Position numbers and translations under genes: made by a program. Below are positions 1 through 38,741 of a stretch of DNA of 38,741 nucleotides, piece by piece. Source of the stretch: Betaproteobacteria bacterium (lineage in GTDB: Bacteria; Pseudomonadota; Gammaproteobacteria; Burkholderiales; Burkholderiaceae); contig VGIH01000004.1 of the NCBI GenBank assembly GCA_016867965.1, forward strand, positions 1-38,741. Reading direction: 5' to 3'. The stretch's first letter is position 1. The number at the start of each line of letters is the position of its first letter. Below the pieces are notes generated by a model, which saw nothing but the letters and a program-made list of their open reading frames with translations, was not told where the DNA came from and made no database searches.

Positions 1-1
1 T

Positions 2-280
2 GATGCGCGCTTACGCAAAAAAATCTTTACAGCCATGTGTGCGGAGTGGGATAAGACAATTGCTGCACTCGAGCAAATCACCGGGGAGAAGCAACGCCTT
101 GCCAATAACCCGATCTTAGCCCGGTCCATTCGCCATCGCTTTCCTTACATTGACCCATTGCATCATATTCAGGTTGAGTTAGTTAGACGTTATCGTGCTG
201 GGCATAGCGACGAGCGGGTCAAGCGCGGTATTCACTTATCGATTAATGGAATCGCTTCAGGTTTGCGTAACACAGGATAA
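2..280 (+). CDS. ppc: Phosphoenolpyruvate carboxylase, C-terminal fragment (5' truncated by window edge)
   Basis: Frame open from base 2 ([16 protein letters not shown]...); ends ...[20 protein letters not shown], the characteristic PEPC C-terminus. Confidence 0.9.
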
Positions 281-290
281 ATAAAGCGAA

Positions 291-1139
291 TTACTTGTGG
301 TGGTCGGAGGGAAGCTCAACCCCAAATGCACGACAGTATTTATCGCTTGCATTGAGATCATCAGCTAAACAGTTCGGACAGGTTCGAGGATCCAAATCTG
401 GCCGATGACGACGTAATGCCATTTCGCTGGTCACAATTCCAGTTGGAACAGCTAATGTGCCCCAGCCCATCAGCATCATGGTTGATGCAATCAATTTACC
501 AAGGTCGGTTTTGGGCGTGATGTCTCCAAAGCCCACGGTAGTCATGGTTGTAATCGCCCAATAAATGCTAATTGGAATACTAGTGAACCCATGTTCTGGA
601 CCTTCAACCACATACATGAGGGTTCCCATCACCATCACAATCATTAGCACAACCGATAGAAACACCATGATTTTGCGCCGACTGGCAGCCAGGGCATTTG
701 CTAGATGGGTGTATTCCACCAAAAAACTAGTGAGCTTGAAGATTCGGAATATCCGCAGTAGACGTAGTATGCGAACATCAATTAAGGAATGTAATTCTGG
801 GAAGAAGAGTGCTAGGTAAGTGGGCAAAAATGCGATGAGGTCAATAATTCCAAAAAAGCTCAGCGCATACTTACGACGATCGGGGGCGCAGTAGAGCCGC
901 GCACTATATTCAATGGTGAAGATGAAAGTAAAAAACCATTCCAAGGAAAAGAGGATGGTATGAAACTTGGCCGATATACTTTGTACGCTATCAAGCACCA
1001 CCACCAAAATCGAGAACAGAATGACAAAGATCAGAATCCGGTCAAAGAGCCTGCCGGCATGGGTATCTGACTCAAAAATAACCCGATACAAAGTCTCTTT
1101 TAGACTCTGAGGTTCGTGGTTCTGAGGCTTGGCGGTCAT
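291..1139 (-). CDS. Voltage-gated-type potassium channel / ion transport protein
   Basis: 282 aa, multiple TM segments, S4-like RILRLLRIFRIFKL, selectivity filter TTVGFGD. Confidence 0.88.
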   Translation of the reverse strand: MTAKPQNHEPQSLKETLYRVIFESDTHAGRLFDRILIFVILFSILVVVLDSVQSISAKFHTILFSLEWFFTFIFTIEYSARLYCAPDRRKYALSFFGIIDLIAFLPTYLALFFPELHSLIDVRILRLLRIFRIFKLTSFLVEYTHLANALAASRRKIMVFLSVVLMIVMVMGTLMYVVEGPEHGFTSIPISIYWAITTMTTVGFGDITPKTDLGKLIASTMMLMGWGTLAVPTGIVTSEMALRRHRPDLDPRTCPNCLADDLNASDKYCRAFGVELPSDHHK

Positions 1140-1220
1140 ATCGGCCTTAGGGGTTTAAAACAATTAGAATAATGGTTTATCAAGTAATCATTAATTTAGC
1201 CTAAATAAAAAGGAATTTGC

Positions 1221-2354
1221 ATGCCAGGCCTTTTGCCCAATGTAGACCCAGATGGTCTTTTGGAATTCTCGGTAGTCTATACCGACCGTTCCTTGAATCA
1301 TATGTCAGCGGAATTTAAAAAAGTCATTACTGATATTTCTGCAATTCTCAAGGATGTTTACAAAGCGCATTCAACCGTTGTGATTCCTGGCAGTGGGACA
1401 TACGGTATGGAAGCAGTGGCAAGGCAGTTTGCTCCTGGAAAAAAATGTTTAATTATTCGCAACGGCTGGTTTAGTTATCGCTGGACGCAAATTTTTGATC
1501 TTGAGCAGTTCACCCAAGATATTCATGTCATTAAAGGTCGGCAAGTGGAACATACTGCTCAGGGTTCGTACGGACCTCCCCCAATCGATGAGGTCGTTGC
1601 ATTCATAAAGAAGGAAAAGCCAGACGTCGTATTCGCCCCGCATGTTGAGACCTCTGCTGGAATTATTTTGCCACCCGAGTATTTAAGAGCTATTGGCGAT
1701 GCAGTGGAATCTGTCGATGGGTTATTTGTATTGGATTGCATTGCCTCCGGTGCGATGTGGGTTGATATGAAAGCCAGTAAAGTGGATGTTTTAATTAGTG
1801 CCCCACAAAAAGGGTGGAGTAGCTCCCCATGTTGTGCCTTGATTGGTCTCTCCGAACGTGCTCGTCAAAAGATTGAACATAGTCAAAGTAATAGTTTTTC
1901 GATTGATCTTAAGAAGTGGTTGCAGGTAATGGAGACTTATGAGAAGGGCGCTCACGTTTACCACACCACAATGCCAACCGACGCTCTGAAGATTTTGCGC
2001 AATGCCATGAAAGAGACCCAGTCGCATGGATTTGATTACCTTAAGCAACAACAAATTGAGTTAGGTGCTCGAGTTCGAGCTTTGATGGTTGCTAAAGGAT
2101 TTCCAAGCGTAGCGGCAGCTGGCTTTCAGGCTCCTTGTGTGGTGGTTAGTTATACCAAAGATCCTGAGATGCAATCGGGTAAAAAATTCTTAGATGTTGG
2201 CTTACAGATAGCTGCTGGCGTCCCTTTGCAGATTGGTGAGAGCCCAGAATTTAGAACCTTCCGACTCGGGCTATTTGGCCTAGAGAAGCTTTTGCATATT
2301 GAGCGTGCCATCACACACCTCGAAGCTGCGATGGATAAGATCACAGCAAAGTAA
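1221..2354 (+). CDS. Class-V aminotransferase (PLP-dependent; alanine/serine-glyoxylate aminotransferase-like)
   Basis: 377 aa; PGSGTYGMEA and SAPQKGWSSSP Lys region typical of class V aminotransferases. Confidence 0.85.
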   Translation: MPGLLPNVDPDGLLEFSVVYTDRSLNHMSAEFKKVITDISAILKDVYKAHSTVVIPGSGTYGMEAVARQFAPGKKCLIIRNGWFSYRWTQIFDLEQFTQDIHVIKGRQVEHTAQGSYGPPPIDEVVAFIKKEKPDVVFAPHVETSAGIILPPEYLRAIGDAVESVDGLFVLDCIASGAMWVDMKASKVDVLISAPQKGWSSSPCCALIGLSERARQKIEHSQSNSFSIDLKKWLQVMETYEKGAHVYHTTMPTDALKILRNAMKETQSHGFDYLKQQQIELGARVRALMVAKGFPSVAAAGFQAPCVVVSYTKDPEMQSGKKFLDVGLQIAAGVPLQIGESPEFRTFRLGLFGLEKLLHIERAITHLEAAMDKITAK

Positions 2355-2634
2355 TTATTTTTCAATCTTTAAGACAGCAAAGGCAGCTTGCAGGCGCTTG
2401 GAGTAAACCTCCTTTAGCGCCTTCACTTTTTCTAGGGTTCACGACCAACACATCATTTGAGTTGTGATTCTTATTTTGCTACCTGTCAGCCTGGATTGAC
2501 AGGCTATTGCATCCAATTGGCTTGATAGCCAATGTCCCATACAGGTCAAGGCAAAACAGCGCTGAAACTGGTATAAATGGAGCTTCGCTTTTTTTAAAGC
2601 CATTGCCAACTAAAACGACAACGACAGACAAAAT

Positions 2635-3819
2635 ATGCTGAAACTTGATCAACATCCATCGGGTAGACATTTTTTACACATTCCAGGACCTAGTCCGGTT
2701 CCCTCGCGGATTTTGCGTGCCATCAGTTATCAAACCATTGATCATCGCGGCCCTGAGTTTGGTGAGTTAGGTCTTCAGTTATTGGCTGGTATGCAAACCA
2801 TTTTTAAGACGAAGCATCCAGTGATTATTTATCCCAGCTCAGGTACTGGTGCGTGGGAGGGTGCTCTTGTGAACACCTTGTCTCCGGGTGACCTCGTTCT
2901 CATGTATGAGACTGGTCATTTTGCAACCCTTTGGAATAAGTTAGCTCAACGTTTAGGAATCAAAACGGAGTTCATTGGCTTACCGGGTGCAGAGGGCTGG
3001 CGTCATGGAGTTGACGCTGCAAAAATTGAAAAGCGCTTAAAGGCAGATACAGGCCATCAAATTAAAGCTGTTTGTGTGGTTCATAACGAGACCTCAACAG
3101 GGGTTACATCCAATATCGCCGCTGTGCGCAAGGCCATTGATGCAGCAAAACATCCTGCACTCTTAATGGTCGATACGATCTCCGGCCTTGCCTCGGCAGA
3201 TTTTCGTCATGATGAGTGGGGCGTTGATGTAACTGTGAGCGGCTCACAAAAGGGATTGATGCTTCCCCCTGGCATTGGATTTAATGCGATTTCACCAAAA
3301 GCGCTGGAAGCAAGTAAGTGTGCAACCTTACCCAAAGCGTATTGGGCCTGGGATGAAATTCTGGAGTCCAATAAGACAGGTTATTGGCCCTCGACGCCTG
3401 CGACCAATTTACTTTATGGCTTACACGAAGCGATCGAGATGATTTTGAATGAAGGCATGGACAGTGTGTTCGCTCGCCATCAGCGTCTTGCAAAAGCTTG
3501 CCGCGCAGCAGTCGAGGCATGGGGGTTGGAAGTGCAGTGCAAAGACCCTGCGGTTTACTCCTCGGTATTAACTGGTGTGCGCACCCCAGAGGGTGTGGAT
3601 GCCGATGCCTTGCGTAAATTAATCTTTGAGCGCTATAACCTATCCCTTGGTACAGGCTTGGGTAAGGTAAAAGGTCAGTTGTTCCGCATCGGGCATTTGG
3701 GTGACTGCAATGAGTTATCGTTGCTTGCCGCCATCAGTGGATGCGAAATGGGCATGAACCGCTTTGGAATCAAACTCAAAGGCAGCGGTATTCTTGCCGC
3801 CCAAGAGGCCCTGCAGTAG
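2635..3819 (+). CDS. Serine-glyoxylate aminotransferase-like class V aminotransferase
   Basis: 394 aa; HIPGPSPVPSRILRAI, VSGSQKGLMLPPG active-site region, FRIGHLGDCNE C-terminal motif. Confidence 0.85.
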   Translation: MLKLDQHPSGRHFLHIPGPSPVPSRILRAISYQTIDHRGPEFGELGLQLLAGMQTIFKTKHPVIIYPSSGTGAWEGALVNTLSPGDLVLMYETGHFATLWNKLAQRLGIKTEFIGLPGAEGWRHGVDAAKIEKRLKADTGHQIKAVCVVHNETSTGVTSNIAAVRKAIDAAKHPALLMVDTISGLASADFRHDEWGVDVTVSGSQKGLMLPPGIGFNAISPKALEASKCATLPKAYWAWDEILESNKTGYWPSTPATNLLYGLHEAIEMILNEGMDSVFARHQRLAKACRAAVEAWGLEVQCKDPAVYSSVLTGVRTPEGVDADALRKLIFERYNLSLGTGLGKVKGQLFRIGHLGDCNELSLLAAISGCEMGMNRFGIKLKGSGILAAQEALQ

Positions 3820-4128
3820 CTAGGATCGATTAAGTTGTTTGCGCAGCGCTTCGATCTCCTCAAGGAGGTCAAGCGCCAAAGCAACGCCTGGGGTATTTAC
3901 TTCCAGGTCTCGCACTAAACGGCTAGCGATCTTGGCGCGGCGCAAGGAATGGCCTGTAAAGCGCCATTCACTCTGGCTCGAGCCTTGTGGCTGAAGGACG
4001 CCCTCGGCGACCCATTCTTCAATATGTGTATGGGTGATCGAGCATGCTTGGCAGATTTCAGTAACGCTCAAATGTAGTTGCTCTTCAACCACCACACCTT
4101 CTAGTAACACTGAACGATTTGTATTCAT
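3820..4128 (-). CDS. cbpM: Chaperone modulator CbpM-like (MerR-type)
   Basis: 102 aa, HTH-like N-terminus, directly downstream of cbpA-like gene on same strand. Confidence 0.75.
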   Translation of the reverse strand: MNTNRSVLLEGVVVEEQLHLSVTEICQACSITHTHIEEWVAEGVLQPQGSSQSEWRFTGHSLRRAKIASRLVRDLEVNTPGVALALDLLEEIEALRKQLNRS

Positions 4129-4139
4129 ATCGATTGCTC

Positions 4140-5081
4140 CTAACCGTTTGCACGTGGATTAAATGCAGCAAATGACTTTGCCATTGCCTGATAAGCCTCT
4201 TTATCTGAATCAGAGACGGCTGGCGGGGTAACCAGCCGAATGGCTGTATAAAGATCGCCCGGCTCTTGACTCGGAATGCCCTTGCCCTTAAGGCGTAGCT
4301 TCTTGCCCGCCATAGTATTGGCTGGTATGCTCAATTCAACTTTGCCGGTGGGAGTAGGAAGGTCCACTGTCGCTCCTAATGCCGCTTCCCAAGGAGCAAG
4401 GTTTAAGTCAACCGATACGTCCTTGCCATCGACCTTAAACAGGCTGTTTGGTTTAATCACAATCTCTAAATAGAGGTCACCCGCTTTGCCATTCCCAAAT
4501 CCTGGACTTCCTTGGCCAGCGAGGCGCAAATGTTGGCCGCTTCGAATTCCCTTGGGTATTTTGACCTCTAAGGTGCGCTCTTGCATCCGCAGATGACCTT
4601 GATTATCCAGTGCGGGCATTTTGAGTCCGATGCTTCGTTGTGCACCTAGATAGGAATCCACTAAATCAATCTCAATCTTGGCGTGATGATCTTCACCTGG
4701 AATATTAAGTTAAGCGCTTTGTTGATTAGCCTGTTGGGCGCGACGCCCAAAAATGGATTCAAAGAACTCACTATGGTCAGGATTGGCACTATCACCCCAA
4801 CCATTGCCCCGAAACTCGTATCCAGAATCCCAGTTGGGTGGAGGATTAAAGCCTTGACCTCCCGACCAGTTAGTGCCCATTTGATCGTAGGCAGATTTCT
4901 TCTCTGGATCTTTTAGGACCGCATAGGCCTCACCAATTTCTTTGAAGCGTTTTTCGGCATCCGTCTCTTTGCTTACATCGGGATGGTATTTGCGAGCCAG
5001 TTTGCGATAGGCCTGTTTGATCTGATCAGGCGTCGCATCCCGTTCTAGGCCGAGTATTTTGTAATAGTCTTGGTATTCCAT
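4140..5081 (-). pseudogene. cbpA: DnaJ-family co-chaperone CbpA interrupted by an in-frame TAA between J-domain/GF region and C-terminal domain
   Basis: ORF 4710-5081 ([36 protein letters not shown]...) and ORF 4140-4661 (CTD, VDSYLGAQRSIGLKMPALD...) are in the same frame, separated by one stop: ...QQSA*LNIPGEDHHAKIEIDLVDSYLGAQ. Confidence 0.8.
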
Positions 5082-5150
5082 GAAGGCAAAAGGGGAGTCA
5101 ATCAATAATGCTTGATTTTAATCGGATTGAGCCATTCAGTAGAATGGGAC

Positions 5151-5666
5151 ATGGCTGAAATTGATCCTTTAATCGCAAACAATGATTTACCACCCAGTAA
5201 ATCAGAGCTCAAACGTCAAATGGCCGAGCGCCAAAAATTGGCTGAGGCTTTAAGTCTTTTGACAAGTGACGCATTAAAGTCTATTCCAATCGATGAAGAA
5301 TTGCGTGATGCGATTGCACAAACGTCACGCGTTCGCTCTTTTGAGGGGATTCGGCGCCATAAGCAATACCTTGGTAAACGCATGCGAGCATTATCCGATG
5401 AGGATATTGCAGCCATTAAGAAACAACTTGAAGTGATTGAGGGACCTGGTCGGGTCGAAACTGCCAAGTTACATCGTTTAGAGCGTTTGCGCGAACGCTT
5501 ACTACAAAGTGATGAGGCCTTGCAGGAGTTAATTACTAAGTATCCTGCGCTCGATATTCAGAGTATTCGTACTCTGATTCGAAATGCCAAGAAGGAACGC
5601 GAGGCCAATAAACCTCCGAAAGCCTATCGTGAGATTTTCCAATACCTCAGAGAGCTTGAAGTCTAA
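5151..5666 (+). CDS. darP: Ribosome biogenesis factor DarP/YjgA (DUF615)
   Basis: MAEIDPLIANNDLPPSKSELKRQM...; RRHKQYLGKRMR motif; start re-assigned from 5112 to 5151. Confidence 0.85.
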   Translation: MAEIDPLIANNDLPPSKSELKRQMAERQKLAEALSLLTSDALKSIPIDEELRDAIAQTSRVRSFEGIRRHKQYLGKRMRALSDEDIAAIKKQLEVIEGPGRVETAKLHRLERLRERLLQSDEALQELITKYPALDIQSIRTLIRNAKKEREANKPPKAYREIFQYLRELEV

Positions 5667-6137
5667 ATGAGCAAAACCAAACTGGATCGTGGCGAGATCT
5701 ACGTATTTATCCAAGCGGTCTTATTGATTGCCTTATTCTTTGGCCCTACCGATCTCTTTGGTAAACCAGCAGCAATTTATTACCCCTTATGGCTTTTAGG
5801 CAGGGCTTTTTTCTATCTTGGTCTTGGCATTGCGCTCTGGGCTGCGATCTCTTTGGGGCCCAATCTAACCCCAATGCCAAAACCCAAGCAAAACGGTGAA
5901 TTAATTCAGACGGGGCTCTATAAGCTGGTTCGGCACCCGATTTATTTTGGGGTGATTCTATTGAGCTTTGGCTGGGCAGCAACCCTACAAAGTTGGTATA
6001 CCCTAGCCGTTGCAATTGCTCTGCTCATCTTCTTTGATATCAAATCCCGCAAAGAAGAGGAGTGGCTATTGGAAAAGTTTCCGGACTACAAAACCTATCA
6101 ACAACGCACCAAGAAACTGATTCCATTAATTTACTAA
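5667..6137 (+). CDS. Isoprenylcysteine carboxyl methyltransferase (ICMT)-family membrane protein
   Basis: 156 aa; TGLYKLVRHPIYFGVILLSFGWA and C-terminal KEEEWLLEKFPDYKTYQQRT typical of the family. Confidence 0.85.
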   Translation: MSKTKLDRGEIYVFIQAVLLIALFFGPTDLFGKPAAIYYPLWLLGRAFFYLGLGIALWAAISLGPNLTPMPKPKQNGELIQTGLYKLVRHPIYFGVILLSFGWAATLQSWYTLAVAIALLIFFDIKSRKEEEWLLEKFPDYKTYQQRTKKLIPLIY

Positions 6138-6150
6138 ATCGCTACCTGAT

Positions 6151-7146
6151 TTATTTAACCGCTTTATACCCCGGAGTTTTATTGGAGCGATTCTGGATAG
6201 CCTTAACGAATGCGATCAAGGTTTTATTACGCCTGAACTCCGGTTTCATGGCAAGGTAAAACGTTTCAGTCTCAAGTGGAATGAAGTGCAACTTGTACTC
6301 TTTGGCGATGTATTGCAACCCAATCCCGACATCGGCTTGTTCAGCTAAGATGCTGGTCGCAACGGCGCTATGGGTAAACTCCTCGTGTCCATATCCTTTA
6401 ATTAGTTTGGTCTTTAGGCCTTCGCGCTCTAAGAGTCGATCAAGTAATAGACGTGTACCCGCTCCCTTTTGTCGATTAATCATACGTACCTCGGGCCGAG
6501 CGAGATCTCGGATGGATTGAATCTTCAGCGGATTGCCTTTTGCTAACAATAAACCCTGAACACGTTGCATTAAGGGGACGGTCACTAGACCAGCGCGTCG
6601 CAGATGATCTTCTATGGCTTTAATTTCACCTGGATCCGATACATGAAAGCCTGCAATGCTCGCTTTATTTTCGATCAGTCGATCGAGTGCGTGCCCGGAC
6701 CCCATGGTTTTATATTCAATCTCATCAAATTTTGAATGAATTTGCTCAATCAAGGGATCATTACTGCTACAAAAGATGTATCGATCAAATGTCTTGTTGA
6801 GATGATTGGAAAGTTTCTCGCCAATATCTGAAGCTAAACGCTGAGCCTCACTAGAAAGCTGTAAATCCAAGCGATCGAGCGAATGAATTAGTAATTGGCC
6901 GGCGGGAGTAATTTTGGAGCCGTGCCCCTTAATCCGTTCCAAGAGCTGACAGCCTAGTTCTTGCTCAGCCTCTCGCAGTTCATTCCAAACCGTTCGATAG
7001 GACACATTCAAGTCTTTTGCTGCCGCAGCAAGGGTGCGCCCCTGATCCACGCTACGTAATAAATTACCGATATGCGTCAGATCGAGGGTGTGCTGATGGT
7101 AGTTTGGGGTCTTCAGGAGGAGGGTGGGTTGGATTACGAGCTTCAT
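6151..7146 (-). CDS. One-component regulator: ModE-like/LysR-type N-terminal HTH with C-terminal PBP-like (substrate-binding) domain
   Basis: GRTLAAAAKDLNVSYRTVWNELREAEQELGCQLLER HTH; KQKGAGTRLLLDRLL-type PBP-like region (MINRQKGAGTRLLLDRLLE). Divergent from tupA-like gene. Confidence 0.8.
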   Translation of the reverse strand: MKLVIQPTLLLKTPNYHQHTLDLTHIGNLLRSVDQGRTLAAAAKDLNVSYRTVWNELREAEQELGCQLLERIKGHGSKITPAGQLLIHSLDRLDLQLSSEAQRLASDIGEKLSNHLNKTFDRYIFCSSNDPLIEQIHSKFDEIEYKTMGSGHALDRLIENKASIAGFHVSDPGEIKAIEDHLRRAGLVTVPLMQRVQGLLLAKGNPLKIQSIRDLARPEVRMINRQKGAGTRLLLDRLLEREGLKTKLIKGYGHEEFTHSAVATSILAEQADVGIGLQYIAKEYKLHFIPLETETFYLAMKPEFRRNKTLIAFVKAIQNRSNKTPGYKAVK

Positions 7147-7221
7147 ATGAATATTTTTGCATATTGATTATTTAAACTGATCTCTTGATGATAAGACGTT
7201 TTCAACTAACTATTGATCATC

Positions 7222-8037
7222 ATGAAAAATCTTCGCTCCATTATTTCGGCACTGACCCTCTCACTCTTACTGTCCACAGCTGTGTATGCACAAAAGAGCA
7301 TCGTTGTTTCTTCGACCACTTCCACGGAACAATCCGGTTTATTTGGCCATATCTTGCCACCGTTTGAGAAAAAAACAGGGATTCAGGTAAAAGTCGTTGC
7401 AGTTGGAACAGGTCAGGCCCTGGATATTGGCCGTCGAGGGGACGCTGATGTGGTATTTGTTCATGACAAGGTTGCTGAAGAAAAATTTGTTGCCGAAGGA
7501 TTTACCGATAAGCGGATTGAGGTGATGTACAACGATTTTGTCTTAATTGGACCGAAGAGCGATCCAGCAAAAGTTGCTGGTGGCAAAGATATTCAAGCGG
7601 CGCTCAAGAAAATCGCCGACAGTAAGTCAACCTTTGTGTCGCGAGGTGATAAGAGCGGCACCCATGCGGCTGAGTTACGCTATTGGAAGGGTGCGGACAT
7701 TGCAGTGTCAGCAAATCTACCTTGGTATAAAGAAACCGGTTCTGGAATGGGCCCTGCATTAAACACGGCATCCGGTATGAACGGTTATATTTTGTCGGAC
7801 CGGGCAACGTGGCTCACCTTTAAGAACCGCGGTGATCTGGCGATTTTGGTGCAAGGCGATCCTAAGCTCTTTAATCAGTATGGTGTGATGTTGGTGAGTT
7901 CTGCCAAGCACCCCAATGTGAAAAAAGCCGATGGCCAGGCCTTTGTGGACTGGATTACCTCAAAAGAGGGTCAGGACACGATCGCAGCCTACAAAGTGGG
8001 CGGCGAGCAGTTGTTTTTCCCAAACGCGAAGAAATAA
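7222..8037 (+). CDS. tupA: TupA-like tungstate ABC transporter substrate-binding protein
   Basis: Signal peptide then VVSSTTSTEQSGLFGHILPPFEKKTGIQVKVVAVGTGQALDIGRRGDADVVFVHDK. Confidence 0.85.
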   Translation: MKNLRSIISALTLSLLLSTAVYAQKSIVVSSTTSTEQSGLFGHILPPFEKKTGIQVKVVAVGTGQALDIGRRGDADVVFVHDKVAEEKFVAEGFTDKRIEVMYNDFVLIGPKSDPAKVAGGKDIQAALKKIADSKSTFVSRGDKSGTHAAELRYWKGADIAVSANLPWYKETGSGMGPALNTASGMNGYILSDRATWLTFKNRGDLAILVQGDPKLFNQYGVMLVSSAKHPNVKKADGQAFVDWITSKEGQDTIAAYKVGGEQLFFPNAKK

Positions 8038-8038
8038 C

Positions 8039-9184
8039 TTAGTAGGTACCAGGCACCAAAATATCGTTGGTGACATTGTGGATATCACGGTGGCCAGTAA
8101 ATGCCATCGTGAGATCTAGCTCCTTATGAATAATCTCTAAACATTTTGTAACTCCAGGCCCACCCATGGCGCCAAGACCATAGAGGAACGAACGTCCAAT
8201 CATCGTACCGCGCGCACCCAAGGCCCATGCTTTAAGAACATCCTGTCCTGAACGAATACCACCATCCATCCAGACCTCAATATCCTTGCCAACCGCATCC
8301 ACAATTGGTGGCAGCGCTTGAATACTCGACATTGCTCCATCGAGCTGTCGACCGCCATGATTGGAGACCACAATCGCATCCGCACCTGACCCGACGGCTG
8401 CACGCGCATCCTCTGGATCCAAAATGCCTTTAATGATCAATTTGCCGTCCCAGTGTTTTTTAATCCACTCAACGTCACCCCAATTGAGCCCGGGATCAAA
8501 TTGTTCGGCAGTCCATGATGACAGGGAGGACATATTCCCTACGCCAGTCGCATGACCAACTATATTTCGGAAGGTACGACGTGGCGTTTGTAACATCCCC
8601 ATGCACCAACGTGGTTTGGTCATCATATTGATAATGTTTGGAATGGTGAGTTTTGGTGGCGCGCTCAAGCCATTTTTAATATCTTTGTGACGTTGACCTA
8701 AGATTTGTAAGTCCAAGGTGAGAACAAGAGCTGAACATTTAGCCGCCTTGGCCCGTTCAATCAGACGTTCAATAAAACCACGGTCTTTCATGACGTAGAG
8801 TTGAAACCAAAAGGGTTTGGTGGTTCGTTCGGCCACATCTTCAATCGAGCAAATGCTCATGGTTGACAAGCAGAAGGGGACTCCAAATTTCTCAGCAGCC
8901 TGTGCAGCAAAAATTTCCCCATCGGGGTACTGCATTCCTGTTAAGCCGGTGGGTGCCAATGCAACCGGCATCGCCACCTCTTGGCCGACCATGGTCGTTT
9001 TGGTGGTGCGATTTTGCATATTGACAGCCACCCGTTGACGTAACTTAATTTTCTGAAAATCCGATTCGTTTGCCCGGTAAGTAGACTCGGTCCATGAACC
9101 AGAATCTGCATAGTCATAAAACATTTTGGGAGTGCGTTTTTGATGGAGAACGCGCAGATCTTCAATATTGGTAATAATGGGCAT
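8039..9184 (-). CDS. lldD: FMN-dependent alpha-hydroxy-acid (L-lactate) dehydrogenase
   Basis: 381 aa; MPVALAPTG, VVSNHGGRQLDGA, WMDGGIRSGQDVLKA motifs. Confidence 0.9.
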   Translation of the reverse strand: MPIITNIEDLRVLHQKRTPKMFYDYADSGSWTESTYRANESDFQKIKLRQRVAVNMQNRTTKTTMVGQEVAMPVALAPTGLTGMQYPDGEIFAAQAAEKFGVPFCLSTMSICSIEDVAERTTKPFWFQLYVMKDRGFIERLIERAKAAKCSALVLTLDLQILGQRHKDIKNGLSAPPKLTIPNIINMMTKPRWCMGMLQTPRRTFRNIVGHATGVGNMSSLSSWTAEQFDPGLNWGDVEWIKKHWDGKLIIKGILDPEDARAAVGSGADAIVVSNHGGRQLDGAMSSIQALPPIVDAVGKDIEVWMDGGIRSGQDVLKAWALGARGTMIGRSFLYGLGAMGGPGVTKCLEIIHKELDLTMAFTGHRDIHNVTNDILVPGTY

Positions 9185-9277
9185 GATAAGTTTTATAAGG
9201 TAAATACAACTGACTTTATCGGACAGACTAACGATTTGTCTATTATGAATGATCCTAACTGAACCCCAAACCCCAAG

Positions 9278-9979
9278 ATGAAACCAACTGTACTAGCCTT
9301 TGACGTATTTGGAACCGTGGTTGATTGGCATGGCTCGATTGCGGCTGAGGTCGCCCAACTCCTTCCTCAAGTTGACCCCATTGCTTTTGCAAGCGCCTGG
9401 CGATCCGGCTATAAGCCTGCTATGGCAAGAGTCCGTAGTGGCGAATTGGGCTGGACACGGATTGATGATTTGCATCGGATGATTTTGGATCAAGTACTAG
9501 TTGATCTAAAAATTGATCATCTAACCGAAACCCAAAAGAAGTACCTCAACCTCACCTGGCACCGATTAAAGCCATGGCCGGATTCAGTTCGCGGTTTAAC
9601 GCTTCTGAAGCAAGACTTTACGATCGTTACCCTGTCAAACGGTAATTTGGGTCTTCTTGCCAATATGGCAAAAAATGGCGGTTTACCTTGGGATCTGATT
9701 CTCTCCGCTGAGGTGTTTCGGCACTACAAGCCCGATCCAGAAACGTATCTGGGCGTTTGCCAAACTTTTGACCTAAAGCCCCAAGACGTGATGCTAGTTG
9801 CTGCCCACAAAGACGATTTAGAGGCCGCTCACGCGTGTGGCTTGCAAACGGCATTTATTGAACGGCCTACTGAATTTGGACCGAGGGTGGTTCGAGCGGA
9901 CCTTGGGCGAGAGTCCTGGACTACATACCATGCCAAAGACTTTATCGATCTGGCAGCCCAACTTAAAGCTAGATCATAA
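9278..9979 (+). CDS. Haloacid dehalogenase, type II (HAD superfamily)
   Basis: AFDVFGTVVDWHGS, TLSNGNLGLL, HYKPDPETYLG, MLVAAHKDDLEAA motifs. Confidence 0.88.
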   Translation: MKPTVLAFDVFGTVVDWHGSIAAEVAQLLPQVDPIAFASAWRSGYKPAMARVRSGELGWTRIDDLHRMILDQVLVDLKIDHLTETQKKYLNLTWHRLKPWPDSVRGLTLLKQDFTIVTLSNGNLGLLANMAKNGGLPWDLILSAEVFRHYKPDPETYLGVCQTFDLKPQDVMLVAAHKDDLEAAHACGLQTAFIERPTEFGPRVVRADLGRESWTTYHAKDFIDLAAQLKARS

Positions 9980-10047
9980 AATAATGATCTAGATCAAACG
10001 CAAACCCAAATAAAAGATCATACTAAGTAAAATTACCGGAGGATCCT

Positions 10048-10323
10048 ATGGTAAACCTAACGATTGAAATTGAGAACCTAAAATGCGGTGGTTGCGAGAA
10101 CACCATCGTCAAGGGCCTAAAAGCAATTACGGGAGTTCAAACAGTCACGGTCGATCATGCAAACAGAGCCGTTGTGCTGGATGCAGACTCTAATTTACGT
10201 CAGCAGATTGTCGACAAGTTGCTGAGTATGGGCTACCCAGAAAAGGGATCTGTAGCGGGTCTTGATAAAGGCATTGCGACCGCTAAATCATTCGTAAGTT
10301 GCGCGATCGGCCGAATCAGCTAA
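10048..10323 (+). CDS. Heavy-metal-associated (HMA) domain protein / copper chaperone-like
   Basis: 91 aa, N-terminal ferredoxin-like HMA fold with KCGGCENTI metal-binding motif; RBS ggagg upstream. Confidence 0.82.
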   Translation: MVNLTIEIENLKCGGCENTIVKGLKAITGVQTVTVDHANRAVVLDADSNLRQQIVDKLLSMGYPEKGSVAGLDKGIATAKSFVSCAIGRIS

Positions 10324-10352
10324 GCCATTCATCAATCGGCTAAGATGCCAGA

Positions 10353-10613
10353 ATGTTTCATATTGACATCATTGGCTACTTAGCTGCGTTACTGACCACT
10401 TTCTCCTTTCTTGTTCAGGCCATTCAATCTTGGAGAACAAGAGACCTCTCAGGCATCTCGGTGGGTATGTACAGCATGTTTACCCTTGGGGTGGGATTGT
10501 GGCTCATTTATGGGATTGTGATTGAGAGTTGGCCCTTAATTGTGACCAATGCCTTAACTTTCCTGTTTGCCCTGAGCATCTTGCTCATGAAACTGAAACA
10601 AATGTCAAAATAG
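10353..10613 (+). CDS. SemiSWEET-type sugar transporter (MtN3/saliva family)
   Basis: 86 aa, 3 TM; IGYLAALLTTFSFLVQAIQSWRTRDLSGIS. Confidence 0.87.
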   Translation: MFHIDIIGYLAALLTTFSFLVQAIQSWRTRDLSGISVGMYSMFTLGVGLWLIYGIVIESWPLIVTNALTFLFALSILLMKLKQMSK

Positions 10614-10647
10614 CAGAATACTCGATGTATTCTGTTTAGACTCTACG

Positions 10648-11433
10648 ATGAAAATTCTTAAAATGCTTGCACTCTTGATCGTATTGGCGATAGCAATTGC
10701 CATTGGTGTTGCGTATTACACGGTCAGCAAATTAGATGGGTATGTGAAGAGCTCGATCGAGGACTATGCCACTCAATCTCTTGGTACTAAGGTAACCGTT
10801 GGCGAGGTTTACCTTAGTCTACGTCAAACCCAAGCAACGATTCGTAATCTTGAGGTTGCCAATCCCCCAGGTTATGAGGGAGGTCACGCATTTAAAGCGG
10901 GACTGATTGAGATTCAACTTAATCCGAAGGAGTCTAAATTTGATTCGGTTGTCATTGATCGAGTGCTCTTAAGTCAGCCTAGCGTGCAGTATGTCAAAAC
11001 GAAAGATTCTGACAATCTATCGGTTTTGCAAAATAACGCAAAGCAATACAGCTCGACCAATCAAAAAGAAGATACTAAAAGTAAAGCTGGTAAAGCTGGA
11101 GATTCTAAGCAGCCACGCATCCTAATTAAGCAGTTTGATATTCAGGGGGCGGATCTGGTTTATCGGGACATGCGAATCTTAGGCACAAGCGTTAATCTCA
11201 AGTTAGATGACATTCAAATCACTAATATTGATACTGGTAAGGATGGGGCGGGAACTAAAGAAGCGGTTGGTAAAATTATCGATGCCATTATTCCCGTGGT
11301 GAAGAATGCTGCGCTCAAAAGCGTCAACACCTATTTGAATATCGCTACGGATACATTACGGAATGTCACCGACAGTGCGCAGCAATACGGTAAGGATGCC
11401 ATTACTAATATCAAAAAGTTGTTTCAAAAATAA
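10648..11433 (+). CDS. AsmA-like / DUF748-type envelope protein
   Basis: N-terminal TM, LGTKVTVGEVYLSL...TIRNLEVANPPGYEGGHAFKAGLIEIQL. Confidence 0.65.
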   Translation: MKILKMLALLIVLAIAIAIGVAYYTVSKLDGYVKSSIEDYATQSLGTKVTVGEVYLSLRQTQATIRNLEVANPPGYEGGHAFKAGLIEIQLNPKESKFDSVVIDRVLLSQPSVQYVKTKDSDNLSVLQNNAKQYSSTNQKEDTKSKAGKAGDSKQPRILIKQFDIQGADLVYRDMRILGTSVNLKLDDIQITNIDTGKDGAGTKEAVGKIIDAIIPVVKNAALKSVNTYLNIATDTLRNVTDSAQQYGKDAITNIKKLFQK

Positions 11434-11447
11434 TTCGTTAATAACTC

Positions 11448-12497
11448 ATGACTCTCAATGCATATAACGGCCGCCTGACCTCACTCTCCCACGGAGGGGG
11501 ATGCGGCTGCAAAATTGCGCCTGGCGTCTTAAGTGATATATTGCAAGCCTCACCTCTCAAAATGATTCCACCAGCTTTGTTGGCGGGCTCAGAAAATAAT
11601 GAGGATGCAGCGGTTTATCAAATTAATGATCATCAGGCGATTGTCGCCACTACGGATTTCTTTATGCCAATTGTCGATGATCCCTTTGACTTTGGTCGAA
11701 TTGCAGCTACCAATGCGATTTCAGACATCTATGCGATGGGCGCTCAGCCCTTATTTGCACTTGCATTACTCGGTATGCCAATTAATGTATTACCCCTGGA
11801 GGTGATTCAGAAGATCATCGCAGGCGGGGAGTCGGTATGCCGAAGCGCGGGTATTCCGATTGCTGGTGGGCATTCCATTGATACCGTTGAGCCCATCTAT
11901 GGCTTGGTGGCGATTGGCATTGTTGATCCAGCCAACTTAAAACGCAATAGCGGTGCTCAAGCAGGAGACGTGATTATTTTGAGCAAACCCCTCGGAGTCG
12001 GTATTTTGAGTGCCGCTCTAAAGAAAGAGCGTTTGTCAGCTAAGGGATATGAGTCAATGGTTGCCTATACAACGCAGCTGAATCAGCCTGGCATTGCGCT
12101 CTCGAAGATGCCACAAGTTCATGCTTTGACGGATGTCACGGGCTTTGGCTTGGCAGGACATCTCTTAGAGATGAGTCGAGGGGCAAACTTAAGAGCCAAT
12201 TTGAATTGGCGTGATATTCCAGTAATTGCCGAGGCAGTTGAGTTTGTTAAAGACGATATCTATACCGGTGCCTCAACCCGAAATTGGCAAGCGTATGGCG
12301 GGGAAGTGTCGTTTAGTTCAGATGTCCAATCCTGGCAACAGCATTTAATGACCGATCCGCAAACCAGTGGCGGGTTACTCATTGCCTGCGCACCTGAGGC
12401 CAAGGACCAGGTTCTAGAGTTGCTCCATCGCTCGGGGTTCCATGAGGCGATGGCGATTGGCCATTTTGGGAGTGGTCAAGGCCTTACCATGGCCTAG
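11448..12497 (+). CDS. selD: Selenide, water dikinase (Cys form)
   Basis: LTSLSHGGGCGCKIAPGVLSDIL catalytic motif, TTDFFMPIVDDPFDFGRIAATNAISDIYAMGAQP. Confidence 0.95.
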   Translation: MTLNAYNGRLTSLSHGGGCGCKIAPGVLSDILQASPLKMIPPALLAGSENNEDAAVYQINDHQAIVATTDFFMPIVDDPFDFGRIAATNAISDIYAMGAQPLFALALLGMPINVLPLEVIQKIIAGGESVCRSAGIPIAGGHSIDTVEPIYGLVAIGIVDPANLKRNSGAQAGDVIILSKPLGVGILSAALKKERLSAKGYESMVAYTTQLNQPGIALSKMPQVHALTDVTGFGLAGHLLEMSRGANLRANLNWRDIPVIAEAVEFVKDDIYTGASTRNWQAYGGEVSFSSDVQSWQQHLMTDPQTSGGLLIACAPEAKDQVLELLHRSGFHEAMAIGHFGSGQGLTMA

Positions 12498-12580
12498 GAA
12501 CGAGGCAGGGTCTGGCTTTTACCAATTGCCCCAAAAGTGGCTACAATCAAATCATTACATATTAGAGTAAAGGTTTTACC

Positions 12581-12718
12581 ATGAAAAATCAAAGTTTTGC
12601 AGCGTGCTTTCAGTCCTTCATGCAAAGCATCAAGGTTTCCCCGATGAAGCGGGGAGAATGGTATTTGCAACTCATGATCGATAAGCGTGATGAGCGCTTG
12701 CGTAAAAAAATCTATTAA
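12581..12718 (+). CDS. Small hypothetical protein, 45 aa (not in supplied ORF track)
   Basis: ATG...TAA read by eye: MKNQSFAACFQSFMQSIKVSPMKRGEWYLQLMIDKRDERLRKKIY; purine-rich stretch (agagtaaagg) upstream. Confidence 0.45.
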   Translation: MKNQSFAACFQSFMQSIKVSPMKRGEWYLQLMIDKRDERLRKKIY

Positions 12719-12733
12719 TGTTGTTCTGATCGA

Positions 12734-13375
12734 ATGCGATCAATCATGACCCGATGGGGCACATACTTGGCTGTGTGCCTTTTTGTTTTACCCATCGGCG
12801 TATCAGCAGCGGGTCTTGCCGATGTGGTTGGTGAGGGACAGATCCGTTTTCTGAAAACCAAGCCCGATCCCAATTCATACACCTATGAATCGAAGGTAAC
12901 CATCCTAGAGACTAGTCTTGATTCTGGTTTGGTACAAATTCAGACCTGTCATAAAAAATTAGATCCAATTCGGAAGGTAGTCATTTTGTTTAACAAGGAC
13001 CGTATCCGAGATATTCAAGTTCGGACCATGGATGGTATTGCGATGGCTGAAGTCAAAGATAATCGCGTCACCCTAAGTGAGGTGCAAAAAGGTGGATCGA
13101 TTTGCATTGATTTACAGTCTAAGGCGCTGGATTCACTCGGTAATGGTCTCTATCAACTCAATGCTGGCCCTTTGATGCGCAGACTCTTTGATGGCTATTT
13201 ACCCATGACCGCAAACATGAAGTTCTCTTGGCCAGATAAGCTGCTTGCCGTTCAAGAAACTAAACCAGCGAGTCAAGATGGCGTTGATATTAAGTCCGCT
13301 AATGATGGTCTGGAGATGGACTTAGTGTTTGCCGGAAAAATGACAGCGCAGATTTTGCTAAAGCGCTCCGATTAA
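12734..13375 (+). CDS. Hypothetical exported protein
   Basis: 213 aa with signal peptide ending GVSAAG; no confident family. Confidence 0.6.
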   Translation: MRSIMTRWGTYLAVCLFVLPIGVSAAGLADVVGEGQIRFLKTKPDPNSYTYESKVTILETSLDSGLVQIQTCHKKLDPIRKVVILFNKDRIRDIQVRTMDGIAMAEVKDNRVTLSEVQKGGSICIDLQSKALDSLGNGLYQLNAGPLMRRLFDGYLPMTANMKFSWPDKLLAVQETKPASQDGVDIKSANDGLEMDLVFAGKMTAQILLKRSD

Positions 13376-13378
13376 GGT

Positions 13379-13678
13379 CTAGAGCTTTTCACAGCGGTAT
13401 TGCTCAGCGCCGATGGCTAAGCGTGATTCGCTCTGAATCAATTGTGCAATGGATGCCTTGACATCCCCGACCTTGCAGTTTTCATCGAAGTAGCTGACTA
13501 GACCAAGGCTTCCACAAAAGCGCAACTGGCGATCACCAATCTTCATGGTTGATTGCTGCAAAACCATTACTACTTTTTTGCTGGAGTCGTTCTCAGGAAC
13601 GCAGTTCCAAGTGGTGTAATCGGCCTGACTACATGCCATAAGAGCAAAAATAAGGGGTAGGAAGAAAAAAAAGCGCAT
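13379..13678 (-). CDS. Small putative lipoprotein
   Basis: 99 aa; lipobox-like LIFALMAC. Confidence 0.6.
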   Translation of the reverse strand: MRFFFFLPLIFALMACSQADYTTWNCVPENDSSKKVVMVLQQSTMKIGDRQLRFCGSLGLVSYFDENCKVGDVKASIAQLIQSESRLAIGAEQYRCEKL

Positions 13679-13713
13679 TTACAGGACAATAGAAATTACA
13701 TTCGAGCTATTGT

Positions 13714-14124
13714 ATGAGCCAAACTCTGTTACCGCTAACCCTGTTCTATGATGGTGCCTGTCCACTATGTCAGGCAGAGATTCTTTATTTGCAAACCCGT
13801 AATCAACAGCAATTACTTCAATTTGTCGATGTCAATAGCAGTGCATTCGATCCAGGGCGCGTTGGCGTTTCGTGTCAGGCTGCGCTCGATCAGATGGTTG
13901 GGCAAATTGAGGGGCAATCCCCGATTCATGGTGTCCCAGTCTTTGCAGAGGCCTATCGGCGCGCTAATTTACCGATCTTGGCTTGGATTTTTTCAAGAAA
14001 AACTCTTAGACCCATCTTGAATCTGGCATATCGAATCTTTGCAAAAAATCGCCATGCAATATCAGGCGCCATCGGCCCCTTTGCTTTAAAACTGGTTCAG
14101 CGAATTAATCAATCACCTCGATGA
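13714..14124 (+). CDS. DCC-family thiol-disulfide oxidoreductase (DUF393)
   Basis: LFYDGACPLCQAEILYL CxxC motif. Confidence 0.87.
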   Translation: MSQTLLPLTLFYDGACPLCQAEILYLQTRNQQQLLQFVDVNSSAFDPGRVGVSCQAALDQMVGQIEGQSPIHGVPVFAEAYRRANLPILAWIFSRKTLRPILNLAYRIFAKNRHAISGAIGPFALKLVQRINQSPR

Positions 14125-14708
14125 AGTAGTGCGCGATTTTGTTGAGCGATTGAGCATTCGCGAGGCCCGGGAATGACCGTAATTGCATCACCGGCTTTTA
14201 GGAATCCGGCCTGAAGAACCCGAAGGTACCAACCGCTGCGAGCACCTTGGATCATTACCTTGGCCGCTGTTGTAACACCCGTCTTCGCAGTGAATTTATA
14301 GCAAGGCTCGCGTAATTTCGTAACCGCACATTCAATGGCTCCAATACGAAGGCGATCGCCAACGTAGACATCGTGCTCACCAAGCCCGCTAATGGTTAGG
14401 TTCTCACCTAAGTAGCCATGCTCTAAATGGATGGATTGGCCTTTGACCTCAGAGAATAGCGAGGACCAAAAGGAGTAATGCTCTTGCGGATACATATAGA
14501 GGGCTTTTTCAGTCCCACCATGAACTTGAGGATCGGCTTGTTCATCGCCAACAATTCCAGCTCTTGTTACTTCGATTAATTGAGGATTAGTCAGTGTACT
14601 AATCGGCGTTTTGTAAATACCTGACATGATTGTGCGAAGCTCATTGTCATCGCGAACCCATATGGGTTTTACCAGTCCAGCACTAATGGTTTCTAGACGA
14701 ATTGCCAT
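14109..14708 (-). CDS. MOSC domain protein (YiiM-like)
   Basis: GIVGDEQADPQVHGGTEKALYMYPQEHY, GYLGENLTISG, CYKF motifs. Confidence 0.88.
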   Translation of the reverse strand: MAIRLETISAGLVKPIWVRDDNELRTIMSGIYKTPISTLTNPQLIEVTRAGIVGDEQADPQVHGGTEKALYMYPQEHYSFWSSLFSEVKGQSIHLEHGYLGENLTISGLGEHDVYVGDRLRIGAIECAVTKLREPCYKFTAKTGVTTAAKVMIQGARSGWYLRVLQAGFLKAGDAITVIPGPRECSIAQQNRALLHRGD

Positions 14709-14722
14709 TACCCATTATGCCG

Positions 14723-14750
14723 AAAAAAAGCCCCAAGCTAAACTCGGGGC
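14723..14750 (-). terminator. Rho-independent terminator downstream of the minus-strand ChaN-like gene
   Basis: Minus strand: GCCCCGAG-TTTAG-CTTGGGGC followed by TTTTTTT. Confidence 0.7.
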
Positions 14751-14843
14751 AATTTCGTTTACTTTGTTGATGCTTTTTACTGCTGCTTTATGTGCCTTCA
14801 TTGTGTATTGAATGAAAGGCCCGGCATTTATTGCTGACGCTTA

Positions 14844-15707
14844 CTATTTAGAAGATTCTGATTTACCAAAATGAAGGGTAGCGCAGGGGTCGGCGCGATC
14901 GATACTGGGTGTAATCCAGACAAAATCGTATAGTTTGGCGAGTTCTGCAAATGCTGTAGAGTCGCGCTGCGCCTCTTCAATCAAGCCAACACTCACTCGT
15001 TTTTTGGAAGGCTCAAGGGATCGTAAAACTTGGGGCACCCCATAATCATTGCGAACATGGCCATTGCCGGCAAAAAGAATGGCGGGGGAGTGGCGCATCA
15101 TGACCCGCGCCATCGAGATGTCCGTCAGGCGTTGTACCCGAAACATGGGCTCTAAATACTGGGCGGGAAGTTTGCCGCAATGCCCGTCAATCAAATCGGT
15201 CTCAAGACTGCGTTTTGCATCATTTGTCAAAGTACTTTTTTGGTAATCCGATTCCATTGCAGCCGGGATGGATCCACCAGAAAAGATAGTTTTGGAGACA
15301 GAGCGGTCGAGATTAGAGCCATAAAGCGGAAAGCCAGATACCCGAATTGCTTCAAATAGGGGTTCATAGAGCTTCCATGGCCATGCTTTTGGGGAAAAGC
15401 CTGCTTGCTCCAGCGACTGTAGAGTCGATCCAGTTAATCGGACTAATGGACCGGTTGGCAGATACTCAACAACCGCTGCATATTTTTTGCTGGCAATTGC
15501 AGCAATCAATCGACCGCGTGCTTCATGGTGATGGGGGTTATCGTGAAGTTCACCCAGCAAAAGATAGTCAGCGCTGATTACCTCAGAAATCAATCGCTCC
15601 TGATTAATGGTGGTCTGATTACGCAAATCGACGATTGAGTTTGCGCTTGCAGCACTGCTAAAAACAAGAAGAATCCAACTTAGATAAATTTTCTTAATAG
15701 TATTCAT
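14844..15707 (-). CDS. ChaN-family lipoprotein/haem-binding uptake-like protein
   Basis: ADYLLLGELHDNPHHHEARGRLI; HSPAILFAGNGHVRNDYGVP. Confidence 0.82.
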   Translation of the reverse strand: MNTIKKIYLSWILLVFSSAASANSIVDLRNQTTINQERLISEVISADYLLLGELHDNPHHHEARGRLIAAIASKKYAAVVEYLPTGPLVRLTGSTLQSLEQAGFSPKAWPWKLYEPLFEAIRVSGFPLYGSNLDRSVSKTIFSGGSIPAAMESDYQKSTLTNDAKRSLETDLIDGHCGKLPAQYLEPMFRVQRLTDISMARVMMRHSPAILFAGNGHVRNDYGVPQVLRSLEPSKKRVSVGLIEEAQRDSTAFAELAKLYDFVWITPSIDRADPCATLHFGKSESSK

Positions 15708-15976
15708 TAAAAATATTTCTCGAGTGCAGTAAAAAAGCGCTGCCCCATGGGGGATACGGGCTCATGGGGGAGACCCACTTTGCCTGTGATGCGCTGGACT
15801 TCTTTTACTAACTTGCGACCAAACCCCATTAGCCGGTACATGGGTTGAACATAAATGTACTCAATATCACCGTCGTTGGAGTATCGACAGTAAGCGATTG
15901 TGGTGTTTTGGTTCTTAATCCAAAGCGTTTGCTGCTCGATTTCGATTGGATAGTCCATGGAATTGACTAATTGCAT
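15707..15976 (-). CDS. Small GNAT-like protein
   Basis: 89 aa; DIEYIYVQPMYRLMGFGRKLVKEV resembles acetyl-CoA binding segment. Confidence 0.5.
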   Translation of the reverse strand: MQLVNSMDYPIEIEQQTLWIKNQNTTIAYCRYSNDGDIEYIYVQPMYRLMGFGRKLVKEVQRITGKVGLPHEPVSPMGQRFFTALEKYF

Positions 15977-16068
15977 TATTTCCTAAATCGCCTGTAGAAT
16001 GAATTCGGATATTTTATGTTTAGTTTTGAATTCTAGTATTACAAGCTTGTTTGTATTGCCTAGTGTTT

Positions 16069-16251
16069 ATGTACCGAATAATAAAAATCGATCCCTTCAA
16101 AGAACTGGCCTACGTTGCTGACGAACCAAAGGGTAAGTCGTTTGAATTTTATTTCCCAAAACTCAGTGATGCTGTTTTCATTGAGGAGTACACCTTAAAG
16201 CTTATTAGTAGTGACGGCCGCTATAAAATTATTTCATTGCTCGGCCGATAA
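16069..16251 (+). CDS. Small hypothetical protein
   Basis: MYRIIKIDPFKELAYVADEP..., just upstream of MEKHLA gene. Confidence 0.4.
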   Translation: MYRIIKIDPFKELAYVADEPKGKSFEFYFPKLSDAVFIEEYTLKLISSDGRYKIISLLGR

Positions 16252-16259
16252 GGCTTGGC

Positions 16260-16742
16260 ATGCCATTCTCCCGCATTGAACCAGGTCCAAATAATCAATT
16301 TATGCCCATCGAGGCTCGGTTGATATTGGATAGCTATCAGCATTTTCTAGGTAAGTCTTGCATTGAATTAACCAGTTTAAAGAATGCAGCGCAAATGCTC
16401 TATGAAGCCCCTTTTGCGGTGGTGGCGCATGATACGTGCGCAGACCCAATTTTTGCCTATGCCAATCGGATGGCTCAGAATGCATTTGAGATGAATTGGG
16501 CAGAAATCACCTCGATTCTATCGCGTCAATCAGCAGAGCCGGTCTTGCAAGACGAGCGCCAATCCTTATTGCAGCGTGTGCAACAGTTTGGTTTTATCGA
16601 TGATTACTCCGGTATTCGGATATCCAAGGGCGGTAAACGGTTTTGGATCCGTAATGCAACGGTATGGAATTTAATCGATGCGAATGGAGCGAGGGTGGGC
16701 CAAGCCGCCCGATTTGATCGCTGGGATTATTTACCAGCCTAA
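16260..16742 (+). CDS. MEKHLA domain protein
   Basis: 160 aa PAS-like; VVAHDTCADPIFAYANRMAQNAFEMNW; RISKGGKRFWIRNATVWNL. Confidence 0.8.
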   Translation: MPFSRIEPGPNNQFMPIEARLILDSYQHFLGKSCIELTSLKNAAQMLYEAPFAVVAHDTCADPIFAYANRMAQNAFEMNWAEITSILSRQSAEPVLQDERQSLLQRVQQFGFIDDYSGIRISKGGKRFWIRNATVWNLIDANGARVGQAARFDRWDYLPA

Positions 16743-18283
16743 GGATCGCGAAGTTCCGAGGCTTTATCGTGTATTGCCTGCCTGGCTTGATCGGTCATGC
16801 GTGCGAGATTGCGAACCTGCATGAGCATGCGTGGATTTTTGCTCATGGCGCTCTCATGGCGAATTAGAAAATCCCAATACAGCGTGGTAAATGGACAGGC
16901 ATTGGGACCGGTGGATTGATCGGGCTTAAATGCGCAGTGCTTGCAATAATTACTCATGCGATCAATGTATTTACCCGTTGCAATATAAGGCTTACTGGCC
17001 ATTAATCCGCCATCGGCAAATTGGCTCATACCAATGACATTGGGGAGCTCTACCCACTCGACAGCATCCACATACATACTTAAATACCAAGCATGAATCT
17101 CCTTTGGCTTGACCCCAAGAAGTAGGGCGTAGAGACCGGTGACCATTAGTCGTTGAATATGGTGCGCATAGCCGGTTCGTAAACTCTGAGTAATCGTTTG
17201 CGATAAACAATGCATTTGGGTGTTGCCGTCCCAAAAAAATGCGGGTAGCGGTTGATTTGCTTTTAACGCATTGAGTTCAAGGTACTTTGGCATGTTCATC
17301 CAATAGATACCGCGGACATATTCACGCCAGCCTAAGATTTGACGAACAAAGCCCTCAACCGCAGCAATCGGGGCCCGACCCTGACGATAGGCTTCTTCTG
17401 TAGCCGTCACCACCTCCTGAGCGGATAGCAACTTGAGATTTAGGGCACTTGCAATATGTGAATGAAATAACCATGGCTCATCGGTCCACATCGCGTCTTG
17501 GTACAAACCAAACTCGGGAAGACGATTTTGAATAAAGTCATCCAAGACACGCAGAGCCTCTTGCCGATTGACCGGCCACCCAAAACCAGAAGCGCTTGCA
17601 GTTACTGAACCGGGATGCGATGCAAATCGACTCTCAACCAGTTGGATTACTTCTTGGGTAATGCGATCGGGCTTGAGGCGCAGTGGTGGTGGTATGGGTG
17701 GAGGACCCTCTTTACCAAAGGAGGAACGATTTTCGGAGTCAAAGTTCCATTCGCCACCGGCAGGTGAATCGCCATCCATGAGGATACGATACTTTTTGCG
17801 AAGCTCGCGATACCAATACTCCAGACGCAGTTGCTTGCGACCTTTGGCGTGCTCAAAAAACTCGCGCACGGTCGAGAAAAAATACCGATCCTCACGGATT
17901 TCTAGTTCAATGCCGGTTTGCAATGCCAGTTGTTTAATTTTTTCAAGAACCCGCCAATCCCCGGGGGCAGTCATCAGCAAACGGCTCGGCTTAGATTGGC
18001 CAATAACCTTTAATAGCTCACCCTCAAGGTTTTGGGTATTGCTAGGATCGTCAAGCTTGCTGTAATGCAACGCAATCTTTTCCTTACGCAAAGACTGCGC
18101 AAAATGACGCATCGCACTAATAAACAAGGCAATCCGCTGCTTTGAAGACCAAATGTGGGTGGATTCTTCATCCACTTCTGCCATCCACACCACATCTTGC
18201 TTAGGATCAAATCCATCAAATGCGCTCGCATCACGATTGAGCTGATCGCCAAGGACAACAACTAAGGATCGAGTTTGGGCCAT
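16739..18283 (-). CDS. Cryptochrome/photolyase family protein (FeS-BCP, PhrB-like (6-4) photolyase)
   Basis: 514 aa; LVVVLGDQLNRDASAFDGFDP...; C-terminal FeS cysteines SNYCKHCAFKPDQSTGPNACPFTTLYWDFL. Confidence 0.9.
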   Translation of the reverse strand: MAQTRSLVVVLGDQLNRDASAFDGFDPKQDVVWMAEVDEESTHIWSSKQRIALFISAMRHFAQSLRKEKIALHYSKLDDPSNTQNLEGELLKVIGQSKPSRLLMTAPGDWRVLEKIKQLALQTGIELEIREDRYFFSTVREFFEHAKGRKQLRLEYWYRELRKKYRILMDGDSPAGGEWNFDSENRSSFGKEGPPPIPPPLRLKPDRITQEVIQLVESRFASHPGSVTASASGFGWPVNRQEALRVLDDFIQNRLPEFGLYQDAMWTDEPWLFHSHIASALNLKLLSAQEVVTATEEAYRQGRAPIAAVEGFVRQILGWREYVRGIYWMNMPKYLELNALKANQPLPAFFWDGNTQMHCLSQTITQSLRTGYAHHIQRLMVTGLYALLLGVKPKEIHAWYLSMYVDAVEWVELPNVIGMSQFADGGLMASKPYIATGKYIDRMSNYCKHCAFKPDQSTGPNACPFTTLYWDFLIRHESAMSKNPRMLMQVRNLARMTDQARQAIHDKASELRDP

Positions 18284-18507
18284 GAATTTAGATGAATTGA
18301 TTGGTGTTGAGATCGTTTATGACCTATCTTGGAATTTTATGATGAAACAGAAAATTTTTTGAATTCAATACCTTATCAAATCTATCTAGCGTACCTGATT
18401 TTGCTAATTAGGCCCCATTTATTTTTTTACTATTTGGTATATGATTCTTAAAACCCTCTGATCTAAGAGGAATTTCAATAAGTCAAACAAAATGCAAGGA
18501 GACCTGC

Positions 18508-18957
18508 ATGGTAAAGCTAACCGTGAACGGCAAGGCAAGATCGGTTGATGTCGATCCTAACACCCCATTATTGTGGGTGATTCGTGAGCAAATCGGATTA
18601 ACTGGAACCAAGTATGGATGCGGTATCGCGGCATGCGGTTCCTGTACCGTATTGGTAGATGGTGCAGCAATTCGTTCCTGCAACTTGCCCGTTAGTGCTG
18701 CAGCAGGTAAAAAGATTGAGACGGTTGAGAGTTTGGCCCAAGGCGGCAAGCTCAGCAAAGTTCAGCAGGCATTTGTTGAAAAACAAGCCCCGCAATGCGG
18801 CTATTGCCAGACCGGCATGGTGATGGCAGTCACCGCTTTACTAAGAAGCAATCCAAAGCCAAGCGATGCCGATATTGATGCGGCAGTAACCAATATTTGT
18901 CGCTGTGGAACCTTTCAAGAAGTTCGGGCTGCGGTTCATGCCGCCGCTAAGGCTTAA
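18508..18957 (+). CDS. iorA: (2Fe-2S)-binding small subunit, isoquinoline 1-oxidoreductase-like Mo hydroxylase
   Basis: KYGCGIAACGSCTVLVDG and CGYCQTGM ... NICRCGTF double 2Fe-2S motifs. Confidence 0.88.
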   Translation: MVKLTVNGKARSVDVDPNTPLLWVIREQIGLTGTKYGCGIAACGSCTVLVDGAAIRSCNLPVSAAAGKKIETVESLAQGGKLSKVQQAFVEKQAPQCGYCQTGMVMAVTALLRSNPKPSDADIDAAVTNICRCGTFQEVRAAVHAAAKA

Positions 18958-18967
18958 GGAGAATACG

Positions 18968-21178
18968 ATGAATGCACCTGTACCAAATTTATCTCGCCGC
19001 CAATTCATTGTCGGATCTAGTGCAGTTTCTGCTGGATTAGCAATCGGTTTGGAGTTCCCAGCCGTGATTGGAAGTGCTCAAGCCTCCACTGCGCAAGCGG
19101 CCATGCCCCCAGAAATCGGGGTCTGGGTGATGATTCAGCCAAATGACACCGTGATTATTCGTGTAGTCCGCTCTGAAATGGGTCAGGGCACCATTACTGG
19201 CTTAGCTCAATTATTAGCCGAGGAGTTGGAGTGCGACTGGAAAAAAATTGCGATTGATTATCCAACGCCCGGAGAGAGCCTAAAACGTAAAGGTGTCTGG
19301 GGATCATTCTCTACTGGCGGTAGCCGAGGAATTCGAACCTCTGAGGATTACGTTCGCAAAGGCGGTGCTACAGCGCGCATTATGTTAGTTCAAGCTGCCG
19401 CTAACCAATGGGGCGTCCCTGCCGCAGAGTGTTTGGTTTCAAACAGCGTTATTACCCATCAAGCTAGCGGTCGATCGACCAGTTTCGGAAAGGTAGCTGC
19501 TGCTGCAGCGAAATTGCCAGTACCGGACGCCAAAACCATTGAGCTGAAAGATCCAAAGCGCTGGAAAGTGATTGGTAAGTCCATGGATCGCATAGATAGC
19601 TTAGCCGATAAGGTTACTGGCAAACAAGTCTATGCAATCGATCTGCAAATGCCTGGCATGCTAGTTGCTACGATTAAAGAATGCCCTGTATTTGGCGGTA
19701 AATTAAAGAGCTTTGATGCCACTAAAGTGGCCAGTATGAAGGGCGTGAAGAAGGTAGTACAGGTCAGTGATACCTCTGTCGCCGTGGTAGCCGATACCTT
19801 CTGGCAGGCGAAGGTCGCCATGAATCAGTTGCCCATTGTTTGGGACGAGGGCGCCAATGCCAATGTTCAACAGGCTGATATTCTGAAGCGTCTTGATGAA
19901 GGATTAAATGCTAACGAGACTTTTGTTGGTAATGCGAATGGCGACTTCAAAAAAGCAGCATCGGACGCCTCAAAGAAAATTGAAGCGAAATTCTTTTATC
20001 CATTCTTAAACCACGCTCCGATGGAGCCCATGAATGCAACTGCGTTGTGGACTGCGGATAAATGCCGTGCCTGGGTCCCCACACAAGATGGTGAGGCATC
20101 TCTTGCAGCCGTGATCGCAGCTTCTGGTCTAACAGCAGATAAATGTGATGTAATCAAAGTTAATCTTGGTGGTGGATTTGGACGACGCGGGGCGTTTCAG
20201 GATTACACAACCCAAGTGGTCAATATTGCAAAACAAATGCCTGGTACCCCCATTAAGCTCATTTGGACGCGTGAAGAGGATATGACCCAGGGTCGTTACC
20301 ATCCCGTCATGATGTGCCGGATGACGGGCACGTTTGATGATAAGAAAAATTTGACCGGTATCCATATGCGCCTCTCAGGGCAATCGATTCTTGCAACTGT
20401 TCGCCCCGCTGTTGTTGCTCAAAATAAAGGCATGGATCCATTAGTTTTCCAAGGTGTGGCAAAGGGTGGAGAGCATGGTATTAGCTATGATTTTCCGAAC
20501 TTGACGATTGACCACGCAATGCGTAACACGCATGTGCCACCCGGTTTCTGGCGAGGCGTCAACATTAACCAAAACGCCATTTTTATGGAATGCTTTATGG
20601 ATGAACTGGCAGAATACGCTGGAATGGATCCCGTTGAATTTAGACGCAAGTATTCAGCAAATTACCCACGAAACTTAGCTGTTCTCAATGCGGTGGCCGA
20701 TCGAATTGGTTGGACAAAACCTGCGCCCGCTGGTGTATTCCGAGGAATAGCGCAGCAAAAATCATTTGGTAGTTTTGTGGCGGCTGCTTGTGAAATCTCG
20801 GTCACCGATGGCAATAAGATCAAGATACATCGGATCGTTGCTGCTACGGATCCTGGTTATGCGGTTAATCCGGCGCAAATTGAGCGTCAGGTTTCTGGAT
20901 CCTTTGTTTATGGCCTCTCGGCATTGTTTGAAGAAGAGTGCACCGTCAAAAATGGGCGCATCGAGCAAACCAATTTTGATACCTTTGGGTCGATTCGTTT
21001 GCGGCAAATGCCAAAAGTAGAAACGATCATTATTCAAGGTGGCGGAAAAGAGTGGGGTGGAATTGGTGAACCCACCATTTCTGTTGCTGCTCCAGCAGTA
21101 CTCAATGCCTATTACCGTGCAACCGGTAAGCGCGTTCGTACCGTACCACTTAAGAATAGCGGTATCACCCTTGTGTAA
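18968..21178 (+). CDS. iorB: Molybdopterin-binding large subunit, isoquinoline 1-oxidoreductase/xanthine dehydrogenase family, Tat-exported
   Basis: Tat signal NLSRRQFIVGSSAVSAGLAIG; NLGGGFGRRGAFQDYTTQ; GKEWGGIGEPTISVAAPAVLNA. Confidence 0.88.
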   Translation: MNAPVPNLSRRQFIVGSSAVSAGLAIGLEFPAVIGSAQASTAQAAMPPEIGVWVMIQPNDTVIIRVVRSEMGQGTITGLAQLLAEELECDWKKIAIDYPTPGESLKRKGVWGSFSTGGSRGIRTSEDYVRKGGATARIMLVQAAANQWGVPAAECLVSNSVITHQASGRSTSFGKVAAAAAKLPVPDAKTIELKDPKRWKVIGKSMDRIDSLADKVTGKQVYAIDLQMPGMLVATIKECPVFGGKLKSFDATKVASMKGVKKVVQVSDTSVAVVADTFWQAKVAMNQLPIVWDEGANANVQQADILKRLDEGLNANETFVGNANGDFKKAASDASKKIEAKFFYPFLNHAPMEPMNATALWTADKCRAWVPTQDGEASLAAVIAASGLTADKCDVIKVNLGGGFGRRGAFQDYTTQVVNIAKQMPGTPIKLIWTREEDMTQGRYHPVMMCRMTGTFDDKKNLTGIHMRLSGQSILATVRPAVVAQNKGMDPLVFQGVAKGGEHGISYDFPNLTIDHAMRNTHVPPGFWRGVNINQNAIFMECFMDELAEYAGMDPVEFRRKYSANYPRNLAVLNAVADRIGWTKPAPAGVFRGIAQQKSFGSFVAAACEISVTDGNKIKIHRIVAATDPGYAVNPAQIERQVSGSFVYGLSALFEEECTVKNGRIEQTNFDTFGSIRLRQMPKVETIIIQGGGKEWGGIGEPTISVAAPAVLNAYYRATGKRVRTVPLKNSGITLV

Positions 21179-21181
21179 TTG

Positions 21182-21619
21182 ATGCGTGTTGGATTTAAGC
21201 TAGTCGTTTGTGCGTTACTAGCTTTTCCACACCCGCTGTATGCACAACTGGTTTGGGATGGCGATGCCATCCCAAATTCATTAAGTGGGCAGCCTGGTGA
21301 TCCCACTCGAGGAAAATCCATTGTCGTAAGTCGTCAAACGGGTTTGTGTATTTTGTGCCACAGCGTGCCATCTACCGAGGAGCGATTTCAGGGAAATTTA
21401 GCACCCGATTTGCGCATCAGTGTAGGCAATTTAAATGCCGCTCAACTTCGTGCGCGTCTAGTCGATGCCTCACGTTCTCAGCCCAACACGATTATGCCGT
21501 CTTACTATAGAATCGATCATCTTCATCGTGTTGCACCATCATTTGAAGGTAAAACGGTATTAAGTGGTCAAGACATTGAGGATGTGGTTGCCTATTTGCT
21601 AACAATTAAAACACCATGA
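21182..21619 (+). CDS. soxX: SoxX-like monohaem cytochrome c
   Basis: Signal peptide; GLCILCH haem site; NTIMPSYYR axial Met region; VVAYLLTIK. Confidence 0.85.
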   Translation: MRVGFKLVVCALLAFPHPLYAQLVWDGDAIPNSLSGQPGDPTRGKSIVVSRQTGLCILCHSVPSTEERFQGNLAPDLRISVGNLNAAQLRARLVDASRSQPNTIMPSYYRIDHLHRVAPSFEGKTVLSGQDIEDVVAYLLTIKTP

Positions 21620-22059
21620 GTTCACGTCGTTTATTTATTTCCTCCATGACGGCCATTTGTCTGAGCCCTTGGCATCGAGCACAAGCATCGACAAGCGATG
21701 CTCAGCAAGTTATTTCAAAAATCATTGGAAATCAGTCGGTCAAAACTGGAAGAATTTATTTTGAGCTTCCGCCTTTGGTTGAGAATGGCAATTTAGTTGC
21801 CGTGAAGTGTGCAGTTCAAAGCCCAATGACCGCCAATGATTACGTGAAAGTTATTCATATGATTGCCGAGGGCAATCCACTACCCAATGTCGTGAGTTGC
21901 TATTTCACACCACTATCAGGGAAGGCGGAGTTTAGTACGCGGATTCGTTTAGCAGATTCGCAGCGAGTGTGGGTCTTAGCTCAAATGAGTAATGGCGAGT
22001 TTTGGCGAACTTCTGCAGACACGGTAGTCACTTTATCTGCTTGTACGGAGATGATATGA
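21616..22059 (+). CDS. soxY: SoxY-like protein with atypical C-terminus
   Basis: Tat-like MSSRRLFISS; IRLADSQRVWVLAQMSNGEFWRTSADTVVTLSACTEMI (no GGCGG); located between soxX and soxZ. Confidence 0.78.
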   Translation: MSSRRLFISSMTAICLSPWHRAQASTSDAQQVISKIIGNQSVKTGRIYFELPPLVENGNLVAVKCAVQSPMTANDYVKVIHMIAEGNPLPNVVSCYFTPLSGKAEFSTRIRLADSQRVWVLAQMSNGEFWRTSADTVVTLSACTEMI

Positions 22060-22385
22060 GTCGCTCTTCACGTGCCGTTGTTACCTTTTCAAACCAAGTA
22101 AAGCGCGGCGAATTATTCTCAATCCGCGCTATTGTTCAACACGATATGGAGTCTGGCTTTCGTCATACAGAACAGGGGGTAAGAGTGCCGCGCGATATTA
22201 TTCGTGAGTTTGTTTGCACTTACAATGGCCGACCGGTATTTCGAGCTGATCTTCATCCAGGAATTGGATCAAACCCGGTTTTTATCTTTGATGCTAAAGC
22301 CGATCAGTCCGGGGTAATTGAATGTAGATGGTCGGGGGATAACGATTATTTAACCGTACTTCAACAGCCAATTACCGTCCTATGA
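22056..22385 (+). CDS. soxZ: SoxZ-like protein
   Basis: MESGFRHTEQGVRVPRDIIREFVCTYNGRPVFRADLHPGIGSNPVFIFDAKADQSGVIECRWSGDND; ATGA overlap with soxY. Confidence 0.88.
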   Translation: MSRSSRAVVTFSNQVKRGELFSIRAIVQHDMESGFRHTEQGVRVPRDIIREFVCTYNGRPVFRADLHPGIGSNPVFIFDAKADQSGVIECRWSGDNDYLTVLQQPITVL

Positions 22386-23140
22386 TTCAAGCGTTTGGTT
22401 CGCTTGCCATCAGTTTTTTTCTTTTCACCCATGCTGCAGTAGCAGATTCTCGCCAATCGGCATATCAGCTCTTATCGCCAACCAATCAAGCGATGCAAAA
22501 TGATATGAATCTAAACCCAGCACTTTTTGCGATCATGGATGGCGAGGCGCTTTGGCAAGAAAAATCACAGGCTAATGGCAAATCGTGCGCCTCATGTCAT
22601 GGGGATGTCAAACATTCGATGCTGGGCGTTTTTGCAACCTTCCCAAAAATCATTCATCAGAAATTACAGAATGTAGAGGGTCAGATCAATGCCTGCCGTA
22701 CTCGCCATCAACATTTAACTGTATTTGCATATGAGAGTAAGCCTATGCTGGCTCTTAGTACGCTGATTGCTTTTCAATCCCGCGGCTTACCTATACAAGC
22801 CGCTTCGATTGGTAGTGTTAAAAATGATTATGAGTCTGGTAAAAATCTATATTTTCAACGCATTGGCCAGCTTAATTTGTCTTGTGCACAGTGTCATGAT
22901 GATCGGGCTGGTTTAAAACTTGGAGGGAGTGTTATTCCGCAGGCGCATCCTACCGGCTACCCCATTTATCGGATTGAGTGGCAGGGAATGGGATCGTTGC
23001 AACGCCGTTTGCGAAACTGCCTATCGGGAGTCCGAGCTGAGCCCTATGCTTATGGATCTAAAGAGTTAGTACAAATTGAGCTCTATTTAATGCATCGTGC
23101 GAATGGCATGATCATAGAAAGCCCAGGAATTCGTCCTTAG
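22382..23140 (+). CDS. soxA: SoxA-like dihaem cytochrome c
   Basis: CASCH and CAQCH haem motifs; conserved RNCLSGVRAEPYAYGSKELVQIELYL with Cys ligand. Confidence 0.88.
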   Translation: MIQAFGSLAISFFLFTHAAVADSRQSAYQLLSPTNQAMQNDMNLNPALFAIMDGEALWQEKSQANGKSCASCHGDVKHSMLGVFATFPKIIHQKLQNVEGQINACRTRHQHLTVFAYESKPMLALSTLIAFQSRGLPIQAASIGSVKNDYESGKNLYFQRIGQLNLSCAQCHDDRAGLKLGGSVIPQAHPTGYPIYRIEWQGMGSLQRRLRNCLSGVRAEPYAYGSKELVQIELYLMHRANGMIIESPGIRP

Positions 23141-24087
23141 GAATCATTCTTTCCGTATTTAACAGCAATTACCTCTGCTATGATGGAAACCGCAATTTCA
23201 GGAGGCGTTAACGCTCCGATGGCTAGACCAACGGGCCCGTGTAGTTGGTTTAATTGTTCTAAAGAAACATTAAATTCGCGGAGTCGATCCTTGCGTTTCT
23301 GCGTATTGGTATGGCTTCCCAATGCCCCAATATAAAACGCCTGAGATTGCAGGGCATCAATTAAGGCTAAATCATCAATCTTAGGATCATGAGTAAGTGC
23401 CACAATCGCAGTGTGCGAATCAATACCTAATTCTTGCATGACATCATCTGGCATTCCTTGAATAAATTGAATTTCATCTGACTTTATTCCTTCAGAGTAC
23501 TCTTCCCGAGGATCAATGACCGTGACATCAAAGTCCGATGTTAAGGCAAAGTGGGCTAAACAAAGCGAGAGTTGGCCGGCACCAATAATTAACATGCGCC
23601 AGCGTGGGCCATAGATAGTCTGCATCATCTCGCTCGAGAATAGAAACTGATCAGAATGACTCCCCACAGTTAAACTCGATTCACCAGTGGATAAATTAAC
23701 CCGACGTAACACAATGGAGCGTTTTCTTATCCTGCCCATGATCTCTTCAAGAATGAAAACTTCGGGACGTGGTTCAACCAAGAGCTGTAACGTTCCTCCA
23801 CAAGGCAGCCCAAAACGAACAGCCTCATCTCTACTAATACCGTATTTGACTAATTCAGGTGTTGTCCGAGTCAAAATCTCACTTTGCACACGCCGAATTA
23901 GATCGTCTTCCACACAGCCTCCGGAGACAGAACCAACGACCTGCCCATCTTCTCGAATCGCGAGCCATGAACCGACTGGGCGGGGAGAGGATCCCCAGGT
24001 TTGAACAACTGTAGCCAACGCTACGCGCTTTCCATCGTGCAGCCAACCAATTGCAGCTTGTAAGACTTGATAATCAGTGCTATTCAT
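23137..24087 (-). CDS. XdhC/CoxI family Mo-cofactor maturation protein
   Basis: TWGSSPRPVGSWLAIREDGQVVGSVSGGCVEDDL; Rossmann-like C-terminal domain (MLIIGAGQLS...). Confidence 0.9.
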   Translation of the reverse strand: MNSTDYQVLQAAIGWLHDGKRVALATVVQTWGSSPRPVGSWLAIREDGQVVGSVSGGCVEDDLIRRVQSEILTRTTPELVKYGISRDEAVRFGLPCGGTLQLLVEPRPEVFILEEIMGRIRKRSIVLRRVNLSTGESSLTVGSHSDQFLFSSEMMQTIYGPRWRMLIIGAGQLSLCLAHFALTSDFDVTVIDPREEYSEGIKSDEIQFIQGMPDDVMQELGIDSHTAIVALTHDPKIDDLALIDALQSQAFYIGALGSHTNTQKRKDRLREFNVSLEQLNQLHGPVGLAIGALTPPEIAVSIIAEVIAVKYGKNDS

Positions 24088-24150
24088 GAATTGGAGTTTA
24101 ATGGTAGTGTTAAATAAAGTTCTAAATTCATCATAAGTTTAATTTGCCAA

Positions 24151-24753
24151 ATGCCCAAAATTGCCATTCTTCTTCTTGCCGCTGGCCAAGGGGCTCGATT
24201 GGGTGGTTACCCCAAAGGACTCTTAATCAAGGACGGGATTCCTTTAATTAGCCGATTTTGGACAGAGGCTACGCAATTAGAACTTTGTGAAGCAATTACT
24301 GTATTAGGTTTTTATGCAGATCGGTTAAAACCATTGGCTGAGCAATATTCCAAAATAGTTATCAATCATCACCCGGAATTAGGCCAATCGTCGTCTGTAC
24401 GAATTGGACTTGAGGCCTTGCAATCAGACTACGAATACCTGTTGATTGGTCTGGTTGATCAACCCCAAATTACTGTAAGTGAGTTACAAACGTTAATGAT
24501 TTATACCAAGAGACTTCGGGGGAAAATTAAAGCAATTATTCCTTGTTATCAGGGGCGACGCGGTAATCCATTATTACTCACACGCAGTGCGGTCAAGGCG
24601 GTTTTGGCAACCCCACACCAAGGATGCCGAGAGTGGCTCGATCACAATCCTGATCATGTTTTATTCATCGACATGCCCCACGAATCATATATTCGAGATG
24701 TCGATACGATGACTGATCTTGAGTATGAGAATCTTTCGATGAGTCATTCATAA
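24151..24753 (+). CDS. Molybdenum cofactor cytidylyltransferase-like NTP transferase (MocA family)
   Basis: ILLLAAGQGARLGGYPKGLL; GLVDQPQITV; CYQGRRGNPLLL. Confidence 0.82.
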   Translation: MPKIAILLLAAGQGARLGGYPKGLLIKDGIPLISRFWTEATQLELCEAITVLGFYADRLKPLAEQYSKIVINHHPELGQSSSVRIGLEALQSDYEYLLIGLVDQPQITVSELQTLMIYTKRLRGKIKAIIPCYQGRRGNPLLLTRSAVKAVLATPHQGCREWLDHNPDHVLFIDMPHESYIRDVDTMTDLEYENLSMSHS

Positions 24754-24757
24754 TTCA

Positions 24758-25390
24758 ATGAAAAAATCACATTTCGCAGACGATGCAGCGCAATTCTGGG
24801 ATAAGCGTTTTTCTCAGCCTGAGTATGTGTTTGGTAAAGAGCCAAATGCATTCTTAAAGAATCAAGTACCAAAGTATATGAAGTCCGGTGACAGTGCCCT
24901 ATGTGTCGCTGATGGTGAAGGGCGCAATAGTGTTTGGTTAGCAAAGCAGGGTATGGCTGTCGAGGCTTTTGACATATCGCCAGTAGCGATAGAAAAAGCA
25001 AAGCAGTTAGCAAAAGACAAACAGGTATCAGTTGCACTCAGTGTTGCTAGCACCCATGATTGGCTATGGAAACCCAATCACTACGATTTGGTTGCAGCTA
25101 TTTTTATTCAGTTTGCTACCCCGAATATGCGAGTCGACCTTTTTGCCCAAATACGCGATTCCTTAAAATCTGGCGGATATCTAATCCTTCAAGGCTATAC
25201 GCCAAAGCAATTGGATTACAAGACGGGTGGCCCACCCAGTATTGATCATCTCTACACCACTGAGTTAATTCAGGACCTCTTAAAAGGTATGCAAATCTGC
25301 GATTGGCAAGAGTATGAAGCAGAAATCCATGAGGGTGATGGGCATCATGGCATGTCTGCTTTAATGGGTGTAGTTGCTCGCAAGCTCTAG
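24758..25390 (+). CDS. Class I SAM-dependent methyltransferase
   Basis: FWDKRFSQPEYVFGKEPNAFL; CVADGEGRNSVWLAKQG. Confidence 0.85.
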   Translation: MKKSHFADDAAQFWDKRFSQPEYVFGKEPNAFLKNQVPKYMKSGDSALCVADGEGRNSVWLAKQGMAVEAFDISPVAIEKAKQLAKDKQVSVALSVASTHDWLWKPNHYDLVAAIFIQFATPNMRVDLFAQIRDSLKSGGYLILQGYTPKQLDYKTGGPPSIDHLYTTELIQDLLKGMQICDWQEYEAEIHEGDGHHGMSALMGVVARKL

Positions 25391-25436
25391 TTTCTAAGTT
25401 CAGATTCGGAGAATCTAGGCAGATAATTGATGCAAC

Positions 25437-25835
25437 TTAGAAGTTATCCTTAATTTCAAAAACTTCGGTACCAACTGAAAAACAGTCAGGATAGACATCA
25501 GGCTTTTCAGAGCGAATTAAAACCGCACTGACCTTTGAGTTTAAAAGTAATGCCCGGGCTAAATCATCGCAGAGAGTTTCCTGCAAATGGATATGACCAG
25601 CGGAAACCCGCTTACGAATAGTTTCTCGAATAAAGTCATAATCAACTACTTCCTCGAGTAAATCATGCTTTGGTGTATTGATTTCTAGGGGAATATAAAG
25701 ATCAATATTCAGGATAACGCGTTGTTCAGCAGTTTTTTCATAATCATGGACGCCAATATTGATGTTTATCTCATAGTCATGCAAGAACAAACGTCGACAA
25801 TGAATAAGACTCGGATGATAGAGTTGGGCTGACAT
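25437..25835 (-). CDS. Dihydroneopterin aldolase-like (FolB family)
   Basis: LFLHDYEININIGVHDYEKTAEQRVILNIDLYIPL; VVDYDFIRETI; LQETLCDDLARALL. Confidence 0.85.
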   Translation of the reverse strand: MSAQLYHPSLIHCRRLFLHDYEININIGVHDYEKTAEQRVILNIDLYIPLEINTPKHDLLEEVVDYDFIRETIRKRVSAGHIHLQETLCDDLARALLLNSKVSAVLIRSEKPDVYPDCFSVGTEVFEIKDNF

Positions 25836-25901
25836 AAATTTAAATTACAGAATAAACAGCAAAAGCCATAAGATGACTGCTGCTGTTTGTTGGGTGATTA
25901 A

Positions 25902-26837
25902 TTAAGAGATACGTTGATAGTATAGATTTTGAGGGTGGTTGGCCTCAGCAAAAAACATCCACCGCTCGCTCATTAGGCCACAGTAATGAATTAAAAGTAC
26001 GGCCGGAATCAGGCCATAGGAAGATGATTGTGCGGCATAAATTAAAAGAAGAATTGGAATCAGATAGGCGCCGAAAAAAATAATCTTTCGTAAATTACTC
26101 AATACAGTTTCCGTTTGATTGTGAAAGAATTCACGGGTATTAAAACTGCCACCCATTAGCCCCATAGACGTTTGCCGAATTGATACTTGACGAATGCCAA
26201 TGGCTGAGTTGAGAGTTGATTTTGGCCTTAAATTCTTATTGCGTTTCCAAATCGTTAATTTAATCGTTAAGCAAACAAATAGTAGCAAGATGCCTAAATG
26301 ACAAATTAATTGAAAGCTTGGTTGCAAGATCGTATCAGGCCAAAATAACAGTAAGGATCCAAGAAGCAACCATCCGGAGGTTAATCCCAGCGCAATGAAA
26401 TTAACCATGGTGAGTGGATGTGCCCACTCTTGGATGAATCGAATGCATTGATAAATTTGGGCTGTGCATACCCATAAAGCAATCGACAAGAGAATCAGAA
26501 TAGGCCAAATGAGATTATTTGACTGGTTTGTGATTGAAAAAAACCATGCTAATGCAGCAGCAGCCATAAATAGAGGAAGAACAATTACTTCGCGGGAAAG
26601 CCACGACGTTCTCCACATATGAGCGGCACGCCACGCTCTTTCAGGGTGGCCGAGATGAAAAAAAGATGCAATTAAACTCAATCCCAATAAAACAATGCCG
26701 AAAGGCAGGGCTAAGAAACCTAAAAAATCATTTGGTAATGCATTGCCAATTAATTTTAGTGTTGCAATAAAAAATATTAGGCCCTGAGCCATTCCCGCTA
26801 ACGTAGTAAAAAAAACTAAGGAAAAATTGGGTTGCAT
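25902..26837 (-). CDS. soeC: SoeC/DmsC-type membrane anchor subunit
   Basis: Polytopic; FFHLGHPERAWRAAHMWRTSWLSREVIVLPLF. Confidence 0.8.
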   Translation of the reverse strand: MQPNFSLVFFTTLAGMAQGLIFFIATLKLIGNALPNDFLGFLALPFGIVLLGLSLIASFFHLGHPERAWRAAHMWRTSWLSREVIVLPLFMAAAALAWFFSITNQSNNLIWPILILLSIALWVCTAQIYQCIRFIQEWAHPLTMVNFIALGLTSGWLLLGSLLLFWPDTILQPSFQLICHLGILLLFVCLTIKLTIWKRNKNLRPKSTLNSAIGIRQVSIRQTSMGLMGGSFNTREFFHNQTETVLSNLRKIIFFGAYLIPILLLIYAAQSSSYGLIPAVLLIHYCGLMSERWMFFAEANHPQNLYYQRIS

Positions 26838-27490
26838 TAATTCTCTTCCTTCACAGCAGCTATGGTTTCAGTAATGGAGCGGGGTAGATAGTGGTTGGCG
26901 GGGATCGTTTCCCATTCAGGCATGAGGGCATAGCCACCACGGTTAGCGATTGTTTTACTGGCCTCTGACTCTGGGTCATGTACATCGCCAAAGATTCGTG
27001 CGCTGGTTGGGCAGGCCATAACGCAGGCGGGCTTGCGTTCTGCCTCGGGTAAGGTTTCGCTGTAAATACGATCAACACATAAGGTGCATTTGGTCATAAC
27101 CTGACGTTCTTCATCCAACTCGCGGGCGCCATAAGGACATGCCCAGGAACAATATTTACACCCAATGCACTTGTCGTAGTCGACTAAGACGATCCCGTCT
27201 TCAGCGCGTTTGTAACTGGCACCGGTAGGGCATACCGGCACACAAGGAGGCTCCTCACAATGCAAACATGACTTGGGAAAGTGGATGGTTTGGGTATTTG
27301 GAAAAGAACCCGTTTCATAGGTCTGAACACGATTGAAGAAGGTTCCAGTCGGATTTTCGCCATACGCATGTAAATCAGTGAGTGGTCCGGCAGACCCTTG
27401 TGTATTCCATTCTTTACATGATGTGACGCAGGCATGGCAGCCTACGCAAACATTCAAATCAATAACAAGGGCAAGTTGTTTATTTTTCAT
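26837..27490 (-). CDS. soeB: SoeB-type 4Fe-4S ferredoxin subunit
   Basis: Four Cys clusters (CVGCHACVTSC, CLHCEEPPCVPVCP, CIGCKYCSWACP, CTLCVDRI...); start reassigned from 27514 to MKNKQLALVIDL. Confidence 0.85.
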   Translation of the reverse strand: MKNKQLALVIDLNVCVGCHACVTSCKEWNTQGSAGPLTDLHAYGENPTGTFFNRVQTYETGSFPNTQTIHFPKSCLHCEEPPCVPVCPTGASYKRAEDGIVLVDYDKCIGCKYCSWACPYGARELDEERQVMTKCTLCVDRIYSETLPEAERKPACVMACPTSARIFGDVHDPESEASKTIANRGGYALMPEWETIPANHYLPRSITETIAAVKEEN

Positions 27491-27491
27491 C

Positions 27492-30371
27492 TTACGATTC
27501 CTGTTTAAGAGCAATCATGCCTGGAACGGTATAGGCTTTAAACTGAGGCCAAGTTTCGGAGGATGTTGTTTGATCATCAGCTGAAAGTATTTTGACCCGA
27601 ACATCGTACCAACCCGCTTGACCAGTGATAGGATCTGAATTACTTACCCTAAATTCCCCGAATGGTAATTCTTCACTGATTAAGTGATTCAACAAAAACC
27701 CTTTTTTGGATTCATTTGCATTTGGGTCAAGACTCCAGGCAGACTCTGCTTTGCCGATTGCATTCCATGTCCATACAGTGCCCGGATCAACGGCTTCAGA
27801 GTGCCGCGCCATGCATTTAACCTTACCCCACTGTGACTCAACCCACATCCAGGCACCATCCTCAATCTGATGTTCCTGAGCTGTTTTGGTGTTGATAAAC
27901 AGATAATTGTGACTATGAATTTGTCGTAACCACGCATTTTGTGAGTCCCATGAGTGATACATAGCCATAGGTCTTTGCGTAATTGCATTGAGAGGGAATT
28001 CGTTGAGATTAGTTACCTCCTCTTCCAACGGCGCATACCAGAATGGTAGAGGATCAAAGTAGCGCAAGATGCGCTCTTTTAGGTGAGCCGGAGGCGTTCT
28101 TCCGGGCCGCGAACCTTTGGCTGCCAATCTAAATTTTTGCAAAATATCAGAGTAGATATTTATCATTATTGGATCATTATCTTTTCTTAAAGCGTTTTCT
28201 TTTGCAAATTTAAGATAAGAATGATTCCAATTGCGCATATATTGATGTTCAATCGGCATTTGATAATGAAATACGCAATTATTCTTGGCGTATTCATCCC
28301 ATTGATTTGGATTGGGTTCGCCGCGAAGACTTTTCTCACCATTTTTTCCTCTCCAGCCAGCAAGAAAACCAATACCATCTACGAGATCTGTCTGATAATT
28401 AACTATAAAATCGGTATACCCTGAAAATTTGCGTTGACCGTCTGCAGTGGTAAAGGCTGGAAATTTCAAACGAGAAGCAAGCTCTACAATCACTTCTTGA
28501 AATGGTTTGCAATTACCCGTTGGTGGTAAAACTGGAATTCGCACAGAGTCTACTGGCCCATCAAACTCGGAGATGGGTCGATCCAACATACTCATAACGT
28601 CATGACGTTCTAAATAGGTCGTGTCAGGCAATACGAGGTCTGCAAAGTTGACCATTTCAGATTGAAACGCATCGCATACCACCAGAAAAGGGATTTTGAA
28701 TTCACCATCATCACCTTTGGTATTTAATAATGTTCGAACTTCAGTGGTGTTCATGGTCGAGTTCCACGACATGTTTGCCATGAATATCATGAGAGTATCA
28801 ATTGAATAGGGATCCCCCTTCACCGCGTTGGTAATGACGTTATGCATAAGACCATGGATTGCGAGAGGATGTTCCCAAGAGAAAGCCTTATCAATACGTA
28901 ATGGCGCGCCATCTTCATTTAGAGACAAATCCTCTGGTTGCGTGGGCCATCCCAATGGAGGTTTTCCAAGTGGCGTGTTGGGCTTAATGTCAGAGTTACA
29001 TGAGGGCGGCTTAACATTTGGTTGACGAGGAAATGGTGCCTTATGTCTAAATCCACCGGGTCGATCAATGGTTCCCAGTAGCGACATAAGGACTGCCAAA
29101 CCCCGCACAGTTTGGAAGCCGTTAGAGTGTGCAGAAAGTCCACGCATGGCATGGAATGCAACAGGGCGACCAACTACAGAATCGTGTGTTTTGCCCCAAG
29201 TATCGGTCCATGGAATGGGCAACGAAAATTCTTGCTGAAATGCGGCATGACCGATTTCATCCGCTAACTTACAAATCCGCTTTGCTGAAATTCCGGTAAT
29301 GGCAGAGGCCCACTCTGGTGTGCAATCTTTAACTTGGCGTCGTAAAAGCTCAAAAGCAGGCGCCACTCGCTTTCCTGCATGGGGTCCTAAGCCCATCGTA
29401 AATTCACCGGTTAAAGCAGGGCGAACATTCTCTTGATAGCAGGGTTGCGCGCTATTTGTTTGTAGGTCCCAAACGTATTTATTGTGTGGAAGGTTAGGAT
29501 TAAGTGGATCAAAATTTGGATCAAATAAAAACAAGCCTTCCTCAGGACCGGGGTCCAAACATACGAGTTGACCTGAGTTTGTGTAGCGCTCAAGAAATGG
29601 CGCATCATATTGCTGATTTGCAATTAATTGATGCATGAGCGCCATAAACAGAGCGCCATCAGTACCTGGTTTAATTGGAATCCATTCGTCTGCAATCGCG
29701 GAGTATCCGGTGCGTACTGGATTGATCGAGATAAAGCGGCCACCAGCACGTTTAAATTTAGATAATGCGATTTTCATGGGATTGCTATGATGGTCTTCAG
29801 CTGTCCCAATCATGATGAAAAGTTTTGCGTGGTCTAAATCAGGGCCGCCGAACTCCCAAAAACTCCCACCAATTGTGTAGATCATCCCGGCCGCCATATT
29901 GACCGAACAGAAACCACCATGCGCTGCATAATTGGGAGTGCCAAATTGCCGAGCGAACAAACCGGTTAGGGCTTGCATTTGATCGCGCCCAGTAAACAAA
30001 GCAAATTTTTTCGGATCAGTGGCCCGAATTTTTGCGAGCCGTTCAGTCAAAATGCCAAACGCCGTTTCCCAGTCAATCACTTCAAATTCTCCGGCGCCTC
30101 GGTCGCTCCCTTTCTTTCTCAATAGAGGTTGAGTAATTCGTGCCGGCGATTTTTGTTTCATAATGCCCGACGAACCTTTTGCGCAAATTACGCCCTGATT
30201 GAGAGGGTGCTCAGGGTTGCCATCGATATACACCAGTTCCCCATCTCGCAAATGCGCTCTGATACCACAACGACAAGCGCACATATAGCAGGTTGTCTTT
30301 TTTACCTCATCAATCGGTGAAATCTTATGAATTGGATCATGAACGGGTTTGCTAGAGAATGGATTAAACAT
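27492..30371 (-). CDS. soeA: SoeA-type molybdopterin (bis-MGD) sulfite dehydrogenase catalytic subunit, cytoplasmic
   Basis: 959 aa; CYMCACRCGIRAHLRDGELVYIDGNPEHPLNQGVICAKG 4Fe-4S; AAHGGFCSVNMAAG putative Mo-Cys; no Tat signal; operon with SoeB/SoeC. Confidence 0.78.
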   Translation of the reverse strand: MFNPFSSKPVHDPIHKISPIDEVKKTTCYMCACRCGIRAHLRDGELVYIDGNPEHPLNQGVICAKGSSGIMKQKSPARITQPLLRKKGSDRGAGEFEVIDWETAFGILTERLAKIRATDPKKFALFTGRDQMQALTGLFARQFGTPNYAAHGGFCSVNMAAGMIYTIGGSFWEFGGPDLDHAKLFIMIGTAEDHHSNPMKIALSKFKRAGGRFISINPVRTGYSAIADEWIPIKPGTDGALFMALMHQLIANQQYDAPFLERYTNSGQLVCLDPGPEEGLFLFDPNFDPLNPNLPHNKYVWDLQTNSAQPCYQENVRPALTGEFTMGLGPHAGKRVAPAFELLRRQVKDCTPEWASAITGISAKRICKLADEIGHAAFQQEFSLPIPWTDTWGKTHDSVVGRPVAFHAMRGLSAHSNGFQTVRGLAVLMSLLGTIDRPGGFRHKAPFPRQPNVKPPSCNSDIKPNTPLGKPPLGWPTQPEDLSLNEDGAPLRIDKAFSWEHPLAIHGLMHNVITNAVKGDPYSIDTLMIFMANMSWNSTMNTTEVRTLLNTKGDDGEFKIPFLVVCDAFQSEMVNFADLVLPDTTYLERHDVMSMLDRPISEFDGPVDSVRIPVLPPTGNCKPFQEVIVELASRLKFPAFTTADGQRKFSGYTDFIVNYQTDLVDGIGFLAGWRGKNGEKSLRGEPNPNQWDEYAKNNCVFHYQMPIEHQYMRNWNHSYLKFAKENALRKDNDPIMINIYSDILQKFRLAAKGSRPGRTPPAHLKERILRYFDPLPFWYAPLEEEVTNLNEFPLNAITQRPMAMYHSWDSQNAWLRQIHSHNYLFINTKTAQEHQIEDGAWMWVESQWGKVKCMARHSEAVDPGTVWTWNAIGKAESAWSLDPNANESKKGFLLNHLISEELPFGEFRVSNSDPITGQAGWYDVRVKILSADDQTTSSETWPQFKAYTVPGMIALKQES

Positions 30372-30502
30372 ATTTATTTAGTAATTGATAAATTGATGTA
30401 TGCATAGAATACACATTTTTTTAAAATTGAATTGCTTGAATTACTTTGCCGCAGGAAATGATCGAATGTAATCGTTAGATAAGTAAAAACCCTAATAGTC
30501 GG

Positions 30503-31198
30503 TTAAGACGTATTTAATTTTGTGTAGTTTGCTTTCGCTCCATCCAAAAAGTTTTCGATGGCGTGCGTAAGATATTCCTTGAAATTAACTTTAGCCTCGT
30601 AATTAAAGATGTATTTACGCATGGCGTATGCAAAAAAGCTGCCATGCAACATCCAGACGAACTCGCGCTCATCATCCGAAATTGCCCCCCAATTATTTTT
30701 GGGCACGTAAAGATTGCGTAGCGAGAGGCATACTGGGTCAATCAATCGTTGACGAATCATTTTGAGGTATTTTTGATTTAAACCGGTCCCGGCAAGCCCG
30801 GAGTAAAGGTAAACCCGAATCCAGCGCCGAGAGAAGCTATCTTCAAAGTACTCTTGGTAGAACTCAATCAAACGCTCATGCAGAGGAATTCCTTGATTGT
30901 TGAGGAGTCGATCCCAGCCAGGCCGCCATGAATCCAAGAATACGATTTCAAAAACCTCCTCCATGAGAACCTCTTTCGAGGGAAAGTAGCGATACAGAAG
31001 GGGTTGGGTAATGCCAAGTCGCTCGGAAAGCTCACGTGTTTTGCCCGTAAAGCCTACCTCGGCAAAGTACTCAATGGCACCTTGCAAAATCAGGGAGCGC
31101 CGTGCGCTTGGGGAAAGCCGGGTCTGTAATTTCTCGCCCCGACTCGCCTTGGGCTGACTATTTCGGCTCGTTGGTTGTTTTTCGGTAGTTTTAGGCAC
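30503..31198 (-). CDS. TetR/AcrR family transcriptional regulator
   Basis: FAEVGFTGKTRELSERLGITQPLLYRYFPSKEVLMEEVF HTH. Confidence 0.88.
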   Translation of the reverse strand: MPKTTEKQPTSRNSQPKASRGEKLQTRLSPSARRSLILQGAIEYFAEVGFTGKTRELSERLGITQPLLYRYFPSKEVLMEEVFEIVFLDSWRPGWDRLLNNQGIPLHERLIEFYQEYFEDSFSRRWIRVYLYSGLAGTGLNQKYLKMIRQRLIDPVCLSLRNLYVPKNNWGAISDDEREFVWMLHGSFFAYAMRKYIFNYEAKVNFKEYLTHAIENFLDGAKANYTKLNTS

Positions 31199-31320
31199 TT
31201 AAATGCTCTCTATACCCCCCATTGTACCTACTTGGGCCCACCACCTTTTTTAGTGGTTATCACCTAATAAATTCCTGATAAATAATTGTGTTTTTCTCAA
31301 AATTATGGTGTATAGTGTCT

Positions 31321-31338
31321 ATTAATCAAAAGATTAAT
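31321..31338. promoter_or_regulatory. Candidate operator palindrome ATTAATC-AAAA-GATTAAT in TetR/fhs intergenic region
   Basis: Perfect 7-bp inverted repeat, 4-bp spacer, between divergent tetR and fhs. Confidence 0.45.
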
Positions 31339-31423
31339 TAAGATATTTTAGAGGCTATTATTCATAATAAAATTTGTAGTACTTTTAATAAAACATTGTT
31401 GAGACATAAAAACTGAGGATCGA

Positions 31424-33097
31424 ATGTTAAGTGATATTGAAATCGCTCAAAAAGCAAGCATGAAAAAAATTGTCGAGATTGCAAAAAATCGACTTGGTAT
31501 TCCGGAGGAAGAGTTAATTCCCTATGGTCACTTCAAGGCTAAAGTATCCCTGTCTTACCTCGATAGTATTAAGAGTCGCAAACACGGAAAATTAATTCTG
31601 GTCACAGCCATTAGCCCAACGCCTGCGGGTGAGGGTAAGACAACCACCACCGTGGGTTTGGGTGATGGACTAAATCATATTGGCAAGAAGGCCATGATTT
31701 GCTTGAGAGAGCCCTCACTTGGACCGGTATTTGGTGTCAAGGGTGGGGCCGCTGGCGGTGGCTTTGCTCAGATTGTGCCGATGGAAGATATTAATCTGCA
31801 CTTCACAGGGGATTTCACGGCGATTGCTTTGGCTAACAATTTGCTGGCAGCTTTGATTGATAACCATATTTATCATGGTAATCAGCTAGGTATTGACGTG
31901 CGACGGATTCAGTGGAAGCGCGTGGTTGATATGAATGATCGAGCTTTACGCCAAATTAATGTTGGTTTGGGTGGACCTGGTAATGGCTTCCCGCGTGAAG
32001 ATGGATTTGATATTGTGGTGGCATCCGAGATCATGGCAATTTTCTGCCTAGCCAGTTCAGTTGAAGATCTAAAAAAACGGCTTGGAGAAATCGTGGTTGG
32101 CTATACCCGTGATCTTAAGCCTGTCCTCGCCAAGCAGTTAAATGCCCAAGGCGCAATGACAGTTCTTTTGAAGGATGCTTTAGCTCCCAATTTAGTGCAA
32201 ACCTTGGAAAATAACCCTGCCTTTGTACATGGTGGTCCATTCGCCAATATTGCCCATGGCTGTAATTCAGTAATCGCTACTCAAGCAGCACTCAAGTTGG
32301 CTGATTATGTGGTTACCGAGGCAGGCTTTGGTGCTGATTTAGGGGCAGAAAAATTTATTGACATTAAGTGCCGTAAATCAGGATTGCGACCTTCAGCTGC
32401 AGTAATTGTGGTGACAGTACGCGCAATGAAATACCACGGTGGCGCTGACTTAACATCACTGACAACCGAAAACCTCGATGCACTTGATAAAGGACTAGTT
32501 AATTTAGAGCGTCACGTTGAGAACATCACAAAAGTTTATAACTTGCCATGTGTTGTTTCTATCAATAAATTCTTAAGCGACACGCCCGCCGAAATTGAAA
32601 TGATCCGTACCCGGATGGAGAAATTAGGCGTGAAAATTGTGCTTGCCTCCCACTGGGCAGATGGTGGAAAGGGCGCATCTGAGCTTGCCAAAATCGTTGT
32701 TGATTTGTGTGAGAGCCAGGATAAAAAAATGCAGTTTGTTTATGAGGACGCCGATACACTTTGGGACAAAATCAATAAGATTGCCAAAAAGGTCTATCGC
32801 GCCAGTGAAGTTACAGCGGACTCAAAAATTCGGGCACAAATTCAAACATTGCAGGAACAAGGTTATGGCAATTACCCCGTATGCGTAGCCAAAACACAGA
32901 GTTCATTCTCAACCGACCCGAAACTTCGCGGTGCACCAGAAAATCATGTGATTACGATTCGTGAAGTTCGCCTTGCAGCAGGAGCTCAATTTATCGTCAT
33001 GATTTGTGGTGACATCATGACAATGCCTGGACTTCCAAAAGTTCCATCGGCCGATAAGATTGATTTTGTTGATGGTAAAGTCGTAGGTTTATTTTAA
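31424..33097 (+). CDS. fhs: Formate-tetrahydrofolate ligase
   Basis: [26 protein letters not shown]-binding; [35 protein letters not shown]. Confidence 0.96.
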
Positions 33098-33123
33098 TTT
33101 TATTGATTGCAAAGGAGAGGCAA

Positions 33124-34332
33124 ATGGCTAAGACCGCTAAAGAATGGATTAAAACCCCCCCATTTCCAACAAGTCATTTTGTGGATAGTCGCATTTACAC
33201 TGATGAGACATTGTTTAAAGAAGAGCAAGAAAAGATTTTCAACAAAAGTTGGATTATTGCTTGCCATGAGAGCGAGTTGCCTGGCGCCTATGACTACCGG
33301 ACCTTTTCTCATCCCGGCGGAGCGCCATTAATTATTGTGAAAGGCGAAGATTTAAAGATTCGCACCTTCTATAACATCTGCCCTCATCGTGGCAACACCC
33401 TTTTATATGATCCTGTTGGTAACGCCAAGCGCATTACTTGCATTTTTCATGCCTGGATGTTTGATACCAAGGGTAATTGCGTCGAAATTTCTCGGAGTAA
33501 GCAGGGCTATCAAGATCGTTACACCTGCGAGAACGCATCGCTTAGAGAGGTACGCACAGAGATCGGCTATGGCGGCTTCGTTTGGGTCAATGTCGATGAC
33601 AATGCGTGCACGCTGAAGGAATATATTGGCGATTCGATGAGCATGCTTGAAGAGCAACTCTCAATGCCTTTGGAAGTTTTTCACTATCACAAGGCGATCG
33701 TCGATACCAATTACAAACTTTGGCACGATACCAATAGTGAGTTCTATCACGATTACATGCATTACTTCAACCGCGCTACTGGAATGATGCAACCTGGTTA
33801 CTTTGATCGCAAATACACGGGCTACCCCAATGGTCATGCCTCGGTTGGCTCGATGGAGATTAAATATGACGCCTATCAGGGAAGTAAGGCTCGCTCGGTG
33901 GGTTGGCCTGGCCTGGCTCCTGGCGGTTGGGTGTTGATTGATATTTTTCCTGGTATGACCTTTAACCTGCGAACCTCTGTGTTGCGTATGGATACTGCCA
34001 TTCCTCTCGGACCCAATAAGTTAATTATTGAGTTCCGTGGTCTTGGACTTAAGAGCGATACCCCAGAGCAACGGGCGGAGCGCATTCGTGACCATAATTT
34101 CATTTGGGGCCCCTTTGGCCGCAATTTGCACGAAGACCTTCTTGGTGTTTATGGACAAGGCAAGGCAATGCGCGAAGGGACTGATAGTAAGTGGGTAATC
34201 CATGGTCGTGAAGAAAACTCCACGATTCATGATGAAGTTGGAATGCGCCACTTCTATGCTGAGTGGAGCAAGAAAATGAATCGCCCAGCTTTTAATCCAT
34301 TGGGAGATAACAAGCTAACTCAGGCTGCTTAA
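33124..34332 (+). CDS. Rieske non-haem iron oxygenase, alpha subunit (candidate methanesulfonate monooxygenase-like)
   Basis: CPHRGNTLLYDPVGNAKRITCIFH Rieske motif; WHDTNSEFYHDYMHYFNR mononuclear Fe region; RBS aaggag upstream. Confidence 0.85.
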   Translation: MAKTAKEWIKTPPFPTSHFVDSRIYTDETLFKEEQEKIFNKSWIIACHESELPGAYDYRTFSHPGGAPLIIVKGEDLKIRTFYNICPHRGNTLLYDPVGNAKRITCIFHAWMFDTKGNCVEISRSKQGYQDRYTCENASLREVRTEIGYGGFVWVNVDDNACTLKEYIGDSMSMLEEQLSMPLEVFHYHKAIVDTNYKLWHDTNSEFYHDYMHYFNRATGMMQPGYFDRKYTGYPNGHASVGSMEIKYDAYQGSKARSVGWPGLAPGGWVLIDIFPGMTFNLRTSVLRMDTAIPLGPNKLIIEFRGLGLKSDTPEQRAERIRDHNFIWGPFGRNLHEDLLGVYGQGKAMREGTDSKWVIHGREENSTIHDEVGMRHFYAEWSKKMNRPAFNPLGDNKLTQAA

Positions 34333-34361
34333 GAAAAAATAACAATGAGGGTTGAATAATA

Positions 34362-34814
34362 ATGAGAGAACAGGTTGCAGAACTGATCTACAAAAGCTTT
34401 TTGACATTGGATGACCTCGATTTTGCTGGCTATATCAACTTATGCCATGCTGATTTTAATTACAAGATCGGGGCTTACAGCCCAGAAATTAGAAAGCAAA
34501 TGACTTGGCTTGAGGAATCTCGCGATTCCATGAAATTACTGTTTGAGAGTCTGCCTAAGCACAACAGTGATCACTCGCGTTTATCTCGGTTGGGTAATGT
34601 GTACCTGATGAATAAAGAGTCGAATGGAGATTGGTCGGCATTGACCTTCTTGCAAGTATTTCGTACCAGTTTAGACGGCGGCGCATCGGAGTTATTTGCC
34701 ATTGGAAAGATTAAGGACACCATACGAGAGGCTGATGGCGGCCTTAAATTATTGAATCGAGATATTCAACTTGAGACCAGAATGTTTGGTTTTGGGCATC
34801 ACATACCCTTCTAA
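34362..34814 (+). CDS. Ring-hydroxylating-type oxygenase beta subunit
   Basis: 150 aa cystatin-like beta-subunit pattern (YSPEIRKQMTWLEESRDSMKLLFESL; LTFLQVFRTSLDGG), follows alpha. Confidence 0.75.
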   Translation: MREQVAELIYKSFLTLDDLDFAGYINLCHADFNYKIGAYSPEIRKQMTWLEESRDSMKLLFESLPKHNSDHSRLSRLGNVYLMNKESNGDWSALTFLQVFRTSLDGGASELFAIGKIKDTIREADGGLKLLNRDIQLETRMFGFGHHIPF

Positions 34815-34845
34815 ACATTTTCTGCCAGATCAGATTGGTTAAACA

Positions 34846-35904
34846 ATGAAGATAGAGATATCTGGCACTGGTGCAAACCTGGAGTTTGAATGCCCTCTAG
34901 AAGAACGAGTTCTCTATGCTGGGCTGAGCAACAATCCTCAACTACCATATGAATGCGCTACTGGTACATGCGGCTCTTGTAAAGCGAAATGCGTAAGCGG
35001 AAGTTATGAATGGGCATGGCCTGAAGCCCCAGCTCGAAAGAATTTGAAAAGTGACGATGAGTTGTTGCTGTGTCAATGCATTGCAAAATCAAATTTAAAA
35101 CTCGAAGTTCGTTCGAAACTCGTTAAAAGTCATTTGCCATTCCCTTCAGCGGATTGGATAAATGGGCAAATAATTAACGCAGAAAATCTAGCGCCCGGTG
35201 TTATGTCATTGCGTATTCGTCTTGCTCAGAGCATTCATTTTTTGCCAGGGCAATTTATGGTGGTTGAGTTTCCGCAAATTAGCGGTGGACGTGCGTGGTC
35301 TATGACAAACTTTGTTGAGGGCAATACCAACGAGGTTGATTTTGTAATCAAAATGAAACCGGGTGGTCTTCTGTCGAAGCACTTATTTGATACAAACGTA
35401 TTTGCAAGTCTCTGTGGGAAATCAGTACGCGCATTTGGACCGGTCGGCAAAGCAGTTTTTGATCAGGGAAATGCGCGTGATCTTGTTTGTATTGCTGGTG
35501 GAACTGGTGTGGCTGGAATGATGTCGATATTGCAAGCATTTCTAAAAAACCACTCCAAAACTGGGCGGAAAGCATCATTGTATTTTGGGGTGAGGACTCC
35601 AGCTGACGCTTTTTTTATGAACGAATTAACGCAAATTGTGCGTGACTCCAAGCGAGCAGTACGTGTAGTCGTGGCATTCTCTGATTCGCCGGCTTCAAAA
35701 GACTATATCGCTAAATACGAATATATTGATTTTGACGAGGGGTTTGTGCACGAGGTTACAATGCGCCAAATGGAAGCATGGAAAACGCCCCAAACAAGGG
35801 CATATCTCGCCGGCCCACCACCACTGGTAGACGGAGCACTCAGGGCCTTGCTATTGCAAGCCAAATTGGCAGCCGGCGAAATTTTGTATGACAAATTTGG
35901 TTAA
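34846..35904 (+). CDS. Oxygenase reductase: plant-type [2Fe-2S] ferredoxin + FAD/NAD(P)H domains
   Basis: CATGTCGSCKAKC...LLLCQCIAKS; FLPGQFMVVEFP; RAWSMTN; CIAGGTGVAGMMS. Confidence 0.88.
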   Translation: MKIEISGTGANLEFECPLEERVLYAGLSNNPQLPYECATGTCGSCKAKCVSGSYEWAWPEAPARKNLKSDDELLLCQCIAKSNLKLEVRSKLVKSHLPFPSADWINGQIINAENLAPGVMSLRIRLAQSIHFLPGQFMVVEFPQISGGRAWSMTNFVEGNTNEVDFVIKMKPGGLLSKHLFDTNVFASLCGKSVRAFGPVGKAVFDQGNARDLVCIAGGTGVAGMMSILQAFLKNHSKTGRKASLYFGVRTPADAFFMNELTQIVRDSKRAVRVVVAFSDSPASKDYIAKYEYIDFDEGFVHEVTMRQMEAWKTPQTRAYLAGPPPLVDGALRALLLQAKLAAGEILYDKFG

Positions 35905-35930
35905 ATAGAGGCTTTTTGGGTGATATTTCG

Positions 35931-36233
35931 ATGACGGCAAGATTTATTTGTAAAAAATCAGAGATTCCGGAGAATGGTTTTAAGGTTTTTGAGATTGACG
36001 GTGAGAAGGTCTTGATCGCTCAATCGGGGGGGGAGTATTACGGTTACGACGGAATATGTCCTCACCAAGAGGTTTGCTTATCAGATGGTCTCTACGATGG
36101 AAAGGTCTTTACCTGTCACCAGCATTTATGGCAGTGGGACATTGCCACGGGTGAACCTCAGGGTCTGGCTGAAGCCCCTCTTGTCAGTAAGCCTATTGAG
36201 GCGAATACCGACGAACTGCATTTAAAAAAATAA
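35931..36233 (+). CDS. Rieske-type [2Fe-2S] ferredoxin component
   Basis: CPHQEVCLSDGLYDGKVFTCHQHLWQWD (C-X-H-X16-C-X2-H); ATG at 35931. Confidence 0.88.
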   Translation: MTARFICKKSEIPENGFKVFEIDGEKVLIAQSGGEYYGYDGICPHQEVCLSDGLYDGKVFTCHQHLWQWDIATGEPQGLAEAPLVSKPIEANTDELHLKK

Positions 36234-36361
36234 GCTTAGGGATAGTCCTAAGTTAAAAATATAGACAGTTCCAAAATCTCCCTATATAAAGTATTTATAG
36301 GTAATTAATTTAATACCTACAGAGTTTGATTATGGTATCAAAAATCTAAAAAGGAGATAAC

Positions 36362-37486
36362 ATGTTCGTCAATCAATTGAGGAGAGCTATAACACTAGCT
36401 GCCGCTAGTGCGGTGTTATTTGGCTTTGGTTCAACAAATGCAAGTGCTCAAGCTGTCGACTATGGAAAAGTTGGTGGCCCAGTTAAATTGGTGATTGGTT
36501 ACCAGCCATACTACACAGAATCATGGTCTGGTTTGGTGATGCGTGGAAAAAAATTCTACGAAAAATACCTACCAGCGGGTTCTACGGTTGAGTTTCAAAT
36601 TGGCTTACAGGGCAGCATCATTGTGAACAATATGCTCGCCGCAAAACAGCATATTGGATACATGGGTGATATGCCCGCTATCGTTTCCACCACCAAACCC
36701 GAGGTTGCCGATATTCGTCTTGTAGCCGTTCTCGGTCTTGGTAATGATCAATGTAATGTCATTCTAACTTCAGTCGATGCACCAGCATTTAAGAGTCCAA
36801 TTGAAGCAATCAAGTGGATGAATGGTAAAACCATTGCTGCTCCTAAAGGCGCTTGTACCGATCGTTTTGTGCAAGAGACATTACTTAAGCAAAACGTAAA
36901 ACCTGAGGCTTATTTGAACCAGAATATTGAGGTTATTACCAGTAACTTCCGTGCGAAGAAGATCGATGCAGCAGCAATCTGGGAGCCCACTGCTTCACGC
37001 CTAGTCGAAGAGGGTTTAGCGAGGCGTGTTGCTTCGGGATACTCTGTCGGCATCAGCGATGGTGGATTTATGGCCATGCGTGCTGATTTAATCAAGGCTC
37101 GTCCAGATATTGCTCAAGCTTGGCTAAATGCTGAATTGGATGCCCAATTGTTCATGGCTGATCCTAAGAATGCCAGAGAAATCATTAATATGGCGATGGA
37201 TCAAACCACTGGATTTACAAGAACGACCATGGCCCGTGCTTTATACGGCGGATATACTGATCAGGTGGGTAGCAAGGTGCGGTTTAGTTTACCCTTTACC
37301 TTTACTCCAGAAGCGAGAGACTTGATCACCAACGCAACATCTTTCTTGCGTGAAATTAAAACAATTAACGTTTCGACTTTAAGACCAGATGCAATCGTTT
37401 CAGAATTTGCAGACAAGGCCCTGCAGGCTAAGAATTTAAAAGCCCCAATTGGCGCCGTGCCTGTCTTAAATCCTTTGCCTAATTAA
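36362..37486 (+). CDS. ABC transporter substrate-binding protein, sulfonate/nitrate/taurine (SsuA/NMT1-like) type
   Basis: Signal peptide ...NASAQA; VIGYQPYYTESW; MLAAKQHIGYMGDMP; GGFMAMRADL; RBS aaggaga. Confidence 0.85.
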   Translation: MFVNQLRRAITLAAASAVLFGFGSTNASAQAVDYGKVGGPVKLVIGYQPYYTESWSGLVMRGKKFYEKYLPAGSTVEFQIGLQGSIIVNNMLAAKQHIGYMGDMPAIVSTTKPEVADIRLVAVLGLGNDQCNVILTSVDAPAFKSPIEAIKWMNGKTIAAPKGACTDRFVQETLLKQNVKPEAYLNQNIEVITSNFRAKKIDAAAIWEPTASRLVEEGLARRVASGYSVGISDGGFMAMRADLIKARPDIAQAWLNAELDAQLFMADPKNAREIINMAMDQTTGFTRTTMARALYGGYTDQVGSKVRFSLPFTFTPEARDLITNATSFLREIKTINVSTLRPDAIVSEFADKALQAKNLKAPIGAVPVLNPLPN

Positions 37487-37503
37487 TTTGATATTAATTT
37501 CCT

Positions 37504-37534
37504 AATTCCCCAACTTTGTTGGGGAATTTTTTTT
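37504..37534 (+). terminator. Rho-independent terminator between substrate-binding protein and permease genes
   Basis: AATTCCCCAAC-TTT-GTTGGGGAATT followed by T tract. Confidence 0.8.
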
Positions 37535-37600
37535 AGAACTAATTTATCAAATCTTTATTAGCAAATAATCAGTCAGAATTACGAAGGGATACTTCTTTTC

Positions 37601-38455
37601 ATGGGAACTTCAAGTAACACAACTTTTGCAATAAAAGAGAACAAACTGTTAAGTATTTTGTTAGCGCCCAGACTTTATCTGATGCTAATTGGTTTTGTAC
37701 TGTTCCTAGCGTTTTGGCATTTTGCAGTTGACGTTTGGAAGTTACCCCGTTTTTCTCAAATGCCTGGATTGATTCCAGTATTAAAGGAGTGGACCAATCC
37801 AGATCCCATATATGGCTTATCTCTTTACACGGCTGAATACTACACGCACATTGTAGCAAGTTGTATTCGAGTATTTCTTGCCTTTACATTAGCAACAGTT
37901 TTAGGCGTGCCACTTGGTTTATTTATGGGCTGGTCAATTAAAGTGCGGGAGTATGTATTCCCCGTATTTGAGATGTTGCGTCCCATACCAATTTTGGCAT
38001 GGGTGCCATTAGCAATCATTATGTTTACCGGCTTAGAAACCCCGGTTATATTTTTAGCATTCTTGGCATCCTTTTTTGTAACCACTCTGAACACAATGCT
38101 TGGGGTCGACTCAATTGACGAGTCGTACTTTAGAGCTGCCCAGTGCCTAGGTGCGAATGATCGTCAGGTGTTTACTAATATTGTTATACCTGGCGCTATG
38201 CCCTTTATCTTTACTGGGCTACAAATTTCAGTTGGCGTTTGCTGGTTCTCATTAGTTGCGGCCGAAATGGTTTCAGGTCAGTATGGACTTGGTTATGTGA
38301 TTAATAACTCCTACACGAACGTTCGTTATCCAACTATCATCATTGGAATGGTCACGCTTGGCTTTGTCGGGTACTCAACTAGTGCCATGGTTCGCATGGT
38401 TGGTAATCGTCTAATGCAGTGGCGGATGCGTGAAATCGCAATGTCTAATAACTAA
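37601..38455 (+). CDS. ABC transporter permease, SsuC/TauC-type
   Basis: TM segments; VFEMLRPIPILAWVPLAIIMF; YFRAAQCLGANDRQVFTNIVIPGAMPFIFTGLQ. Confidence 0.9.
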   Translation: MGTSSNTTFAIKENKLLSILLAPRLYLMLIGFVLFLAFWHFAVDVWKLPRFSQMPGLIPVLKEWTNPDPIYGLSLYTAEYYTHIVASCIRVFLAFTLATVLGVPLGLFMGWSIKVREYVFPVFEMLRPIPILAWVPLAIIMFTGLETPVIFLAFLASFFVTTLNTMLGVDSIDESYFRAAQCLGANDRQVFTNIVIPGAMPFIFTGLQISVGVCWFSLVAAEMVSGQYGLGYVINNSYTNVRYPTIIIGMVTLGFVGYSTSAMVRMVGNRLMQWRMREIAMSNN

Positions 38456-38473
38456 TAGAGACTAATAAAACAT

Positions 38474-38741
38474 ATGAAGACACGTGGACAAATAAGCATC
38501 AAAGATGTGGTCAAAATCTATGACCCCGATGGTGCGGCAGTAATGGCAGTTGATCATTGCTCCTTAGAAATAGCTGCTGGTGAAATTTGCATGATTGTGG
38601 GACCATCCGGCTGTGGAAAGACTACCTTACTAAATGCTATTGCTGGATTTCATAGTATTAATGGCGGTAGCATTTACATGGATGGTGAAATGTTGTGCGG
38701 TCCTGGAAAGCCAAAGGCAAGCCCTGGGTCGGATCGAATCG
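38474..38741 (+). CDS. ABC transporter ATP-binding protein, SsuB/TauB-type (3' truncated by window edge)
   Basis: MKTRGQISIKDVVKIYDPDGAAVMAVDHCSLEIAAGEICMIVGPSGCGKTTLLNAIAGF, Walker A. Confidence 0.9.
   Translation, partial: MKTRGQISIKDVVKIYDPDGAAVMAVDHCSLEIAAGEICMIVGPSGCGKTTLLNAIAGFHSINGGSIYMDGEMLCGPGKPKASPGSDRI

Follow-up and report, generated by a model that had tools for sequence, protein, structure and literature searches.

A SoxXYZA module linked to a xanthine dehydrogenase-family molybdenum hydroxylase: a candidate Sox-derived pathway in Proteobacteria

Introduction

What is the role of a SoxXYZA set whose genes share an operon with a molybdenum (Mo) hydroxylase of a different family, rather than with SoxB and SoxCD? 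The locus that raises this question lies at positions 18508 to 23140 of a 38,741-nucleotide stretch of DNA (here, the window) from a Polynucleobacter-like genome (GenBank assembly GCA_016867965.1, contig VGIH01000004.1). Genome and metagenome annotation takes soxXYZA genes as a sign of thiosulfate oxidation, and the genes of this cassette would be so counted.

Results

The genes form one overlapping six-gene operon, iorA-iorB-soxX-soxY-soxZ-soxA, with a 10-bp gap between iorA and iorB and 4-bp overlaps at soxX/soxY, soxY/soxZ, and soxZ/soxA. These coordinates bear out the tight packing described in an earlier sequence-only reading, which was also right that the window contains no soxB or soxCD. 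The features are as follows:

18508 to 18957, + strand: iorA-like [2Fe-2S] subunit of a xanthine dehydrogenase (XDH)-family Mo hydroxylase, 149 aa (Pfam Fer2_2, 1.6e-26; Fer2, 2.6e-09)
18968 to 21178, + strand: iorB-like Mo-cofactor subunit, 736 aa, with Tat signal SRRQF and the catalytic Glu of GGIGEP (Pfam MoCoBD_1 and MoCoBD_2)
21179/21182 to 21619, + strand: soxX-like monoheme cytochrome c (NCBIfam TIGR04485, 67.0 bits; cutoff, 61)
21616 to 22059, + strand: soxY-like carrier with a SACTEMI arm replacing GGCGG (Pfam SoxY, 6.3e-25; TIGR04487)
22056 to 22385, + strand: soxZ-like SoxY partner (Pfam SoxZ, 6.9e-22); its start codon, the ATG at 22056, shares bases with the soxY stop codon
22382 to 23140, + strand: soxA-like cytochrome c with two CxxCH motifs and an active-site R-x-x-x-C (TIGR04484, 203.2 bits; cutoff, 110)
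23137 to 24087, - strand: XdhC-family Mo-cofactor maturation factor, convergent with the operon (Pfam XdhC_C, 2e-35; XdhC_CoxI)
24151 to 24753, + strand: MocA-like Mo-cofactor nucleotidyltransferase (Pfam NTP_transf_3; best NCBIfam fit, molybdenum cofactor cytidylyltransferase)

The convergent XdhC arrangement was also seen in two relatives (L085 and L086).

SoxA, SoxX, SoxY, and IorB all retain their catalytic residues. The R-x-x-x-C cysteine of SoxA aligns with that of the solved SoxA structures 1h31 and 2c1d, SoxX keeps CxxCH and an MP motif supplying the Met ligand, and the SoxY arm Cys is retained; the conservation of the SoxX Met and SoxA Cys regions proposed earlier therefore holds, and the active site that SoxXA requires for thiol coupling is present. 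The closest solved protein to IorB is 8gy3_C, the large subunit of an aldehyde dehydrogenase (1.3e-70). IorAB has the predicted attributes of the IorAB/aldehyde dehydrogenase type, namely, a [2Fe-2S] small subunit, MoCo domains, the Glu of GxGEP (a motif conserved among IorB relatives), and a Tat export signal. No sox-linked IorB contains a CxxCH motif that would mark a heme domain in the Mo subunit.

SoxY lacks the GGCGG swinging arm (TIGR04488, 83.8 bits; cutoff, 125). Its best-fitting model by far is TIGR04487 (170.9 bits; cutoff, 172), whose AACIE-type arm is matched by SACTE in the A-C-x-E pattern, and 23 of the relatives' 61 best matches exceed the cutoff of 172. Scores against TIGR04557, the quinoprotein-associated SoxYZ-like model, were only 48.2 and 33.4 bits (cutoff, 140), and soxY and soxZ are separate, unfused genes. 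Across 80 loci chosen by SoxA similarity alone, the arm reads A-C-x-E in 79, and its positions are nearly invariant (A, 79/80; C, 80/80; E, 79/80). The arm type tracks gene context. Non-GGCGG SoxY had an iorB neighbor in 99 of 114 cases and a soxB neighbor in none, while GGCG SoxY had a soxB neighbor in 15 of 20 and an iorB neighbor in none. Wherever iorAB supplants soxB, SoxY has a fixed A-C-x-E arm in place of the flexible GGCGG one.

Within the 80 SoxA-selected loci, iorAB adjoins soxXYZA in nearly all relatives with sufficient upstream sequence, and soxB occurs in no cassette (0/80). The hosts are Beta- and Alphaproteobacteria and include Polynucleobacter (abundant freshwater bacteria), Rhizobiales, and some culturable strains; plasmids also carry copies. 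An independent second draw across the phylum, based on a SoxY-only search, gave the same iorB/soxB split. In these surveys (SoxA-picked, arm/context, and SoxY-only), iorAB and sox are linked far more often than chance would allow, and chance adjacency is ruled out. Together they make up a single conserved unit that has spread horizontally, as expected from the earlier proposal that a Mo enzyme of a different family belongs with SoxXYZA. Because the SoxY alignment was too divergent to scan, SoxA was scanned in its place; iorAB-linked SoxA proteins occupy one side of a branch with support of 89/88, a comparison that omits the SoxA of L158 (a false short match). The main IorB clade contains 30 IorBs, all sox linked. 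IorB distances correlate with those of SoxA, SoxY, and SoxX (r of 0.67 to 0.70), a co-divergence that joint inheritance alone could give. The linkage is ancient and selective. Two Polynucleobacter-type loci (L045 and L106) keep soxXYZA without iorAB, and a related IorAB is encoded elsewhere in one of the two genomes behind them.

The sequence-only reading had offered two roles for the Mo enzyme, one with SoxXA as its electron acceptor and the other with a SoxY-conjugated substrate. In the first, SoxXA would do no more than take up electrons from a dehydrogenase for aldehydes or N-heterocycles, standing in for the multiheme cytochrome subunit of 8gy3, and SoxYZ would be a passenger. The similarity of IorB to the 8gy3 large subunit and the lack of a heme domain in sox-linked IorBs are both compatible with this arrangement. 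However, one locus (L025) has iorAB-soxYZ without soxXA, so that SoxYZ and not SoxXA stays with IorAB; the SoxY arm Cys and A-C-x-E pattern are all but invariant, SoxA retains its thiol-coupling active-site Cys, and unlinked IorABs do without SoxXA. We therefore regard SoxXA as a mere acceptor as distinctly improbable, and action on a SoxY-linked substrate as the better fit of the two.

The source genome does have canonical sox genes elsewhere: contig C94 carries soxB, soxX, and soxA, and contigs C135 and C62 hold two soxC-like genes. The lack of SoxB/SoxCD noted earlier is thus a property of the locus and does not extend to the organism. With these genes present, the cassette could serve ordinary thiosulfate oxidation as an accessory copy, relying on SoxB and SoxCD from other loci, but several results make this very improbable. 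The window SoxA shares only 29% identity with the canonical SoxA of the same genome (L158 was likewise omitted from this comparison) and falls in a separate clade, which rules out recent duplication from the canonical genes, in line with the earlier reading, and the GGCGG arm has been lost. SoxB is absent from four alphaproteobacterial genomes rated 100% complete that carry the cassette (G725, G626, G712, and G491), of which G725 and G626 are single contigs (closed genomes), and also from G041 and G048, both with the cassette; the unit therefore also exists without SoxB in a whole genome. In Bradyrhizobium diazoefficiens, a second soxY, which may not be of the A-C-x-E type, is dispensable for thiosulfate oxidation (PMC5748708). 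Its recurrence in many bacteria, some of which have no SoxB in the genome, makes the cassette look like a distinct pathway, derived from Sox and so far undescribed.

In many relatives, fccB (flavocytochrome c sulfide dehydrogenase), whose identity PF21706 and PF09242 confirm, lies within or beside the operon, in many cases accompanied by a small cytochrome, an association that was not visible to the sequence-only reading. Elsewhere, mddA (methanethiol S-methyltransferase) and glutathione S-transferases lie near one plasmid copy, and a hydantoinase-like open reading frame (ORF) adjoins iorA in L243. All of these neighbors are compatible with a scheme in which the first target of IorAB is a thiol or thione that is organic and soluble, or the aldehyde product of such a compound. 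The sulfide or sulfane set free would be loaded onto SoxYZ by FccAB and SoxXA for removal, with SoxYZ downstream and not itself the substrate of IorAB. We consider this unlikely, although it deserves consideration. The mddA, glutathione S-transferase, and hydantoinase-like neighbors are not conserved, the Polynucleobacter locus has no fccB, the genomes G052 and G059 lack the gene altogether, and a SoxY that merely accepted released sulfur predicts no conserved change of arm. The source genome encodes fccB apart from the window locus; since fccB occurs both with and without the cassette, it was rejected as an obligate partner for this genus. Ergothioneine or thiohydantoin desulfurization, hinted at by the one hydantoinase-like neighbor, found no support in the other loci or the literature examined. 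A Pfam tally of 107 flanking ORFs showed nothing shared save scattered TctC receptors (8/107), which we took as background; with no shared flanking pathway, no substrate is named.

XDH-family enzymes require a labile Mo=S group, and SoxXYZA (with FccAB) could serve to scavenge thiosulfate or sulfide inhibitory to the exported Mo enzyme or to restore its terminal Mo=S in the periplasm. A precedent comes from PQQ methanol dehydrogenases, where an adjacent SoxYZ, divergent and fused, has been suggested to shield the enzyme from thiosulfate (PMC11237559). Such a protective or repair role would leave the full set of SoxA catalytic residues unexplained, and unlinked IorAB relatives that share the fold have no Sox genes nearby. 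Periplasmic resulfuration is, to our knowledge, not a known process. Overall, we judge this explanation to be quite unlikely.

Discussion

The operon is best explained as a self-contained, Sox-derived redox module of the periplasm. SoxXA would oxidatively couple a reduced sulfur or organosulfur compound to the arm cysteine of SoxY, just as its canonical counterpart does, and exported IorAB would then hydroxylate the SoxYZ-bound group with oxygen from water, or release it, in place of the steps of SoxB and SoxCD. The cytochrome c pool would receive electrons from SoxXA, FccAB, and IorAB, the last by way of its [2Fe-2S] clusters, and the neighboring XdhC and MocA would mature the Mo cofactor.

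The partnership is well supported, while its chemistry we infer. IorAB and SoxYZ are probably obligate functional partners. Action of IorAB on a substrate bound to SoxY, as the arm and residue patterns suggest, is a credible proposal to which we give slightly less than even weight. The broader reading is more tentative: that an XDH-family Mo enzyme acts on a covalent substrate held by a carrier protein, having independently replaced SoxB/SoxCD, and that this constitutes a second Sox-type pathway of sulfur or organosulfur oxidation in hundreds of proteobacterial genomes. The usual targets of the XDH family are aldehydes and N-heterocycles, and we know of no member that acts on a protein-bound or sulfur substrate, which counts against action on SoxY-bound groups. 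Also weighing against it are the loci without iorAB (L045 and L106), flanking genes that share no substrate pathway, and a co-divergence explicable by joint inheritance.

The arm, the partner enzyme, and the absence of SoxB in some organisms argue against labeling the cassette as thiosulfate oxidation. Since the module occurs in culturable strains, its substrate is accessible to direct experiment. If IorAB does work on carrier-bound sulfur, this would be new chemistry for a large family of Mo enzymes.

No paper on the whole module (operon, partners, or function) was found in the literature library searched, and the known systems each resemble it in part. Canonical Sox (SoxXA, SoxYZ, SoxB, and SoxCD) has homologous SoxXA and SoxYZ with the same heme ligands, active-site Cys, and arm Cys. 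In contrast, the window SoxY has A-C-x-E rather than GGCGG, the window SoxA belongs to a separate clade, and the operon has a Mo hydroxylase from a different family where SoxB and SoxCD would be expected. The SoxY arm variant is already recognized as a family by NCBIfam, and TIGR04487 (SoxY_para_1, "SoxY-related AACIE arm protein") is the best model for the window SoxY and its relatives, but it names one protein only, and the window SoxY falls ~1 bit under its cutoff. The TIGR04557 carrier beside PQQ alcohol/methanol dehydrogenases likewise couples a divergent SoxYZ with a carbon-metabolism dehydrogenase in the periplasm; there, a fused SoxY-SoxZ occurs with SoxH and a rhodanese, whereas the window has separate SoxY and SoxZ with SoxXA and the Mo enzyme (and its relatives often FccAB). 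FccAB/SoxEF flavocytochrome c sulfide dehydrogenase is found in many relatives' operons but not at the window locus. Finally, the 8gy3 aldehyde dehydrogenase and isoquinoline oxidoreductase IorAB share the exported pairing of a small [2Fe-2S] subunit with a Mo subunit, but the window operon has SoxXYZA instead of a multiheme cytochrome subunit.

Composition of the cassette

The central features of the window are as follows.

18508-23140, + strand: iorA-iorB-soxX-soxY-soxZ-soxA, by family searches
Downstream of soxA, convergent: xdhC-like gene with a Mo-cofactor maturation function
After the xdhC-like gene: mocA-like gene with a Mo-cofactor maturation function

Each of the six assignments made in the sequence-only reading was confirmed by family searches. 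A gap of 10 bp separates iorA and iorB, and 4-bp overlaps join soxX/soxY, soxY/soxZ, and soxZ/soxA. SoxX and SoxA passed the curated NCBIfam cut-offs. In alignment, the active-site cysteine of solved SoxA (R-x-x-x-C) was retained in the window SoxA, as were its two CxxCH motifs. The best model for SoxY was "SoxY-related AACIE arm protein," with the protein falling far below true SoxY.

The reported absence of SoxB held for the operon but not for the organism. The assembly holding the window (1.98 Mb, 96% complete) has canonical soxA-soxX-soxB on contig C94, in a cluster cut by the contig end, and two soxC-like genes, on contigs C135 and C62. No canonical soxY was found in this assembly, probably owing to an assembly gap. 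The window SoxA shares 29% identity with the genome's own canonical SoxA.

Independence from SoxB and conservation

The cassette is independent of SoxB. Four cassette-bearing genomes rated 100% complete (the single contigs G725 and G626, plus G712 and G491) contain no SoxB, and the sole SoxA in G725 and in G491 is that of the cassette. SoxB was likewise not found in the cassette-bearing genomes G041 and G048.

The AACIE-arm SoxY was strongly matched in 26 of the 37 same-genus genomes searched. In those inspected, iorAB and soxXYZA occurred together with two exceptions: locus L047 (genome G023), where frameshifts break the cassette and fccB is likewise a fragment, and locus L045 (G030), where iorAB is lost and soxXYZA retained, a state also seen at locus L106. 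Most same-genus cassettes occupy one common genomic site; those of the window, L085, and L086 instead adjoin xdhC and mocA.

A SoxA-alignment scan with one genome per species gave at least 592 confirmed stretches. The best 80 of these came from Polynucleobacter, Zwartia, Sheuella, Polaromonas, Duganella, Rhodoplanes, Xanthobacteraceae, Roseomonas, and others; among these 80, nearly every locus with enough sequence had iorB together with its sox genes, and none had soxB. The cassette also occurs in genus g380, which has large genomes, and on plasmids of Methylobacterium, Neorhizobium galegae, and Roseomonas marmotae. The plasmid annotations give soxX and soxA the usual names from sulfur oxidation and continue to label one SoxY a thiosulfate carrier.

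Many relatives include FccB (PF21706, PF09242) in the operon, and alphaproteobacteria add a small cytochrome; the genes flanking the cassettes had nothing else in common. In the region 2753-13889 of L243, an alphaproteobacterial cassette is followed by a Mo-cofactor set in which a ModE-like regulator and an XdhC-MocA fusion are accompanied by moa genes, and a hydantoinase/oxoprolinase-like ORF lies upstream of the cassette.

In the SoxA tree, all 42 iorAB-linked rows lay together on the same side of a single branch, whose support was 89/88 (not starred). The IorB tree had one clade of 30 rows, all sox linked (30/30), and a mixed sister clade. Loci L107 and L138 carry two tandem iorAB pairs before a single soxXYZA-fccB, with one pair in the sister IorB clade. 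A second, more divergent Sox cassette, with arms SACFDAS and SSCWDGT and iorAB in the opposite orientation, was observed in L061 and L065; in G015, which has no SoxB in its genome, the divergent cassette adjoins fccB.

SoxY arm and proposed mechanism

The change of the SoxY arm and the exchange of SoxB for IorAB go together. Among the loci compared, SoxY with an arm other than GGCG was accompanied by iorB in 99/114 and by soxB in 0/114, and SoxY with a GGCG arm by soxB in 15/20 and by iorB in 0/20. The rest of the 114 were mostly contig ends or cases with fccB in between or iorB more distant, together with the two true iorAB losses (L045 and L106) and three SoxY proteins of other type. Across the best 80 of the at least 592 loci, the arm reads A (79/80), C (80/80), any residue, and E (79/80). 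A separate phylum-wide draw by SoxY alone showed the same division, with arms AACTEE, AACLIG, and SACIDG beside fccB/iorB, and soxB, where found, going with GGCGG. Because close relatives and some duplicated genomes are among them, the loci counted do not represent independent events.

In established Sox chemistry, SoxXA joins a reduced sulfur compound to the cysteine of SoxY, and enzymes of the XDH family hydroxylate with water and transfer electrons through [2Fe-2S] clusters. The cassette genes are co-conserved, and their catalytic residues are conserved. On the favored reading, IorAB would process the group bound to SoxY. Alternatively, IorAB could release sulfur from a soluble organosulfur compound, with SoxYZ as the sink, or the Sox part could protect or repair the Mo enzyme. 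A further rival, raised in the sequence-only reading, would make SoxXA a mere electron acceptor. At locus L025, iorAB is followed only by soxYZ, with SoxA at another place in that genome, and the core pair is therefore IorAB and SoxYZ.

Other genes in the window

A three-gene operon (25902-30371, - strand) encodes a Mo enzyme of the PhsA/DMSO-reductase type, in which no Tat signal is apparent, together with a 4Fe-4S protein and a DmsC-like anchor. It looks like a putative cytoplasmic, SoeABC-like sulfite dehydrogenase; in L086, a close relative, it does not adjoin the cassette. Genes at 31424-38455 (+ strand) for formate-THF ligase, Rieske oxygenase alpha and beta subunits, a reductase, and a Rieske ferredoxin, followed by SsuA/TauC-like sulfonate-type ABC genes, resemble a methanesulfonate monooxygenase cluster. 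At 6151-8037, a ModE-like regulator with a substrate-binding domain adjoins a TupA-like tungstate-binding protein, a pair with a putative role in W or Mo uptake near Mo enzymes. A selD gene (selenophosphate synthase) lies at 11448-12497, 6 kb upstream of iorA; its product may act in selenouridine formation or for a Mo hydroxylase that depends on selenium.

Comparison with known systems

No description of the iorAB-soxXYZA module was found in the open-access papers searched, which does not prove that none has been published. The AACIE-arm SoxY family is already in NCBIfam. The part of the Polynucleobacter account considered here reports sox genes, including a separate cluster, Pnuc_1154-1157, and does not mention a Mo enzyme (PMC3308952). 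In B. diazoefficiens, the second soxY, which may be of the cassette type, is dispensable for thiosulfate oxidation (PMC5748708). A divergent SoxY adjoining PQQ dehydrogenases has already been described (PMC11237559).
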